Of a stretch of 64,000 bases of DNA, positions 1-64,000 are shown piece by piece. Origin of the DNA: an uncultured Bacteroidota bacterium (GTDB taxonomy: Bacteria > Bacteroidota > Bacteroidia > Bacteroidales > VadinHA17); assembly GCA_903824785.1 (NCBI GenBank), contig CAIJYD010000101.1, positions 1 through 64,000 of the forward strand, given 5' to 3'. How positions within the stretch are numbered: the first letter of the stretch is position 1; each line of letters begins with the position of its first letter. Below the pieces are notes generated by a model. The model saw only the letters and a list, made by a program, of their open reading frames with translations, was not told where the DNA came from and did no database searches. The translations under genes and the position numbers were made by a program.

Positions 1-1
1 A

Positions 2-3000
2 AACTCAGTTGATCAGACAATAACTGGTTCAGCAACTACTGTTTTCAATAATCTGACTGTAATAAAAGATCCTGCAAAGTTGATTATCTCCACCGCAACC
101 AAAGTAGCCGGTACTCTTACCATGACATCAGGGAATATTCAAGCCGGTGCTTTATTCGAGCTTGGTACGTCTACTTCAGCGGCAGGTATATTAGTCTGGA
201 CATCAGGTAACATAATTGGTTGTTTTAAAAGATGGGTAGATGCCACAGCTTCTGATATTCAGTTCCCTGTTGGTACTAAGGTAAATAATAATATGGCTGT
301 AACCAACTTTACAAACCTTACAAATGGTTCTCTTACAGTATGTTTTACCGCATCAAATCCCGGAAGTAGTGGCTTGCCTTTAACAGATGGTTCGGATGTA
401 GTGGACCGCCAGTTTACAGAAGGGTACTGGTCCCTGACGGCGTCCGATGGACTTGCGAGTACCGATTATCTGCTCACACTTGCCGGTAATGGTTTTATAA
501 GCTATACCGAAGACAATACAGTTCGCATACTGAGAAGGGTTGATAATAGTTCACCCTGGACATTTGACGGCTCTGCAGAAGCAGGAACAGCTCCGGTATC
601 AGGGCGTTCCGGTTTAAGTGTTTTTGGCGAGTTTGCTCACGGAAGAGTTAACCCTTGCGCTGTAACAGCGAGCAGCGTTGTAAAAACTGATGCCAGCTGT
701 TTTGGTGGGAGTACGGGGTCTATTACAATCAGTGGTTTGTCGGGCGCTGCCAATTATCAATTTAGTATTGACGGGTCTGATTGGTCCAATACCGATGGCA
801 TATTTACCGGACTTGGTGCAAATACTTATTATGTAGAGATGCGTGATGCGAGTAATGCAACATGCATAGTTACCCTTGGCGATCAGGTGGTGAGTCAACC
901 GTCTGTTCTAAATGCCCTTGTATCAAAAACAAATGTTAATTGCAACGGTGGAAGCACAGGAACAATTTCAGTTTCTTCACCTTCCGGCGGAGCTGGCACA
1001 TATCAATATCGTCTGGATGAAGGTACCTGGCAGTCGGGAGGCAGTTTTACCGGTTTAGCTGCAAATACTTATAGTGTTCAGATTCGCGATGCAGTAAATA
1101 CAGGATGCGTGGTAATTCTTGGCAATCAGATAATCACTCAGCCATCTGCATTAACCTTATCAACGCCAGAAGTTAATCCAACCTGCTTCTCGAATGGCAG
1201 CATAACTCCATCCGTTGGCGGAGGTACATATCCATATATTTATGACTGGACTGATATTCCGGGTGCAAATAATGCAGCCAACCGGACAGGTGTGGTTGCA
1301 GGTACTTATAATCTGACAGTTACAGATGCAAATGGTTGTACTATATCATCAGGAGACCTTGTTATAACAGCCGCATCAGGTTGTACCGGCATTGATGTTT
1401 GCAAATCAAATGCCGCCAAAGTATTTTCGGTAACCCCTGATCCTAAAGTAGACTATTATATATGGACAGTTCCTTCAGGTGCATCAATTGTTGGTCCGGA
1501 TAATACTGCCTCTATTACAGTGGATTTCAGATCAGTATCATTAGGCGTTTATCAGGTCGTAGTAAAATCACATAATAACTGTGCTTCAAGTCCCGAGACT
1601 ACTCTTACAGTTTATGTGAATGCCCCAACTGCTACAGCCTCAGTTATAGGGTCTGCCTGTGAGGGAAGCAATCTGCAGTTATCTGCCGGTGGTGGTCAGA
1701 CTTATTCATGGACAGGACCTGACGGCTTTATTTCATCAAGTGCCAACCCGGTAGTTTATAACGCAGCTTCAGGAATAAATGAAGGTATTTATATTGCAAC
1801 TGTAACTGATCAAAAAGGTTGTATTGCAACTGCTAATGTTTCAGTTACACTAAACTTGCCTCCAACTGCAACCGCGGTTATATCTGATGCAACATGCGGC
1901 ACATCATCCGGGGCAATAGATTTAAGCCCGTCAGGAAGTTCCCCGTTTACATTTTTATGGAGTAATGGAGCAACCACCGAAGATATTGCTTCAATTCAGG
2001 GAGCTAACTATGGTGTCAGTGTCACTGATAACCTGGGATGTACATATAATGGGTCTTTTGTAGTAAGCAACACAGGCGGACCAACCGGTACAGTAAGTAT
2101 TACAAATGTTTTATGCAATGGTTCCGCTACCGGTGCAATAACCCTCACCCCTTCAGGTGGGACTGGTCCGTATACTTATTCCTGGTCGCGTTCAAATGGA
2201 GTATCTTTTGCCACATCGAGAGACTTATCTGATCTTTCAGCAGGTACTTATAATGTTATAATCACCGATGCTACAGGTTGTACCGGAGCGGCCACAGCTA
2301 CGATTACTCAACCCAATGCCATCCAGATAGCCAATACTATTACAAATATCAATTGCAGGAATGCTTCTACCGGTTCTGTCAATATTACTGTTACAGGAGG
2401 AACCGGTTCATTTACTTATGGATGGAGTGGTCCGGGTGAGTACACCGCTTCTTCACAAAACATTGCATCGAGACCTGTCGGAACCTATAATTTAACAGTT
2501 CATGATGGATCTTGTACCGCCACTGCTTCCTACACTATCACCCAACCCTCCGCAGTCCTGTCTGCATCCACCTCGGTTACCAATGTAAAATGCAATGGAA
2601 CTGCAAATGGGGTTATAAATCTGACTGTTGCAGGCGGTACTTTGCCTTATGGCTATTCATGGACACGCTCCGGCGGTTACACAGCCTTAACGGAAGATGT
2701 TTCCGGTCTTATTGCAGGCACTTATGATGTAACTGTTACAGATGCCAGAGGCTGTACAGTATCAAGCTCCGGCGAAGTTACACAGCCGTCTTCACTTACT
2801 TTATCTAAAACACAGACAAATGTGAGCTGCAATAGCGGGTCAGACGGAGCAATCAATCTTACTGTTTCAGGAGGTACACCGGGAACAGATCCTTTATACA
2901 CCTTTGTCTGGAGTAATGGCGCGGTTTCAGAAGATTTATCAGGATTATCAGCAGGCGTTTATTCTGTAATTGTAACAGATGCTAATGGATGTACAGCAAC

Positions 3001-6000
3001 GATATCTGCTACCATTTCGGAACCTGATATATTAACAGCTTCAGCAGTTTCAACCAGCCCATTATGCTTTTCCGGTAACGGCAGCGTTAACCTGACTGCA
3101 GGTGGCGGAACAACCGACTATACCTTTCTCTGGTCAAACTCTGCCACATCTGAAGATCTCGGTAGTGTTGCTGCCGGATTGTATTCCGTTACCGTTACCG
3201 ACTCAAAAGGTTGCCGGGCTGTTGCCAGTGCCACAGTAACAAAACCAGCTGCAATAACTGTTTCCGGTTCTGTCACTGCGGTAAAATGTTATGGTGCCTC
3301 TACAGGAGCAATTAACATTACTGCTGCCGGCGGAACAGGTGCTTTTACTTATGACTGGGCCGATCTTGAAGGAGCAGCTAACAGCGAAGACCGTACCGGA
3401 TTAGCCGCAGGTACCTATACAGTAACTGTGAAGGACGCTAACAACTGCAGCTCCTCTGCAACCGGCTTTATTATTACACAACCGGCTGCAGCCATTTCAC
3501 CAGGCATGGTGAATTCAAATGTTACATGTAAAAATTCTGAAAACGGAAGCATAAATCTGACAGTAACAGGTGGAGTATCACCATACACATATTTATGGAC
3601 AGGTGGAGCAACCACAGAGGATGTTACAGGTCTTGCTCCGGGAAATTATTCAGTAACTGTAACCGATGCAAATCTGTGTACAGCTGAATTAACCTCCTCA
3701 ACACTTACCCAACCACTCCTTTCTTTAACAGTTAGCAAAACAATTACTGATGTAAAATGTATGGGTGGTGCTGATGGAATTGTTCTGGCAACTGGTTCAG
3801 GAGGAACAGGTACTATATCCTATTCATGGTCAACCGGAGCAACAACTGCGTCAATAAGTAATCTGATTGCAGGTAATTATAATGTTGTTGCAACCGACAT
3901 TAATGGTTGTACAGCTACTGCCAGCGCAACAGTTTCTCAGCCAGCTTTACAGATTGAATTATTTGCAATTGCAACAGAAGCCTCATCCTGCGGAGGTCCA
4001 ACCGGTTCTATCGACCTGACGGTGGTTAATGGAAATACTCCGTTTAGTTATTCATGGACAAATACCGGGCAGGAAATACAGGATCCTTCGGCGCTGGTCC
4101 CTGAAACTTATACTGTTACTGTCACCGATAACATCGGCTGTGTGAAAATATTGCCGGTGACAATAGGAACAGCCACCACTCTAAGCGTTTCTGTAACTAC
4201 CTACCCTAAAACCTGCCTGAGTACGGATGGTTCAGCCTATGCAATCGTAACCGGTGGTGTTGCACCTTATTCGTTCAAATGGAATAATGGAGCAGTATCA
4301 CAGGATATTACCGGCCTTGCTGCAGGTACCTTTATAGTTACTGTCACAGATGCCAATGGCTGTTCTGCCTCCAATAGTGGTACGGTAGGATCAATAAGTT
4401 GTTTACCTCCGGCTGTTGCAGATGATATTTTTACTACTAATTATAATACTCTTTTGAACGGAACCGTAGCAACAAATGATTCTGACCCCGATGGTGAAAG
4501 TACCGGTCTGGAGTATTTTATTGAAACGGTTCCTGATAATGCAACAGGTATTATCGAATGGGGAACAGACTATGACGGTACTTTTACTTTTACCCCTGCT
4601 GAAGGCTATGCAGGAACATTTTCCATTTCTTACAAAGTATTTGATCTTACCGGTTTGAGTACTGAAGGAGTTATTACTATTACTGTCGGACCAGATGCAG
4701 TTAATGATCCTGTTGGAACCAGCCTTAATTTTCCTTATAGCGGAAATGTTGCAACTAATGATGTTTATGAAGCCGGTTCTACCTTTACAAAGTTAACTAA
4801 CCCTGTTCACGGTTCAGTAATCTTTAATCCAGCCGGGACATTTACCTATACTCCGGCCACAGATTTTGCCGGTGACGACAGCTTTACTTATAAGGTTTGT
4901 CTTGAGGAGCCTAATAACCTGGTTTGCAGCACCGGAACAGTATTTATATCCGTGGCCGGAGAAGCTGATATGAAAATCGTAATTACAGTTGATAATTCTA
5001 CACCTGATGTTGGATCAAATGCTGTATTTACCTTAAAAGCAACCAATAATGGTCCAAATATGGCTTTAGGGGTAGTTGTAACAAATGAACTGCCTTCAGG
5101 CTATACTTATATTTCAAACAGTGTGCCTGATGCCGGAAGTTTTGTAAGCGGTACGGGGATATGGACAATAGGAAGCCTTGTAAATGGTGAGATTGCCACA
5201 ATAAAAATTACTGTAAAGGTAAATGCCACCGGCGGTTATATCTGCAATTCTTCTGTTGAAAGTACAAGCAATGATCCGGAGATTGGCAATAATTCCTCAG
5301 CGTTATCAACGACTCCGGTTCCCCAGACAGATCTGGGTATTGTAAATACCGTTAATAACCCTTCTCAAAACGTTGGAGGAACAGTTATTTTCACTCTTAC
5401 CATAACTAATTACGGACCGAGTAATGCAACCGGAGTAGTTGTAAACAATCTGCTGCCTGATGGTTATACCTATATATCTGATAATGGTGCGGGTGCATAT
5501 AATTCAACATCAGGTGACTGGACAAAGGGAAGTATGGCAAAAAGTGCCACCGGAATCCTGGCCATAACGGCAACCGTTAAAGCAAGTGGCAACTATACCA
5601 GTTTAGCTACCGTGAGCAGTACTACAGAAGATCAGGTGACTGGTAATAACAGTTCATCCGCATCAACCGTGCCAGGGGCTGTATCAGATTTGAGTATAGC
5701 CAAGACTTTAAATAATTCTGCACCTTATGCAGGGGGAATTGTTGAGTTTACATTAGTTGCAACTAACAATGGTCCAAGTACTGCCACCGGAGTTAAAGTA
5801 ACAGACCTGTTACCCACCGGCTACACATATGTTTCAGATAATGGCTCCGGTGCCTATGCTTCCGGAACCGGAATATGGACTATTGGCTCAATGGTGAATG
5901 CAGCCACTTCAACTTTAAAAATAGTTGCAAAGATAAAAGCATCAGGAGTTTATACAAATACGGCAACAATAGCAACAACAGATCAGCCGGATAGTGATGA

Positions 6001-9000
6001 GACAGATAATTCATCAGGTGTTACTCCATCTTCAGTTGTGGCACAGGGCGATCTCGCTATTGTCTGTTCAGTGGATAAACCATCCCCTGTTATTGGCGAA
6101 AATATTGTCTTTACATTAACTGTTACCAACAATGGAATGAGCAGTGCTGCAGGAGTAAGTGTAACCGACGTGTTGCCTGGCGGCTATACATACGTTTCCA
6201 ATACCTCACCTTCAGCAGGAAGTTTTGCCAGTGGTACAGGAATCTGGACAATCGGCGCCATGGCTTACAACGAAACAGCAACACTGACAATAACGGCATT
6301 GGTAAAAGCAACAGGAAGTTTTATTAATACAGCCACAGTGAGTGCATCAACTGCCGATTTAACGACATGGAATAATTCATCGAGTAAAACAATAAATCCG
6401 ACCCCTGTTCTTATTATCACAGATCCTGCAGCAAAATGTTCCCCATCAACTGTTAACATTACTCTTCCTGCTGTAACATCGGGATCCACTTCCGGTTTGA
6501 CATATACATACTGGACTGATGCCTCGGCAACAGTTTCCTATGCAAATCCGACCACTGCTGTAAATGGGACTTATTATATTAAAGGTACCACATCTCTGGG
6601 CGGTTTTGTTATCAGACCTGTTGTTGTAACAGTAAATGCCAATCCCACTTCTCCTGTTACCGGAGTTGTAACACAGCCATCCTGTTCGTCAGCATCAGGA
6701 AGCGTTGCTCTTAGTGTATTACCGGCTTCAGGGACATGGACCGTAACCGAATCAGGAAGTGAGGAAACACTCTCCGGCTCGGGGACCACAGCATCATTCA
6801 CAGGTCTGGCAACAGGTACTAAAACCTTTACAGTTACTGCTTCATCAGGATGTACCTCAGTTGCTTCGTCCGGAGTAGTGATTAATGCACAGCCGGCTAC
6901 TCCTGTTGTAACTACAGGTACAATTACCAATCCTGCTGGTTGTGGTGAAAACGGAAGTCTTGTTCTGAATTTCACGAATGTACCCGATGCGTCATATGCA
7001 ATATCTTATGGGTCAGGTAGTTTTAGTAATATAGCAGTGTCTGGAGGAACGGCAACTATAGCAGCAAAGGCCGGTACTTATAATGATTTAAGGATAACAG
7101 CAAATGGCTGTACATCAGTAACGGGGAAAAATGCTGAATTGAGCGACCCTACATCACTTACGGCAGCTGTTATCGGTACCATAAAACAACCCGACTGTTC
7201 ACTGGCAACAGGCAGTGTGGAGCTGAGTGGCCTTCCTGAAGGTACCAGGACTATCACACCATCTGGCGGAACACCTGTTACAGGAACCGGAACAACGTTT
7301 ACTTTTGAAGGACTTACTGCCGCAGCAACTTATACATTCAGAGTAACCAATTCTGTTGGATGTACTTCTCCGGCTTCGGCAGGTGCAGTAATTAACACGC
7401 AGCCATCAACTCCTTCCACCCCTGTTGCTGAAGCCACATTACAGCCAACATGTTCTGTTGAAACAGGTACTATATCCGTTAGTGAGCCAACAGGTGTGGG
7501 AATGACTTACAGCATTGATGGTTCCGTATATACCAATACAACAGGAGTGTTTCTGTCTGTTGCTGCCGGAGCATATACCGTTTCTGCAAAAAGCACAGGA
7601 GGATGTATCTCTTCAGGAACTGCCGTAACTATCACTGCACAGCCGGCAAAACCAGCGGCCCCTGTTGGTTCTGCATCACAATCTTTCTGTCAGGGGAATT
7701 TGCCTTCAGTTGCTGATCTTTCAATTACAGGAACATTTATTAAATGGTATAGCGCTGAAACAGGAGGGACGGTAATTTCAGGATCTGCATCACTGGTAAA
7801 TGGAACGGTATATTATGCAAGTCAGAAAGTAGGAGGATGCGAATCTTCTGCCAGAAAAGCAGTTACAGCGTCAGTACTTACTTGTACAGGCCCTTCTGTT
7901 GCTGATAAGGTATTGAGTATCGATGAAAACTCTGTAAACGGAACATCTGTTACGAATACTAATGACAATACCACAGGAACCGATAAAGATCCTGATGGCC
8001 ACGATTTAGTATACACCATAACAGGAGGTAATTCATCAGGTGCTTTTGCTATTGATAATTCTACAGGGATTATAACAGTTGCCGATGCATCAAAGCTTGA
8101 TTATGAGTCTGCTCATTCCTTCATATTAACTGTAAGTGCGAACAATGGTACAATCTCCGATGATGCAGTTATTACAATTAATGTTAATAATCTTAATGAC
8201 AATGCTCCGGTATCTGTTCCCGATTCTTATTCTTTAAATGAAGGCGGTACGCTTACGATTTCCGCTCCGGGAGCTCTGTCCAATGATGCTGATGGAGATG
8301 GTAACACCATGACAGCCATTAAGGTAACCAATCCTGTACATGGAACTTTAACGCTCAATGCCGATGGCTCGCTAACCTATATCCACGATGGAAGTGAGAC
8401 AACCGGTGATTCATTCACTTATAAAGCAAGCGACGGACTCAATAGTGGAAACACGATAACGGTCACCATTATTATAAACCCGGTAAATGATGCGCCAATT
8501 GCCGGCAATATTGCTAAATCTTCAGCCGAGGATGCCATATTGAACTTCACTGCAACTGATTTTACAGGTTCGTTCACCGATGCTGACGGGAACTCTCTTT
8601 CGAAAGTAAAAATTACAAGCCTGCCTCTGAACGGAAAACTAAAACTGGCAGGTGTTAATGTAAATATTAATGATGAGATAACTGCATCTGATCTGGCTTC
8701 CCTTACGTTTGTGCCTGATGATAACTGGAATGGAACAACAAGTTTTGGGTGGAATGGATCTGATGGTACACTATACGCTGAATCAAATGCAGCCGTTAAT
8801 ATTAATATATCTCCTGTAAATGATACTCCGGATATTAATGTTCCGGTTCTCGGTATTACTTTGAACGAAAATGGAGGATCAAATACCATAGATATTTCAG
8901 GAAATATTTCAAATCCGGAAGGTGATGTTTTAACCACTACAATTACAATTCCTCCGGATCACGGCACAGCAACAACAGATGGTTCCGGAAATATTGTTTA

Positions 9001-9727
9001 TAATCCTGAACCCGGTTTTACAGGTACTGATACTTTTACATATCAGGTTTGCGATAACGGATCGCCTTCTCTTTGCGTAACAGGAACTGTAAAAATAGAG
9101 GTTACAGCAATAGTCATTGTCAACCGTGTTCCGGAGATTGTGGAAATTTCCAAAACAATGGTTCAGAATGAAACTATTCTGTTTGAAGAACCTGATTTCA
9201 ACTCAGCATTTACGGATGCTGATAATGACAAACTGGTAAAAGTAAGGATTGTATCCTTGCCGGTTTCAGGCTCATTACGTCTTAACGGAATTGATGTACT
9301 TGCATTACAGGAAATCCCAGGGGAAGATCTGAATAGTCTTGAGTATATTTCTGAACCAGGATTTTCAGGTGAAATGATTTTCAGCTGGCAGGCATCCGAC
9401 GGAAAAGATTACTCTCTGACGACCTATGTCAGAATTACCGTTACACCTTTGGAAGTATTTGTTCCTGAAGGATTTTCACCAAATGGTGATGGGATAAACG
9501 ACTATTTTGTTATTAAGGGGGCCGACGTGAATGTTGTTATCCTGAGCATTTTCAACAGATGGGGCAATCTGGTTTATGAAAGCAAGCATTATCAAAACGA
9601 CTGGGATGGTGTTGCAAATGCCGGATTGCTTGTCAGTTCAAAATTACCGGATGGAACTTACTATTACATAATCGATTTCAATAACGGAGAAAAATCCGGT
9701 ATTGGATATATCACTATTAACAGGTAA
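2..9727 (+). CDS. Giant T9SS-secreted SprB-repeat/DUF11 surface adhesin, 5'-truncated by window
   Basis: The reading frame is open from the first bases of the window (no stop upstream of a TTG at 80), so the gene starts outside and the N-terminus and signal peptide are missing; at least 3,240 residues remain. In order it holds about 14 SprB-type repeats (bases 656-4400, each with a Cys, GGT, a Tyr/Trp core and a VTVTDANGC-like end), a cadherin/Big-like stretch (about 4420-4960), four DUF11 repeats (4966-6396), further Ig-like modules, a cadherin domain (about 7900-8200), tandem Big_9/VCBS-like modules (about 8200-9440), and a gliding-type C-terminal domain (9456-9727, GFSPNGDGIND and FNRWG motifs) that is known as a type B sorting signal of the type IX secretion system. 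I infer a secreted, surface-attached adhesin, as SprB is in gliding Flavobacterium. It is followed after 5 bp by a PorP/SprF gene, the usual partner of type B cargo. Ligand unknown. Confidence 0.92.
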   Translation, partial: NSVDQTITGSATTVFNNLTVIKDPAKLIISTATKVAGTLTMTSGNIQAGALFELGTSTSAAGILVWTSGNIIGCFKRWVDATASDIQFPVGTKVNNNMAVTNFTNLTNGSLTVCFTASNPGSSGLPLTDGSDVVDRQFTEGYWSLTASDGLASTDYLLTLAGNGFISYTEDNTVRILRRVDNSSPWTFDGSAEAGTAPVSGRSGLSVFGEFAHGRVNPCAVTASSVVKTDASCFGGSTGSITISGLSGAANYQFSIDGSDWSNTDGIFTGLGANTYYVEMRDASNATCIVTLGDQVVSQPSVLNALVSKTNVNCNGGSTGTISVSSPSGGAGTYQYRLDEGTWQSGGSFTGLAANTYSVQIRDAVNTGCVVILGNQIITQPSALTLSTPEVNPTCFSNGSITPSVGGGTYPYIYDWTDIPGANNAANRTGVVAGTYNLTVTDANGCTISSGDLVITAASGCTGIDVCKSNAAKVFSVTPDPKVDYYIWTVPSGASIVGPDNTASITVDFRSVSLGVYQVVVKSHNNCASSPETTLTVYVNAPTATASVIGSACEGSNLQLSAGGGQTYSWTGPDGFISSSANPVVYNAASGINEGIYIATVTDQKGCIATANVSVTLNLPPTATAVISDATCGTSSGAIDLSPSGSSPFTFLWSNGATTEDIASIQGANYGVSVTDNLGCTYNGSFVVSNTGGPTGTVSITNVLCNGSATGAITLTPSGGTGPYTYSWSRSNGVSFATSRDLSDLSAGTYNVIITDATGCTGAATATITQPNAIQIANTITNINCRNASTGSVNITVTGGTGSFTYGWSGPGEYTASSQNIASRPVGTYNLTVHDGSCTATASYTITQPSAVLSASTSVTNVKCNGTANGVINLTVAGGTLPYGYSWTRSGGYTALTEDVSGLIAGTYDVTVTDARGCTVSSSGEVTQPSSLTLSKTQTNVSCNSGSDGAINLTVSGGTPGTDPLYTFVWSNGAVSEDLSGLSAGVYSVIVTDANGCTATISATISEPDILTASAVSTSPLCFSGNGSVNLTAGGGTTDYTFLWSNSATSEDLGSVAAGLYSVTVTDSKGCRAVASATVTKPAAITVSGSVTAVKCYGASTGAINITAAGGTGAFTYDWADLEGAANSEDRTGLAAGTYTVTVKDANNCSSSATGFIITQPAAAISPGMVNSNVTCKNSENGSINLTVTGGVSPYTYLWTGGATTEDVTGLAPGNYSVTVTDANLCTAELTSSTLTQPLLSLTVSKTITDVKCMGGADGIVLATGSGGTGTISYSWSTGATTASISNLIAGNYNVVATDINGCTATASATVSQPALQIELFAIATEASSCGGPTGSIDLTVVNGNTPFSYSWTNTGQEIQDPSALVPETYTVTVTDNIGCVKILPVTIGTATTLSVSVTTYPKTCLSTDGSAYAIVTGGVAPYSFKWNNGAVSQDITGLAAGTFIVTVTDANGCSASNSGTVGSISCLPPAVADDIFTTNYNTLLNGTVATNDSDPDGESTGLEYFIETVPDNATGIIEWGTDYDGTFTFTPAEGYAGTFSISYKVFDLTGLSTEGVITITVGPDAVNDPVGTSLNFPYSGNVATNDVYEAGSTFTKLTNPVHGSVIFNPAGTFTYTPATDFAGDDSFTYKVCLEEPNNLVCSTGTVFISVAGEADMKIVITVDNSTPDVGSNAVFTLKATNNGPNMALGVVVTNELPSGYTYISNSVPDAGSFVSGTGIWTIGSLVNGEIATIKITVKVNATGGYICNSSVESTSNDPEIGNNSSALSTTPVPQTDLGIVNTVNNPSQNVGGTVIFTLTITNYGPSNATGVVVNNLLPDGYTYISDNGAGAYNSTSGDWTKGSMAKSATGILAITATVKASGNYTSLATVSSTTEDQVTGNNSSSASTVPGAVSDLSIAKTLNNSAPYAGGIVEFTLVATNNGPSTATGVKVTDLLPTGYTYVSDNGSGAYASGTGIWTIGSMVNAATSTLKIVAKIKASGVYTNTATIATTDQPDSDETDNSSGVTPSSVVAQGDLAIVCSVDKPSPVIGENIVFTLTVTNNGMSSAAGVSVTDVLPGGYTYVSNTSPSAGSFASGTGIWTIGAMAYNETATLTITALVKATGSFINTATVSASTADLTTWNNSSSKTINPTPVLIITDPAAKCSPSTVNITLPAVTSGSTSGLTYTYWTDASATVSYANPTTAVNGTYYIKGTTSLGGFVIRPVVVTVNANPTSPVTGVVTQPSCSSASGSVALSVLPASGTWTVTESGSEETLSGSGTTASFTGLATGTKTFTVTASSGCTSVASSGVVINAQPATPVVTTGTITNPAGCGENGSLVLNFTNVPDASYAISYGSGSFSNIAVSGGTATIAAKAGTYNDLRITANGCTSVTGKNAELSDPTSLTAAVIGTIKQPDCSLATGSVELSGLPEGTRTITPSGGTPVTGTGTTFTFEGLTAAATYTFRVTNSVGCTSPASAGAVINTQPSTPSTPVAEATLQPTCSVETGTISVSEPTGVGMTYSIDGSVYTNTTGVFLSVAAGAYTVSAKSTGGCISSGTAVTITAQPAKPAAPVGSASQSFCQGNLPSVADLSITGTFIKWYSAETGGTVISGSASLVNGTVYYASQKVGGCESSARKAVTASVLTCTGPSVADKVLSIDENSVNGTSVTNTNDNTTGTDKDPDGHDLVYTITGGNSSGAFAIDNSTGIITVADASKLDYESAHSFILTVSANNGTISDDAVITINVNNLNDNAPVSVPDSYSLNEGGTLTISAPGALSNDADGDGNTMTAIKVTNPVHGTLTLNADGSLTYIHDGSETTGDSFTYKASDGLNSGNTITVTIIINPVNDAPIAGNIAKSSAEDAILNFTATDFTGSFTDADGNSLSKVKITSLPLNGKLKLAGVNVNINDEITASDLASLTFVPDDNWNGTTSFGWNGSDGTLYAESNAAVNINISPVNDTPDINVPVLGITLNENGGSNTIDISGNISNPEGDVLTTTITIPPDHGTATTDGSGNIVYNPEPGFTGTDTFTYQVCDNGSPSLCVTGTVKIEVTAIVIVNRVPEIVEISKTMVQNETILFEEPDFNSAFTDADNDKLVKVRIVSLPVSGSLRLNGIDVLALQEIPGEDLNSLEYISEPGFSGEMIFSWQASDGKDYSLTTYVRITVTPLEVFVPEGFSPNGDGINDYFVIKGADVNVVILSIFNRWGNLVYESKHYQNDWDGVANAGLLVSSKLPDGTYYYIIDFNNGEKSGIGYITINR
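656..4400 (+). repeat. SprB-type repeat array inside the giant adhesin (about 14 copies)
   Basis: Protein-level repeats of roughly 70-85 residues, each beginning around a conserved Cys followed by a Gly/Asn-rich turn, then a GGT-PYTYxW core, and closing with AGTYxVTVTDxxGC. A PKD-like segment interrupts the array at about 1380-1860. The DNA copies are clearly diverged, so the array is old and not a recent tandem expansion. Confidence 0.85.
4966..6396 (+). repeat. Four tandem DUF11 repeats inside the giant adhesin
   Basis: Four modules of about 118-120 residues start with a D-x-x-I-x-x-x-V/L-x-x-S/N pattern, share a TNNGPS-like turn, and continue through a LPxGYTYxS motif to a closing NNSS. 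This is the conserved DUF11 (CARDB/Big-like) fold used as a stalk in surface proteins. Confidence 0.85.
9456..9727 (+). other. Type B T9SS C-terminal sorting domain (gliding-motility-associated CTD)
   Basis: The last 90 or so residues of the adhesin carry FVPEGFSPNGDGIND, the FNRWGNLVYES motif, and a LPDGTYYYIIDFNNGE stretch ending in GYITINR. These match the CHU_C/gliding-associated C-terminal family that directs T9SS export and usually depends on a PorP/SprF partner. The adjacent gene encodes such a partner. Confidence 0.92.
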
Positions 9728-9732
9728 ATATC

Positions 9733-10662
9733 ATGACCAGAAGAATAAGCTTGGTAATAATATTGTTGACTATTGCTTTTAAAGCACTTGCTCAACAGGA
9801 TCCGATGTATTCACAATACGTATTCAATGGATTAATAATCAATCCTGCGTATGCTGGGGCGCGTGATGCCTTGAGCACTACACTATTATACCGGAACCAG
9901 TGGGCAAATATTCCGGGTGCACCTCAAACAGGTATCCTGTCGGTTGATGCTGCAATAAAAAATCAGAAAGTAGGTATAGGATTTATTGCAGCATTTGATA
10001 AAATAGGAGTAACAAGTCATTCAGAAATAACAGGAATATATTCGTACCGGATTAAATTCGCAAGTAGTTCTCTCTCGTTTGGCTTGCAGGCAGGAGTTAG
10101 TTTTTCCAATTCAGATTTCACTTCAGTTAATTATTCCAATAGTGGTCAGACCGATGTAGCATTTCAGAATAATTTTCATAATGTTCTGCCAAACGTCGGA
10201 TTCGGACTTTACTATGCCTCCGATCGGTTCTTTGCCGGAGTATCTATTCCTCAGGTTGGAGGATATACTTTGCAAAATATTATTAATCATAATGCTGAGA
10301 ATGCACAGCTCGATTTAGCTAATCACTATTTTGTCTCAACAGGATATCTTTTCAACCTTTCACCCGATATTAAGTTTAAACCATCCCTTCTGCTTAAATA
10401 TGTAAAAGGAGCTCCTGTTGAAGCGGATCTTAATTCAATATTCAGTTTTTACGACATTATGGCATTTGGGATTTCATACAGGAGCCTCTCTTCTGTAAAC
10501 TTCCTGGCACAGATAAAGGTTACAAATCAGATTTATATAGGATACGCTTACGAATACTCTACTACAAAGCTGAATACTTTCAGCAGTGGCTCTCATGAAA
10601 TAATGCTTCAGTATTTTTTCGACTTCTCACATCCTAAGATAGTTACACCAAGGTTTTTTTAA
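9733..10662 (+). CDS. PorP/SprF family type IX secretion membrane protein
   Basis: A 309-residue predicted outer-membrane beta-barrel with an N-terminal signal peptide ending near ALAQQ and the family-typical start of the mature protein, DPMYSQYVFNGLIINPAYAG. The family (PorP/SprF) is needed for secretion or surface attachment of SprB-like cargo with a type B C-terminal domain. The gene begins 5 bp after the adhesin stop and ends 12 bp before the OmpA-like gene, so the three are very likely one transcript. Length and the alternating hydrophobic strands to the C-terminal Phe fit the family (about 300-340 aa). It is probably dedicated to the upstream adhesin, not the general PorP of the secretion core; that assignment is inference. 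Confidence 0.92.
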   Translation: MTRRISLVIILLTIAFKALAQQDPMYSQYVFNGLIINPAYAGARDALSTTLLYRNQWANIPGAPQTGILSVDAAIKNQKVGIGFIAAFDKIGVTSHSEITGIYSYRIKFASSSLSFGLQAGVSFSNSDFTSVNYSNSGQTDVAFQNNFHNVLPNVGFGLYYASDRFFAGVSIPQVGGYTLQNIINHNAENAQLDLANHYFVSTGYLFNLSPDIKFKPSLLLKYVKGAPVEADLNSIFSFYDIMAFGISYRSLSSVNFLAQIKVTNQIYIGYAYEYSTTKLNTFSSGSHEIMLQYFFDFSHPKIVTPRFF

Positions 10663-10674
10663 TAAACATTCAAA

Positions 10675-12849
10675 ATGAAGATCAAATTTCTGATTATAAG
10701 TCTGTTTATCTGCTCAGTTGTTGCTGCTCAGGATTTTGTAATGAAAGAAAAACTGGCTGACCGGTATTATAGCCGGTTCGATTACTACAGAGCAATTGCC
10801 ATGTATGAGGAGATCCTCAAAAAGAGCCCCGGCGATTATAAAGTTTATGAGAAGCTGGCCGATTCGTACCGGAAAATAAACGATAGTGAAAATGCAGAAC
10901 GATGCTATGCTGTACTGACTGATTCCTTAGGAGTAAAAAATGAATACCTTCTTTATTATGCCCAGGCACTGGCCAGAAATGGTAAATATGAAAATGCTGC
11001 AGCCTGGTATCAGAAGTATGGAGCAAAAGAAGCTGATGACAAGAGAGGTTCTGAATATCCGGTTGTTTATAGAGATATGGCAATGTTGTATAAGGATTCT
11101 GCCTCTTTCACAGTAAAACGGATGCCTTTCAGCTCTGAAACGTCCGACTTCAGTCCGGCTTATTTTGGAAATGAAATTGTGTTTGCCAGTGCCCGTAAAA
11201 GTTTTTCCCTGGTGAGGTCATTATACAATCGAACAAACACCTCCTTTCTTGATCTTTTCATTGTATCACCCGATTCATCCGGTTCACTTCCATTTTCAGA
11301 GGAGCTCAACTCCATTTATCATGAAGGCCCTGTTACCTTTTCAAGAAATCTTGACACCATTATTTTCACCCGAAGTAATTTTTATAACCGACGGTTTAGA
11401 AAAAGCTCTGAAGGCATAAATAAGCTGAAGCTTTTTCAGGCCGACTGGGACAAAAAGCTGAATCTATGGGTGAATATATCACAGCTTCCTTTCAACAGTG
11501 ATCAGTATTCCGTTGGTCATCCGACACTGAGTGCCGATGGAAAATCAATCTATTTTGCCTCTGATATGCCCGGAGGTTTTGGTGAGACTGATATTTATGT
11601 GTCGCACCAGATTACCGATTCTTTCAATAAAAGCACCTGGGGCAAACCGGTTAATCTGGGTGATAATATCAATACCCGTGGATCGGAGATGTTTCCATAT
11701 ATTGACAATGACGGCAGTCTGTGGTTTGCATCAAACGGACTTCCGGGTCTTGGAGGTCTTGACATCTTTGTTGCCGGAAAGGAACAAGAGATGTTTAAGA
11801 AACCCCTTAACCCCGGATTTCCATTAAACACACGTTTTGATGATTTTGGATTTATTACCCGTAATTCAGGCAATGATGGCTATTTAAGTTCCGACCGGTT
11901 TAATGCCATTGGAGATGACGATATTTTCAGACTAAGACGTCTGTCGCGAAAAATTATTGTCATGGTCTTTGATTCAGAATCAAAAAAGGCTTTATCCTCA
12001 GCAAATATTATTGTTTCAGCAGAAGGATCTGAAACGGAAAAAATAGTGTCCGACGCCGGCGGATCAGGCGAGTTTGCTGTAACCTCTTTAAAGCCATATA
12101 ATTTTGAGGCTTCTAAAGAGTTGTACCAGGAATGCAAAGTTGAAATATCGCAGGGTGAAATTGACAAAACAGATACTCTGAAATTTGCAATGGTTAAACG
12201 TATTCCTGCCTTTCAGCTTACAGCAAAAATTTACTCAGCAACCAATCTTAATCCTGTTCCCGGCGCCATAGCTTCTCTCATAAACAAAGCCGATATTTCT
12301 GAAAATCAAACAACAAGCGATGAAAACGGCATGTTCAGCTTTGAACTTCAGCCTGAAACAGATTATATCATAAAAGTTTCTGTGGCCTCTCCGGGAAGCC
12401 AGTGCGGTTCTGTAATAATTGAACGCTCTACACGCGGAAACCTGAGTACTGTTTCATTCAATGAATCATTTCCGGTATTTTGCGTTGGTGATGTTATTAA
12501 GGTGGAAAATATCTATTACGATCTGGGCAAGTTCAATATTCGTCCCGACGCCGCAAAGGAACTTGATAAAGTTTTGAAGATAATGAAAGAGTCACCGGGG
12601 ATGAAGATCGAGCTGCGTTCTCATACGGATTCACGCGGATCGGCCTCTTCAAATATGACGCTCTCTGAAAAGCGTGCAGCTTCGGCAGCAGAATATCTCT
12701 TTTCTGGAGGTATAGCACGCGACAGGGTTTCAGGTAAAGGGTTTGGTGAAACACTGCCTCTGAATCATTGTGTAAAAGGTGTTAAATGCTCAGAGGATGA
12801 ATTTAAAGTTAACCGTAGAACTGAGTTTAAAATTCTTTCAATAGAATAA
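10675..12849 (+). CDS. TPR-PD40-OmpA family envelope protein (PorE/SprF-operon type)
   Basis: 724 residues. A signal peptide (residues 1-19) is followed by a TPR-like helical region (about 20-125), WD40-like PD40 beta-propeller repeats (about 150-400; SADGKSIYFASDMPGGFGETDIY is the clearest blade), two carboxypeptidase-regulatory-like Ig modules (about 405-490 and 515-590), and a C-terminal OmpA peptidoglycan-binding domain (about 610-724; YYDLGKFNIRPDA, HTDSRGS and NRRTEF motifs). Such proteins accompany PorP/SprF genes throughout Bacteroidota, and the relative PorE links the T9SS to peptidoglycan. The 12-bp spacing to the PorP/SprF gene supports co-transcription. I infer a periplasmic anchor for the adhesin-secretion cassette. 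Confidence 0.9.
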   Translation: MKIKFLIISLFICSVVAAQDFVMKEKLADRYYSRFDYYRAIAMYEEILKKSPGDYKVYEKLADSYRKINDSENAERCYAVLTDSLGVKNEYLLYYAQALARNGKYENAAAWYQKYGAKEADDKRGSEYPVVYRDMAMLYKDSASFTVKRMPFSSETSDFSPAYFGNEIVFASARKSFSLVRSLYNRTNTSFLDLFIVSPDSSGSLPFSEELNSIYHEGPVTFSRNLDTIIFTRSNFYNRRFRKSSEGINKLKLFQADWDKKLNLWVNISQLPFNSDQYSVGHPTLSADGKSIYFASDMPGGFGETDIYVSHQITDSFNKSTWGKPVNLGDNINTRGSEMFPYIDNDGSLWFASNGLPGLGGLDIFVAGKEQEMFKKPLNPGFPLNTRFDDFGFITRNSGNDGYLSSDRFNAIGDDDIFRLRRLSRKIIVMVFDSESKKALSSANIIVSAEGSETEKIVSDAGGSGEFAVTSLKPYNFEASKELYQECKVEISQGEIDKTDTLKFAMVKRIPAFQLTAKIYSATNLNPVPGAIASLINKADISENQTTSDENGMFSFELQPETDYIIKVSVASPGSQCGSVIIERSTRGNLSTVSFNESFPVFCVGDVIKVENIYYDLGKFNIRPDAAKELDKVLKIMKESPGMKIELRSHTDSRGSASSNMTLSEKRAASAAEYLFSGGIARDRVSGKGFGETLPLNHCVKGVKCSEDEFKVNRRTEFKILSIE

Positions 12850-12900
12850 TCTGGTTTTTCGGGAAAGGAATTTACGTCAAATATTTTGTAGTTTTACCGG

Positions 12901-14043
12901 ATGCCTGATTCTCAGAAAAAAACAAGAGTGGCATTCTCAGTTACCAACTGCTTATGCCACGATCAGCGTGTCCGGAAAATCGCCGGAACCGTGTTGGAGC
13001 TGAAATGTGATATTACCCTGATAGGAAGAATTAAAGGTAATTGTGGAAATCCGGAAATTGCTCCGTTTAATGTCAAACGATTCAGGATGCTCTTTAAACG
13101 GGGATTTCTATTTTATAAATTCTATAATCTCAGACTGTTTTTCTATCTTCTATTTCATAAATTCGACCTGCTTGTATCAAATGACCTTGATACGCTTCTT
13201 CCCAATTTTCTTGTTTCAAAAATAAAGAGAGTCCCACTTGTTTATGACTCGCATGAATATTTTACCGGTGTACCTGAAGTGCAGAACAGAAAATTCGTTA
13301 AATGGGTCTGGACAAGCTTTGAAAAAATGATCTTTCCAAGGTTAAAATATGTGATGACCGTATGCGATCCGATTGCCGATATTTACGAAAAGAAATATAA
13401 TGTAAAACCATTGGTTGTAAGAAATGTTTCAAAAAATGCGGATCATATTACTCCTTTTACCCGTGATGAGATTGGGTTTGACAAAAACGATCTGATTCTG
13501 ATAATTCAGGGAACCGGAATAAATATTGACAGAGGAGCTGAAGAGCTTATTGATGCAGTAAATATCACTGATGGAGTAGCTTTGCTTGTTGTAGGTTCAG
13601 GTGATGTTGTTCCTTCTCTGAAAAAACAGGTTACGGAGTTGAATTTAAATTCAAAAGTTACTTTTATAGAGACTGTGGGATGGGAAACACTTATCAGGTA
13701 CACAAAATCAGCTGATCTCGGCATTTGTATTGACAAGGATACAAATCTTAATTACAAATACATCCTTCCAAATAAGCTATTCGATTATATTACAGCAGGA
13801 ATACCGGTACTGGCCAGCGATCTCCAGGAAACAGGAAGGATCATTAATGAAACCGGTTGCGGATATATTATTCCTTCCGTAACACCTGCAAATCTTTCCA
13901 ATGCATTTTCAGAGCTTCAGAACAACAGGGCTAAACTTGCGGTTCTCCGGAAAAATGCCGTGGCTGCATCCGCAAAACTTAACTGGGAAATCGAAAGCAG
14001 AAAGGTTATTGAATTGTATAGTCAGGTTCTGAATAATTTATAA
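12901..14043 (+). CDS. Glycosyltransferase, GT4-like (GT-B fold)
   Basis: 380 residues without signal peptide or membrane segment. The N-terminal half contains a CHDQRVRKIA segment, typical of family-4-like donors' N-domain, and the C-terminal half has the Rossmann-like donor region with a VGSGDVVPSLKKQV stretch and a closing PNKLFDYITAGIPVLASD motif, the usual E/D-x7-E area of GT4 enzymes. It should transfer a nucleotide-activated sugar to an envelope glycan or lipid, substrate unknown. It starts 51 bp after the OmpA-like gene; no other polysaccharide genes are nearby, so it may decorate surface glycans or even T9SS cargo, but that is speculation. Confidence 0.85.
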   Translation: MPDSQKKTRVAFSVTNCLCHDQRVRKIAGTVLELKCDITLIGRIKGNCGNPEIAPFNVKRFRMLFKRGFLFYKFYNLRLFFYLLFHKFDLLVSNDLDTLLPNFLVSKIKRVPLVYDSHEYFTGVPEVQNRKFVKWVWTSFEKMIFPRLKYVMTVCDPIADIYEKKYNVKPLVVRNVSKNADHITPFTRDEIGFDKNDLILIIQGTGINIDRGAEELIDAVNITDGVALLVVGSGDVVPSLKKQVTELNLNSKVTFIETVGWETLIRYTKSADLGICIDKDTNLNYKYILPNKLFDYITAGIPVLASDLQETGRIINETGCGYIIPSVTPANLSNAFSELQNNRAKLAVLRKNAVAASAKLNWEIESRKVIELYSQVLNNL

Positions 14044-14169
14044 GTACTATTTCGGTAAACTGATATCCGATTATTGCTTTCCTCAGACCTTCGTTATAGG
14101 AGAAACAGGTTCCGCTTATAAGTGCAAAAAAAGTAATAAAAACAATTACCTTTACATAAAATATATTCA

Positions 14170-14424
14170 ATGAAAGAATTTATAGGAAAACATCATTTTG
14201 TTATTATTTTTTCGGCTGCAGGAGCGGTAGGTGGATTTCTTTACTGGAGATTTGTCGGATGTCAGACGGGTACCTGCCCGATAAAATCTGTCTGGTATTT
14301 AACTACTTTATGGGGACTGGCTTTCGGTTACCTTTCAGGAGGGATTATCAAAGATTTGCTGATAAAATTCAAGGGCAGAACTAAAACTGCTGATAAACCT
14401 GTTGTCACCGATAAACAGGATTGA
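14170..14424 (+). CDS. Small DUF6132 family membrane protein
   Basis: 84 residues with two predicted membrane helices (about 10-27 and 41-62) separated by the conserved loop RFVGCQTGTCPI, which holds two cysteines spaced C-x4-C. This is the signature of the DUF6132 family of small Bacteroidota membrane proteins; no function is established. A basic tail follows. The gene stands alone between a glycosyltransferase and the Ehr-type operon and has its own hairpin terminator, so I treat it as monocistronic. The two conserved Cys could form a disulfide or bind metal. Confidence 0.75.
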   Translation: MKEFIGKHHFVIIFSAAGAVGGFLYWRFVGCQTGTCPIKSVWYLTTLWGLAFGYLSGGIIKDLLIKFKGRTKTADKPVVTDKQD

Positions 14425-14436
14425 ATAAGTATAATT

Positions 14437-14458
14437 AAAACTGAGGAACCAGTTTTTT
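14437..14458 (+). terminator. Rho-independent terminator after the DUF6132 gene
   Basis: Stem AAAACTG/CAGTTTT (7 bp, 14437-14443 with 14450-14456) around a 6-base loop, followed by T residues; 13 bases after the stop codon. Confidence 0.6.
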
Positions 14459-14585
14459 CTCAAAACCATTCCTGTTCATAAAACCTGCTTGTTCCCTCAT
14501 ATTTATTCGTCTTAAAAACTTTCAGATAAAGGTTTTTTATTTACTTTGCATCCTCTTCTATTAAGTCAGATGAACTAATTAAAGA

Positions 14586-16610
14586 ATGATGGTTTATGAG
14601 GGTAATGAATTAATTGGTTTTCTATTCAAAACATTTGCAATAGTCTTATTTTCAGGAATATTAGTGCTTTCCTTTGTTCCTGTAAGAATTAAACCTTTTG
14701 TCAGCATATTTTCGGTTTTTCTGGTTTCTCTGATAACAGGGTTCATAGCTGTTAAATGTTTCACAACAGGAAGCGTGGAACTGATAATTAACGGAGGATC
14801 ATTTTTTGGGGATATACCTCTCAGAATTGATGCCTTGTCAGCCTGGTTTATTCTGATTATTAACTTTACTTCATTTACAGGTGTGCTATATGGAGCAGGA
14901 TATCTGAAACCATCTTTCATTCACCCTTCTTTTGTTACATTTCACTGGTCATTATATCTTGTTTTTCAAGCTTCAATGGTTGCTGTTACAATGGTTCAGC
15001 ACAGTATTGTGTTTATTATCTCCTGGGAAATAATGTCCTTATCATCCTTTCTTCTTGTATTATTCGACTATACGAATCCAAAAGTTTTGAAGGCGGGAAT
15101 AAATTATCTTGTACAGATGCACCTTAGTGTGGTATTTCTGACAGTTGCATTTATCTGGGTTTATTTCAAAACAGGTACATTCGATTTTCAGGGAATAGGA
15201 TTGTTTTTTAATTCCAATGCCAATATCTGGTTATTCCTGATCTTCTTTGCAGGATTCGGATTGAAAGCAGGTTTTATTGGTCTTCATACCTGGTTGCCTC
15301 AGGCTCACCCTGCTGCCCCCTCGCACATATCAGGTGTAATGTCGGGCGTGATTGTCAAAATGGGTATTTATGGGATTTTCAGGATAATAGCCGGTTTGAA
15401 AACAGATTACCTCATCCTTGGGGAAATAGTTTTAATTTTGTCGCTACTGACAGGTCTGTTTGGTATTATGAATGCTGCCGTTCACCGCGATTTCAAAAAG
15501 ATGCTGGCATATTGTACCATAGAGAATATAGGTATTATTGGGGTTGGTATTGGATTGGGTCTGATTGGTATCGGCAAGGGGCAGAGTATGCTCTGTTTTT
15601 TAGGTTTTGGCGGGGCTCTTCTGCATGTTCTGAACCATTCATTATTTAAATCATTGCTCTTCTTTTCAGCAGGGTCTGTTTACAGGCAGACACATACGCG
15701 TGATATGGATAAACTGGGCGGATTGATCGGAAAGATGCCAAAAACAGCGGGACTGTTTCTCACCGGAGCCATTGCAATAGGAGGGATCCCTCCTCTGAAT
15801 GGCTTTATCTCAGAGTTTTTAATATATTGCGGAATACTTACCGGGATCAACTCATCAGGTATTGCTCAGATAACTTTAATGATAATTGCTTTTGCCGGGA
15901 TGAGTATAATCGGTGGTATTTCACTACTTACTTTTACCAAAACTTTCGGAACTCTGTTTCTTGGTACTCCGCGGCAGAAAATAAAACACCATCCGGAAGA
16001 GGTTCCTTTGATGATGCTATTGCCACAGTACCTTATTGTGATTGCAATGGTTTCAATCGCATTTTTTCCGGGTTTCTATGTTGAACTTGCCGGGTCGGTG
16101 CTGAATGGTTTTACTTATCAGGGAATAAACCTGAATATTGGTGATCTGCATGGATACATGACAGTTATGAAGAATATCAGCCTTGCTTCTGTTATCTTCT
16201 TATCTGTAATTATACTTGTATTTATCCTCAGGCGGATTCTCATTAAGGGGACGGAACAAAAAATTGCTTCTACCTGGGGCTGCGGTTACCTTGCTCCAAA
16301 TGTAAGGATGCAATACACCGGAAAATCATTTTCCAAATCATTCGGGAAGCTTTTGAATTTTATGCTGATAGAAAAAAAGGGATACAAGGAGATTTCCCGT
16401 AACGAAACGTTTCCTCAATCAAGAAAATACCGTTCATTTTACCTCGATATAATTGAAACTAAAGTAATAGATCCGGGAATTTCTCTGATCAGCCGGTTTA
16501 TTAATCTATTCCAGTTTATTCAAAATGGCAAAATTCAGGCATATGTAATTTATGGAATTGTCTTCATTCTGGCCATCTTTATCGGAACCGTTTTAAATTT
16601 ATGGCATTGA
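14586..16610 (+). CDS. HyfB/NuoL-like ion-pumping subunit of Ehr-type complex, copy 1
   Basis: 674 residues with about 14-16 membrane helices, a proton-conducting membrane transporter of the NuoL/M/N (MrpA/D) superfamily, closest in layout to HyfB of hydrogenase 4. The ion-path residues are visible: Glu in WEIMSLSSF, Lys in GLKAGFIGLHTWLP, the HPAAPSHISG broken-helix motif, and Lys in VIVKMGIYG. A C-terminal extension carries the TWGCGY motif usual for HyfB. It is the first gene of a seven-gene operon and overlaps the next gene by 10 bp. It should form one transmembrane proton or sodium channel of the membrane arm. The start is ATG 14586; a second ATG follows immediately. Confidence 0.92.
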   Translation: MMVYEGNELIGFLFKTFAIVLFSGILVLSFVPVRIKPFVSIFSVFLVSLITGFIAVKCFTTGSVELIINGGSFFGDIPLRIDALSAWFILIINFTSFTGVLYGAGYLKPSFIHPSFVTFHWSLYLVFQASMVAVTMVQHSIVFIISWEIMSLSSFLLVLFDYTNPKVLKAGINYLVQMHLSVVFLTVAFIWVYFKTGTFDFQGIGLFFNSNANIWLFLIFFAGFGLKAGFIGLHTWLPQAHPAAPSHISGVMSGVIVKMGIYGIFRIIAGLKTDYLILGEIVLILSLLTGLFGIMNAAVHRDFKKMLAYCTIENIGIIGVGIGLGLIGIGKGQSMLCFLGFGGALLHVLNHSLFKSLLFFSAGSVYRQTHTRDMDKLGGLIGKMPKTAGLFLTGAIAIGGIPPLNGFISEFLIYCGILTGINSSGIAQITLMIIAFAGMSIIGGISLLTFTKTFGTLFLGTPRQKIKHHPEEVPLMMLLPQYLIVIAMVSIAFFPGFYVELAGSVLNGFTYQGINLNIGDLHGYMTVMKNISLASVIFLSVIILVFILRRILIKGTEQKIASTWGCGYLAPNVRMQYTGKSFSKSFGKLLNFMLIEKKGYKEISRNETFPQSRKYRSFYLDIIETKVIDPGISLISRFINLFQFIQNGKIQAYVIYGIVFILAIFIGTVLNLWH

Positions 16611-18628
16611 TAAATATTATATTAATCATATTATTATCAGCGGTGATTGCTATTCTGTCGGCAAATACGACAGGGAAAGGTATAATTACTTTGTCGGCTG
16701 TAATTGTTATTGGATTCATCAGCAGTTTTGTTGCCATACAAGCACTTACCGGAACCAGCTATGAAGTAACTTTTACAGGAACTGTTATTTTCGGGAAAGT
16801 ACCTGTCAGTATTGACGCACTTTCCGCATGGTTCATCCTTCTCATAAATTTCACCTTAATAACCGGAGCACTTTACGGTTTTAATTATATGAAGAGGTAT
16901 GCTGAAAGGAGAAGCGAAATAACACTTCATTGCATAGCTTTTTTATTTGTACAATTTTCTCTGCTGGGAATATGTTCGGTACAGAATGGATTTGTCTTTC
17001 TGTTGTTATGGGAGTTAATGGCGATATCTAATTTCATTCTGGTAATATTCAATCATAATAAACCGGATAACATTAAAGCCGGAATAAATTATATTGTGCA
17101 ATCTCACATAAGCATTGTTTTTATTATGCTGGGGTTCATCTACGTAGCTTTCAAGACCGGTAATTATAATTTCGAAGCAATAGCAGATTTCTCAGGTCAT
17201 CAGTCAACACTTGCCGGAACAGTGTTATTCCTCTGTTTTTTTATCGGGTTTGCAATAAAAGCCGGTTTTGTACCTTTTCATACCTGGCTCCCATATGCTC
17301 ACCCTGCTGCTCCGTCACATGTCTCCGGAATAATGTCGGGTGTTGTTATAAAAATAGGGATCTATGGCATTCTGAGAATGTTGCTGTTAATAAAAACTGA
17401 TTATACAACAATTGGTTATATAATCCTTTTTGTTTCTGTTTTTACAGGGATTTATGGCGTAATGCTGGCAACTGTTCAGCACGATCTGAAAAGACTTCTG
17501 GCATATCATAGTATTGAAAACATTGGAATTATCGGCATGGGGATAGGCATAGGATGCATCGGACTTGGGTCGGCAAATAAGTGGATGGCTATACTTGGTT
17601 TTTCAGGTGCAATGCTGCATACCCTGAATCATTCTCTGTTCAAATCACTTCTCTTTTTCAGTGCTGGAAACATTTTACAGGCTGCCCAAACAGTTAATAT
17701 CGAGCGTCTTGGCGGAATAATTAAAAAGATGCCAAAGACTTCCATTCTGTTTCTTATTTCGGCAATCGCTATTTGCGGTCTGCCACCACTTAACGGCTTT
17801 ATCTCCGAATTCCTGATTTTTGGCGGGATTTATAACTGGCTCTACAGTGCCAGCCTGCTTTCCCTCATGGCAATTATCTTTTCACTGGTGGGGCTTGTGC
17901 TGATCGGAGGGCTTGCAATGTTATGTTTTACAAAAGCCTTTAGTATTGTTTTTCTGGGCAATCCGCGGTCCGTTATGGCGGATGAAGTAATTGAAACAGG
18001 TTTCTGGCAGTTGTTCCCGATGTACCTGACAGCTTCACTTATGATATTGATTGCTTTGTTTCCCGCACTGTTTCTGAATGTTTTGCAGGGCCCTGTCAAT
18101 CTTTATATAAATCCCGTTGACTTTAATCTGAATTTTATAGAAGTTGCTTCGGTCAAGTCACTTCAGATCATAAACCGGTTATTTGCTGTTTTTATTTTGT
18201 TTGTTCTGGGAGTGGTAGCGCTCAGGAAGATTTTAAGCAGAAATAAGATAATATCATCAGCTCCAACATGGGGCTGCGGCTATGGCGCTGCCGATAGTAA
18301 GCTTCAATATACAGCAAACTCGTTTGTACGCAGTTACTCAAAGCTTGCCAAACCGGTACTTGACATCGAAAAGACAGATATTGTGGTTGATGAGGTATTT
18401 CCGGGAGTTAAACATTATGGGACGGATCCTTATGATAAGATAGAAAGGATCTTCATTGACAAGCCAGTTAAACTGCTGAATAGAATAACTGAGTTGTTCC
18501 TTTTCCTTCAGAATGGTCAGTTGCAGAGGTATATATTGTATGGTATTATTTTTATAACTGCTGTAATATGTCTGCCGCTGATAGCCGAAAAAATATTGAC
18601 GATCCTCAAATTTCTAAATAATTTGTAA
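16601..18628 (+). CDS. HyfB/NuoL-like ion-pumping subunit of Ehr-type complex, copy 2
   Basis: 675 residues, a paralogue of the preceding gene along its full length, with the same channel residues (Glu in WELMAISNF, Lys in AIKAGFVPFHTWLP, HPAAPSHVSG, Lys in VVIKIGIYG) and the same TWGCGYG motif in the C-terminal extension. The amino-acid sequences are diverged, so the duplication is old. It starts 10 bp inside the previous gene and ends 1 bp before the HyfC-like gene, so translation is probably coupled. E. coli hydrogenase 4 also carries several antiporter-like subunits (HyfB, D, F); here the D slot is taken by a second full B-type subunit. Confidence 0.92.
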   Translation: MALINIILIILLSAVIAILSANTTGKGIITLSAVIVIGFISSFVAIQALTGTSYEVTFTGTVIFGKVPVSIDALSAWFILLINFTLITGALYGFNYMKRYAERRSEITLHCIAFLFVQFSLLGICSVQNGFVFLLLWELMAISNFILVIFNHNKPDNIKAGINYIVQSHISIVFIMLGFIYVAFKTGNYNFEAIADFSGHQSTLAGTVLFLCFFIGFAIKAGFVPFHTWLPYAHPAAPSHVSGIMSGVVIKIGIYGILRMLLLIKTDYTTIGYIILFVSVFTGIYGVMLATVQHDLKRLLAYHSIENIGIIGMGIGIGCIGLGSANKWMAILGFSGAMLHTLNHSLFKSLLFFSAGNILQAAQTVNIERLGGIIKKMPKTSILFLISAIAICGLPPLNGFISEFLIFGGIYNWLYSASLLSLMAIIFSLVGLVLIGGLAMLCFTKAFSIVFLGNPRSVMADEVIETGFWQLFPMYLTASLMILIALFPALFLNVLQGPVNLYINPVDFNLNFIEVASVKSLQIINRLFAVFILFVLGVVALRKILSRNKIISSAPTWGCGYGAADSKLQYTANSFVRSYSKLAKPVLDIEKTDIVVDEVFPGVKHYGTDPYDKIERIFIDKPVKLLNRITELFLFLQNGQLQRYILYGIIFITAVICLPLIAEKILTILKFLNNL

Positions 18629-18629
18629 A

Positions 18630-19535
18630 ATGCTAAGTATTATACTTATACTATTCACCAGCTTCTTTTTTACCGGGATAATTCTCCGGACAAAAAGTAT
18701 TACTTCAGGCAGAAAAGGCCCCGGTATTCTGCAACCTGTAAGCGATGTGAAACGATTATTCCGGAAGGGATCTGTTTACAGTGAAACTACAAGCATAATC
18801 TTCCGTATTGCGCCGGTAATTGGTTTTTCTTCAGTTTTAATGGCATGTCTGGTTGTTCCGTTTGGTTCGTACAAAGGTATTGTGAGCTTTGACGGTGATT
18901 TTATTTTCTTTGCCTATATTCTTGCGTTAGGCAAGTTTTTCAGCATTATTTCTGCAATGGATACAGGAAGCAGTTTTGAAGGAATGGGAGCGAGCCGTGA
19001 AGCTCTTTATTCGATGTTTGCCGAACCTGCATTTTTTATTCTTATCGGCTCATTTGCTCTGCTTACCGGAAAGACCTCTTTCTATGAAATATTTTCATCA
19101 TTGCATCTTGGCTCATCAATAACCTATATGCTGGGAGGCATGGCAGCTTTTGTGCTGATTATGATCGCCATGATTGAAAACAGCAGGATGCCTGTGGATG
19201 ATCCGAAAACTCATCTTGAACTGACAATGATACACGAGGTTATGATACTGGATAACAGTGGTTTTGATCTGGGTTTAATACTCACTGCCGGATATCTGAA
19301 GTTTGCAATGTATGGTGCCATAATTGCTGATTTCTTTATTGGTGGATTGTCTCTTGTCTGGGCTGTTCCTCTGTTTCTTTTTATTCAGTTTCTGTTTGCA
19401 GTGATGGTGGGATTGATTGAATCTTTTATGGCACGATTCAGGATGAACCATAATCCACAGTTTATTCTGGCGCTCTCCTCAGTGAGCTTTTTAATCTTTC
19501 TTGGTGTGTTGCTTGTTCTGGAAAAATTTGTTTAA
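18630..19535 (+). CDS. HyfC/NuoH-like membrane linker subunit
   Basis: 301 residues, about eight membrane helices, of the respiratory-chain subunit 1 family (NuoH, HyfC, HycD). The cytoplasmic loop ENSRMPVDDPKTHLELTM, ending in IHEVMILD, is the strongly conserved family signature that in complex I borders the quinone cavity and couples the peripheral arm to the pumps. An EGMGASREALYS segment in an earlier loop also fits. It lies directly behind the two HyfB-like genes in the order typical of hyf clusters. Acidic loop residues needed for coupling are present. Confidence 0.92.
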   Translation: MLSIILILFTSFFFTGIILRTKSITSGRKGPGILQPVSDVKRLFRKGSVYSETTSIIFRIAPVIGFSSVLMACLVVPFGSYKGIVSFDGDFIFFAYILALGKFFSIISAMDTGSSFEGMGASREALYSMFAEPAFFILIGSFALLTGKTSFYEIFSSLHLGSSITYMLGGMAAFVLIMIAMIENSRMPVDDPKTHLELTMIHEVMILDNSGFDLGLILTAGYLKFAMYGAIIADFFIGGLSLVWAVPLFLFIQFLFAVMVGLIESFMARFRMNHNPQFILALSSVSFLIFLGVLLVLEKFV

Positions 19536-19547
19536 ATAGTAAAAGAG

Positions 19548-20180
19548 ATGACTAACGTTTTATTGATATTATTCATTATAAGCCTTTTATATGTGTCTAT
19601 TGCAAACAGGATAATTACCTATGTAAGAGTTCTGGCTTTGCAGGGATTTATCCTTTTTGGTGTCACATTCCTCCAGCTTAAGGATATTCAGACCTGGAAC
19701 CTGATTCTTATCTTGCTTGAAACAGTTGTTTTTAAAGCTCTGGCAGTTCCTATGTTTCTTGGATATCTGATCAGACGAAACAGAATAACCCGTGAGACGG
19801 AACCCTACCTTCCGCACTTCATATCACTTCTGATTATTACAATGATCGTTGTGATAACAGTATTGCTGGCCAATTCAATTCAGGATACCCATCTCGATAA
19901 AATATTCTTTATTGTTTCATTATCAACCCTTTTTACAGGTTTATACTTCATCGCTTCCCGGAAAAAGATAATAACTCATGTGATGGGTTACCTGATGATC
20001 GAAAATGGTGTGTTTGTTCTCTCTCTTGCTGTTGGAAACGAGATGCCAGATCTGGTGAATCTGGGTATTATGCTTGATGTTTTTGCCAGCGTTCTGATAC
20101 TCGGAATATTCCTGAATAAAATAGGAGATGTCTTTAAAGATGTTGATGTTGACCAGCTTAGCAATTTGAAAGATTATTAA
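19548..20180 (+). CDS. HyfE-like (NuoK-type) membrane subunit
   Basis: 210 residues, about six to seven membrane helices, matching the HyfE family in size and position (HyfE joins a NuoK-like core to extra helices). The segment MGYLMIENGVFVLSLAVG, with Glu in the second helix of the NuoK-like part, is the recognisable feature; the Glu corresponds to the NuoK proton-path residue. It follows HyfC by 12 bp and precedes HyfF by 2 bp. It is a required membrane-arm component and has no known separate function. Confidence 0.88.
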   Translation: MTNVLLILFIISLLYVSIANRIITYVRVLALQGFILFGVTFLQLKDIQTWNLILILLETVVFKALAVPMFLGYLIRRNRITRETEPYLPHFISLLIITMIVVITVLLANSIQDTHLDKIFFIVSLSTLFTGLYFIASRKKIITHVMGYLMIENGVFVLSLAVGNEMPDLVNLGIMLDVFASVLILGIFLNKIGDVFKDVDVDQLSNLKDY

Positions 20181-20182
20181 AC

Positions 20183-21619
20183 ATGGAAATGATGATTGGT
20201 ATTTATCTGATATGTGCATATCTTATTTCAGCTCTTCTTTTCCTGAATAGAAAAGCTGCCGGTAACAATATTCTGATTGTTCTTTTCTGCATTCTGCAGA
20301 CGGTATTTACAGTTTATGCCTGCTTCAGTTACAGAGAGACTTCATTGATCTATTTTACTTTCGATTCACTTGGATTGCTTCTGCTGATTACTCTCAGCAT
20401 AATTACCATTCCTGCTCTTTTTCACAGTTATCTCTATATTGTCCGTCACGATGAATCACCACAATCGAGGGCGCTCTATTTTGCGGCAATAGTGTTTCTG
20501 ATTACTTCGATAACCGCAGCCTATCTTGCAAATCATATTGCTGTAATATGGATCTTTACTGAAATGACCACGTTGTCTGCTTCTGTTCTTATTTATCATC
20601 ACAGGAATAAACTTGCTCTTGAAGGTACCTGGAAATATGTTTTCATCTGCGCAATCAGTATAACTTTTGTTTTTATCGGGATCCTGTTTCTCAGCCTCTC
20701 TTTGCAGCATGCCGGGTCAAATGATTTATCTTTTGCAAACCTGATGATCTACAAGGATCAGCTTAATCCGTTTTGGCTGCGGCTGGCTTTCCTTTTTATT
20801 TTTACCGGTTTTACAGCAAAACTTGGTCTAGTTCCGATGTACACAGCAGGTATAGATGCCAAAGATAAAGCACCCGCTCCGGCTGGAGCTTTAATGGCAA
20901 GCGTACTTATGAATCTGGGTTTTGTAGGCATCTTCAGGTTTTATGTAATCATCGCTCATACCTCCCTTTTTCACTGGGCTAACCTTATAATATTTATTGC
21001 AGCCTTCCTTTCAATATTTGTTGCCACTGTTTATATGACCAGGGTTACAAATATTAAAAGGATGTTCGCCTATTCCGGAATTGAACATATGGGTATTGTA
21101 ATGCTTGGCCTCGCTGCAGGCGGTATCGGATATTATGCTGCAATTCTCCATATTATTCTGCACGCCTTTGTTAAGTCAAGCCTCTTCTTTCAGTTCAATC
21201 AGTTATACAGGACATTCCAGAGCAAAAGTATTCAGCAAGTAGGAAACTATTTTAAATATAACCCTGCCGGTGCCATCGTATTATTATTAGGATTTATAAG
21301 TGCCACTGCTATGCCACCCTCGGGCTTATTTGTCAGTGAATTCCTTATTTTCCGGTCGCTGTTTGAGGGAAGTTATATAATCCTGCTGGTAGTGGTATTG
21401 CTGCTGCTGACAATTGTTATCTGGGCCTTTGGGAAGAATATATTAAAGATACTGTTCCTCCCTGTTACCGGTTTGGATGAAACAAAAATCCCGAAAATAA
21501 ATCCGTGGGAATCTGTTACTCAATATATTTTGCTGTTTACAGCTATCTGGCTGGGGCTTAATCCACCCGATATTTTTGTCAGGTTAATTCAGGATGCAGT
21601 TAATGTCTTAACTACTTAA
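20183..21619 (+). CDS. HyfF/NuoN-M-like ion-pumping subunit
   Basis: 478 residues with about 13-14 membrane helices, third antiporter-like subunit of the operon. Glu is kept in IFTEMTTLSAS and Lys in FTAKLGLVPMYT; the motif DAKDKAPAPAGALMAS replaces HPxAPSxxSG as in the HyfF family, and the second channel Lys position reads Asn in LMNLGFVGIFR, also common in HyfF. It sits 2 bp after HyfE and 1 bp before the HyfG-like gene. With the two HyfB-like proteins it gives three potential ion translocation channels. Confidence 0.9.
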   Translation: MEMMIGIYLICAYLISALLFLNRKAAGNNILIVLFCILQTVFTVYACFSYRETSLIYFTFDSLGLLLLITLSIITIPALFHSYLYIVRHDESPQSRALYFAAIVFLITSITAAYLANHIAVIWIFTEMTTLSASVLIYHHRNKLALEGTWKYVFICAISITFVFIGILFLSLSLQHAGSNDLSFANLMIYKDQLNPFWLRLAFLFIFTGFTAKLGLVPMYTAGIDAKDKAPAPAGALMASVLMNLGFVGIFRFYVIIAHTSLFHWANLIIFIAAFLSIFVATVYMTRVTNIKRMFAYSGIEHMGIVMLGLAAGGIGYYAAILHIILHAFVKSSLFFQFNQLYRTFQSKSIQQVGNYFKYNPAGAIVLLLGFISATAMPPSGLFVSEFLIFRSLFEGSYIILLVVVLLLLTIVIWAFGKNILKILFLPVTGLDETKIPKINPWESVTQYILLFTAIWLGLNPPDIFVRLIQDAVNVLTT

Positions 21620-21620
21620 T

Positions 21621-23120
21621 ATGAGCTTCATAACTATAAATAACCAGCAGTCTGTTCCGTTAAGCTCTATACCGGAAATGACCTATGATCTGTTTTTTGA
21701 CAGTAATATTACCTTGATAGAAAATCATGAGGAGAGGCATTGTGTATTGTATTTTGCTTTCCGCGAAACCGGCAACATCCGTCTAATATGCTGTATAGCA
21801 GATGATCTTCAGCATAATATCCTTGTTTCATCTTCCCTGGTAAGCAGTGATGCGGTTCTCAATTCGATGGCCGCCAGAAACCTCTCTTTTGAGAAATTTG
21901 AACGTGAAATACATGAAAATTTTGACATTGGCTTTGTTGGGCATCCATGGCTGAAACCGGTTCGCTATGCAGAAAACAGGGCAGACAAAACAAAAACCAT
22001 ACCTGACTATCCGTTCTTTGGAATCGAAAGTGAAGAGCTTCATGAAGTAGGAGTGGGGCCTGTGCATGCCGGTATTATTGAATCTGGCCATTTCAGATTT
22101 GTCTGTAATGGCGAACAGATCTTGCATCTGGAAATTCAGCTGGGATATCAGCACAGGGGCGTTGAACAACTTTTTCTGGAAAAGAAAAAGCTTATTCAGC
22201 GTACTACCCTGGCCGAATCAATTGCAGGTGACAGTGTTATTGGTCATACTACAGCATTTGCAAGCCTGTGGGAGAGTCTGAGCGGAATGTCAGCTGATTA
22301 TGAGATGCAATATTCACGTACTATTGCTCAGGAACTGGAGCGGATTGCAATTCATACCGGCGATCTGAGCGCAATATGTACAGATGTAGCCTATCAGCTG
22401 GGGAGTTCGGTTTTCGGAAGACTGAGGACACCTGTCATCAACTTTTTTCAGGAATGGTGCGGGAACCGTCTGGCAAAAGGACTTATACGCACCGGTTATA
22501 ATCCATATCCTTTTAATAAGGCATTGGCTGACAGGCTTATTGCAGTGCTCGATGCATTTGAACCAGATTTTGTGGAGATGAACAGTGAACTATCGAGGCT
22601 GCCCAGCTCTTTATCGAGATTCGAGAGAACCGGAACAATGAAATATGATCAACTCCTTTCAATTGGCACTGTGGGAATGTCTGCCAGGATGAATGCTCTG
22701 AACAGGGATATAAGACTCTCTCATCCTTATGGGATATATCCCGATTTAAACCATGTTCCTGTTATGAAACATCATGGCGATGTCTATTCCAGGGTGCAGA
22801 TCAGAAAGGAGGAGGTTATTCAGTCCGTTTCCTACATAAGACAATTGCTCAAAAAAATTCCCGATGCAGGAGCGGCTCAGGAGATCCCGGCGAACCTGAA
22901 ACCCGATTCGTTTGCAATCTCCCTTACTGAGGGTTGGAGAGGTGAGATTTGCCATGCAGCTGTCACAGGAAAAAATGGGGAGTTGGTAATATATAAGGTT
23001 AAAGACCCGTCATTTCATAACTGGCTGGCTCTTGCACTTGCAGTGAGGAACAATGAAATATCTGACTTTCCGGTTTGTAATAAAAGTTTTGATCTGTCCT
23101 ATTGCGGGCACGATCTTTAA
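21621..23120 (+). CDS. HyfG-like large subunit without NiFe ligands (Ehr-type)
   Basis: 499 residues: an N-terminal NuoC-like part (about 1-115) and a NuoD/HycE-like large-subunit part (about 143-499). Family landmarks are GPVHAGIIESGHFRF and LGYQHRGVEQLF. Where NiFe hydrogenases carry the first Cys pair (CGIC), this protein reads IAGDS at residues 201-205, and the C-terminal DPCxxC is replaced by FDLSYCGHDL (490-499), leaving no paired cysteines. It therefore cannot bind a NiFe site by the known mode. The C-terminus also lacks the peptide that is cleaved during hydrogenase maturation. This places it with the energy-converting-hydrogenase-related (Ehr) complexes. Substrate and electron acceptor are unknown. 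Confidence 0.9.
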   Translation: MSFITINNQQSVPLSSIPEMTYDLFFDSNITLIENHEERHCVLYFAFRETGNIRLICCIADDLQHNILVSSSLVSSDAVLNSMAARNLSFEKFEREIHENFDIGFVGHPWLKPVRYAENRADKTKTIPDYPFFGIESEELHEVGVGPVHAGIIESGHFRFVCNGEQILHLEIQLGYQHRGVEQLFLEKKKLIQRTTLAESIAGDSVIGHTTAFASLWESLSGMSADYEMQYSRTIAQELERIAIHTGDLSAICTDVAYQLGSSVFGRLRTPVINFFQEWCGNRLAKGLIRTGYNPYPFNKALADRLIAVLDAFEPDFVEMNSELSRLPSSLSRFERTGTMKYDQLLSIGTVGMSARMNALNRDIRLSHPYGIYPDLNHVPVMKHHGDVYSRVQIRKEEVIQSVSYIRQLLKKIPDAGAAQEIPANLKPDSFAISLTEGWRGEICHAAVTGKNGELVIYKVKDPSFHNWLALALAVRNNEISDFPVCNKSFDLSYCGHDL

Positions 23121-23140
23121 AACCAAACAGAGTAATTATT

Positions 23141-23887
23141 ATGTTGAGAACCATTAAAATATTGTACCACCAGGGCAAACAATTTATCCCTGATCTGAGA
23201 AAAGCAAATGTTCCCGGAATATTCAGGGGGCGTCCGGAGATAAGCCTCGATAAAGTCGACTCACAGGCTCTGGCTGATATCTGTCCGACCAATGCAATTA
23301 CCACCTCTCCGGTCGGAATTGATCTTGGCAAATGTACTTTCTGCGGTGAATGCTCACGGCTTTTTCCGGGCAAGATCCGTTTTACCACCGATTATAAACT
23401 TGCTGCGAATAGCCGGGAAAGACTATTCATAAAAGAGGGCCTTCGCACTCCGGTATCTCTTGATCCTGATCTAATTAGAAAAGATATTCAGCGAATGTTC
23501 CGGGGCTCTCTTAAGCTCCGGCAGGTTTCTGCAGCCGGCGATAACAGCTGTGAACTTGAGTTAAATGCCTGTGGAAATGTGAACTTCGATATGGGTCGTT
23601 TCGGTATTGAATTTGTAGCATCTCCACGTCATGCCGATGGAATTGTTATTACAGGTCCTGTCTCTGCAAACATGGCTGAACCGTTGCAGATAACTTATGA
23701 TGCAACCCCTTCACCAAAAATTATTATTCTTGCAGGTACCGATGCCATAAGTGGTGGTATCTTTGAAGGAAGCCCTGCTCTGAACAGGAAGTTTATTGAG
23801 GAAAATCACATAGACCTTTATGTTCCGGGAAATCCGGTTCATCCTTTAACATTCATTAATGGTGTTATGGATCTGCTTGGAATATGA
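23141..23887 (+). CDS. Ferredoxin-HyfI/NuoB fusion, small subunit lacking most N2-cluster ligands
   Basis: 248 residues from ATG 23141, preferred over an in-frame TTG at 23102 that lies inside the preceding gene. The N-terminal domain is ferredoxin-like: Cys48 of CPTNAI with Cys65, Cys68 and Cys71 (CTFCGEC) could hold one [4Fe-4S] cluster; the second cluster's ligands are gone. The rest is NuoB/HyfI-like with MGRFGIEFVASPRHAD and TGPVSANM. The four ligands expected for the proximal cluster are largely lost: the CxxC position reads D134-N-S-C137, the third reads GTDA (Asp201), and the fourth reads PGNP (Asn231). An extra Cys144 is present. It closes the operon and is followed by a terminator. 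Electron entry could occur through the ferredoxin cluster, but the normal route to the large subunit appears cut. Confidence 0.88.
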   Translation: MLRTIKILYHQGKQFIPDLRKANVPGIFRGRPEISLDKVDSQALADICPTNAITTSPVGIDLGKCTFCGECSRLFPGKIRFTTDYKLAANSRERLFIKEGLRTPVSLDPDLIRKDIQRMFRGSLKLRQVSAAGDNSCELELNACGNVNFDMGRFGIEFVASPRHADGIVITGPVSANMAEPLQITYDATPSPKIIILAGTDAISGGIFEGSPALNRKFIEENHIDLYVPGNPVHPLTFINGVMDLLGI

Positions 23888-23893
23888 CTTACT

Positions 23894-23923
23894 GATTAAG
23901 ATCTGTTCTGGCTTAATCTTTTT
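23894..23923 (+). terminator. Rho-independent terminator of the Ehr-type operon
   Basis: GATTAAG/CTTAATC stem (23894-23900 with 23912-23918), 11-base loop, then TTTTT. It begins 6 bases after the last stop codon and separates the operon from the convergent alkylation-repair gene. Confidence 0.75.
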
Positions 23924-23942
23924 ATGGGCCGTTTATTATCTT

Positions 23943-24650
23943 TTATTTTTCCATCGCCTTTGCCTTTAATTCATCAGCCATTTTTTCGATAGCATATCTT
24001 AATGAGGTTCGTGGCATCGTTTTCTTTTTACTCAGTACATAATCGAATACTTCTCTTTCGTGGGTTTTGCTTGCTGCTTTTAGCATCCAGCCATATCCTT
24101 TCTGTACCATATCATCTTTGTCAGAATGAAGGATATCGGCTATCTCAAAAATCTCTTTCAGGAATTTACCCCGTCTGGCAGGTGCAATAAGTGATACAGC
24201 CGCGGCACGTTTTACCCAGCGTTTTTGCGATGTTGCCCATATTTTTAATCCATCCAGGTATTCCGGGTACATCTCAATAAATGTTCCAACATTATGGTTG
24301 CAGAAAGTATCGCACGATGCCCAGTTGCTGACATAATTATCTATCCACCTGCCGAATATTTCAAAATCGGCCGGTTCGTAATATTTACGGACATTATATG
24401 ACCAGTTACAGGCTATAAACGATTCTTCAAATTTCCCCGAAGCCCATAATTCTTCACTTAATGAAAAGATATTTGATTTCGATTTGTCAGCAATTAATTT
24501 ATAATGGCTCCGCGAGATATTACTTAATACTGCTGATTTGATACCATAAGGATTTATCTCTTCCCTGAAGAATCTTTCGTGTGCCTGCCTGCTCTTTTCA
24601 TCAGCATTAGCGATGAGATCCGATCTTAGGTTTTCAATAATATTTTTCAT
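23943..24650 (-). CDS. AlkD-type DNA alkylation repair glycosylase
   Basis: 235 residues composed of HEAT-like helical repeats, of the AlkC/AlkD DNA-7-alkylguanine glycosylase superfamily. Residues that define the AlkD active site are in register: Trp110 and Asp114 (NWASCDTF), Arg148 (WVKRAA), and Trp188 (KGYGWML). The family removes N3- and N7-alkylated purines without base flipping. It is convergent to the Ehr-type operon and divergent from the M49 peptidase gene, and appears monocistronic. Bacteroidota commonly carry one or more such genes, so this is unremarkable apart from the full set of catalytic residues. Confidence 0.9.
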   Translation of the reverse strand: MKNIIENLRSDLIANADEKSRQAHERFFREEINPYGIKSAVLSNISRSHYKLIADKSKSNIFSLSEELWASGKFEESFIACNWSYNVRKYYEPADFEIFGRWIDNYVSNWASCDTFCNHNVGTFIEMYPEYLDGLKIWATSQKRWVKRAAAVSLIAPARRGKFLKEIFEIADILHSDKDDMVQKGYGWMLKAASKTHEREVFDYVLSKKKTMPRTSLRYAIEKMADELKAKAMEK

Positions 24651-24784
24651 TGGTTTTCCTTGCCTAAACGTTAATAATTAAACCACTTTAAATTGAAACA
24701 GTACTATATTTTAAGGTAAAATTATCAGGATTCTTTTACTTTTTGATAATTTAGCAGCTTATTAATAAACAAATTATTGCAGCC

Positions 24785-26842
24785 ATGAAAATGTCGCCGA
24801 AATTATTTATTCTGTTATTTATGATGATATTGAACCTTAATTCATGCAGAAATGCAACACCGCCTGCCCCTGTGGCAACTGATGACTTTAACTATCTTGT
24901 TGATCAGTTTGAGGATATGCGTGTTTTAAAATATAAGCTCCCCGGATTCGAATCGCTCTCTCTTAAGCAAAAAGTGTACATTTATTATCTAAGCCAGGCT
25001 GCTCTCTCCGGGAGAGATATCTTCTGGGATCAGAATTTCAGGTATAATCTGAAGATAAGAAAAACACTTGAAGCCATACTTGAAAGTTATTCAGGTTACA
25101 AAGAAGCGACTGATTATAAGGCATTTGTTGTTTATGCAAAGAGAGTATTCTTTGCTAATGGAATTCACCATCATTATTCAAGCGATAAGCTGAAACCTGG
25201 CTTTGGCGAAAGCTATTTCTCCACTCTTGTTAAAGGGTCAGCACAAGACAAGCTTCCTCTTGCAAAAGGTGAAACTGCAGATCAGCTTATTTCTCTGTTG
25301 TCGCCGGTTATTTTCGATGAGAAGCTATTCCCAAGGAAAGTTGAACAAAGAGCCGGTGCTGATATGGTTGCAGAGTCTGCATCCAATTTTTACGAGGGTG
25401 TAACACAGAAAGAGGTTGAGAGTTTTTATGCAGGGAAAATTGTCGCTGATGATCCAAGACCTGTCTCTCTCGGATTGAATTCAAAAGTTGTGAAACTGAA
25501 CGGAAAAGTAACCGAGGAAGTTTATAAGTCAGGTGGTAAGTATGGAGAAGCTATTGATGTTATTGTTTCGTGGCTTGAAAAAGCTGCAGGTGTAGCTGAA
25601 AATGAAACACAGAAGAAAGAGCTGGCTCTTCTTATTGAATATTATAAATCAGGTGATCTTCGGAAATGGGATGAATATAATGTTGTCTGGGCTAAAAATA
25701 CCAATTCGATGGTTGATTACATAAACGGGTTTATTGAGAACTATGAAGATCCGCTGGGAATGAAAGCAACCTGGGAGTCAATTGTGGATTATACAGATTT
25801 AGAGGCAACTAAACGCACTCAGGTTATTACTGCAAACGCACAATGGTTTGAAGACAATTCTCCCATTCAGCCGAAATACAGGAAAGAAAAAGTTACCGGT
25901 GTTGCTGCCAAGGTGATAAATATTGCGATGCTTGGAGGAGATTCATACCCTGCCTCCCCTCTTGGAATTAACCTTCCTAATGCTGACTGGATCAGAAAAG
26001 ATGTCGGTTCCAAATCGGTTACACTGGCTAATATAACAAATGCTTATGATGTTGCATCGCAGGGAAATGGTTTTCTGGAGGAGTTTGCATCTGACCAGCA
26101 GGAAGTTGCCCGAATAAAAAAATACGGATCAGTTTCCGATGCCCTTCATACCGACCTTCATGAGTGTGTTGGCCATGCAAGCGGAAAACTTGCTGATGGA
26201 ACCGACCCCAATGCTCTTAAAAACTATGCTTCCCCTCTTGAAGAGGCACGAGCTGACCTTTTTGCGCTCTATTTCATGATGGATAAGAAGATTACTGAAC
26301 TTGGCCTGCTTCCTGATGAAGAGGCTGGAAAGGCATCCTACGATGCATATCTCCGTAACGGTTTGCTAACACAGATGGTAAGAATAAAACCGGGTAAAGA
26401 GATTGAGCAGGCTCATATGCGTTGCAGATCATCTATTTCTCACTGGGTTTATGAAATGGGAAAAAATGAAAATGTCGTTGAATTCATAAAACGCGATGGG
26501 AAAACTTATGTTAAAATAAATGATTACCAGAAGCTTAAGCTGCTTTTTGGCGATTTACTTAAAGAGATTCAACGTATTAAGTCAGAAGGTGATTTTGAAG
26601 CAGGTAAAAAACTTATTGAGGATTTTGGTGTAAAAGTCGATGCCTCCTTGCATGCCGAAATACTGGAGCGTTACGGAAAACTTAACCTTGCTCCATATAC
26701 CGGTTTTGTTAACCCGGTGCTTATGCCTGTACTGGATTCAAATGGTGCTGTTACCGATATTACTCTTCAGTATGTTAATGATTACCTGGGCCAGATGATT
26801 TCTTACGGGAAGAACTATTCTTTTCTTTCTGTAAATAATTGA
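24785..26842 (+). CDS. Dipeptidyl-peptidase III-like zinc peptidase (family M49), lipoprotein
   Basis: 685 residues. A lipoprotein signal ends at LNSC (Cys21). The zinc-binding motif HECVGH (His459, Glu460, His464) and the downstream EEARAD (486-491), supplying the third ligand, are the defining M49 motifs; the spacing fits DPP III. Length is close to the well-studied Bacteroides enzyme. The family removes dipeptides from the N-termini of oligopeptides; here it should act at the envelope as part of peptide use, which fits the oligopeptide transporter elsewhere in the window. Homologues are often mislabelled dihydrofolate reductase in databases; nothing here resembles that enzyme. Confidence 0.92.
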   Translation: MKMSPKLFILLFMMILNLNSCRNATPPAPVATDDFNYLVDQFEDMRVLKYKLPGFESLSLKQKVYIYYLSQAALSGRDIFWDQNFRYNLKIRKTLEAILESYSGYKEATDYKAFVVYAKRVFFANGIHHHYSSDKLKPGFGESYFSTLVKGSAQDKLPLAKGETADQLISLLSPVIFDEKLFPRKVEQRAGADMVAESASNFYEGVTQKEVESFYAGKIVADDPRPVSLGLNSKVVKLNGKVTEEVYKSGGKYGEAIDVIVSWLEKAAGVAENETQKKELALLIEYYKSGDLRKWDEYNVVWAKNTNSMVDYINGFIENYEDPLGMKATWESIVDYTDLEATKRTQVITANAQWFEDNSPIQPKYRKEKVTGVAAKVINIAMLGGDSYPASPLGINLPNADWIRKDVGSKSVTLANITNAYDVASQGNGFLEEFASDQQEVARIKKYGSVSDALHTDLHECVGHASGKLADGTDPNALKNYASPLEEARADLFALYFMMDKKITELGLLPDEEAGKASYDAYLRNGLLTQMVRIKPGKEIEQAHMRCRSSISHWVYEMGKNENVVEFIKRDGKTYVKINDYQKLKLLFGDLLKEIQRIKSEGDFEAGKKLIEDFGVKVDASLHAEILERYGKLNLAPYTGFVNPVLMPVLDSNGAVTDITLQYVNDYLGQMISYGKNYSFLSVNN

Positions 26843-26887
26843 ATGAAGGCTGATTGCATCGAGGTAGCGAGCATCAGACAGCAAGGT

Positions 26888-28258
26888 TCAGAATTCAAGT
26901 ATCTTCTCAACCTTGTTGCTCTTGAGATATTGCTTAAGGATGACCTGGATATCGTTGTTATCGGCTGATTGAATGATACATTCATGCAATGCGCTGAGAC
27001 CGAACCCCATATCGTCGATATTAAAGTACCCCCAGCCGGCATATTTCCCGTTGACAATTTTAACGGCACAACGTTCTGTATCATCTCTGCCTTTATCAAC
27101 AATAAAAATGTTACGCCGGGTAAAGTAAAACTCCTCGGTTGCCCTGGCTGCCCGTTCATTGTAATCTTCAGAACTCTCTTTTCCACAGCATGCCCCTTTG
27201 CATATTCCCACCTGGTAATGAAAACATTGTCCTTCTGTTTCGTAAAGTCCCGATAGTTTCTGACAAAGGCCATGTTTTTCAACCAGAGAGCTGAGCTTCG
27301 ATTTGGTTTTCTCTTTTGATGTAAATACCGAAACAGGAGTCTCATCACTGTTAATTTGCCCATAACGATAATTAATGTAACCTTTCTGATCGGTAAAGGT
27401 GAATATTCCCCATTGGAATCCGGTTCTTCTCTGGGCCCTGTTATAGAGCGGTTTATTCGCTTTAATCTCAGATGATTCCTTAAGAAGGGCAATCAGCTCA
27501 CTTCCTGTTGTTTCCCAGTCAATATCTGCTATAAGATCGCGCATTTCCATTGCACGGCTGGTTGTATTGTTTGAAAGGTGTGTGGATATCCTTTGCTTGA
27601 GATCACGGCTCTTACCGATGTATATTAGATCACCTTTTTCATTGTAGAAATAGTAGATCCCCGGTTCTTCAGGTATCTGTTCAATTTTGGTGAGGTCGAG
27701 TTTAGGGTTAAGCTTTGATATTCTCGTATTCTTCAGAAGAACGGTACTGCTGCCGCTTATCTCCATATCTTTTTTCATAAGCATTTCAAACAGCTTTACG
27801 GTAGCTAAAGCATCACCGGCTGCCCTGTGTCTTCCGCTTATAGAAATCCTGAGGTCTTTACAAATATTTCCAAGACTGTATGATTTATGTCCCGGAAAAA
27901 GCTTTCTGCTGAGAGATACAGTGTCAAGGATATTTCTTTTAAAATTGAAGCCAAGTGATTTAAACTCCTGCCTGATAAAGGAATAGTCAAATTTTGCATT
28001 ATGAGCCACAAACGTTGTGCCCTCTGTTAATTCTACAATTTTTCTGGCAATTTCAAAAAAACGGGGTGCATCTTCCACCATCTCATTTGTTATCCCGGTC
28101 AGATTGGTAATGAAGTATGGAATATTTCTTTCAGGGTTTACAAGGGAAACAAATTCTCCGGTTATCTGATTTCCATCGTGAAGGTAAATTGCAATTTCAG
28201 TAATCTTTTCAGTGCGTGCACTTCCTCCTGTGGTTTCGATATCGATGATTGAATACAT
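26888..28258 (-). CDS. DnaQ-like 3'-5' exonuclease fused to GIY-YIG/UvrC-like nuclease module
   Basis: 456 residues. Residues 1-162 are a DEDDh exonuclease like the Pol III epsilon subunit (Asp6, Glu8, Asp91, His144, Asp149). Residues 195-275 are a GIY-YIG endonuclease domain as in UvrC (PGIYYFYNEKGDLIYIGKS, Arg in KQRISTH, Glu in GSELIALLKESSEIK, Asn in NKPLYN). Then Cys332, Cys345, Cys353 and Cys357 follow a C-x12-C-x7-C-x3-C spacing nearly identical to the [4Fe-4S] motif of UvrC. The UvrC C-terminal RNase H and HhH domains are absent. The architecture resembles the Cho-like fusion proteins of bacteria and suggests incision plus trimming in DNA repair. It is transcribed alone, from a likely promoter just upstream. 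Confidence 0.92.
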   Translation of the reverse strand: MYSIIDIETTGGSARTEKITEIAIYLHDGNQITGEFVSLVNPERNIPYFITNLTGITNEMVEDAPRFFEIARKIVELTEGTTFVAHNAKFDYSFIRQEFKSLGFNFKRNILDTVSLSRKLFPGHKSYSLGNICKDLRISISGRHRAAGDALATVKLFEMLMKKDMEISGSSTVLLKNTRISKLNPKLDLTKIEQIPEEPGIYYFYNEKGDLIYIGKSRDLKQRISTHLSNNTTSRAMEMRDLIADIDWETTGSELIALLKESSEIKANKPLYNRAQRRTGFQWGIFTFTDQKGYINYRYGQINSDETPVSVFTSKEKTKSKLSSLVEKHGLCQKLSGLYETEGQCFHYQVGICKGACCGKESSEDYNERAARATEEFYFTRRNIFIVDKGRDDTERCAVKIVNGKYAGWGYFNIDDMGFGLSALHECIIQSADNNDIQVILKQYLKSNKVEKILEF

Positions 28259-28289
28259 TTACTGCAATTTCATTATCCGGAATAATTTA

Positions 28290-28297
28290 CAAATCTA
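28290..28297 (-). promoter_or_regulatory. Bacteroidota -7 element for the exonuclease-GIY-YIG gene
   Basis: Minus-strand TAGATTTG matches the TAnnTTTG consensus exactly, 31 bases upstream of the ATG. No clear -33 TTTG is visible. Confidence 0.5.
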
Positions 28298-28434
28298 AAT
28301 AAAATGGTCTGTTTTTTTACGTTGCTTTTTAGCGAACTTATTTTAGGAACAGCAGAATATGTCAGAGAAATAAAAGCAGAATTGACTGATAAGTGGCTGG
28401 GTCTTTGTATTTTTGTTTGTTAATACTATTTATC

Positions 28435-29262
28435 ATGAATGAATGCTATGGAAAAAATTTCATACTTAACGGAAACCTGCAACCCGCAGACTCGTTCGAT
28501 AATAGTATGGTTTACGAGGGCGATTCAATTTATGAAGTAATCAGGCTGGTCAGAGGAAATCCTGTTTTTTTTAACGATCATATGGAACGGCTGGCTGCCA
28601 GTGTAAGGCTTCAGGGAAAAGAACTTCTTGCTGGTGTTCCTGAATTACGAAAAGCAATTATTGCTCTTACCCGTTCTGAAAAGAGCAAAGAGAAAAATCT
28701 TAAAATAGTATTTAATTATAATAATGGTTCTGATAACTATCTCGTCTATTCAGTCGAACCTGTTTATCCTTCGGCCGATCAGTATAGGAAAGGAGTAAAA
28801 GGTGTTCTCTATTTTGCTGTAAGGAAAGACCCTGTTTCAAAGGTCATTAACCATAAACTACGGTCAGCGATATTTCATAAACTTATTCAGGAAAGTGCTT
28901 ATGAAGCTCTACTCGTGAACGAAAACAAGTTGATTACTGAAGGAAGCCGGTCAAATATTTTTTTTCTTAAGGGAGAAACACTTGTTACTGCTCCGGACAA
29001 TATTATCCTGAATGGTATTACCCGGAAGCACATTCTTGAGATTTGCAGGGAAAATAATTTTGAGGTGAAACTTAAATGTGTGAGTGCTGATGATATTTCT
29101 GATTATGATGCAGTTTTTATGACAGGCACATCGCCTATGGTTCTCCCTTTTTTTATCATCGATGATAAACCATTCAATGTCAGACTGCCTATAATGGAAA
29201 AATTAAGGAAACTATATATGAAAAGAGCTGAGGAAAGTATGACTCTTTTCAGGACTGAATAA
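28435..29262 (+). CDS. Aminotransferase class IV (D-amino-acid/branched-chain/ADC-lyase fold)
   Basis: 275 residues from ATG 28435, chosen over an in-frame GTG at 28393 because the family begins with a short FILNGN-type strand. PLP-fold type IV enzyme: YEGDSIYEVIRL near the start, the putative Schiff-base Lys in VINHKLRSAIF, the substrate-side EGSRSNIFFL motif, and GTSPMVLPF near the end. The family includes branched-chain aminotransferases, D-amino-acid aminotransferase and aminodeoxychorismate lyase; which of these applies cannot be settled here. No folate or branched-chain genes are adjacent. It is divergent from the exonuclease gene. Confidence 0.85.
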   Translation: MNECYGKNFILNGNLQPADSFDNSMVYEGDSIYEVIRLVRGNPVFFNDHMERLAASVRLQGKELLAGVPELRKAIIALTRSEKSKEKNLKIVFNYNNGSDNYLVYSVEPVYPSADQYRKGVKGVLYFAVRKDPVSKVINHKLRSAIFHKLIQESAYEALLVNENKLITEGSRSNIFFLKGETLVTAPDNIILNGITRKHILEICRENNFEVKLKCVSADDISDYDAVFMTGTSPMVLPFFIIDDKPFNVRLPIMEKLRKLYMKRAEESMTLFRTE

Positions 29263-29297
29263 TGGTTCACGCTTAAACAGACTAACAGATAATTTAC

Positions 29298-29305
29298 TAT
29301 ATTTG
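29298..29305 (+). promoter_or_regulatory. Bacteroidota -7 element upstream of the 96-aa gene
   Basis: TATATTTG matches TAnnTTTG exactly. The predicted transcription start (about 29312) gives a leader of about 20 bases to ATG 29334. A -33 box is not evident. Confidence 0.5.
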
Positions 29306-29333
29306 CACTTTAATTAATTCAAACACGTACCGC

Positions 29334-29624
29334 ATGGCAAGTTTAAGAGATCTGAAAAAGGATATTGATTACCTGATTTTTGAAGTGATATCTGATTGTT
29401 TTGTTTATTCAGGAATGCATCCTGAAAATAAATCTGATGAATTATCAGCCATTATTACTGATTCTGTCAATTTCAGAAACGACCTGATTGCCCGTGTTAA
29501 TAACCCTGACGGAAAGGATAATCCAAAAATTTTAAAAGGTTATTATAAATCGGTAGAGAAGGATCTTCTTACAGGTGTTGATAAACTATTTACCAGGCTG
29601 AGTACTATTTCGTCGAAGAAATAG
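29334..29624 (+). CDS. Conserved hypothetical protein, 96 aa
   Basis: 96 residues, predicted mostly helical, no signal peptide or membrane segment, no cysteine cluster. The start SLRDLKKDIDYLIFEVISDCF and the overall acidic/basic alternation resemble small Bacteroidota proteins of unknown function. It has its own promoter match and ATG. Its last 20 bases overlap the end of the convergent AmrS gene on the other strand. I cannot assign a role. Confidence 0.7.
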   Translation: MASLRDLKKDIDYLIFEVISDCFVYSGMHPENKSDELSAIITDSVNFRNDLIARVNNPDGKDNPKILKGYYKSVEKDLLTGVDKLFTRLSTISSKK

Positions 29625-30615
29625 TAAAGTGGCTGTAAATCAGATTACCGCAACAACTACATTTCCCTTCTTCATTCAGGTTTAGAAGAGTGGTCTGATA
29701 ACCGGTTCTGATTGTAACGAGGGTTCCGCATTCAGGGCATTTTGTGTTTTGTGAAGTCTCTGTTTTCAGGTTCCCTGTATAGACATAATTAAGATTTTTT
29801 AATGCTGTATCGTAAAGCCTGCTAAGGGTTTCCTGATTTGTAGCAGGATCATCTCTTTTGTACATCGGGTAATATCTGCTGAGATGCAGAGGAACATCAG
29901 GTCCGAGTTCACCTTCAATCCATTCTGACATTAAAGCCATTTCCTTTTCATTATCGTTTTGTCCGGGTATTATCAGGGTGGTAATCTCCAGATGCTTTCC
30001 CGACCGTGCAATTTGCTTCAGACTATCCTTAACAGGCCCGATGCCGGATCCAGTTAGCCGACGGTAAAAGCTGTCAGTGAATGCTTTAAGGTCAATATTG
30101 AACGCATCGGTAAACCCTGTTATTTCATTCAGCGGATCTGAGTTAATATATCCGTTGCTTACCATTACTGTACATAAGCCAGCTTTTTTAATAAGTATGG
30201 CAACATCCCTCACAAACTCAAACCAGATAACAGGCTCATTATATGTAAATGCTATACCAATGTTGTTTTTTGATGAGAGCGCTGCAGTGGTCAGTTTCTC
30301 AGGTGTTGTATCAGCTATAAAATGGTCTGAATATTTCTGCGAGATATTGAAATTCTGACAAAAATCACAACTCATATTGCAGCCATACGATCCGACTGAT
30401 AACACATTATATCCGGGAAAGAAATGATAAAGTGGTTTTTTCTCAACAGGATCAGAGGAATATCCTGAAAGAACACCATATGTCAGCAACTCAATATTTT
30501 CACCTCTGTTTCTTCTTACTCCGCAAATGCCGGTAGCGCCTTTCGTAAGTTTGCAGCAATGAGGACATAACAGGCATTCAAGTTTGTTCTCATTCTTTTT
30601 GAAGAGGGGTAGCAT
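29605..30615 (-). CDS. amrS: AmmeMemoRadiSam system radical SAM enzyme (AmrS)
   Basis: 336 residues, a radical SAM protein with Cys79, Cys83 and Cys86 (CNMSCDFC, C-x3-C-x2-C) that hold the catalytic [4Fe-4S] cluster. An N-terminal Cys-rich segment (CLLCPHCCKLTKGATGICG) and a C-terminal four-Cys ribbon (CPECG, CSCCG) complete the AmrS/PflA-related pattern. AmrS is defined by co-occurrence with Memo and AMMECR1 domain proteins; neither is encoded next to it here. The reaction is not established. It is often annotated as pyruvate formate-lyase activating enzyme, but no glycyl radical enzyme is nearby. Confidence 0.9.
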   Translation of the reverse strand: MLPLFKKNENKLECLLCPHCCKLTKGATGICGVRRNRGENIELLTYGVLSGYSSDPVEKKPLYHFFPGYNVLSVGSYGCNMSCDFCQNFNISQKYSDHFIADTTPEKLTTAALSSKNNIGIAFTYNEPVIWFEFVRDVAILIKKAGLCTVMVSNGYINSDPLNEITGFTDAFNIDLKAFTDSFYRRLTGSGIGPVKDSLKQIARSGKHLEITTLIIPGQNDNEKEMALMSEWIEGELGPDVPLHLSRYYPMYKRDDPATNQETLSRLYDTALKNLNYVYTGNLKTETSQNTKCPECGTLVTIRTGYQTTLLNLNEEGKCSCCGNLIYSHFTISSTK

Positions 30616-30634
30616 ATAACAACTTTTATTATAG

Positions 30635-30642
30635 CAAAAGTA
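30635..30642 (-). promoter_or_regulatory. Bacteroidota -7 element for amrS
   Basis: Minus-strand TACTTTTG matches TAnnTTTG exactly, 20 bases upstream of the ATG, giving a short leader of about 12 bases. Confidence 0.5.
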
Positions 30643-30695
30643 GAATATTTATCAATCCCATTTATGCTTAATTTAAGGTTTATGAATTAATCAGG

Positions 30696-31169
30696 CTAGA
30701 GCTTCTCCTGAATTATTTCGATGGGAATATCTTTTGATTCAGCAAAATTCATTAACTCATCTTTGATTTTTTCATTCAATTCGCTGAAGGTATTGCCGAA
30801 TCTGAATATGATTCTCTTTTTTGTTTTTAGAAAAAATACAACATTGAAGGGGAATAATTCTATTTTCTCCATTGTCGCGGAAGTAATCACTATAGCCGGA
30901 AGTATACTGTTTTTCTTAAGCCTGACCTGATCGGAGCTTATTTCAATAAATCTGACTGCCCTCCCCAGGCCTGCCCAGATCTGATAAACTCCAAAACCTG
31001 AGAGAAATATGATTGTTATCCAGAGATTAATATCAGCTTTCAGAGAACTGAGATTGAAAATAACCCAGAAAACAGCTATCCCGATGCAGACAATGCCGAA
31101 TGCTATCCTTACTGTTTTAAAAAAAATGTTGGTTTCAACTGATCCGAGAGAGAAATACTTCACTTCCAT
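30696..31169 (-). CDS. Hypothetical two-helix membrane protein with PH-like domain
   Basis: 157 residues: two predicted membrane helices (about 19-40 and 52-70) and then a soluble beta-rich region (about 75-157) with the layout of the PH-like domains found after membrane hairpins in bacterial proteins. No catalytic motifs. It is upstream of amrS on the same strand with an 80-bp gap that holds the amrS promoter match, so it is probably separate. Function unknown. Confidence 0.6.
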   Translation of the reverse strand: MEVKYFSLGSVETNIFFKTVRIAFGIVCIGIAVFWVIFNLSSLKADINLWITIIFLSGFGVYQIWAGLGRAVRFIEISSDQVRLKKNSILPAIVITSATMEKIELFPFNVVFFLKTKKRIIFRFGNTFSELNEKIKDELMNFAESKDIPIEIIQEKL

Positions 31170-31531
31170 TTTCTGATATATATCTAATTACTGATTAATT
31201 TATGAACCTGAAGTTCATCACAAAGTAACTTAAAAGGAATAAAAATACCTCTCTGATTTTCAACAAACCGCGATAATAATTTTTTCACTGACCCGGTCAG
31301 CACCTTCGGCTCACATCGGTCAGCACCTTCGGCTCACACCGAACTTTTACCTTTTCAGCAGTTTGTTAATTAAATAGATGAATTATATATCAGCCATTCG
31401 AAAAATTATTTATTTTTATACTTGACAATCTTAAATTAATCTGATAAATTCATTTTAGCTGAAAGGTTAGATAAATATTGATTAGTTAGTTGATTAATAA
31501 ATATATAAAACATTTAAATTTTTTTAAATCC
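31170..31531. other. 362-bp intergenic region between divergent genes
   Basis: AT-rich sequence between the two-helix membrane protein (minus) and the DUF1080 gene (plus). It contains the 23-bp tandem repeat listed separately. I see no open reading frame with a plausible start, no RNA gene and no exact TAnnTTTG box; promoters for both flanking genes are presumably here. Confidence 0.6.
31294..31341. repeat. Two tandem 23-bp repeats, GC-rich in an AT-rich gap
   Basis: Units 31294-31316 and 31317-31339 differ at only the last base and share the core GTCAGCACCTTCGGCTCAC; the CG of a third unit follows. The unit is much more GC-rich than its surroundings and resembles the short dispersed repeats seen between genes in environmental Bacteroidota genomes. 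Confidence 0.8.
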
Positions 31532-32317
31532 ATGATTATGAAAAAAACCGTTTCTATTGCCTTTTTAATATTCTCATTTTTTTATGGCTCAGCACTGGCT
31601 CAGCAACCTGTTCTTAAAGCTTTGGATGGTGACAAGATGATTCCGGGTTTGACAGAAATTATGGACCCTGAAGTTACTATAATTCAGCCTGGTATAAAAG
31701 ACAGCGATGCTCCTTCGGATGCTATAATACTGTTTGGTGGTTCAGATATTAATTCAGAGTGGACAGACAATAAAGGTGCTCCTTCAAAGTGGATTGTGAA
31801 AGATGGTTCTTTAGTTTGTGTAAAGGGTTCAGGCGTTATAAAAACAAAACGCAAATTTTCAAATTTCCAGTTGCATATTGAATGGAAAACTCCTTCTGAA
31901 GTATCAGGTGATGGCCAGGGTAGAGGGAATAGTGGTATTTTTATGCAGGAACTTTATGAATTACAGGTACTTGACAGCTACAATAACCGCACTTACCGCC
32001 ATGGGCAGGCAGGTAGTTTTTATAAACAATTTGCTCCTTTAGTGAATGTTTCAAGAAAACCGGGCGAATGGCAGACCTATGATGTTATTTATACCGCACC
32101 GACTTTTAATAATGATACAACAACCTTTTTTACTCCTCCACGGGTTACAGTATTACATAATGGAGTATTGGTGCAGAATAACGTAAGCCTTAGAGGACCA
32201 ACTGTATATGTTGGAATTCCTGAGTATTTTATTAAGAAACATGGGGCAGGAAGCCTGGTTCTTCAGGATCATGGTAATCCTGTAGCATACCGGAATATCT
32301 GGATGAGGGAATTGTAG
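31532..32317 (+). CDS. DUF1080 (3-keto-disaccharide hydrolase-like) secreted protein
   Basis: 261 residues from ATG 31532 (ATG 31538 is equally possible; an upstream in-frame TTG at 31490 is unlikely because the signal peptide begins at MKKTVS). A signal peptide ends near ALAQQ. The body is a LamG-like beta-sandwich of the DUF1080 family: LFGGSDINSEW, WIVKDGSLVCV, the GNSGIFMQ-x-LYELQVLDS core, and LQDHGNPVAYRNIWMREL at the end. Family members hydrolyse 3-keto-glycosides produced by Gfo/Idh/MocA oxidoreductases, and one lies directly downstream. I infer periplasmic cleavage of an oxidised sugar; the sugar is unknown. Confidence 0.88.
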   Translation: MIMKKTVSIAFLIFSFFYGSALAQQPVLKALDGDKMIPGLTEIMDPEVTIIQPGIKDSDAPSDAIILFGGSDINSEWTDNKGAPSKWIVKDGSLVCVKGSGVIKTKRKFSNFQLHIEWKTPSEVSGDGQGRGNSGIFMQELYELQVLDSYNNRTYRHGQAGSFYKQFAPLVNVSRKPGEWQTYDVIYTAPTFNNDTTTFFTPPRVTVLHNGVLVQNNVSLRGPTVYVGIPEYFIKKHGAGSLVLQDHGNPVAYRNIWMREL

Positions 32318-32419
32318 TTTTACAACATTAATGATTAAGTTGTTACATAATTGAAAAATCAAAATTATCTATAATAAGTATTTTTATCATTCCATATTAA
32401 AAACTTAAATTACCTGACA

Positions 32420-33910
32420 ATGAAGAAAAATTTTAAAACAATTTCACGCCGGACATTTCTGGAAAGCACCGGTGCTGTAGCTGCAGGTCTTACTATACTG
32501 CCCAGCTCAGTTATCAGTGGCTTTGGCCATAAGGCTCCCAGCGACAAACTCAATATTGCTATAGTTGGAATCGGAGGAATGGGAAACTCAAACTTAAAAG
32601 CAGTTGCCCCGACAGAAAATATAGTAGCACTCTGTGATGTTGACTGGGATTATTCAAAACCTGTTTTTGCTGCCAATCCAAAAGCAAAAGCTTACTGGGA
32701 TTACAGGAAAATGTATGATGAAGTAGGGAAGAATATAGATGCAGTTATGGTTGCAACAGCCGACCATACACATTGTATTGTTGCCTCCACAGCAATGGCT
32801 ATGGGAAAACATGCTTATGTTCAGAAACCGCTTACCCATTCTGTTTATGAGTCAAGGCTCCTGACAAAACTTGCAGCAAAACATCAAGTGGCAACACAGA
32901 TGGGAAACCAGGGATCTTCCGGCGAGGGTATTAACCTTACTTGCGAATGGCTTCAGAACGGCGAAATAGGTGAAGTAAAAAAAGTTGAAGCTTTTACTGA
33001 CCGTCCGATATGGCCACAGGGTCTTAACAGGCCTGCGAAAGGTGAGTGGGTTCCTGACACTCTGAACTGGGATCTTTTTATTGGTCCAGCTCCAATGCGT
33101 CCTTATAACAGCATTTATCACCCATGGAACTGGCGTGGCTGGTGGGATTTTGGTACAGGTGCACTCGGCGATATGGCATGCCATATTATGCATCCGGTAT
33201 TCAAAGGTTTGAAACTTAAATACCCTGTTAAAGCTCAGGGCAGCTCAACTCTTTTATTAACCGATTGTGCTCCTAATGCTCAGATGGTTACTCTGGAATT
33301 TCCTGAAAGAATTGCTCCAAAGGGTTCAAAAATCAAATACCCTGCTGTTGAAGTAATATGGTACGATGGTGGATTACAGCCTGCTAGACCAGCAGGATGG
33401 CCAGCCGGAAAAGATATGAATGACAGTGGTGGCGGAGTTATTTTCCATGGTTCGAAAGATACTCTTATCTGCGGTTGTTATGGTAAAAATCCATGGCTAT
33501 TGTCAGGCCGCGTTCCTGTAGTTGCAAAAACTGAACGCAGAGTGGATGGTGAAAAACATGAAATGGACTGGGTACGTGCTTGTAAAGAGCCAAAAGAAAG
33601 CAGAGTTGCTACCAAATCTGATTTTTCAGAATCCGGACCATTTAATGAAATGGTTGTAATGGGTGTTCTTGCTGTAAGGCTCCAGGGGCTTAATAAAGAG
33701 CTTGAATGGAATGGAGAAAAGATGGAATTCACAAACATCGGTGACAGTGAAACTGTGAAGATCTGCGTTGAAGATGCATTCAGCATTAAAGATGGTCATC
33801 CAACATTTAGTAAAAAATGGACCGAACCTCTCAATGCAAAACAGTTTGCAGCTGAAATGGTTAAGCATAATTACCGCAAAGGCTGGTCATTACCGGAAAT
33901 GCCTGTATAA
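32420..33910 (+). CDS. Tat-exported Gfo/Idh/MocA family oxidoreductase
   Basis: 496 residues. A twin-arginine signal (SRRTFLESTGAVAAG) indicates export of a folded, cofactor-loaded protein. The Rossmann motif AIVGIGGMGNSNLK and the catalytic-region KPLTHSVYES (the EKP-type motif here reads QKP) fit the family, and the C-terminal half is the alpha/beta substrate domain. Such enzymes oxidise or reduce a sugar hydroxyl with bound NAD(P). It lies between two DUF1080 genes and 102 bp after the first; together they suggest oxidation of a glycoside at C3 followed by hydrolysis. A strong terminator follows directly. Confidence 0.9.
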   Translation: MKKNFKTISRRTFLESTGAVAAGLTILPSSVISGFGHKAPSDKLNIAIVGIGGMGNSNLKAVAPTENIVALCDVDWDYSKPVFAANPKAKAYWDYRKMYDEVGKNIDAVMVATADHTHCIVASTAMAMGKHAYVQKPLTHSVYESRLLTKLAAKHQVATQMGNQGSSGEGINLTCEWLQNGEIGEVKKVEAFTDRPIWPQGLNRPAKGEWVPDTLNWDLFIGPAPMRPYNSIYHPWNWRGWWDFGTGALGDMACHIMHPVFKGLKLKYPVKAQGSSTLLLTDCAPNAQMVTLEFPERIAPKGSKIKYPAVEVIWYDGGLQPARPAGWPAGKDMNDSGGGVIFHGSKDTLICGCYGKNPWLLSGRVPVVAKTERRVDGEKHEMDWVRACKEPKESRVATKSDFSESGPFNEMVVMGVLAVRLQGLNKELEWNGEKMEFTNIGDSETVKICVEDAFSIKDGHPTFSKKWTEPLNAKQFAAEMVKHNYRKGWSLPEMPV

Positions 33911-33919
33911 TATAATAAT

Positions 33920-33956
33920 ATGGTCACAGGATTAATACCCCTGTGACCATTATTTT
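33920..33956 (+). terminator. Strong rho-independent terminator after the Gfo/Idh/MocA gene
   Basis: Perfect 11-bp stem ATGGTCACAGG/CCTGTGACCAT (33920-33930 with 33940-33950), 9-base loop, then TATTTT. Starts 10 bases after the stop. Confidence 0.85.
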
Positions 33957-34122
33957 AAACTTTTTATTCATTATGAAACCGGCATTTTGCTGATTTATCT
34001 GTCAGCAAAGAGAGTTAAACAGCATAAACGGTTCCTTGTCTGGCTGACATAACAGAACTAACCAATAAGGTTTTAAAAAGTGAGGCGGACAGGTTTTTCA
34101 CATTTTAAATAGAAATTGGATT

Positions 34123-34857
34123 ATGAAGAGATTTGTAAATATTATTTTATGGTGTGCCCTTGTCTCGGCTCTTGCAGCTTCATGCGGAACTAAAGGCAGC
34201 GCAAAAAAAGAGGCATCAAAAGATGACGGTTTTGTCTCAATCTTTGATGGAAAAACAACTGCCGGCTGGCGCGGCTATAACAAGACAGCTTTTCCGGCTG
34301 AAGGATGGGAGGTCGTAGACGGAACTTTACATGTGATCGGTTCAGGTACAGGTGAAGCCGGGAACGGCGGTGATATCATCTTTGATAAGAAACTTAGCAA
34401 CTTTGAACTGTCGCTTGAATGGAAGATATCCGAGGGAGGAAACAGTGGTATATTTATTCTTGCCCAAGAAATTCCTAACGAACGGATCTTTAAATCATCA
34501 CCTGAAATGCAGATACTTGATAATGACAAGCATGTTGATGCAAAACTTGGAGTTAACGGGAATAGACAAGCCGGGTCGCTTTATGACCTCATACCTGCTG
34601 TTCCGCAGAACACCAAACCGGCAGGAGAATGGAATCAGGTTGGTATAATTTGTTATCAGGGAACAGTTGTTTTCAAGTCAAACGGAGCCAATGTAGTTGA
34701 ATTTCATCTATGGACAGAAGACTGGAAAAAGATGGTTTCAAATTCCAAATTCAAAGACTGGGAGTGGTTTCTTAATCCTGGTAAGGAGGGCTATATCGGT
34801 CTGCAGGATCATGGAAATGATGTCTGGTTCAGAAATATTAAACTCAAGGAACTTTAA
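34123..34857 (+). CDS. DUF1080 (3-keto-disaccharide hydrolase-like) lipoprotein
   Basis: 244 residues with a lipoprotein signal (lipobox AASC, Cys21). The single DUF1080 domain shows FDGKTTAGWRGY, GWEVVDGTLHVIGSG, the GGNSGIFI core, EMQILDNDKH, and the closing LQDHGNDVWFRNIKLKEL. It is a second, clearly diverged member beside the first DUF1080 protein, but is separated from the oxidoreductase gene by a terminator and 212 bp, so it is probably expressed from its own promoter. Likely role is hydrolysis of 3-keto-glycosides at the outer membrane; substrate specificity may differ from the soluble paralogue. Confidence 0.88.
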   Translation: MKRFVNIILWCALVSALAASCGTKGSAKKEASKDDGFVSIFDGKTTAGWRGYNKTAFPAEGWEVVDGTLHVIGSGTGEAGNGGDIIFDKKLSNFELSLEWKISEGGNSGIFILAQEIPNERIFKSSPEMQILDNDKHVDAKLGVNGNRQAGSLYDLIPAVPQNTKPAGEWNQVGIICYQGTVVFKSNGANVVEFHLWTEDWKKMVSNSKFKDWEWFLNPGKEGYIGLQDHGNDVWFRNIKLKEL

Positions 34858-34880
34858 TAAATTCACTTTGAAAAACAGAG

Positions 34881-34911
34881 GGCTGGACCGATTTTCGATT
34901 CAGCCTTTTTT
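34881..34911. terminator. Terminator between convergent DUF1080 and HD genes
   Basis: GGCTG/CAGCC base (34881-34885 with 34901-34905) extended inward with one mismatch to a CGA/TCG tip, then a run of T on the plus strand. It ends just before the stop codon of the convergent HD-domain gene. Confidence 0.75.
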
Positions 34912-34912
34912 G

Positions 34913-35485
34913 TCAGCCTCCCAAACCGATCTCAGCAGCGGCGGTTCTCATCCCCATAATACAATCGGTTATAAGATCATCAAGACTTACGCCGAGCATC
35001 TGAGCTCCTTTTTCAATAACCGAACGGTCAACTCCTGCAGCAAACTTTTTATCATTCCATTTCTTTTTTACCGATCGGGCTTCCATGTCAAGTACACTTT
35101 TTGAAGGTCTGACAAGTGCGCTTGTTGCAACCAGGCCTGTAAGCTCATCAACAGCATAGATGGTCTTTTCAAGTAACGACAGCGGTTCTGTTTCAGTTGC
35201 AAGTCCCCAGCCATGGCTCATTACGGCACGGATATATTCTTCCGGCCAAAGATTCTCGCGAAGTATTTTTTCAGTCATAATACAATGCTGTTCAGGATAC
35301 ATCTCATAATCAAGATCGTGAATGAGACCTATAATTCCCCATTTCTCTTCATCCTCACCCGATTTCTTCGCCATAAACCGCATTACACTTTCAACTGCAA
35401 GGGCGTGTTTTAAAAGGCTCTCTGATTTGTTGTATTTTTTAAACAATTCCATTGCCATTTCACGGGTTGGTACTGGTGTGGTCAT
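34913..35485 (-). CDS. HD-domain phosphohydrolase
   Basis: 190 residues, cytoplasmic. The HD signature is IHDLDYE with an upstream His in LLKHALAVE, and a further region GLATETEPLSLLEKTIYAVDE contributes the remaining metal ligands as in HDIG-type predicted hydrolases. The family acts on phosphate esters or nucleotides; substrate unknown. It is transcribed on the minus strand downstream of nothing related. Similar small HD proteins are widespread as single genes. Confidence 0.82.
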   Translation of the reverse strand: MTTPVPTREMAMELFKKYNKSESLLKHALAVESVMRFMAKKSGEDEEKWGIIGLIHDLDYEMYPEQHCIMTEKILRENLWPEEYIRAVMSHGWGLATETEPLSLLEKTIYAVDELTGLVATSALVRPSKSVLDMEARSVKKKWNDKKFAAGVDRSVIEKGAQMLGVSLDDLITDCIMGMRTAAAEIGLGG

Positions 35486-35521
35486 TGATAATGTGGTTTT
35501 TAAGGGAGAAATATAGATAAA

Positions 35522-38500
35522 TTACCTGTTGATTTTAATTACCGTCAATGTTTTATTTATGGCTGTTCCCCTGATATTGAGATAATAAACTGCTGGACCC
35601 AGTCTGAGATCAGGGATAATAATTTCATTTTTTCCGGCCAGTATATCTTTTTCAGCTTCATATATTTTAGATCCGGTAATGTTACTTAATGAAAAATGGA
35701 GATGATCACCATATTTTGAATTGATATATATCGTAAACTGGCCAGCGAAAGGATTCGGAAATACAATTACAGAATCGCGGATTTCAGTGTTTTGAATTTT
35801 AACAACTATTGTATCATTAAAAATGTAATCATCGTTGTTTCCGGTACCATATGTTGCAATATTATAGATGCCGTATTTTGAAAGATCTATCTTTTTATCA
35901 AAAGAGACAGTAACTGAATCGCCAAACGGGATTACCTGTTTTTCAAAAAGTTGTTTTACTGTAACTGCCTGGTTATTTACTTTATAAGCAAGATAAAAGC
36001 TGTTTATAACATCCCTTCCAATATTCAGAACTTTAACTGTGACTGTCTCCTGCCCGTATTTTTCATTTTGAACAGGATTTACCACTCTTGCAACCTTAAG
36101 GTCTTTCTGAATATAATTTACATAACCTGTTTTAGAGAAATCAATCATATCGATCCAGGCACAATCCGATCCGCCTGAAACTGACTGATCCTTCTTGTAA
36201 ATCCACTCCATTTTGTTCGCTCCTGCCGGTACGGCAACTGCTTTCCCTGTCCAGGGGACCTCACCGGATGCTTTGAATACCTCAGCATCATTCAGCTTGA
36301 AGACAAAATAGTCGTAATTTACTTCTGACGAAACCTTATAGAAAAACTTAACTGAATCGGCTGCTGTAAATACGGTTCTGATTATCAATGAGGTAGTTGC
36401 ACTATGTGAAATAGCACCTGATTTAGCACAAAGAGTTCCTTCATAGGAGCCTGTACCAATTACTGTCCAGGGAACAGCACTTATGTTTATCCATGGAAAG
36501 GAGTTGAATGATGATGCTTCAAAAGTCTCCCTTATCTTTCCAATTCGGAAGGCGAAATCTTTATTTAAAATATATGGGCTGCAATCAAGAGTTGATGTAA
36601 CTGAAATAGAACTGCCTGATAATGATTGGTCTGACAGTTTAACAGTTACAGGAATTTCGGAGGTCTCTCCCAGTTTAAGTACTCCCGATTTTATTGTTGG
36701 TTCTAAAATGGAAAGATCTGAATTTGTAGTTGCTACTGAGAATTGTCCCGATGCATCACTGCTTCCATTATTGAGGATTTTGAAAATAAGTTTAAATGTT
36801 TCTCCTGATTCAGCAAAGGAGTCTCCGTCGCCTAATACCGAATCGTCTATCCTGCAATTGATTATCTGTAAGTCAGGAGCATGAAGGCTGATGTCGATAT
36901 TGTAGTGTTTTTCCGATTTCAGATCTTTCAACATCAGATGGATTGTTACTGCAGCCATATCCGGAACTTTATTTGAAACGGTTATCCCGAGTTTATCGGA
37001 GATAGTAACCTCCGAACCGGCTGCAAGTGTGCCGATATAAGCTGAATCGCTGTTGATTGTAATCCATTGAGATGTTGATGATATGGTGGCATAAAGATTA
37101 CTGGCAGAGGTTAATCCAAGGTTTTTTAGGATGAGTTTGAGGTAGAAAGACTCTCCGAAATCAGCACTGCTGTTATTATTGCCTCCAATATCGTTAATAC
37201 TTGTTGATGTTAGGTTTATATACTCCGAAGTTATAGCCGAAATATGTATTGTTTTAATCAGAGGCAACCTGTTCTGACCGGTAATTACAATCATGCATGA
37301 ATCATTTTTCAGACCGGGAAGGTCAAGTACAACTGACCCTGACGCACTGGCATACGAAGCGTCCCAGAGTGTGTCGAAATGTGATATTGCAACATATGCG
37401 AATGGATCGACATTTAAGGAAAGTGTTTTAATGCCGTTTGGAATTGTATCAGCCAGAGCGATATTGAAAGGAACGGGTTTTCCTATTACAGGAATTACGC
37501 TTGGATCGCCAATCAGGTTATAGGTCTCCCAGTAGTATCGTTTTCGGGATGATGTACTTGCACTGACTGCCATGTTCCCGGCATAATTTACCTGCCCCAT
37601 GGTAAAATACCAGTCTGAAGGGGATTCCCCGTGGGTATGAAAAAGTCTGTCATAAGCTCCAAGTCCGGTTGTTGCGTATGTAGGGTCAGATGAAGGAGTA
37701 CCTGTTCCGACAGCCCAGTAAAAATCCTCATCCCAGTAGGAATCGTTTGAGCATCCTATAAAACCTATTGCACCTTTGTTTTCTGAAACTATCATTCTGT
37801 TTCCCATCGACGAAGAACTGCTGAAATGGGCTGTCTGGCATGCATTGTTTATTACAAAGGGGTACATGTTTTTATTCCTCATTGAATCGATACTTACCGT
37901 AGGATCAAGCCAGCCTGCAGCATCACCGTGCCCGGTGTAATTAATAAATGTTATTCCTTTGTTTATCAGCTTTTTAATTGAGTCCTCAGAGCTGGCCGCC
38001 TGCGGATAGTAAAAATTCGTACCCGTTAATCCGTTAGAACTTTTAATATAATTGGTCATTGCATACTTAACCTGCCCGTTCATGGTATTGGCATATCCGG
38101 CATCATTTCCGGCAGTTACAAGCGCCCGGGAATAGAATTTGTTGGTGTCGGCGAACTCAAACTTCTCATATTGAATAATCTTGTTAAGCACAGTTTTTAA
38201 TTCTGTAGTGTCGGCTACAGGTAACCTTCCGATAAATACATCAGGAATATAATCACCATTTCCGTCGAATTCACCGTAATACATATCGGTAATATTCCCT
38301 GATCCGTAATATGGAATTCTTTTAACATCCCCGATAATGAGAAGATAATCGGGAGGAGGATTGATATCAGATGAGGATTTGTAAATATTTGTAAGAGTAT
38401 CTTTTAGTTTTGTGTATGTGTCACCGGCCATTGTTGCTCCTTTATATAATACTTCAAGTTTATAGCCTTTCTGTGTTTTCCATTTCAAAAATGGTTTAAG

Positions 38501-39289
38501 GAGTTTCCTGAAAGCAGTGTCGGTTATTATCACCATTTTAACAGGCCGGGTTGAATAGCCCGGGATTACGTCAGCTGCATTATAGTTGAGAATACTCTTG
38601 CCAACAGATTCATCAAAAAGAGAAGATATTCCTGAAACAGATTTTACTGCACTATTTTCAGGATTGGAAAAGATTATTTCAATCTTCATTGATGTTATGA
38701 CCTCAATCTGGTTGGAATGAGGGTTATACCTTACCGGAGAGATATAAAGATTGGCAAGTTTATTATTCCTGACAATGCCAAGTGGTTCAATCCTGACAGT
38801 ATCTGAGGCAATGAATCCTTTTGTTCGGTATAGTTTTTTATCAATCGCAAATTCCGGTTTCTTCAGTTCAGAACTCTTCGTTTCTCCCTCCTGAGCGGGG
38901 AAAAGAATTCCTTCAATCTTTTTCCCTGACGGATCTATTTCCGAAGACCTGACTCCTGAAATAATCACTTTATAATCTGCTCCTTCCGGAACAGAGATCA
39001 GATAACTTAAAACCGGGAGCTCAGGTTTTCCGGGAGAAGAGGTCGGGATATGGCCCGGTATTGAAATACGGAAGAAATTTCCATTCTCAGAAATAATACT
39101 TTCAATATTCAATTCGGAAATAGAATAATTAATTGTAACAGATTGATTATCTGAAATCAAATCACTTACAGGCAAATTCCCATCAAGCTGGTATTTGATG
39201 ACATTTCCAGCCTGACCGCCTGCCAACAATGAAAAAAGCAGAAAAACAGCCAATAAAACAGCTTGTTTATCTTTCCATAAACGCTTCAA
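35522..39289 (-). CDS. C25 (gingipain-like) cysteine protease, T9SS cargo with type A sorting domain
   Basis: 1,255 residues. A signal peptide (about 1-27) is followed by a C25 propeptide-like region (about 50-240) and the caspase-fold C25 catalytic domain (about 245-610) with His454 in NYTGHGDAAGW and Cys484 in NNACQTAHF. Ig/CARDB-like modules follow (about 700-1000), and the C-terminal 75-80 residues (FPNPFAGQFTIYI onward to VIKINR) are a type A T9SS sorting domain. It is most likely a secreted, surface-bound protease. PorU, the sortase of the T9SS, belongs to the same peptidase family but lacks a sorting domain, so I prefer a cargo protease. No in-frame ATG exists near the signal peptide; the start appears to be TTG. 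Confidence 0.9.
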   Translation of the reverse strand: MKRLWKDKQAVLLAVFLLFSLLAGGQAGNVIKYQLDGNLPVSDLISDNQSVTINYSISELNIESIISENGNFFRISIPGHIPTSSPGKPELPVLSYLISVPEGADYKVIISGVRSSEIDPSGKKIEGILFPAQEGETKSSELKKPEFAIDKKLYRTKGFIASDTVRIEPLGIVRNNKLANLYISPVRYNPHSNQIEVITSMKIEIIFSNPENSAVKSVSGISSLFDESVGKSILNYNAADVIPGYSTRPVKMVIITDTAFRKLLKPFLKWKTQKGYKLEVLYKGATMAGDTYTKLKDTLTNIYKSSSDINPPPDYLLIIGDVKRIPYYGSGNITDMYYGEFDGNGDYIPDVFIGRLPVADTTELKTVLNKIIQYEKFEFADTNKFYSRALVTAGNDAGYANTMNGQVKYAMTNYIKSSNGLTGTNFYYPQAASSEDSIKKLINKGITFINYTGHGDAAGWLDPTVSIDSMRNKNMYPFVINNACQTAHFSSSSSMGNRMIVSENKGAIGFIGCSNDSYWDEDFYWAVGTGTPSSDPTYATTGLGAYDRLFHTHGESPSDWYFTMGQVNYAGNMAVSASTSSRKRYYWETYNLIGDPSVIPVIGKPVPFNIALADTIPNGIKTLSLNVDPFAYVAISHFDTLWDASYASASGSVVLDLPGLKNDSCMIVITGQNRLPLIKTIHISAITSEYINLTSTSINDIGGNNNSSADFGESFYLKLILKNLGLTSASNLYATISSTSQWITINSDSAYIGTLAAGSEVTISDKLGITVSNKVPDMAAVTIHLMLKDLKSEKHYNIDISLHAPDLQIINCRIDDSVLGDGDSFAESGETFKLIFKILNNGSSDASGQFSVATTNSDLSILEPTIKSGVLKLGETSEIPVTVKLSDQSLSGSSISVTSTLDCSPYILNKDFAFRIGKIRETFEASSFNSFPWINISAVPWTVIGTGSYEGTLCAKSGAISHSATTSLIIRTVFTAADSVKFFYKVSSEVNYDYFVFKLNDAEVFKASGEVPWTGKAVAVPAGANKMEWIYKKDQSVSGGSDCAWIDMIDFSKTGYVNYIQKDLKVARVVNPVQNEKYGQETVTVKVLNIGRDVINSFYLAYKVNNQAVTVKQLFEKQVIPFGDSVTVSFDKKIDLSKYGIYNIATYGTGNNDDYIFNDTIVVKIQNTEIRDSVIVFPNPFAGQFTIYINSKYGDHLHFSLSNITGSKIYEAEKDILAGKNEIIIPDLRLGPAVYYLNIRGTAINKTLTVIKINR

Positions 39290-39371
39290 CGTTAATTAAT
39301 TAACACTGTATCCTAAATTCCGGATGCAAGTTATTAAAAATAAAGAATAATGCGAATGAGGGCGTAATTAA

Positions 39372-39402
39372 TTTGATTAAAAAAATAAGATTCGTATTTT
39401 TA
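39372..39402 (+). promoter_or_regulatory. Candidate Bacteroidota promoter for the propeller-SpoIIE gene
   Basis: TTTG at 39372-39375 and TATTTTTA at 39395-39402, separated by 19 bases, match the TTTG/TAnnTTTG arrangement except for the last base. Expected start is about 39409, leaving a leader of about 30 bases. Confidence 0.5.
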
Positions 39403-39438
39403 TGGGCGAATTTGAAATGTTGATGAATTGAAGTGAAA

Positions 39439-42400
39439 ATGAAAAAAGCGGGGATACTGATAATACTCTTTTTTTTAGTTATTGAAGTGCAGGGCCAGTT
39501 GAACAGGTATGGGGTACCTCAGATCAGAAATTACAGTACACAGATTACTTCGGGATCGGACCAGAACTGGTGTATAACAAAAGATAAGTCAGGAAATCTT
39601 TATTTCGGCAATCAGGACAGGGGAGTAATCCGTTATGACGGAACAAAATGGACAGGTATTCAGATTGGAAATAATCCGAGGGTTTATTCACTTGAGTCAG
39701 ATTCAAGGGGAATTATTTATGTGGGTGCAGCCTTTGAATTTGGATATATCCAGCCTGATATAAGAGGAAAAGCAGAGTATATTTCTCTCGCCACACGCGT
39801 TGATTCAATACCCGAAATAAGGGTAGTTTACTCTATTGTTGTTCAGAAAGAGAAGGTCTTTTTTCTCAGCCCGAAATTCATCTATGTATATGATATTGAT
39901 AAAGATTCGCTCTCAAGCATTAACCTTGTCCGATACGGTATTGTTGATGCATATCGTCTGGTACAAATAAATGGCAAACTTATTCTCTCAGATAATTTTG
40001 AAGGTCTTTTTGAATTGAAAGATACTGTTATTACCAGATTGCCGGGCGGCGATTTTTTTAAAAAGAAAAGCTGTACCGTTCTCCTGCCATTTGATGAGAA
40101 CAATATTCTTATCACCACTTTTTATGATGGACTGTTTCTGTATAACTATAGAACAGGTGAGGTGAAAGCTAATTTTGCCGATAAACAGATAAATGAAAAA
40201 CTTAAAAAAGTCAGTATCTACGCTGCTGCAAAACTTGAAAACAACCTTTATGCAATCGGAACAACCAACCAGGAGGGAATTCTCGTCTTCAATAAATCCG
40301 GTGAACTGATTAGGCAGATCAGGAAAGAAAATTCTTCTCTTGAAGATAATACCATACTGGCTATGTATTGCGATTATCAAAATAATTCTGAATTGTGGAT
40401 CTCAACATACGGAGTAATCAGCAAAGCTTATTTCAATGTTCCCGTAACCGAATTTTCTGAAAAACAAGGAATTGAGTCCGGTGTTAATGAGATCTGTGAG
40501 TATGGCTCAGAATTTTACCTCTCTTCAGATGCAGGTGTGCTTAAAAGCTATATTGACAAGAGCAATAATATCGGGTTTAAAAATGTTCAGGGGATAAATA
40601 CTCAGGTTTTTCCTCTTGAAGTAATTAAATCATCTTCAGGGAATGTCCTGGTTGCCGGTTCATTGAACGGACTATTTCAGATCTCAGGAAAGGACCGGAT
40701 TGAAAATATCGAAAACATTTGCATTAATATGCCTGAAAATGGAAAATATAATGCAAGGAAGATTTTGCAGTCGTCAATTGATCCTGCAGTTGTCTATTTA
40801 GGCCTTGAAGCTGGGGGGGTGGTTATCCTTAAGTTTGATGGGAAAAAGTGGTATTATATCGACCGGATAAAGGATTTCCCCGGGGTAATATATTCAATGT
40901 GTGAGAAGAAAGATGGAGGGTTATGGTTTCTTACCGACGATCCCTCTTCATTATATTCTCTTACCATCAGCAGCAAAGATACATCTCTGGTAAAATACGG
41001 AACTGAAAAAGGAGTACCTGCTCAGGATATGAATACGGTTGGATATATTCGTGATGAGTTATATGTCACTACCGCAACAGGAATTCTTAAATATAATGAA
41101 TCATCTGATTTATTTATCGCCGACAATACAATTACGGCCGGATGGTCCGAAGGAAAATACTCACAAACCCTTTTCCCGGATAACGATGGCGATATCTGGT
41201 TTAGCGCAATAGATAAAACAACGGAAGAGCTTTTGTTCCGTAACGGGACGAAAGGCAGAGAGACCTATAGCGGAGTATTACGATTTCTTCCTAATGTTCC
41301 TTTAATGGATATTCTTCAAACCGGAAGCAAATTGTACCTGCTGAAATCAAAAAAAGTTTTTGTCGTTGATAAATCAGAGCTTAAGCCTGATTCAACGAAA
41401 GTCACCACATCCTTCGTGAAGATTATAGCCGGATCAGATTCAGTAGTTCTGGATGGATCATTTTATCAAAGTATTGACAGTAAGAGACGATTCCCTGTAT
41501 CTTTAAACACCTCAATAGCTATTCCTGAGTTCGGATATGACATGAATAAGATCTTTTTTTCATGGACTACACCATACTATACAGAAGAGTTGTTTACGGA
41601 GTATAGTACTAAGCTGGAAGGATATGACAAGAACTGGTCTGTTTGGGAGGGGATCTCTTTTGGAAATACAATGGAAGCTCAGTATTCTAAAAAGGAGTTT
41701 ACGAATCTGCCATATGGCAAATATACATTCAATGTCAGAACCCGAACACTCACTGGACTCACCGGCAACGAACTGAAATATGAATTCATAATTCTGAAAC
41801 CCTGGTATGCAACCATCTTTGCTTACCTGGGATTTGCATTAGCAGCTTTTCTGGTAGTTTTCGGGATAATAAAAGCTTATACCCGGAAACTTAAGAATGA
41901 AAATCTAATTCTGGAAGGTATTGTTGCTGAACGTACTGCGGTAGTAGTAAAGCAAAAAGAGGAACTTGAATCAAGTATCCATTATGCAAGCAGGATACAG
42001 ATGGCTTTACTCCCTTCTGAAGCTATTCTCTCAGAAAACGTAAAGAAATATTTTGTACTTTTTAAACCGAGAGATATTGTCAGTGGTGATTTTTACTGGA
42101 TGACAAGAAAAGGAGAAAGGCTCTATATTGTGGCTGCCGATTGTACCGGACATGGTGTGCCCGGTGCATTTATGAGTCTTCTGGGAATGTCATTCCTCGA
42201 TGAAATAATTGATAAGGATTTTGCTCCGCGTGCTGATGATATTCTGAGCCAGCTGCGGATTCATGTTACCGAATCACTGAAACAGATAGGTGGCGATGAT
42301 GAAGCAAAAGACGGAATGGATATGGCTATTCTGGTAATTGATTTCCGAACCCAACGGATGGAATACTCAGGAGCCTATAATCCCTGTTTCCGGGTTAGAA

Positions 42401-42792
42401 AACTTACAACTGATGAAACAGAAAAATTCATGGCCAATTCACTTGAATTACCGGATGGCTCAATGTCTAATGGGAAATATCTCCTCGAAACCATTTACGC
42501 AAGCAAAATGCCTATCGGGATCTCATCAAGAATGAACGAGAAGTTTGTTTTTCAGGATTGGGCTCTTGAAAAGGGAATCTCATACTATCTTTTTTCTGAT
42601 GGCTATATCGACCAGTTTGGTGGTGCTGACGGAAGAAAGTTTATGAAGAAAAGGTTCAAGAGGCTGATACTCGAAATTCAGGAATTACCTATGAGTAAAC
42701 AGAAAGAGGCTTTTGATAATAACATTAAAGAGTGGATGGGAGGATCCCCGCAGATTGACGACATTCTTGTAATGGGTATCAGAACAGACTAA
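39439..42792 (+). CDS. Two-component-propeller sensor with SpoIIE/PP2C phosphatase output
   Basis: 1,117 residues from ATG 39439 (an in-frame GTG lies 6 bases earlier). After a signal peptide, about 25-670 forms a periplasmic beta-propeller like those of hybrid two-component sensors (RGVIRYDGTKW, NNSELWIS and DIWFSA blades), then a Y_Y_Y domain (about 690-790), one membrane helix (about 795-815), a coiled coil, and a SpoIIE-type serine phosphatase (about 865-1117). Metal-site motifs are complete: RDIVSGDFYW, DCTGHGVPGAFMS, GMDMAIL, LFSDGYIDQF, IDDILVMGI. It should dephosphorylate an anti-anti-sigma factor or another Ser/Thr-phosphoprotein in answer to an envelope signal, though no partner gene is adjacent. 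Confidence 0.92.
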   Translation: MKKAGILIILFFLVIEVQGQLNRYGVPQIRNYSTQITSGSDQNWCITKDKSGNLYFGNQDRGVIRYDGTKWTGIQIGNNPRVYSLESDSRGIIYVGAAFEFGYIQPDIRGKAEYISLATRVDSIPEIRVVYSIVVQKEKVFFLSPKFIYVYDIDKDSLSSINLVRYGIVDAYRLVQINGKLILSDNFEGLFELKDTVITRLPGGDFFKKKSCTVLLPFDENNILITTFYDGLFLYNYRTGEVKANFADKQINEKLKKVSIYAAAKLENNLYAIGTTNQEGILVFNKSGELIRQIRKENSSLEDNTILAMYCDYQNNSELWISTYGVISKAYFNVPVTEFSEKQGIESGVNEICEYGSEFYLSSDAGVLKSYIDKSNNIGFKNVQGINTQVFPLEVIKSSSGNVLVAGSLNGLFQISGKDRIENIENICINMPENGKYNARKILQSSIDPAVVYLGLEAGGVVILKFDGKKWYYIDRIKDFPGVIYSMCEKKDGGLWFLTDDPSSLYSLTISSKDTSLVKYGTEKGVPAQDMNTVGYIRDELYVTTATGILKYNESSDLFIADNTITAGWSEGKYSQTLFPDNDGDIWFSAIDKTTEELLFRNGTKGRETYSGVLRFLPNVPLMDILQTGSKLYLLKSKKVFVVDKSELKPDSTKVTTSFVKIIAGSDSVVLDGSFYQSIDSKRRFPVSLNTSIAIPEFGYDMNKIFFSWTTPYYTEELFTEYSTKLEGYDKNWSVWEGISFGNTMEAQYSKKEFTNLPYGKYTFNVRTRTLTGLTGNELKYEFIILKPWYATIFAYLGFALAAFLVVFGIIKAYTRKLKNENLILEGIVAERTAVVVKQKEELESSIHYASRIQMALLPSEAILSENVKKYFVLFKPRDIVSGDFYWMTRKGERLYIVAADCTGHGVPGAFMSLLGMSFLDEIIDKDFAPRADDILSQLRIHVTESLKQIGGDDEAKDGMDMAILVIDFRTQRMEYSGAYNPCFRVRKLTTDETEKFMANSLELPDGSMSNGKYLLETIYASKMPIGISSRMNEKFVFQDWALEKGISYYLFSDGYIDQFGGADGRKFMKKRFKRLILEIQELPMSKQKEAFDNNIKEWMGGSPQIDDILVMGIRTD

Positions 42793-42939
42793 TAACAGAT
42801 CCGTATGTTAAGATCTGACCAATATATCTGCAGACTGCATAATATTCAGACAGGTCTTTACTAAATTCTTAAAGAAAGTTAAAGGATATTTGATGTAAGA
42901 CAAATATTTGTACATTGTGAAACCAAATATTTTAGTAAT

Positions 42940-43692
42940 ATGGTTAACTGTTTATATATCAGGAGCAAAAGAATTATTTCCACATTAATAATTGCTGCAA
43001 TGACATTCCATGCTTTTTCTCAGGATGTTCCAGATTATGATAAAGTAAGTACTTCTGCCGGTGTGGTAGAGATGCATTTTATCGGACACGGATCGCTCAT
43101 GTTTAAAGTGAACGGATTTGTTATTTATATTGATCCCGTAAATAGCGCGGGAGACTATAGATTTCTTCCTAAAGCAGACATAATCCTTGTTACTCATGAG
43201 CATGGCGATCATCTCGATACCGGGTTGATAAATGACCTGAAAAAGCAGGAGACTCTTTTGTTCTGCAACGAGAACTCAATTTCAAAAGTACCCTGGGCAA
43301 TGGCTATGGTAGCCGGCGACAGACAGGAAATAAACAATATTATTATAGAAGCTGCACCGGCATATAATATTGTTAATGTCCGAGCTCCCGGCCAACCTTT
43401 TCATCCAATAGGAGCAGGGATAGGTTTTATCCTCACCATCGGAGGAAAAAGATTCTATGTTGCCGGGGATACCGAAAACACTCCGGAGATGAAGTCTCTG
43501 AAAAATATTACTGTTGCTTTCCTTCCGATGAATCTGCCATACACCATGACACCCGAAATGGTTGCTGATGCTGCCATTGCTTTCAAACCGGAAATTCTTT
43601 ATCCTTACCATTACGGAGAGACAAATACAGATATTATTGTAAAACTTTTAAAAGATACAGGTATAACGGTCAGAATCAGAAATTTAAAATAA
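42940..43692 (+). CDS. Exported MBL-fold metallo-hydrolase (UlaG-like)
   Basis: 250 residues with an N-terminal signal peptide (about 1-28). Metallo-beta-lactamase fold: IGHGSLMFKV, the zinc motif THEHGDHLD, AGDTENTPEM and a final YPYHYGE supplying further ligands. The layout is that of the UlaG/YycJ-like subgroup rather than true beta-lactamases. It lies 6 bp before the Tat aldo/keto reductase gene, so they are probably co-expressed; substrate unknown. Confidence 0.85.
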   Translation: MVNCLYIRSKRIISTLIIAAMTFHAFSQDVPDYDKVSTSAGVVEMHFIGHGSLMFKVNGFVIYIDPVNSAGDYRFLPKADIILVTHEHGDHLDTGLINDLKKQETLLFCNENSISKVPWAMAMVAGDRQEINNIIIEAAPAYNIVNVRAPGQPFHPIGAGIGFILTIGGKRFYVAGDTENTPEMKSLKNITVAFLPMNLPYTMTPEMVADAAIAFKPEILYPYHYGETNTDIIVKLLKDTGITVRIRNLK

Positions 43693-43698
43693 AAAAAC

Positions 43699-44889
43699 AT
43701 GCAAAATATTAACAGACGGGGCTTTTTACGAACAGGAATCGCAGGTGCTGCAGGAATAGTGGCGTTATCACCATTTGCATCAGCAGCTTCCTCAATTCAG
43801 GATGAGAATATCATCTACAGAACTCTTGGAAAAACAGGTCTGAAAATTCCTGTAATAAGTTTTGGAGTTATGAGAGCCGATAATCCAAACCTGTGTAAGG
43901 CTGCTTATGAAAAGGGGATAAAGCTTTTTGATACAGCAAACGGTTATCAGAATGGCAATAATGAGATAATGCTTGGGAACCTATTTAAAGATATTCCAAG
44001 AGAGTCGTTCCTCCTTGCCACAAAAGTTAGAGCCGGTGGTGTAGACAAAGAGGGGAGGCCTACCAGCCAGACTACTGCGGAAGATTTTCTGGAGAAATTC
44101 AATGTCAGCCTCTCAAGACTAAAAATGGATTATGTCGACATTTTATATTTGCATAGTGTGAATAATCCGGAATTGCTTGAATGTAAACCGGTGCTCAATG
44201 CTATTAAAAAACTTAAGAAAGATGGAAAGATAAGATTTATGGGCTTATCAACACATGCCAATGAAGCTGCTGTAATTACTGCTGCTGCTTCGACTGATAA
44301 CTGGGATGTAATTCTTACTTCCTATAATTTCATGCAGACTTATATCAGCGATTTAAATATTGCAATCAAAAAAGCAAGTGATGCCGGTATTGGTATTGTT
44401 GCAATGAAGACAATGGCAGGAGGTGGTTTTTTTGATAAGGAGAAAACCAAACCAATCAATACTACTGCAGCTTTGAAATGGGCATTGTCAAATCCCGGTA
44501 TTACTACAGCGATTCCCGGAATGACAGACTTTGATCAGCTCGATCTCAATCTTAAAATACTGTCTGATATCACATTAACTGATAATGAGAAAAAGGACCT
44601 GGTAATCCCAACTGCTGAAACAGGTTTGTATTGCACAGGTTGCACTAAATGTATCCCCGCCTGTACAAAGAATCTTCCTGTTCCTGACCTGATGAGAGCA
44701 TATATGTATGCCTATGGCTATTCGAACCCTGCAATGGCTCACGCACTTCTTGGAGAACTTGGTACTTCTGACAATCCATGCAAAGAGTGTGACACTTGTA
44801 AAGTAGAATGCACCAAAAACTTCAGAATTAAAGAGAAAATTACAGATATATCCAGGCTTGTAAACGTTCCTGCTGATTTTCTTGGTTGA
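43699..44889 (+). CDS. Tat-exported aldo/keto reductase with two C-terminal Fe-S motifs
   Basis: 396 residues. A twin-arginine signal (NRRGFLRTGIAG) precedes an aldo/keto reductase TIM barrel with the catalytic set Asp/Tyr in FDTANGYQNG, Lys in LLATKVRAG, and His in ILYLHSVNNP. The C-terminus has two ferredoxin-like motifs, CTGCTKCIPAC and CKECDTCKVEC, enough for two [4Fe-4S] clusters. Such Fe-S aldo/keto reductases are common in anaerobes; Tat export implies a periplasmic redox role with cofactor loaded in the cytoplasm. Neighbours (MBL hydrolase, DUF6599, DoxX-TIM fusion, multiheme cytochrome) support a redox setting. Confidence 0.9.
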   Translation: MQNINRRGFLRTGIAGAAGIVALSPFASAASSIQDENIIYRTLGKTGLKIPVISFGVMRADNPNLCKAAYEKGIKLFDTANGYQNGNNEIMLGNLFKDIPRESFLLATKVRAGGVDKEGRPTSQTTAEDFLEKFNVSLSRLKMDYVDILYLHSVNNPELLECKPVLNAIKKLKKDGKIRFMGLSTHANEAAVITAAASTDNWDVILTSYNFMQTYISDLNIAIKKASDAGIGIVAMKTMAGGGFFDKEKTKPINTTAALKWALSNPGITTAIPGMTDFDQLDLNLKILSDITLTDNEKKDLVIPTAETGLYCTGCTKCIPACTKNLPVPDLMRAYMYAYGYSNPAMAHALLGELGTSDNPCKECDTCKVECTKNFRIKEKITDISRLVNVPADFLG

Positions 44890-44944
44890 TAAGTTTTTTT
44901 TGGCTCCTTTGGTATTTAACGCAATTTAAATCAATTCATCTGTA

Positions 44945-45790
44945 ATGAGAAATAAACTTTTTACCGGGTTTCTGCTGTTAATAATATTTAGTTCAGGTTC
45001 TGCACAGGATCTGGCTTTGCCTGAACTGGAGGGATATAAAAAATCTACTGATTTTCCTGTATTCGGTCCGGAGACACTCTGGGATTTTATTAATGGTGCT
45101 GCAGACAACTATCTGGCCTATGGTTTTGTTGATCTGCATGTTGCTGAATATAAAAAAGGAAAGAATGTAATTAAGCTTGAAATTTACAGACATAGTAATT
45201 ACACCATGGCTTTTGGTGTTTACTCATCAGAACGCTCCTCTTCTTTCCGGTTTCTGAACCTTGGCGCCCAGGGATATATTGCCGATGGGTCAATAAATTT
45301 CTTCAAAGGGAATTATTATGTTAAGATAAGGACCTATTCAAAAGATGAAAAAGTATTGCAATCGGAAGAATCTCTGGCACTTAAGGTAGCTAATATGCTT
45401 GATGGCAGTTCTGAAATGCCGGGTGTCTTATCTAAATTTCCTGAAACAGGGAAAAAACAGAATGAGGAGGCCTATGTAAATGAAAGCGTCCTCGGGCATA
45501 AGTTTTTAAACAAAGCTTTCAAAGCGATATATGAGGCCGGAACGGATAAGTTCTCGGTATATATTATTGAAAACACATCACCTGAAGAAACCTGGAAGAC
45601 GGCTGAAGCTTACCTGAAATCGGCAGGAACAGAGGCTCCGGAATCAGCCGGCGGCAAGTATATGCTTTCTGACGGATATAACGGAACTGTCTTTCTGGCG
45701 TGGAAAGATAATCTTATTGTAATTATATCCGACCTTTCTAAAGATCAGTCTGAAATTGCAGACCGCTACAGTTCTGAGATTCTGAAATAG
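44945..45790 (+). CDS. Secreted DUF6599 family protein
   Basis: 281 residues with a signal peptide (about 1-20, ending GSAQD). The segments PVFGPETLWDFINGAAD and YNGTVFLAW together with YRHSNYTMAFGVYSSERS are the recognisable DUF6599 pattern. No function is known for the family; it is a predicted periplasmic or surface protein. It is 55 bp downstream of the aldo/keto reductase on the same strand, so probably the last gene of that operon. It runs almost to the stop of the convergent DoxX fusion gene, leaving 4 bp. Confidence 0.7.
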   Translation: MRNKLFTGFLLLIIFSSGSAQDLALPELEGYKKSTDFPVFGPETLWDFINGAADNYLAYGFVDLHVAEYKKGKNVIKLEIYRHSNYTMAFGVYSSERSSSFRFLNLGAQGYIADGSINFFKGNYYVKIRTYSKDEKVLQSEESLALKVANMLDGSSEMPGVLSKFPETGKKQNEEAYVNESVLGHKFLNKAFKAIYEAGTDKFSVYIIENTSPEETWKTAEAYLKSAGTEAPESAGGKYMLSDGYNGTVFLAWKDNLIVIISDLSKDQSEIADRYSSEILK

Positions 45791-45794
45791 TAAA

Positions 45795-47336
45795 TCAGGA
45801 AAACCATTTCCTTTCGCGGTTTTTGATATCTCCAAGTATCTCACTTGCAGTATTGACGTCGTCAATTATCTGAAAGTCGAACATCCCGACGCAGATGAAG
45901 TCAGCTCCGTTTTCGAATGCAAAACGGAACCCTACTTTTGGTTCAATTGCTCCGGCAGCCAGTACTTTAAAGGCAAACCATGGTTTGTTAACAGTTTTCA
46001 TATATTCAATGGTGCGGGCTGGAAACAGATCCCACATATTCTCATGATTCTGGTTGTGGTCAGGGGAAACAGGTCCGATAACACTGTATTCTACGCGATT
46101 CTCTTCAGGATGTGCAGACCAGTATTTATCGTGATGTAAAGTTTTTACATAAAAATCTACAGGAATTCCATCCCTCTCGGCTGCTTTTATTGTCTCAATG
46201 GAATGTGCTCCCAGTCCGGCAATAAATCCTTTTTGCTTAATATAATCGATTGCCTTTGCTATCATATCTGATTTACCTGCCTGCATATACCTGTCGCCTT
46301 CCCCGCCCTGAATGTAAATTGCTGTAGGATTGCTTTTTATAGCCAGATTAATATCTGAAAAGAAATCTTTGTCCGGCAGCATCGCCTGGCAAATAGATTG
46401 CATTTTGCTGTTATAAATGTTTTTATATTTATTGAAAGTCGGATAATACTGTGTCACCATGAATGTAGTATTTATTCCAGCCTGTTCTGCCAGATAAAGT
46501 GTCTCAATAATTTTCCGTTCATTATTATAGGCTTTAAAAAGCTTATCGGAATAAATCAGATCGCGGGCATGAGACCATCCTCCGATGAGGTTACAGCCCA
46601 GAATCATTCTGCTGATAGTAAGGTCGCCAAGTTTTCCATCCGGGAGTTTTCCCTTCAAATCCTTTATCTGTTTAAAATCAACTTTGATAGTCGCCCCGGA
46701 AACAACGTCAGGTCCGGCCTCTGCCAGATTTTTTGCAAATGCTCCGGCAAATACTGCCAGTACAGGTATCCCAGCCAGTCCTTTGAGTAGCTTTCTTCTG
46801 GAATTAGGTTCATCAGTCTCATCCTCCGGAGTAATATCAGCCTTTTCCGGCACTGCATTTTTTTTCTTTTTACGTAATGAATCTAATCCGAAAAAAGTAC
46901 CTGATCCTGTCATCGCAAGCATTGCAAGAGTACAAAGTTCAATAAGGTTTTTGTTTACAAAGAGGTAACTCCCTTCGGAAGGGGCTCCGTAGCTGAAGCC
47001 GCCAAAAGGTGGATATGCAAGATAGTACATAAGTAGCAGGAGTACACCGCTCCATGATGCGAGCCGGGTGAAAATCCCGAGTATCAAAGCAATTCCGATA
47101 AGAGTCAGACCATAAGCATTGGCTGTATCAATCAGCCACATCCCGGTATCTCCTGAAATCATCCATCTGAAAAGATCTCCGAAGATCCAGCGCGAACCTT
47201 CCAGAAATGGCCGGGCTGTCCAGGCACTATTCAGAAGTTTTACTAACCCTTCATAAAGGAAATGCCATCCGATCACAATCCTTAAAAGGGTAAGGAACGA
47301 TGGTACAAGCCGGTTCTTAAAGGTAGCTGATGTCAT
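45795..47336 (-). CDS. DoxX-like membrane domain fused to a TIM-barrel oxidoreductase-like domain
   Basis: 513 residues. The first 145 residues form a DoxX-like four-helix membrane domain. After a polar linker, residues about 175-205 contain RRKLLKGLAGIPVLAVFAG, which reads like a Tat signal or membrane anchor inside the chain. The rest (about 215-513) is an aldolase-type TIM barrel (LGDLTISRMILGCNLIGGW near its start, KVLAAGAIEP and NGADFICVGMFDF near its end). I do not recognise a precise enzyme family. DoxX proteins act in membrane redox or thiol chemistry. The gene follows the multiheme cytochrome gene by 54 bp and is probably in one operon with it. Confidence 0.8.
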   Translation of the reverse strand: MTSATFKNRLVPSFLTLLRIVIGWHFLYEGLVKLLNSAWTARPFLEGSRWIFGDLFRWMISGDTGMWLIDTANAYGLTLIGIALILGIFTRLASWSGVLLLLMYYLAYPPFGGFSYGAPSEGSYLFVNKNLIELCTLAMLAMTGSGTFFGLDSLRKKKKNAVPEKADITPEDETDEPNSRRKLLKGLAGIPVLAVFAGAFAKNLAEAGPDVVSGATIKVDFKQIKDLKGKLPDGKLGDLTISRMILGCNLIGGWSHARDLIYSDKLFKAYNNERKIIETLYLAEQAGINTTFMVTQYYPTFNKYKNIYNSKMQSICQAMLPDKDFFSDINLAIKSNPTAIYIQGGEGDRYMQAGKSDMIAKAIDYIKQKGFIAGLGAHSIETIKAAERDGIPVDFYVKTLHHDKYWSAHPEENRVEYSVIGPVSPDHNQNHENMWDLFPARTIEYMKTVNKPWFAFKVLAAGAIEPKVGFRFAFENGADFICVGMFDFQIIDDVNTASEILGDIKNRERKWFS

Positions 47337-47390
47337 ATTGTATTTTTTTGTTTCTTAATTATTATATTGAAATGTGTTATTTTAGCCTTA

Positions 47391-48890
47391 TTAATAAAGA
47401 TATTTATGACATTCTGAGCAGTTGGCCTCTTTCCAGGCAGTGCCAATGTCAATAGGATGCTGAAATTCAAGAGATTCCTTGATATTTGTGAAAGCCATCA
47501 TATCCTTTTTACCCTGACCAACAATGGTATGACATAAATTACAGTCGCGGGAAATGACCCGTCCGTTGTCCGCCTTAAAAGTATCATTGTGACATCTGAA
47601 ACATCCATCTGATTCCAGATGTCCGATATGCTCAGGATATTTGTCATATGTAACTTTCATTTTTGGAAAGGTATTCTGACTGAATGCTCTCTTCACTGAA
47701 GATATAGAGCTGTCAATAAGGTTTTTATTTGCAGAATAATAGTCATTGTAATCTGTTTTGTAGAAGCTGGTAATTCTCTCTTCAATTTTAAGATAAGCCG
47801 TATCCGTGTCACTAAAAGTTTCGCTTAAGATGCCCATGGTTACCTTTTTAAAGAAAGGAATGCTTTTTGACACTTCACCTGTCAGCATAGCTTTGTCGAA
47901 ATAGACAGTAGGTGAACTGTAGTTGTGCGATGGCCTGTTATGACAATCAATGCAATCCATTGTTCTGGGAGAAGACGCCGCAAGCAGACTGTCAGAAACA
48001 GGATTGTTCTCATTTCTGTATATAGTAACCGCCCCGGTTGTTTTGTTAGTGTACTTTACATATGTTATGTTTTCGCGTTTATCATTCTCCGAAATATATT
48101 CAATGTTTACAGCAGGGTTAATGTGCCAGTGAATTCCTTCAGTAAAACCAAATCCGCTATACTCCGGACCGGTTTTCATCTGAAGCATTATGTCCCATTC
48201 TGTATTTAGTGAGTCGGCAAGAAAATATTTATTTGTCCATATTGATCTTGTATAGAATTTCTGAGGCCAGTGACATTTTTCGCAGGTCTCTCTGGCAGGG
48301 CGCAAATCGTGAAGTGGTGTTTCTATTGGTGTGGGAAAGCTCTTTGCCAGAACTGCATAAACCTGATGTAAGCCAGATAGTTTGGATTTAACATACCATG
48401 AAGCACCGGAACCGACGTGACATTCAACGCAGGAGACATTGGCATGCGGAGATTTCTTAAAAGCAGTATGCTCAGGTTCCATTACCTGGTGACATAATGT
48501 ACCGCAGAATTCTACCGATTCAGTAAGATGAAATGCTTCAAAGCTTCCAAGTGTTGAGAGGAAAAGTATGATTATTGTAGAAACTGTAAATATGAGAAAA
48601 GCATTTCTGTGGCGCTGGTCATTCAAGTCAATACGCGGGAAACGTGAAGCTTCCTTAACTCCGCTTTTCCTGATCCTTCTTCTTTCGCGGAACATGCCAA
48701 TGGGTATCATTAACAGACCCATAACCATAAACCCGGGAAGGATGATATAAATGAACAAACCAAGGTTAGTGTTACCCTTGTCGAAGAGTGTTGATATAAA
48801 AAAAATCAGAACGATCAGCAGCAGATTAATGCTGGCGATTATAGAACCGATAATTGTCAACCAGTTTTTAAAGGCGGATGGTAGTTTCAT
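47391..48890 (-). CDS. Membrane-anchored NapC/NirT-type multiheme cytochrome c
   Basis: 499 residues. Three N-terminal hydrophobic segments (about 10-35, 43-65, 92-112) anchor the protein, followed by a periplasmic domain with six CxxCH motifs (CVECH, CEKCH, CIDCH, CFRCH, CNLCH, CSECH) and one CGTLCH, a CX3CH form of the first heme site that recurs in Bacteroidota NapC-like proteins. So up to seven hemes c. The NapC/NirT family passes electrons from the quinol pool to periplasmic reductases; the reductase partner here is not evident unless it is the fused TIM-barrel protein encoded next. Length exceeds the usual 4-heme NapC (about 200 aa), so a fusion of NapC and extra heme domains is likely. 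Confidence 0.9.
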   Translation of the reverse strand: MKLPSAFKNWLTIIGSIIASINLLLIVLIFFISTLFDKGNTNLGLFIYIILPGFMVMGLLMIPIGMFRERRRIRKSGVKEASRFPRIDLNDQRHRNAFLIFTVSTIIILFLSTLGSFEAFHLTESVEFCGTLCHQVMEPEHTAFKKSPHANVSCVECHVGSGASWYVKSKLSGLHQVYAVLAKSFPTPIETPLHDLRPARETCEKCHWPQKFYTRSIWTNKYFLADSLNTEWDIMLQMKTGPEYSGFGFTEGIHWHINPAVNIEYISENDKRENITYVKYTNKTTGAVTIYRNENNPVSDSLLAASSPRTMDCIDCHNRPSHNYSSPTVYFDKAMLTGEVSKSIPFFKKVTMGILSETFSDTDTAYLKIEERITSFYKTDYNDYYSANKNLIDSSISSVKRAFSQNTFPKMKVTYDKYPEHIGHLESDGCFRCHNDTFKADNGRVISRDCNLCHTIVGQGKKDMMAFTNIKESLEFQHPIDIGTAWKEANCSECHKYLY

Positions 48891-48998
48891 GGTTTTCAGG
48901 CTTAATAAATCAATCGGAGTAAAAATAGAAAAATATTGGATTAATCATCAGTCTTCCTGATAATATTTACTTAAAGAGGTTCTCTGTTAAATTAATAA

Positions 48999-49006
48999 CA
49001 AAAGTA
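48999..49006 (-). promoter_or_regulatory. Candidate -7 element for the cytochrome-DoxX fusion operon
   Basis: Minus-strand TACTTTTG matches TAnnTTTG, 109 bases upstream of the cytochrome ATG, between it and the end of thrH. The long leader makes this less certain. Confidence 0.35.
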
Positions 49007-49027
49007 TTTGTACCTGAGTGAGTAACA

Positions 49028-49639
49028 TCATTGCTCATTGCTGATAATCTGCGAGATGCTCTGTTTTAGCTCGTTGTATGTTTTAACAATCTTCAGATCA
49101 CCGTGTTCATCAATAACATTCTGAGGCGGATTATATAATATCCCAAACTCCGCTTTACGCAGCATTGCAATGTCGTTATATGAATCTCCTATTGCAATAA
49201 CTTTATATTTAAGGCTTTGCAACGATTCGACCACCATTTTCTTTGCATCTTTCTGTCTGAGATTATAATCAGTTATGTTGCCTTTAGCATCCGTTGTAAG
49301 ATGATGGCAAAGCAAAGTAGGTCTTCCAAGCTGTTTTATCAGCGGGTCGGCAAATTCAAGAAACGTATCGGAAACTACTATCAGCTGAGACACTGTGCGG
49401 ACCCAGTCAACAAATTCCACGGCTCCCGGAAGTGGCTCCAGAAGCGAAATTACCTTTTGAATATCAAACAGGGAAAGACCGTGTTTTTTCAGCAATTCCA
49501 GTCTTCCTTTCATCAGAACATTATAGTCACTTATATCACGGGTGGTAAGTTTAAGTTCTTCAATGCCTGTATGTTTTGAAACATTTACCCAAATTTCAGG
49601 TACAAATACCCCCTCAAGATCAGAACATACTATATACAT
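49028..49639 (-). CDS. thrH: ThrH-type phosphoserine phosphatase / homoserine phosphotransferase
   Basis: 203 residues, HAD fold. It shares long identical stretches with the Pseudomonas ThrH family: DLEGVFVPEIW at the nucleophile (Asp7, Asp9 position is Glu9), LKLTTRDISDYNVLMK, VVSDTFLEFADPL, PTLLCHHL, and GDSYNDIAMLRKAEFGILY. ThrH removes phosphate from phosphoserine and can hand it to homoserine, making O-phosphohomoserine. The gene is 18 bp after thrC in the thrA-thrC-thrH operon, which contains no homoserine kinase of the ThrB or ApgM-like type, so I infer that it supplies the kinase step. The first ATG at 49639 fits the family start. Confidence 0.92.
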   Translation of the reverse strand: MYIVCSDLEGVFVPEIWVNVSKHTGIEELKLTTRDISDYNVLMKGRLELLKKHGLSLFDIQKVISLLEPLPGAVEFVDWVRTVSQLIVVSDTFLEFADPLIKQLGRPTLLCHHLTTDAKGNITDYNLRQKDAKKMVVESLQSLKYKVIAIGDSYNDIAMLRKAEFGILYNPPQNVIDEHGDLKIVKTYNELKQSISQIISNEQ

Positions 49640-49657
49640 AATTCACTTTTTTATCTG

Positions 49658-51040
49658 TTAATAATTTTTCTGTATAAATTCTTTCAGTTCACTGTAATTG
49701 TTTTCCATTGGAAAGTAATTCTCGCTCTTCTCTTCCAGGCCAAAAAGGGCAGGTGGGAGGGGAGGGTCGGTATTGATAATCCGGCGAAGCTCATCGGGGA
49801 ATTTTGCCGGGTGAGCAGTCTCCAGAGAAATACAGAGCTGTTTTTCAGGATCAGTACCTGTTTCAGACCTCAGATATTTATTCAACCCATGCCAGGCAAT
49901 AGCTCCATGGGGTTCAAGAAGTATCTTAAACTGTTTGTAAACCTCTGCTATTGATATTTTTGTCTCTTCATCGGTTACGCTTACAGCATAGAGATCTCCA
50001 CGCATCTTATTGAAATCCGGGGATTTTGCTATGTTTCCTTTCTCATCCATTATTCCGCCATAGAGGGCTACGATCCTTGCCAGATTACTGGGATGACCAA
50101 CATTCATAGCACTGGAGATACAATTTATCGACGGGTCAATTGATTTGTAATTTCCTGTCTGCAAAAACAGAGGAACCTCGTCATTTTCATTAGTTGAGAC
50201 AATAAATTTTTCTATTGCAAGTCCCATCTTACCGGCAATAATACCTCCCATCAGATTTCCGAAATTGCCCGATGGAACACTGAATATTGGTTTGTCTTCA
50301 GAATTTTCAGATAACCTCGACGATGCGTAAAAATAGTATACCGACTGGGGAAGCAGCCTTCCGATATTTATTGAATTTGCTGACGAAAGGGGAAGATGTG
50401 ATAACTCTCTGTCAAGGAACGCCATTTTGACCAGTCTCTGGCAATCATCGAATTTTCCATCAATTGCAATGACCCTGATATTATCCTTGAGGGTTGTCAT
50501 CTGCTTTCTTTGCATTTCGGTCACCTCACCGGCAGGATAAAGGATTATTACATTGATATTTTTCAGTCCATAGAATGCATTGGCAACAGCACTGCCGGTA
50601 TCACCTGAGGTGGCTGTCAGTATTGTAAGTCGTTGATTATTAATAGACAAAAAATACTGCATAAGTCTGCTCATCATCCGGGCGGCAAAATCTTTAAATG
50701 AAGCTGTTGGTCCCTGGTCGAGCCGCATGATGTATTTCCGGCCGGTTACTTTTTCAAGCGGTACTTCAAAGTTATAAGCGTCATTGCAAATACTCTTTAG
50801 CTCATCATTGTTAATCTCTTTTCCTATTAGTTTACTGAGAACAATAAAAGCTATTTCATTATAGCTTATTCCGGAAAAACTCTCCAGTTCAGCAGGAGTT
50901 ATTAAAGGAAAAGAAAAGGGTAAATATAGTCCGCCGTCTGGTGCAAGTCCTTTCAGCAGCGCCTCTTTGAATGATACTTCAGGCGAATTCCCATTGGTTG
51001 AATAATATTTTTCAGGCCCGTTTTTCAATGTAATATTCAT
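49658..51040 (-). CDS. thrC: Threonine synthase
   Basis: 460 residues, PLP-dependent, converting O-phosphohomoserine to threonine. The N-terminal YYSTNGNSPEVSFKEALLKG, the PLP-Lys motif PTASFKDFAARMM, the phosphate-binding SGDTGSAV, and GNFGNLMGG are all present and full length. It lies 49 bp after thrA and 18 bp before thrH. No truncation or missing catalytic residue seen. Confidence 0.96.
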   Translation of the reverse strand: MNITLKNGPEKYYSTNGNSPEVSFKEALLKGLAPDGGLYLPFSFPLITPAELESFSGISYNEIAFIVLSKLIGKEINNDELKSICNDAYNFEVPLEKVTGRKYIMRLDQGPTASFKDFAARMMSRLMQYFLSINNQRLTILTATSGDTGSAVANAFYGLKNINVIILYPAGEVTEMQRKQMTTLKDNIRVIAIDGKFDDCQRLVKMAFLDRELSHLPLSSANSINIGRLLPQSVYYFYASSRLSENSEDKPIFSVPSGNFGNLMGGIIAGKMGLAIEKFIVSTNENDEVPLFLQTGNYKSIDPSINCISSAMNVGHPSNLARIVALYGGIMDEKGNIAKSPDFNKMRGDLYAVSVTDEETKISIAEVYKQFKILLEPHGAIAWHGLNKYLRSETGTDPEKQLCISLETAHPAKFPDELRRIINTDPPLPPALFGLEEKSENYFPMENNYSELKEFIQKNY

Positions 51041-51089
51041 ATATTCAAATATACCGTTGTTTACTCTTCTGATAGTAATTCACTGTTAT

Positions 51090-53519
51090 TTAAACATTTA
51101 CCACTCTCATAAGGTCGGCAAACACTCCGGCTGCAGTTACCTCAGCACCTGCTCCGTACCCTTTAATTACCAGTGGAAGCTCATTATATCTGCTTGTGGT
51201 AAGCAAAACAATATTGTTACTCCCTTCAAGGTTGAATGAAGGATGATCGGCACCAATAGTGAGGAGTTCAACTTTAGCTTTTCCTTTATCGAGAGTTGCG
51301 AAGAACCTCCATTTCTTATTCTGCTTTGAGAGTTCTTTTCTTTTCTCTTCAAATTCAGAATCAAGCTCTTTTACTTTACTGAAGAAATCATCAAGATCAC
51401 CTTCAAAACAGTTATCTGGCAGGAATTTATTTACTATAACTTCTTCTTTTTCAATATGATATCCAGCCTCCCTGGCAAGGATAAGTATTTTTCTCACAAC
51501 ATCAGTCCCGCTTAGGTCTACTCTTGGATCAGGTTCTGAATATCCTTTTTCCTTTGCCATGCTTATTGCCTTGCTTAAAGGAACTTCAGGGCCGATCTCA
51601 TTAAAGATGAAATTCATGGTTCCGGAAAGGACAGCTTCGATCCTGATTATCTTGTCGCCGCTGACAATAAGGTCGTTAATGGTTTTAATTATAGGTAACC
51701 CGGCTCCTACAGTTGTTTCATACATGAATCTGACACCGCTTTCATTGGCGATTGACCTTAGTTGCTGATAATATTTATACTCAGCCGAGCAGGCAATTTT
51801 ATTGGCTGCAACTATTGAAACATATTTCGAAAGAATACCACCGTATCTGGAAGCTACGTCTTCATCAGCAGTACAATCGATGAATATTGAATTTCTGAGA
51901 TTCAGTTTTGTCATGTGTTGTATAAAAGGTACTATATCTCCAATATCACCAGAGGTTTCGAGAGCTTCCATATAGTTTTCGAGAGAGATGCCTTTTTTGT
52001 CTATGAGCATCAGTTGTGAATTGATGACACCCATAAGATTTACCTTCAGGTTATGTTCATTAAGTAGAGTTGAATATTGTTTCTGAAGCTGTTTCAGCAG
52101 ACATGATCCAACCAATCCTGTTCCTGCAATAAAAAGGTACATCTCTTTATAACGCGAAAGAAAAAATCCGTCGTGGATGGCATTCAATGCTTTCTTGAGG
52201 CTCTCATTGCGGATGACAACCGATATGTTTAATTCAGATGATCCCTGGGCTGTGGCTATTACATTAACCCCATTCAGACCGAGCGAACGGAAAAGTGTTG
52301 CGGATATTCCGGGGGTATTTCTCATTCGTTCGCCGACAATGGCAATAATTGAGAGGTTTTTCTCAATATGAACTTTCAATTCGTTATTCAGATTGATCTC
52401 ATTCTTAAACTCCTCCTGCATTGATGATGCTGCTGTTTCTGAATCAGAAGGACTTACTGCAAAGGTTATGGAATACTCAGAAGAGGCTTGAGTTATAAGA
52501 ATGATATTTATGTTGTTTTTTGCCAATGTACCGAACAGCCTCATTGAGATTCCGGAAACACCAACCATGCCGGTTCCCTGCAGCGTAATCAGATCGATGT
52601 GATCAATTGATGAAATCCCTTTTATCGGGCTTTTGTCATCGTCAGATTGTTTATTGCTTATGATTGTCCCTTTTGACTCAGGATTAAATGTATTGAGAAC
52701 AACTATAGGAATATTTTTTTTATATACCGGACGGAGGGTTGGGGTATAAATTACTTTAGCTCCAAAATGAGATAATTCAATTGCTTCAGAATAGGTAAGG
52801 CTTTCTATTGCATATGCCTTCTCAACTTTTTTAGGGTCGGCGGTCATGAAACCATCCACATCTGTCCATATTTCAAGTATCTCCGCATCAAGAGCAGCGG
52901 CTATAATCGCAGCTGTATAATCGGAGCCTCCTCTTCCCAGAGTGGTTGTTTCATTACGAAGATTGCTGGCAATGAATCCCGGAATAATAATATGTTTTCC
53001 TGTTTCAGTTATACTCTTTTTAATAAGGCTGTTGGTAAGCGGGAAATCAACCCCGGCAAATCCGAAGTTATTGTCAGTTTTGATGAATGTTCTGGCGTCA
53101 ATAAGCATACTTCCATCAATAAAGCTGCATATTATCCGGGAAGAGAGCATTTCTCCGGTACCCATTACATGGTCGAGTGAATGTTTGCTTAATTCACGAA
53201 GCAGGTAAATACCGGTAAGTTTTTCGTGTAACTCGTTGAATATGTTTTTTATAGCTGCAAGCGTACCCTCCTGTTTATCCTTTGGGAGTAATTGCTTTAC
53301 ATATTCATTATGCCTGGCAGTTAATTTTTCAAGATGTACTTTGTATTCGTCATTCCTTGCGGAAGCCAGTTCGCTGATATTTTTAAGCTCATCAGTAACA
53401 CCCTGAAAGGCCGATACGACTATTACACAAGGTGAACTCTGCGATTCAATTATTTTCTTTACACCCCTGATTCGCTCAGGTGATCCGACAGATGTTCCGC
53501 CAAACTTAAGGACTTTCAT
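51090..53519 (-). CDS. thrA: Bifunctional aspartate kinase / homoserine dehydrogenase
   Basis: 809 residues from ATG 53519 (VLKFGGTSVGSPE follows at once; an upstream in-frame ATG at 53549 would overlap the hairpin). Aspartokinase occupies about 1-290, two ACT regulatory domains about 305-460 (GTGMVGVSGISMRLF and ERMRNTPGISATLF), and homoserine dehydrogenase about 465-809 (Rossmann GTGLVGSCLLKQ, then GLPIIKTINDL and GYSEPDPRVDLSGTDVVRK). The enzyme controls entry to threonine synthesis and is normally inhibited by threonine through the ACT domains. It heads the thrA-thrC-thrH operon, behind a hairpin plus T-tract. Confidence 0.96.
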   Translation of the reverse strand: MKVLKFGGTSVGSPERIRGVKKIIESQSSPCVIVVSAFQGVTDELKNISELASARNDEYKVHLEKLTARHNEYVKQLLPKDKQEGTLAAIKNIFNELHEKLTGIYLLRELSKHSLDHVMGTGEMLSSRIICSFIDGSMLIDARTFIKTDNNFGFAGVDFPLTNSLIKKSITETGKHIIIPGFIASNLRNETTTLGRGGSDYTAAIIAAALDAEILEIWTDVDGFMTADPKKVEKAYAIESLTYSEAIELSHFGAKVIYTPTLRPVYKKNIPIVVLNTFNPESKGTIISNKQSDDDKSPIKGISSIDHIDLITLQGTGMVGVSGISMRLFGTLAKNNINIILITQASSEYSITFAVSPSDSETAASSMQEEFKNEINLNNELKVHIEKNLSIIAIVGERMRNTPGISATLFRSLGLNGVNVIATAQGSSELNISVVIRNESLKKALNAIHDGFFLSRYKEMYLFIAGTGLVGSCLLKQLQKQYSTLLNEHNLKVNLMGVINSQLMLIDKKGISLENYMEALETSGDIGDIVPFIQHMTKLNLRNSIFIDCTADEDVASRYGGILSKYVSIVAANKIACSAEYKYYQQLRSIANESGVRFMYETTVGAGLPIIKTINDLIVSGDKIIRIEAVLSGTMNFIFNEIGPEVPLSKAISMAKEKGYSEPDPRVDLSGTDVVRKILILAREAGYHIEKEEVIVNKFLPDNCFEGDLDDFFSKVKELDSEFEEKRKELSKQNKKWRFFATLDKGKAKVELLTIGADHPSFNLEGSNNIVLLTTSRYNELPLVIKGYGAGAEVTAAGVFADLMRVVNV

Positions 53520-53534
53520 AGTTAGTCTTTTTAT

Positions 53535-53562
53535 AAAACAAAAATGCATCTCATAAGATGCA
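53535..53562 (-). promoter_or_regulatory. Possible transcription attenuator in the thrA leader
   Basis: On the minus strand a 7-bp stem TGCATCT/AGATGCA with loop TATG (53545-53562) is followed by TTTTTGTTTT (53535-53544), 16-26 bases before the thrA start. This is the form of an intrinsic terminator placed in front of an amino-acid operon. A leader-peptide ORF with regulatory Thr codons was not found, so the control may be riboswitch-like, RNA-protein or none. Confidence 0.55.
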
Positions 53563-53613
53563 GTAACAAAGTGTAAATGTAGTAATTTACAGCTAATTTT
53601 CCTGCTGATCTTA

Positions 53614-53700
53614 GAAAATGATACTCAGGTTTAAATATTAATTGAATATTTCTTTCGAAAATGGTAACGCACTTAATATTTAAACCAGAGCCTCAGTTTC
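53614..53700. repeat. 26-bp imperfect inverted repeat between thrA and the peptide transporter
   Basis: Arms 53614-53639 and 53675-53700 match in 22 of 26 positions, separated by 35 bases, directly after the stop of the transporter gene. The arms share AATATTTAAACC at their inner side. Could be a large terminator-like structure or an operator for thrA; no mobile-element gene is associated. Confidence 0.7.
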
Positions 53701-53705
53701 TTATT

Positions 53706-55541
53706 CTATCCTACCTTTTCAAGTCGTTTTATTATTGAAAAGATGAAAGCAGCAGAGATAAGGCAGCATACTATAAATACCAACCACAGAGTACCTAGTC
53801 CAACTTTATCCCATAAGATTGTACCTACAACAAGTAATTTATTTCCAACTGCTGTGGCAAGTAACCAACCACCCTGCATAAGTCCCTGAAACCTTGATGG
53901 TGCCACTTTTGAAACAAATGATAATCCCATTGGGCTGAGAAAGAGTTCAGCGATAGTAAGTATAAGATAACTGCTTATCAGCCAGTATGGAGAAACCCTG
54001 TCGAGTTCATTAACCGGAGCACCTGCAAGTGATGAAGGCGATGGCAGACCAATGGATGAGATTAAAACAATAATGAAACCGATGGCAGCTATTACCATTC
54101 CAATACCTATCTTTTTCGGTGTTGACGGTTCAATACCTTTTTTGGCTAACCAGGCAAATGCACCCATGACAGGGAATGTCAGGGCAACGATGAAAAGCGG
54201 ATTAAATGACTGGAATATTTCCGGTGAGATGGAATTCTTTGCCTCAAAAGGATTGATCCATCTTCTCAGAAGGCCGGTAGGGTCATAGCCTGTTAAAAGG
54301 AAATTTGCATAAAGAAAAGATATAAAAAACAAAACGCCACCTGCCCATTTTACCCTGGTTTCAACGTTTCTGCGAACGAGCAGAACAAGTCCGGTAATTG
54401 AGCCAACAACCGCCAGCATTGATGACAATGTAAAGAACAGGTTTGTGAATTTATCAACCTGTTTGAATGTATAATCTCTTGCATAGAGAGTAAGGGTGAG
54501 CCCGTTTTGATGGAATGACATCCAGAAGAAGACAACCACAATGAATACGAGAACAAGAGCAGTTATGCGGGCCCTTTCCTCCTTATGTGAACTTAATATT
54601 ATCCAGGTAATAAAACCGGCAAACAATCCGAAGGCAAACCCGGTGGCCAATCCATCGATAAATCTTAACGCATATGCTGTGATTCCCATTGCTGCAAGAG
54701 ATATCAGAAGAATTACCGGGTTGAATTCTATTTTATTTCCGGTCTCTTTTTCTGCTCCGTTTTCTGCAACAGCTTTCTCTTTATTTGGAAGCAACCTGTT
54801 AAAAAATATGTAAACAACCAATGATATTACCATTGCTCCGGCAGCAATTCCAAAAGCATAGTTATAACCTCTGGAAAACACTTCCAGATATTTTACTGCA
54901 AATCCAGACAGGTCGGTGATCTGGCCATTCAGACTTACCCCGTTGGCGAGCTGCTGGAATGTAGTAGTGTCCGTAAGTGTCCCGTTTATATACTGGTGAC
55001 AAAGAGAAGGAAGCGATCCGTCGTGGGTAAATCCGTTTACTTTTAGCCACCAGTTCCTCATTGCTGTGGCAGCAAAAGGTGCAAAAAATGCTCCGACATT
55101 AATTCCCATATAAAAAATCATAAATGCAGAATCCCTCAGTTTTGAATACTTAGGATCATCATACATCTGCCCGACCACCGCCTGAAGATTTCCTTTGAAC
55201 AATCCATTTCCAAGGGCAATGGTTAATAGGCCTATAATTGTTACGGTAAGTGTCATTCCGGGAACTGCCATAATTACATAACCGGCAAACATGATTACGA
55301 TACCGGAAAGGATAACCATCTTATACTTTTTTGTTGCGTCAGCAAGAATACCGCCTGCCAGTGCCAGTGCGTAAATACTGAAATAGAACCAACTGTATAT
55401 TCCTCCGGCTTTTTCAGCTGACAACCCAAACTTGGCCTGAAGGAACAGTACCAGAATAGCCATCATTGTATAAAATCCGAACCTTTCACCCATATTTGAG
55501 AAGAAAGCCACGAGTAGTCCCTTGGGATGATTCTTTAGCAT
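53706..55541 (-). CDS. POT/PTR2 family proton-coupled oligopeptide transporter
   Basis: 611 residues with 12-14 membrane helices. The POT signature NMGERFGFYTMMAIL (E-x-x-E-R-F-x-Y-Y type) is near the N-terminus, and a second conserved element GNGLFKGNLQAVVGQMY follows. It imports di- and tripeptides with protons. A roughly 50-residue extracytoplasmic stretch (VNGFTHDGSLPS to about LEVFSRG) and a polar cytoplasmic segment (LPNKEKAVAENGAEKETGN) break the helices in a way common for Bacteroidota members. Together with the M49 and C25 peptidases in the window it supports growth on proteins. Confidence 0.92.
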   Translation of the reverse strand: MLKNHPKGLLVAFFSNMGERFGFYTMMAILVLFLQAKFGLSAEKAGGIYSWFYFSIYALALAGGILADATKKYKMVILSGIVIMFAGYVIMAVPGMTLTVTIIGLLTIALGNGLFKGNLQAVVGQMYDDPKYSKLRDSAFMIFYMGINVGAFFAPFAATAMRNWWLKVNGFTHDGSLPSLCHQYINGTLTDTTTFQQLANGVSLNGQITDLSGFAVKYLEVFSRGYNYAFGIAAGAMVISLVVYIFFNRLLPNKEKAVAENGAEKETGNKIEFNPVILLISLAAMGITAYALRFIDGLATGFAFGLFAGFITWIILSSHKEERARITALVLVFIVVVFFWMSFHQNGLTLTLYARDYTFKQVDKFTNLFFTLSSMLAVVGSITGLVLLVRRNVETRVKWAGGVLFFISFLYANFLLTGYDPTGLLRRWINPFEAKNSISPEIFQSFNPLFIVALTFPVMGAFAWLAKKGIEPSTPKKIGIGMVIAAIGFIIVLISSIGLPSPSSLAGAPVNELDRVSPYWLISSYLILTIAELFLSPMGLSFVSKVAPSRFQGLMQGGWLLATAVGNKLLVVGTILWDKVGLGTLWLVFIVCCLISAAFIFSIIKRLEKVG

Positions 55542-55725
55542 ATCGAGTATTTTTTTAGGTTATTATTTAATTTATAAGTCTGGTGATCTTTTCAACATTA
55601 CATTATCAAAACATGACAGAGATTTCAAACAAATATATTAAACATTTTGAAAGTAAAAAACCTTCGGTCAACAACTCTTTTTATTCAAAACTCTCAGCTT
55701 TCTTTTTATTAACGGATATTGAGTG

Positions 55726-55733
55726 TAAATTTG
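55726..55733 (+). promoter_or_regulatory. Bacteroidota -7 element for nnr
   Basis: TAAATTTG matches TAnnTTTG exactly, 22 bases before the nnr ATG. A T-rich -33 region (TTTT, 19 bases upstream) lacks the G. Confidence 0.5.
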
Positions 55734-55754
55734 TGAATAAGAAATATTATCCGG

Positions 55755-57269
55755 ATGAAAATTTTCCGTTGCGATCAGATAAAGGAGATTGATGATTATA
55801 CCATTAAGAATGAGCCCATTTCGTCAGCTGACCTTATGGAAAGAGCTTCAGAACAGGTTTTTAAATGGATAAAAGAGAGATTCGGCCGTTCTGAGCGGAT
55901 AATCATTTTTGCCGGTCCCGGTAACAATGGTGGTGATGGACTGGCCATTTCCCGCTTACTTTTTTCTGACGGTTTTACGACGGAAGTTTATTATGTTGAC
56001 TTTTCAGAAAAGAGATCCTCTGACTGGGAGAAGAACCGGTTACGGCTGGAGACAGAAACAACTCTCAGCCTGAATTACATGGCATCTTCAGATGATTTTC
56101 CGGTTGTCTCGTCAGGTGATATTATCGTTGATGCAATCTTTGGTTCCGGCCTTGACCGTCCTGTAAAAGGTTTGCCCGGAGATATTATTAACCAAATCAA
56201 CCTTTCTGATGCAACAGTTATCTCTATTGATATTCCGTCGGGGCTGGCTGGTGAGGATAATAAAATAAATTCTTCAGGTAATATTGTCAAAGCCGATTTC
56301 ACACTCTGTTTTCAGTTTCCCAGGCTCGCTTTTATGTTTGCTGAAAATTCAGCTTATACCGGTGAATGGAGAGTGTTGCCAATTGGATTGAATAAAGCTG
56401 TGATAAGTAATACTGAATCGCGTTATCATTTTTTGGAAAACAGTGAAGTTAAACCATTACTCAAGCGGCGGAATAAGTTTGATCACAAAGGGAATTTCGG
56501 TCATGGTCTGCTTGTCTCAGGGTCGTCAGGTAAAATGGGTGCTGCCGTTCTCGGAGCAGGAGCTGCTTTAAGGACGGGGATAGGTTTACTTACATGTCAT
56601 GTTCCTGTCTGCGGAAGTTTAATTATGCAGAGTTCACTGCATGAAGCTATGGTGATAACGGATATGTCTGAGAAGGCTGTATCATTGATTGGAAATACCG
56701 GAACATTTTCGGCAGTGGGCATTGGACCTGGCATGGGTACATCGTCCGAATCGCAGAGTGCTCTTTACAACCTTCTGCTCGAATGCAGGAAACCTATGGT
56801 AATTGATGCCGATGGACTGAATATTCTCTCAATGAATAAAGAATGGTATGGCCTGCTGCCTGAAGGTACAGTACTTACTCCGCATCCAAAAGAATTTGAG
56901 AGGCTTGCCGGGAAGTCTGAGAATAGTTACGATCAGCTTAACAGGCAGATAAAATTCTCGGAGGCCTTTAAATGTATAGTTGTACTTAAAGGGGCACACA
57001 CTTCAGTTACGACACCGGCAGGAAAAGTTATTTTTAACAGCACCGGTAATCCTGGCATGGCTACTGCCGGTAGCGGCGATGTTCTTACAGGAATAATATT
57101 ATCTTTGCTGTCACAGGGCTATACTCCTGAAAATGCTGCGGTTCTTGGAGTTTATCTGCACGGAACGGCAGGTGATTTTGCGGCAGAAGAATTATCTGTT
57201 GAATCAATTATCGCAACAGATATAATTAAAAGTATAGGAAAAGCGTTTAATAAAATAAAAGAACTCTGA
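55755..57269 (+). CDS. nnr: Bifunctional NAD(P)HX epimerase/dehydratase
   Basis: 504 residues. The N-terminal YjeF_N domain (about 1-210) is the NAD(P)H-hydrate epimerase, with GPGNNGGDGLAISR as its nucleotide motif; the C-terminal YjeF/NnrD domain (about 225-504) is an ADP- or ATP-dependent dehydratase of the ribokinase fold, with GIGPGMGTSSES, VIDADGLNIL and the GSGDVLTGIILSLL motif. It repairs damaged NADH and NADPH hydrates. It precedes a DUF4831 lipoprotein gene by 23 bp, so the two may share a transcript, an arrangement that gives no obvious functional link. Confidence 0.95.
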   Translation: MKIFRCDQIKEIDDYTIKNEPISSADLMERASEQVFKWIKERFGRSERIIIFAGPGNNGGDGLAISRLLFSDGFTTEVYYVDFSEKRSSDWEKNRLRLETETTLSLNYMASSDDFPVVSSGDIIVDAIFGSGLDRPVKGLPGDIINQINLSDATVISIDIPSGLAGEDNKINSSGNIVKADFTLCFQFPRLAFMFAENSAYTGEWRVLPIGLNKAVISNTESRYHFLENSEVKPLLKRRNKFDHKGNFGHGLLVSGSSGKMGAAVLGAGAALRTGIGLLTCHVPVCGSLIMQSSLHEAMVITDMSEKAVSLIGNTGTFSAVGIGPGMGTSSESQSALYNLLLECRKPMVIDADGLNILSMNKEWYGLLPEGTVLTPHPKEFERLAGKSENSYDQLNRQIKFSEAFKCIVVLKGAHTSVTTPAGKVIFNSTGNPGMATAGSGDVLTGIILSLLSQGYTPENAAVLGVYLHGTAGDFAAEELSVESIIATDIIKSIGKAFNKIKEL

Positions 57270-57292
57270 ACCTTGAATCAATAAATATCTAT

Positions 57293-58414
57293 ATGCAGAC
57301 TAAAATCAGATTACTCATATTACTTGCGGCCTTTTTCGCCCTCAGTTCATGTTTCTCAAACAGGAAGATGGCCGGTCCGAACAATACGGTGCAGCCTCTT
57401 TCCGATACCGTTAAAATTACAGAAGGGACTCTTATATACAGCCTCCCCAGAACAGTTTTTACCGTATATGCTGAAATGGAAAGAACAATAGAAAAGCCGG
57501 GTCCTTATGCCCGTTATGCTGCTGATCTCCTCGGTCTTAATGATGTTATCCTGAGTGAAAATGAATCGTGGTCATTACAAGGTATTACTGTCAAATCTCA
57601 TGAAGAATCTGATCCGTCGGAGTTTTATGTTATTAAGTGCAACTCTCCTTTTCAGGCAAATGCTCTGGCACTTAAGAAAGAGGGACTTATTCTGGATCTT
57701 AATCCGGGAAGTTTTTATTCTTCAGAAAAAGGGATCTCAGTAAATGATCGTGATAATTCAGATTTCAAATCTTTTGACCTGGGATCGGATGAGTATTTTC
57801 TACAGCAGAGTGATACTGCTTACAGGCGTGTTACCATTGACTCTTCTTTCATACGGATTCCTTATATAGTTGAGAAGAAAAAAAGGCTGAGTGTGGACCA
57901 ACTTGCAGAAAAGGCCGCCAAAAGACTGATGGAGATGAGAGAAGGAAAGCATATGATTCTTACAGGTGAAGCTAATGTTTTTCCGCAAGGCGATGCACCT
58001 ATAAATGAGATGAACCGCCTTGAAAAAGAGTATACAGAATTATTTTCAGGGAAAACCTGGAAAGAGACCAGGAGTTACACATTTCAGGTTATTCCGAAAA
58101 AGGAGATGTCGGGAAAACCTGTTATTCTTTTTCAGTTTTCTGAACTTACCGGACCTGTCACGGGAACAATGAAAGGTGGAATACCTGTTACCTTGGAGTT
58201 AATTCCGGAACTAAAAACAAAAGATATTCAGATTATTGACAAACAAAAGGTTGGTCAGGTTGCCACTTCATTCGATAAATTGTATTACCGGGTTCCTGAT
58301 GTTGTTAACCTGAAAATCAATCTTGGACCAGAGTTGCTGTTTAATTCCAGAAGACTTGTTTATCAGTTCGGGGAGGTGATTCAACTTCCTTCAAACTATA
58401 TAATTGGAAACTAG
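57293..58414 (+). CDS. DUF4831 family lipoprotein
   Basis: 373 residues with a lipoprotein signal ending at LSSC. The family features are visible: IYSLPRTVFTVYAEMERTI, the KPGPYARYAADLLGL segment, and later a region with MREGKHMILTGEAN. DUF4831 is a Bacteroidota-specific periplasmic or outer-membrane family of unknown function. It follows nnr by 23 bp. Lacks catalytic motifs I can recognise. Confidence 0.8.
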   Translation: MQTKIRLLILLAAFFALSSCFSNRKMAGPNNTVQPLSDTVKITEGTLIYSLPRTVFTVYAEMERTIEKPGPYARYAADLLGLNDVILSENESWSLQGITVKSHEESDPSEFYVIKCNSPFQANALALKKEGLILDLNPGSFYSSEKGISVNDRDNSDFKSFDLGSDEYFLQQSDTAYRRVTIDSSFIRIPYIVEKKKRLSVDQLAEKAAKRLMEMREGKHMILTGEANVFPQGDAPINEMNRLEKEYTELFSGKTWKETRSYTFQVIPKKEMSGKPVILFQFSELTGPVTGTMKGGIPVTLELIPELKTKDIQIIDKQKVGQVATSFDKLYYRVPDVVNLKINLGPELLFNSRRLVYQFGEVIQLPSNYIIGN

Positions 58415-58493
58415 TAGTCTGCAGCCGATAAAGAATAAAATACTTTTTTTACAGAGACTACATAACCTCTGACCGGATTGAATAGAATCCGAA

Positions 58494-59039
58494 CTATTTG
58501 ACTTTTCCTGTAAAGCTCTTTTGAAAATCATCCCATGAACTGGTTTCATAGGCTTTATCGGAAAAGAAACTGAGCAGAACTTCCATATCTTTCGGTTCTT
58601 TATATCCGGGAGCAGGGGAAACTGCTATTTTACCATCTTTTTGTGTCAGAAAAACAACAGTCGGATAGGATAATTGACCCTGAAGCAGAGCTACTGCAAG
58701 CTGATGTGCATTTCCTGACTTCCCGTCATTAATAAAGGTTTGCCCAAAAAAAATTATGCTTTCTTTCCCTTCCGCATCGAACTTAACCGGATAAAACTTA
58801 TTATTGAGAATGTCAGAGATAACTCCATTAGTGAAAGTATCCTTGTCCATTTTCTTGCACCATCCGCACCAGTCGGTATAAGTGTCAATGAATATCGGGC
58901 GGGGAGTTTGTTTACTCAGTTTTTCAGCTTCCTGTATAGTGTACCATTTTACACCTGAAGTTGTGGAAGTTGTGCTGCTCTGAGATTTACCTGCTATGGC
59001 AACCAGAGCCAGTAATGCAATAATTAAGTTCTTTTTCAT
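58494..59039 (-). CDS. Exported thioredoxin-fold protein (CGWC active site)
   Basis: 181 residues with a signal peptide (about 1-17, ALVAIAGKSQS) and a thioredoxin fold bearing TDWCGWCKKMDKDTF, the DsbD-gamma/DUF255-like active-site arrangement CxxC followed by KKM. A cis-Pro lies in SYPTVVFL. It should be a periplasmic thiol-disulfide reductase or DsbD-like electron acceptor. Convergent to the DUF4831 gene with a 79-bp gap. Confidence 0.88.
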   Translation of the reverse strand: MKKNLIIALLALVAIAGKSQSSTTSTTSGVKWYTIQEAEKLSKQTPRPIFIDTYTDWCGWCKKMDKDTFTNGVISDILNNKFYPVKFDAEGKESIIFFGQTFINDGKSGNAHQLAVALLQGQLSYPTVVFLTQKDGKIAVSPAPGYKEPKDMEVLLSFFSDKAYETSSWDDFQKSFTGKVK

Positions 59040-59178
59040 AATTCTTTAAGATATTTGCGGCAAACAAATCAGGCTCAAAATAAATGAAAATATTTATATT
59101 ATTTGTTATCCGGCCTCTCTCTTTTTGATTAGTAAAACATTCAGGAGAGCTTTATGTTCATGTTCCCTGATTTTATTA

Positions 59179-59210
59179 TTGATAATCATTCAATTTATTT
59201 TCTACATTTA
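59179..59210 (+). promoter_or_regulatory. Candidate promoter for the MFS carrier
   Basis: TTG at 59179-59181 and TACATTTA at 59203-59210 are 21 bases apart, near the TTTG/TAnnTTTG layout with two deviations. Start codon is 31 bases further. Confidence 0.35.
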
Positions 59211-59240
59211 CCGTCACTAATAAATATCTAATTTACCGTT

Positions 59241-60956
59241 ATGGAAACATTAACAAATACATTGCGTGACTCCAAAGCAGCTAGATGGACAGCCCTGGCA
59301 GTAGTATCCTTTACAATGTTATGTGGTTATTACCTGACTGATGTGATGGCCCCCCTCAAAGGATTGCTTGAAGGTCAGCTGCACTGGAACAGTTCGGAAT
59401 TCGGATTCTTTACAGGTGCTTATGGCTGGTTTAATGTATTTCTTTTTATGCTCATTATCGGGGGTATTATTCTCGATAAGATGGGGGTACGCTTTACCGG
59501 TCTGATGGCTGCAGTAATAATGGTAATAGGAACTGCAATAAAATACTGGGCTGTTTCTACACATGTTCTGGATAATCAGACATGGCATCTGATTCTCTGG
59601 GATGTGAAAGCTCAGGTTTTTATGGCAGCTTTAGGGTTTGCAATATTTGGAGTTGGTGTTGAAATTGCCGGAATTACGGTTTCAAAGATAATTGTAAAAT
59701 GGTTTAAGGGGAAAGAGCTGGCACTTGCCATGGGTCTGGAGATGGCTACTGCACGAATGGGTACAGCACTTGCACTCTCAACCTCCGTTCCGATTGCAAA
59801 AGGATTCAACAATGTTTCCGCACCTATTCTGGTTTGTCTGATTATGTTGTGTATTGGTCTTATTGCATTCTTTATCTATACATTTATGGATAAAAAACTC
59901 GATGAATCGCAGGCAGCATTTGATAAGGCAAATGAAACAGTTAATACTGAAGAAGAGTTCCGTATAGCAGACATTCTGAAGATTGTCACAAACAAAGGCT
60001 GGTGGTATCTGGCTATCCTTTGCGTTTTGTTTTATTCCGCAGTCTTTCCTTTCCTGAAGTATGCAACTGATTTGATGGTTCAGAAATTCCATATTAATGA
60101 AGACTGGGCAGGACTAATACCTGCAATGCTGCCCTTTGGGACTATTCTGCTTACTCCTCTCTTTGGAAATATGTACGACAGAAAAGGAAAGGGAGCCTCT
60201 ATAATGATTCTTGGAGCTCTGTTACTTATATTCGTTCATCTGGTTTTCACAGTTCCATTCTTAAACCATTGGATTATTGCAATACTTCTGATCCTGATTC
60301 TTGGAGTAGGCTTCTCACTTGTTCCTTCTGCAATGTGGCCTTCAGTTCCTAAAATCATTCCTGAAAAACAACTGGGAACTGCATATTCTCTTGTCTTCTG
60401 GGTGCAGAACTGGGGATTAATGGGTGTTCCTGTTCTCATCGGATGGGTTCTGAATAAATATTGTTTTATTGGATATTTCGCAGTTGCCGGAACAGGGTTT
60501 ATTACCAGTCAGGGCGATCAGATCTCTCAGGTTGCATTGTCAGATCAGAAAACTTATTCAGTTTCTGAAGTCGGGACTATCAGTCGTAAGAATGATGATA
60601 TTAAAATAATACAGTTTGTTAAAAATGATGCAGGAGTAGTAACGTCTGTTATTACAGCTTCAAATGATACCATCCCTTCGGAATTTATCAGCAAGAAAGC
60701 ATTAAAAAATGCCATAAAGAAAAATGAGATAGAGGTAACCCAGTACTCATATTCCGATAAAGGAAACATTCAAAGCTTTGTAACTGATAAAGGAGAAAAA
60801 ATTTCTAAGTTTAATAATGTTTTTTCCTTCTATAACTACACTCTTCCTATGATGATCTTCAGCGGTTTCAGTTTATTGGCGCTGGCATTTGCTTTTCTTT
60901 TAAAAGCAGAAGACAAGAAAAAAGGTTATGGACTGGAGATGCCTAACATTAAGTAA
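59241..60956 (+). CDS. MFS transporter with a ~110-residue periplasmic insertion
   Basis: 571 residues with 12 membrane helices of the major facilitator superfamily; the motif GIILDKMGVRFTG after helix 2 is the usual MFS loop signature, and FGNMYDRKGKG its counterpart in the second half. Between the last two helices, about residues 415-525, there is a hydrophilic segment (SDQKTYSVSEVGT and onward to DKGEKISKFN) that would lie in the periplasm; MFS carriers normally have only a short loop there. Substrate unknown. The gene stands alone with 200 bp of divergent upstream sequence. Confidence 0.85.
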   Translation: METLTNTLRDSKAARWTALAVVSFTMLCGYYLTDVMAPLKGLLEGQLHWNSSEFGFFTGAYGWFNVFLFMLIIGGIILDKMGVRFTGLMAAVIMVIGTAIKYWAVSTHVLDNQTWHLILWDVKAQVFMAALGFAIFGVGVEIAGITVSKIIVKWFKGKELALAMGLEMATARMGTALALSTSVPIAKGFNNVSAPILVCLIMLCIGLIAFFIYTFMDKKLDESQAAFDKANETVNTEEEFRIADILKIVTNKGWWYLAILCVLFYSAVFPFLKYATDLMVQKFHINEDWAGLIPAMLPFGTILLTPLFGNMYDRKGKGASIMILGALLLIFVHLVFTVPFLNHWIIAILLILILGVGFSLVPSAMWPSVPKIIPEKQLGTAYSLVFWVQNWGLMGVPVLIGWVLNKYCFIGYFAVAGTGFITSQGDQISQVALSDQKTYSVSEVGTISRKNDDIKIIQFVKNDAGVVTSVITASNDTIPSEFISKKALKNAIKKNEIEVTQYSYSDKGNIQSFVTDKGEKISKFNNVFSFYNYTLPMMIFSGFSLLALAFAFLLKAEDKKKGYGLEMPNIK

Positions 60957-61030
60957 TAAAGAAATCGTATAAAAACTGTATTGAATTTTTTTTGCTGAAG
61001 CTGAAGAGATTAAACTAAGTGAGCAACTCT

Positions 61031-61741
61031 TTATTTCTCGTTCTTCAGTTCAAGAATATACCCAACGGTAGGTATTGTGGTTATGATGACATCAGGATCG
61101 TTCTTAAGGTAACTTCTTAATTTGGAGATAAATACATCAAGACTTCTTCCTGTGTAGTAGTCCGATTCGCCCCAGATATCGATCATTATTTCTTCTCTTT
61201 TTACGAGGTTGTTCTTTGTGTTGCAGAGAAGTCTCAGTATTTTACTCTCTTTAATGGTTAGCCTTCGCTCGATATTATCAAATATCAGAAGCTGATTCAG
61301 AAGATCGAACCTGAATTTTCCTATTGTCGTAAGATTATTATTACCCGTGTCGGACCCTTTCCTAATCCTGTTCATTATTGCCATAATACGATAAAGCAAC
61401 TCTTCCTCGTCAAAGGGTTTGGTGATATAATCATCAATGCCTATCCTGAATCCTTTAATTTTATCTTCCCGTAGCGACCTCGCTGAAAGGATGATTACCG
61501 GAATATCGCTGTTTAACTCCTTGATCTTTTCTGCGAGAGTAAATCCATCCATTTTCGGTAGCATCAGGTCGAGAATGCAAAAATCAAAATAGTTCGATTT
61601 GAAGCCATTTAATCCGGAGAGCCCATCGCGGTAAAGCTTCACTTCAAACCCTTTTGATTCAAGAAAATCAACAAGGAGGAATCCGAGGTTAACATCATCC
61701 TCAACCAGTATGATTTTGATTTTTAACTCTTTATCTGTCAT
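61031..61741 (-). CDS. OmpR/PhoB-type response regulator (RprY-like)
   Basis: 236 residues. The receiver domain (about 7-125) has the phospho-acceptor Asp in CILDLMLPKMDG, Thr/Ser in VIILSARS, and Lys in DDYITKPF. The C-terminal part (about 140-236) is a winged-helix DNA-binding domain (LTIKESKILRLLC, SLDVFISKLRSYL, TTIPTVGYIL). Receiver motifs resemble RprY of Bacteroides, which answers to oxidative and membrane stress, but I cannot confirm orthology. The start ATG overlaps the end of the sensor gene by 4 bp, so the pair is translated together. Confidence 0.92.
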   Translation of the reverse strand: MTDKELKIKIILVEDDVNLGFLLVDFLESKGFEVKLYRDGLSGLNGFKSNYFDFCILDLMLPKMDGFTLAEKIKELNSDIPVIILSARSLREDKIKGFRIGIDDYITKPFDEEELLYRIMAIMNRIRKGSDTGNNNLTTIGKFRFDLLNQLLIFDNIERRLTIKESKILRLLCNTKNNLVKREEIMIDIWGESDYYTGRSLDVFISKLRSYLKNDPDVIITTIPTVGYILELKNEK

Positions 61742-62997
61742 TTGTTTATTGAAACAGGAAAAACCAGAAAGAAGCTGCTTCCTTTTCCCTTTTTGCTGGT
61801 TACGCTTATTCTCCCACCCATCTTTGTTACAATGTTCCTTACCTGGAACAAACCAAGGCCAAAACCATTATTATCGTGAATATTTCCGGTAGGGACCCTG
61901 TAGTATTTTTCGAATATCTGTTGCTGCAGATCTTTTGCAATTCCAATACCGTTATCCGCAACTTCTATTGAAATAGAATTTTTTCCGGAGATCAGACTGA
62001 TCTTTATTTCAGGCACAGAGGTGCAATACTTGATTGAATTATCTATAATATTTCCAATTGCAATATGAAACAGATCGATATTTCCCGATACATTGAAATT
62101 ATCACCTTCCTTAATAAATGAGAATGAACCTCCTTTTTCTTTTATCTGAACGGCATAGGTTTCAGTTACATTTTCAATAACCTGAGATACGTCAATCGAT
62201 TCATTAAGGAGTGGAGTACCTGCTTCTGAAAACGATGCTTTGAGAAGTTCTTCAACTCTTTGCTTAAGTTTATTATGTTCCGTCTTTATTACCTGTGAAT
62301 AAAAGGTAAGTTTCTCGTCATTTTCAACTTTATCGGTTTTTAAAATCATACTGTTTGCAAGGGAGATATTTGTAAGAGGTGTCTTGAATTCATGTGTAAT
62401 GTTGTTAATAAAATCCACGATGTTTTCGGTAAGTCTTTTTTCCTTCTTATAATACGCAAAGATCATTATAAATGACAAAGTTACAAGGATCAGCAAAGCA
62501 ATGGAAAAGATGAAAATGTATCCGATCTGGGCTATGATGAAGTCACGTTTTTCAGGAAACTTTATTCTGAGTTCAAACCCCGATTTCTGCAAGGCCTTTT
62601 CCAGGTTATCGCTGAAATAGACACTGTTGCCCTGAGACGTCTTTATTCCCGTTTTATTCTCAACTATATCGAACTCAAAGTCAAGATTGATTCCATAATA
62701 CTTAAGGTCATTCTTGATCATAGCACCCATATTAGCCCACTCCTTGCGGTTTTTCATCATAATACAGCACGATCCGGCAACACCCTTTCTCAGACAGTTG
62801 CTTACCTCCCTGCATATTGCCTGGTCTGTGGCAAGATTCTCGACAATGCGGTTCATAGCCATATTTACACTGTGATTGAACTGGGCTTCCTGCATCTCAG
62901 CAGCCTTCATTATCCATTTTATCTGTATTCCTGCCAGAGCGATAAGTGAGGCAAGAGTAAAAATAAGAATCGTTAACTGTGATTTTGATTTTTTCAT
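61738..62997 (-). CDS. Sensor histidine kinase with Cys-cluster periplasmic loop
   Basis: 419 residues from ATG 62997, preferred over ATGs at 63003 and 63045, because the first helix (about 7-30) begins straight after MKKSKSQL. The periplasmic loop, about 30-155, holds four cysteines with the spacing C-x5-C-x8-CC (Cys62, 68, 77, 78). A second helix (about 160-183) precedes the phospho-His motif THEFKTPLTN and a HATPase with NIIDNSIKYC, DNGIGIAKD and GFGLGLFQV. There is no HAMP domain; a linker of about 12 residues joins helix and kinase. The overlapping response regulator follows. The loop Cys could sense metal or thiol redox state. Confidence 0.92.
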   Translation of the reverse strand: MKKSKSQLTILIFTLASLIALAGIQIKWIMKAAEMQEAQFNHSVNMAMNRIVENLATDQAICREVSNCLRKGVAGSCCIMMKNRKEWANMGAMIKNDLKYYGINLDFEFDIVENKTGIKTSQGNSVYFSDNLEKALQKSGFELRIKFPEKRDFIIAQIGYIFIFSIALLILVTLSFIMIFAYYKKEKRLTENIVDFINNITHEFKTPLTNISLANSMILKTDKVENDEKLTFYSQVIKTEHNKLKQRVEELLKASFSEAGTPLLNESIDVSQVIENVTETYAVQIKEKGGSFSFIKEGDNFNVSGNIDLFHIAIGNIIDNSIKYCTSVPEIKISLISGKNSISIEVADNGIGIAKDLQQQIFEKYYRVPTGNIHDNNGFGLGLFQVRNIVTKMGGRISVTSKKGKGSSFFLVFPVSINK

Positions 62998-63096
62998 TTG
63001 CATCAAAAGTAAGCAGATTTTATAATTACAAGGCAAATTTAACATCGGCTTAACACGAATTAACCTCTTTATAACCTGATTGAGCTATTTTATTAA

Positions 63097-63104
63097 TATT
63101 TTTG
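63097..63104 (+). promoter_or_regulatory. Bacteroidota -7 element for the Cys-rich protein gene
   Basis: TATTTTTG matches TAnnTTTG exactly, 31 bases before ATG 63135. It is in the region shared with the divergent sensor-kinase gene. Confidence 0.5.
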
Positions 63105-63134
63105 CCATGAAATAAATATTAAAACTTTTAAAAT

Positions 63135-63476
63135 ATGAAAAAAGTAATTTTAGGTTTATCAGGAATAGTATTAGTAGCATTTGTTGTAATTATGGTTGCA
63201 AATGCACAGAGCAGTACACAGGAAGGCAAAAAAGCTTCAACTGAAATGTCTAAAGGTTGTGGGAAATGTCCTTCAGCTGCAACTTGCGCTGCCAAAGGTG
63301 ATGTTGTTACAGCTGATGCGGTAAAATGCGATCCTGCAAAATGCAAAGAGATGGGATGCGATCCTGCAAAATGTAAAGAAGGAAAATGCGATCCTGCAAC
63401 CTGCAAAGCCAAATGTGCTGCTGCTGAAGGAAAGAAATGTGATCCTGCCAAATGCCCGGGAATGGCTACGAAATAG
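63135..63476 (+). CDS. Secreted Cys-rich protein with CDPAKC repeats
   Basis: 113 residues. A signal peptide (about 1-24, ending MVANAQS) is followed by a cysteine-rich chain with the motif CDPA(K/T)C at residues 65-70, 75-80, 85-90 and 102-107, plus CGKC at 42-45 and CAAAEGK spacers. In all 14 or so cysteines lie in the mature part, with many Lys residues. The first three repeats are 10 residues apart and DNA copies are near-identical. The composition suggests metal binding or a disulfide-stabilised coat; no known family comes to mind. It is divergent from a sensor kinase that itself has a cysteine cluster in its periplasmic loop, so coregulation is likely. Confidence 0.85.
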   Translation: MKKVILGLSGIVLVAFVVIMVANAQSSTQEGKKASTEMSKGCGKCPSAATCAAKGDVVTADAVKCDPAKCKEMGCDPAKCKEGKCDPATCKAKCAAAEGKKCDPAKCPGMATK

Positions 63477-63523
63477 TTTTGAAAATATTTACGGACTGAT
63501 TCTTTCAGTTCTATTGTGTACCG

Positions 63524-63573
63524 GAGTCATAATTGTCTGCTGAAAAGCCGATAGTTATGACTCTTTCTTTTTA
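63524..63573 (+). terminator. Rho-independent terminator after the Cys-rich gene
   Basis: Stem GAGTCATAA/TTATGACTC (63524-63532 with 63555-63563) with a 22-base loop and a TTTCTTTTTT tail. Confidence 0.7.
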
Positions 63574-63675
63574 ATGTTTTCTGGTCCTCCTTCGCTACCA
63601 ACTTCGCTAAAGATTTGAAAGCGTTGAAACTCCAAACTTTAGTTCACTTTAGGAATTTATTAAGGACAAAGTTCT

Positions 63676-63683
63676 TAATTTTG
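63676..63683 (+). promoter_or_regulatory. Bacteroidota -7 element for the cupin gene
   Basis: TAATTTTG matches TAnnTTTG exactly, 46 bases upstream of ATG 63729. No clear -33 TTTG. Confidence 0.5.
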
Positions 63684-63728
63684 CAGGGTCTGAATCCATA
63701 AATGGAACATCATTAAAATTATTAAGCT

Positions 63729-64000
63729 ATGAGTACAAATGAATTTGAAAAGTCGAAGGTGTTCAGTTTTAACGAATCGGTTGAATATTCTGATGGCGGA
63801 ATTGTCAGCAAGACAGTTTTAAAAAAACAGACCGGAAATATTTCGCTTTTTTCTTTTGACAAGGGAGAAGCATTGAGCGAGCATACAGCTCCGTTTGATG
63901 CAATGATTGAGGTAGTTGATGGGAGAGGAGAGGTTATTATTGGAGGAAAATCATTTATCCTTGAGACGGGACAAACCATTATAATGCCTGCAAATATAAC
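63729..64000 (+). CDS. Cupin-domain protein, 3'-truncated by window end
   Basis: The first 90 residues of a small cupin protein, cut by the window edge. The core of the cupin barrel is visible: GEALSEHTAPFDAMIEVVDG (with the motif-1-like His and Glu) and later GETGQ-like turn ILETGQTIIMP. No signal peptide. Cupins of this short kind bind metal and are often sugar-, thiol- or stress-related; the substrate is unknown. It has its own promoter match and follows the Cys-rich gene and its terminator. Confidence 0.8.
   Translation, partial: MSTNEFEKSKVFSFNESVEYSDGGIVSKTVLKKQTGNISLFSFDKGEALSEHTAPFDAMIEVVDGRGEVIIGGKSFILETGQTIIMPANI

Follow-up and report, generated by a model that had tools for sequence, protein, structure and literature searches.

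Ehr complexes combine a complex-I-like membrane arm with NuoB-, NuoC-D- and NuoH-like subunits and a large subunit devoid of the NiFe cysteines, all of which they have in common with the operon described here. How chemistry at the cavity of complex I beside cluster N2 becomes distant ion pumping is a long-standing question. For the Ehr class, passages in two papers call the function unknown or undetermined (PMC10284858, PMC6728331), a passage of a third suspects a coupling of redox reactions to charge translocation (PMC6349859), and one of a fourth suggests another role in electron transfer (PMC10432482). An Ehr complex is merely listed in PMC6688271, and the word Ehr is absent from PMC8302410. 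No description of an Ehr complex lacking N2 was recognised in the literature searched, a scope outside which most subscription papers lay.

The operon, its relatives and its surroundings

In the window, i.e., the whole analysed stretch of 64,000 nucleotides from an uncultured Bacteroidota bacterium, positions 14586-23887 carry seven ORFs, all open and co-directional on the + strand, in the order HyfB1-B2-C-E-F-G-I, so that the seven-gene complex-I-like operon read earlier from the letters alone was recovered in the same gene order. It starts with two antiporter-like subunits, HyfB1 (14586..16610, 674 aa; Pfam Proton_antipo_M, 2.4e-51) and HyfB2 (16601..18628, 675 aa; Proton_antipo_M, 1e-55), followed by the NuoH-like HyfC (18630..19535, 301 aa; NADHdh, 5.9e-35), the NuoK-like HyfE (19548..20180, 210 aa; NCBIfam hydrogenase 4 membrane subunit, 5.1e-22, under the cut-off), and a third antiporter-like subunit, HyfF (20183..21619, 478 aa; Proton_antipo_M, 1.6e-44). 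The large subunit HyfG (21621..23120, 499 aa) is a NuoC-NuoD fusion without NiFe ligands, and the small subunit HyfI (23141..23887, 248 aa) is a ferredoxin-NuoB fusion, whose listed start was a TTG at 23102, while the ATG at 23141 is likelier and agrees with the numbering of D134 and C137. Altogether, Pfam detected Proton_antipo_M three times, NADHdh, Complex1_49kDa and Oxidored_q6, with Oxidored_q2 and Fer4 below threshold. Antiporter-like, NuoH-, NuoB- and NuoCD-like subunits are thus found together with an absence of NiFe CxxC motifs, and this subunit set and the missing NiFe Cys uphold the earlier assignment to an Ehr-like complex.

Scanning a collection of 84,980 species genomes resulted in 250 confirmed relatives of HyfI, the best 80 of which were kept. 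Since the search patterns were derived from the window protein, these 80 loci represent its nearest relatives, and all of them (the best 80 of 250) are of the N2-less type; the N2-less rows as a group, the window among them, are hereafter called the clade. In a phylum sample of 296 genomes, relatives with a fused small subunit were present in 12, namely two without N2 (the window's genome and G009) and ten with N2. The HyfI alignment of 92 rows comprises the window, the 80 loci (best 80 of 250) and L003-L013 from the phylum sample; from the 111 loci with a HyfI match, it omits L001 (the window) and 19 with less than 80% coverage, NuoB-only places such as L002. Overall, loss of the N2 Cys was surveyed in genomes of Bacteroidota, in proteins closely related to that of the window and in plasmid records. 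As 18 of 20 clade genomes (G310 excluded) possess a further 49-kDa gene, the N2-less complex is not their complex I.

The charged residues of the membrane arm turned out to be strongly conserved, as had been claimed for the channel Glu and Lys. Within the clade, conservation was 100% for E148, K227, K258, K304, K355 and E410 of HyfB1 (41 rows), E138, K220, K251, K297, K348 and E403 of HyfB2 (57 rows), D111, R123, E124, E132, E183, D190, H195, E197, H202, E203 and E264 of HyfC (64 rows), E152 and D177 of HyfE (66 rows), and E127, K213, K292, K331 and E386 of HyfF (66 rows). The main Glu, Lys and His residues and the acidic residues of HyfC are mostly kept in 10-14 relatives as well, a set that includes the N2-less row L112, one exception being HyfF E386 (0.82). 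Comparison of all seven genes of the window with those of L034 gave pN values of 0.05-0.15 at pS values of 0.68-0.79, where synonymous sites are near saturation, so that dN/dS ratios are not given; the pairs with HyfB1 of L033 and HyfB1/HyfB2 of L035 (pN 0.37-0.52) were left unused as apparently mispaired or cut ORFs. These sequence comparisons support the view that the ion-translocating arm is under strong constraint.

Operon genes lie on one strand in most of the loci holding them (80 loci). The commonest clusters of non-operon genes beside them reached 8 of 80 clade loci, one being a Crp/Fnr-type regulator by eye, and a Crp/Fnr-type gene was found in 4 of 20 clade upstream regions. Among N2-containing loci with the upstream side present, 15 of 19 (L114-L120, L152, L153, L155-L160) revealed an HTH-EIIA-type gene 5' of the operon; two of these 15 were scanned with Pfam, L116 and L119 are near-copies, and L161 and L162 were excluded (22.7% match between HyfB and HyfC only). 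SulP was identified by Pfam beside or inside the operon in 4 of 22 N2-containing loci (L113, L114, L117, L122), with flanks of varying length. The 20 clade upstream regions contained no SulP or HTH-EIIA relative; in 3 of 80 clade loci, a small ORF directly after HyfI resembles the SulP C-terminal region (E 1e-10 to 7e-6, searched in a small set; no Pfam match), and L054 has a short SulP-like fragment. With SulP and EIIA near N2-containing relatives and few traces in the clade, an anion or bicarbonate link is too thin for naming a substrate. A role in fluoride response was not retained for the window either: while fluoride riboswitches immediately precede distant Ehr-like genes on plasmids of Burkholderia cenocepacia (L129) and Alicyclobacillus (L128), the plasmid large subunits are just 26% and 28% identical, and the Rfam scan of the window gave no match at the gathering threshold. 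Replacement of DAB by the complex was likewise rejected, as DabA occurs in 3 of 20 clade genomes versus 11 of 198 genomes of the phylum sample, and no mutual exclusion was seen.

Cofactor sites of HyfG and HyfI

Alignment of HyfG with MbhL and HycE using phmmer showed that all four NiFe Cys positions are substituted (A202, S205, S493, G496). ESIAGDS aligns with ERMCGIC of MbhL, placing A202 and S205 at the two Cys, so that A202-G203-D204-S205 (22224..22235, +; D204 in 78 of 78 clade rows) stands in place of the N-terminal CxxC of NiFe hydrogenases. The C-terminus SFDLSYCGHDL (23085..23117, +) takes the place of DPCxxC: DLSYC aligns with DPCYS of HycE, S493 occupies the first C-terminal Cys position, and G496 corresponds to the second by position, just past the end of the printed HycE alignment (both 78/78). 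C495 in LSYCG is offset by one residue from the NiFe Cys position and is Cys in just 60 of 78 clade rows. The loss of the NiFe site, originally read from IAGDS for CGIC and FDLSYCGHDL for DPCxxC, is therefore borne out by comparison with group 4 hydrogenases, as is the substitution of three of the four N2 Cys in HyfI. Invariance of G203-D204, S493, Y494, G496 and D498 extends over the 78 clade rows and six N2-containing rows, and the cavity signature (AGD and KSF.LSY.G.DL) is the same with and without N2. Tyr87 and His38, which we take to be quinone ligands of Nqo4, align with HyfG G203 and I153, respectively. Elsewhere, the window's genome harbors a separate NiFe hydrogenase and HypD; the cell is thus probably able to mature NiFe centres, and their loss is probably specific to the HyfG complex.

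In HyfI, alignment with MbhJ (NSC, GTDA and PGNP with NGC, GACP and PGCP) assigned the N2 ligand positions to D134, C137, D201 and N231, D134 being the first Cys position. Over the 92 rows, positions 134 and 201 each have D in 82 rows and C in 10, position 231 has N in 81, C in 10 and Y in one, and position 137 has C in 87, T in two, N in two and A in one; the ten rows with all four Cys form a separate group (L004-L013). In the clade, the former CxxC now reads D134-N-S-C137 (23540..23551, +; D134 82/82, C137 77/82, C134 in the other ten rows), and is accompanied by D201 in GTDA (23741..23743, +; 82/82) and N231 in PGNP (23831..23833, +; 81/82, Y in one). The reading of these ligands as Asp, Asp and Asn thus holds throughout the clade, and this uniformity shows that the substitutions are not an error. 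Only in part did the wording "almost no N2" stand: C137 is the sole N2 Cys in 77 of 82 rows, while five rows (L033, L035, L061, L084, L092) have no N2 Cys whatever. In these five, a [4Fe-4S] cluster with the known ligands is excluded, and in the remaining clade rows it is very unlikely. With L033 and L035 standing together in the tree and L061, L084 and L092 each apart, the rows without C137 occupy four places, and this scattered loss along with D/D/N across the clade indicates that the N2 site is held without a cluster. When clade-divergent positions were defined as one residue in at least 95% of the 82 clade rows and in at most 10% of 22 relatives, 10 of 248 HyfI positions qualified, four of them at N2 (134, 136, 201, 231).

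The ferredoxin domain of HyfI has also lost one cluster, which the sequence-only reading had not mentioned. Relatives such as L004 and a Variovorax operon possess a two-cluster domain (eight Cys); the clade keeps one cluster's four Cys in 82/82 rows, while Cys is found at the four positions of the other cluster in 2, 0, 0 and 2 of the 82 rows, one of these positions being deleted in all. According to the two-cluster pattern, we take the lost cluster to be N6a and the kept one to be N6b, closer to N2. The retained [4Fe-4S] site (C48, C65, C68, C71; 23282..23353, +) is found in 92 of 92 rows, although one of the six search patterns that gathered the 80 loci, KCTFCGEC, covers three of these Cys. 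N6a is also missing, with N2 still in place, from a second group made up of L006, L009 and nine loci from a single genus (L152-L160).

On a HyfG tree of 59 rows, the 31 N2-less rows formed one monophyletic group (SH-aLRT 96, starred), and its sister was L004, a row in which all three clusters are present (SH-aLRT 100, starred); the same clade had received a support of 94 in an earlier tree, built from 48 of 95 rows. Both are quick trees, in which 24 of the 31 N2-less rows were picked as every third row, L123_op1, L124 and L003 sit on long branches, and the fluoride-island row was left out of the 59-row tree. Three cluster-state changes were enough across 54 labelled rows, with L012, where some N6a Cys remain, scored as N6a-less. 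The simplest history is that N2 and N6a were lost once together on the clade branch, N6a was lost separately elsewhere, and the last N2 Cys was lost repeatedly.

Possible modes of action

Loss of N2 and N6a interrupts the known electron path between a soluble donor and the cavity, and since it does so while the cavity signature and the ion channels stay under purifying selection, a coupling to something other than electron delivery is suggested. We put about even confidence in the reading that this is a conserved, working Ehr-type complex from which the electron wire to the former active site was removed, leaving a non-redox ion machine driven by a ligand or the proton-motive force. The NiFe centre, N2 and one ferredoxin-domain cluster would be gone, and the single [4Fe-4S] cluster left at the outer end may serve structure or redox sensing without feeding the cavity. 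The membrane arm would still move H+ or Na+, as we infer from its conserved charges, and this movement may be linked to an event in the HyfG cavity that is not redox, be it ligand binding, protonation or hydration, or gating by a partner; the complex might then be driven by the proton-motive force or work by secondary transport, with Mrp antiporters and the DAB CO2 pump as parallels. DAB2, which pairs a NuoL-type channel with a partner resembling carbonic anhydrase, is described in PMC13144422 as a carbonic anhydrase driven by the proton-motive force, and provides a precedent for non-redox chemistry driven by a NuoL-type subunit. The suspected redox-coupled charge translocation of Ehr complexes speaks against such a mode, as far as it is set out in that passage of PMC6349859. 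Of the earlier interpretation, the Ehr-like character, the missing NiFe site, the missing N2 by known ligands and the constrained ion arm are retained, while its statements on function and ion transport are kept here in conditional form. Its suggestion that ferredoxin binding might drive the complex is neither favoured nor disfavoured by the complete ligand set of one cluster in 92 of 92 rows.

It is unlikely, without being far-fetched, that the wire was rebuilt with a substitute cofactor, either another metal at D134/C137/D201/N231 or a relocated cluster on new Cys of HyfG (C41, C57, C58, C162, C253, C444, C446), so that the complex would remain a redox pump. Among the former N2 ligands, D134 and D201 never vary and C137 seldom does (Cys in 77 of 82 rows), and metal binding by the D/D/N triad is conceivable, which counts against a non-redox machine. 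A search for the missing Cys elsewhere in the same subunits led to C41, C253, C444 and mostly C57, C58 and column 446 of HyfG as clade-specific. Among 76 clade rows, C41, C162 and C444 (22950..22952, +) are present in 76, C57 in 74, C253 in 73 and C58 in 72, whereas 22 N2-containing relatives have C41 in 1, C57 in 1, C58 in 0, C253 in 0, C444 in 2 and Cys at column 446 in 1, with C162 shared by 19; 17 HyfG positions are strictly clade-divergent, including C41, C57, C253 and C444. The basal row L112 already has C41, C162, C253 and C444, all seven Cys occur with the D-C-D-N pattern in 56 of 77 loci, and L033 and L035 lack both C137 and C446. These gained Cys, which might bind a replacement metal, are the strongest point against a simple cofactor loss. 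However, none of the new Cys is within a CxxC motif, and predicted secondary structure distributes them over three distinct regions: strands of the NuoC-like domain carry C41, C57 and C58, later strands carry C162, C444 and C446, and C253 is close to a helix end. Moreover, of 77 rows, 3 have lost C253 and 10 have lost C446, and the other three of the five rows without C137 retain all seven.

An improbable alternative is a one-electron redox gate, in which reduction of the remaining cluster by a soluble donor would control ion transport like a switch, without onward passage of the electron. The four Cys of this cluster persist with and without N2, while the outer cluster was lost in three tree places, and a complete cluster in every row also fits a redox role at the expense of the preferred reading. 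Its invariance, however, fits a purely structural cluster equally well and is partly covered by the search pattern, and no linked donor gene was found in the 80 loci and 20 upstream regions. More generally, no conserved partner gene was found beside the clade operons, neither in the 80 loci (many of them short upstream) nor in 20 further upstream regions, which also weighs against a ligand- or gradient-driven machine.

It is very doubtful that the cavity continues to receive electrons, whether through long-range tunnelling out of the remaining cluster or through hopping over amino acids. The unchanged cavity signature would agree with such a transfer, but with N2 missing, the distance to be bridged in complex I geometry is some 20 Å or more, giving rates well under usual enzyme turnover. 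That the operon is a decaying remnant or an artefact of sequencing or assembly, as the loss of several cofactor sites might suggest, is contradicted by the data and hardly credible, since the same substitutions occur in 82 rows, including Flavihumibacter profundi, Niastella vici and Chryseolinea serpens, pN is low in all seven genes against L034, and the genes stay on one strand in most of the loci that have them.

Returning to the non-redox ion machine, the clade has the cavity signature and the pump residues without N2 and thus represents a natural deletion experiment: if its complex transports ions, the arrival of an electron at N2 is not an obligatory trigger. With somewhat less than even confidence, we propose a natural complex I relative that would be wholly non-redox at its core and run by ligand chemistry or an ion gradient, with electron delivery dispensable in this branch, and perhaps a non-redox cavity in N2-containing Ehr complexes too. 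If true, this would offer a testable idea for the Ehr class, namely that the cavity chemistry is not redox.

Comparison with known systems

Homologues of NuoB/C/D/H/K/L-M-N are shared with respiratory complex I, from which the window differs in its N2 ligands and in the NADH module: no NuoE/F/G was detected by Pfam in ten scanned proteins (the seven of the operon and three neighbours). With Mrp antiporters, it has in common antiporter-like subunits with conserved Glu and Lys; no small Mrp subunit was named by Pfam among the seven genes. Mrp presumably lacks NuoB/C/D/H-like subunits, which the window operon adds. The DAB/MpsAB inorganic-carbon pumps couple a NuoL-like channel to non-redox chemistry, according to PMC13144422, whereas DabA (PF10070) was found neither in the ten scanned proteins nor in the window's own genome.

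The best solved relatives by sequence or fold are those of Hyc/Hyf (formate hydrogenlyase/hydrogenase-4) and Mbh, namely HycE (7z0s_E), HycG (7z0t_G) and MbhL/MbhJ (6cfw). These have NiFe and N2-type ligands, while the window complex has neither, and the four NiFe Cys of group 4 NiFe hydrogenases are not found in HyfG. Closest in composition are the Ehr complexes, whose relatives outside the clade (ten rows, seven plasmid proteins, twelve loci) keep four N2 Cys, in contrast to one or none in the clade. A small subunit with N2 Cys, as in those relatives, is not what the window encodes, and it is not given as defining for Ehr in the passages cited. While Ehr complexes without NiFe Cys are already known, the loss of N2 would thus appear, from these sequences, to be new relative to the literature searched.

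Flanks of the operon and hydrogenase genes of the same genome

Directly upstream of the operon, a small DUF6132 protein is encoded (window 14170-14424), for which a BLAST search of the ORFs from the collected relative loci yielded no hit at 1e-5. The region at window 80-12849 harbors a gene for a repetitive surface protein of very large size; the ORFs behind it look, on inspection by eye, like PorP/SprF and an OmpA-type gliding or secretion protein. Elsewhere in the same genome, a separate NiFe hydrogenase large-subunit gene was identified together with HypD (G000:C17:30593-36741).

SulP- and EIIA-type genes near related operons

Among the Ehr operons containing cluster N2, four revealed a SulP anion transporter gene adjoining or within the operon, namely L113 (4614-6398), L114 (565-2286), L117 (2759-4492), and L122 (6921-9137), the last being fused to an EIIA domain and located between HyfG and HyfI. 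Most N2-containing operons also displayed a small HTH and PTS EIIA-type gene immediately upstream of HyfB (L114-L120, L152, L153, and L155-L160), and none was seen upstream of 20 operons of the window's N2-less clade. In three of the collected loci, a small ORF was detected 3' of HyfI and overlapping it (L042:2349-2966, L049:10732-11310, and L055:10693-11286). The products of these ORFs shared 34-41% identity with each other and matched the C-terminal part of SulP weakly; a search against Pfam gave no match.

Other Ehr and Ehr-like loci

At locus L147 (G310:C31:108600-118600), additional NuoL/M/N-like genes were found upstream of the operon. Since its contig is filed as Spirochaetia (L100) and HyfI there is of the N2-less type, either transfer or misbinning is indicated. 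A Variovorax plasmid carried two different Ehr operons in tandem (L123:8608-16003 and 19415-26599), separated by a universal stress gene. On two further plasmids, fluoride riboswitches were immediately followed by distantly Ehr-like genes. In Alicyclobacillus, the riboswitch (L128:11495-11555) precedes a single, isolated HyfG-like gene (11698-13194) with CrcB and DUF190 nearby. In Burkholderia cenocepacia, it (L129:8338-8408) precedes Ehr-like genes (8531-16061) neighbored by genes for CrcB, DUF190, an inorganic diphosphatase, and a chloride channel; here, the N2 cysteines are retained.
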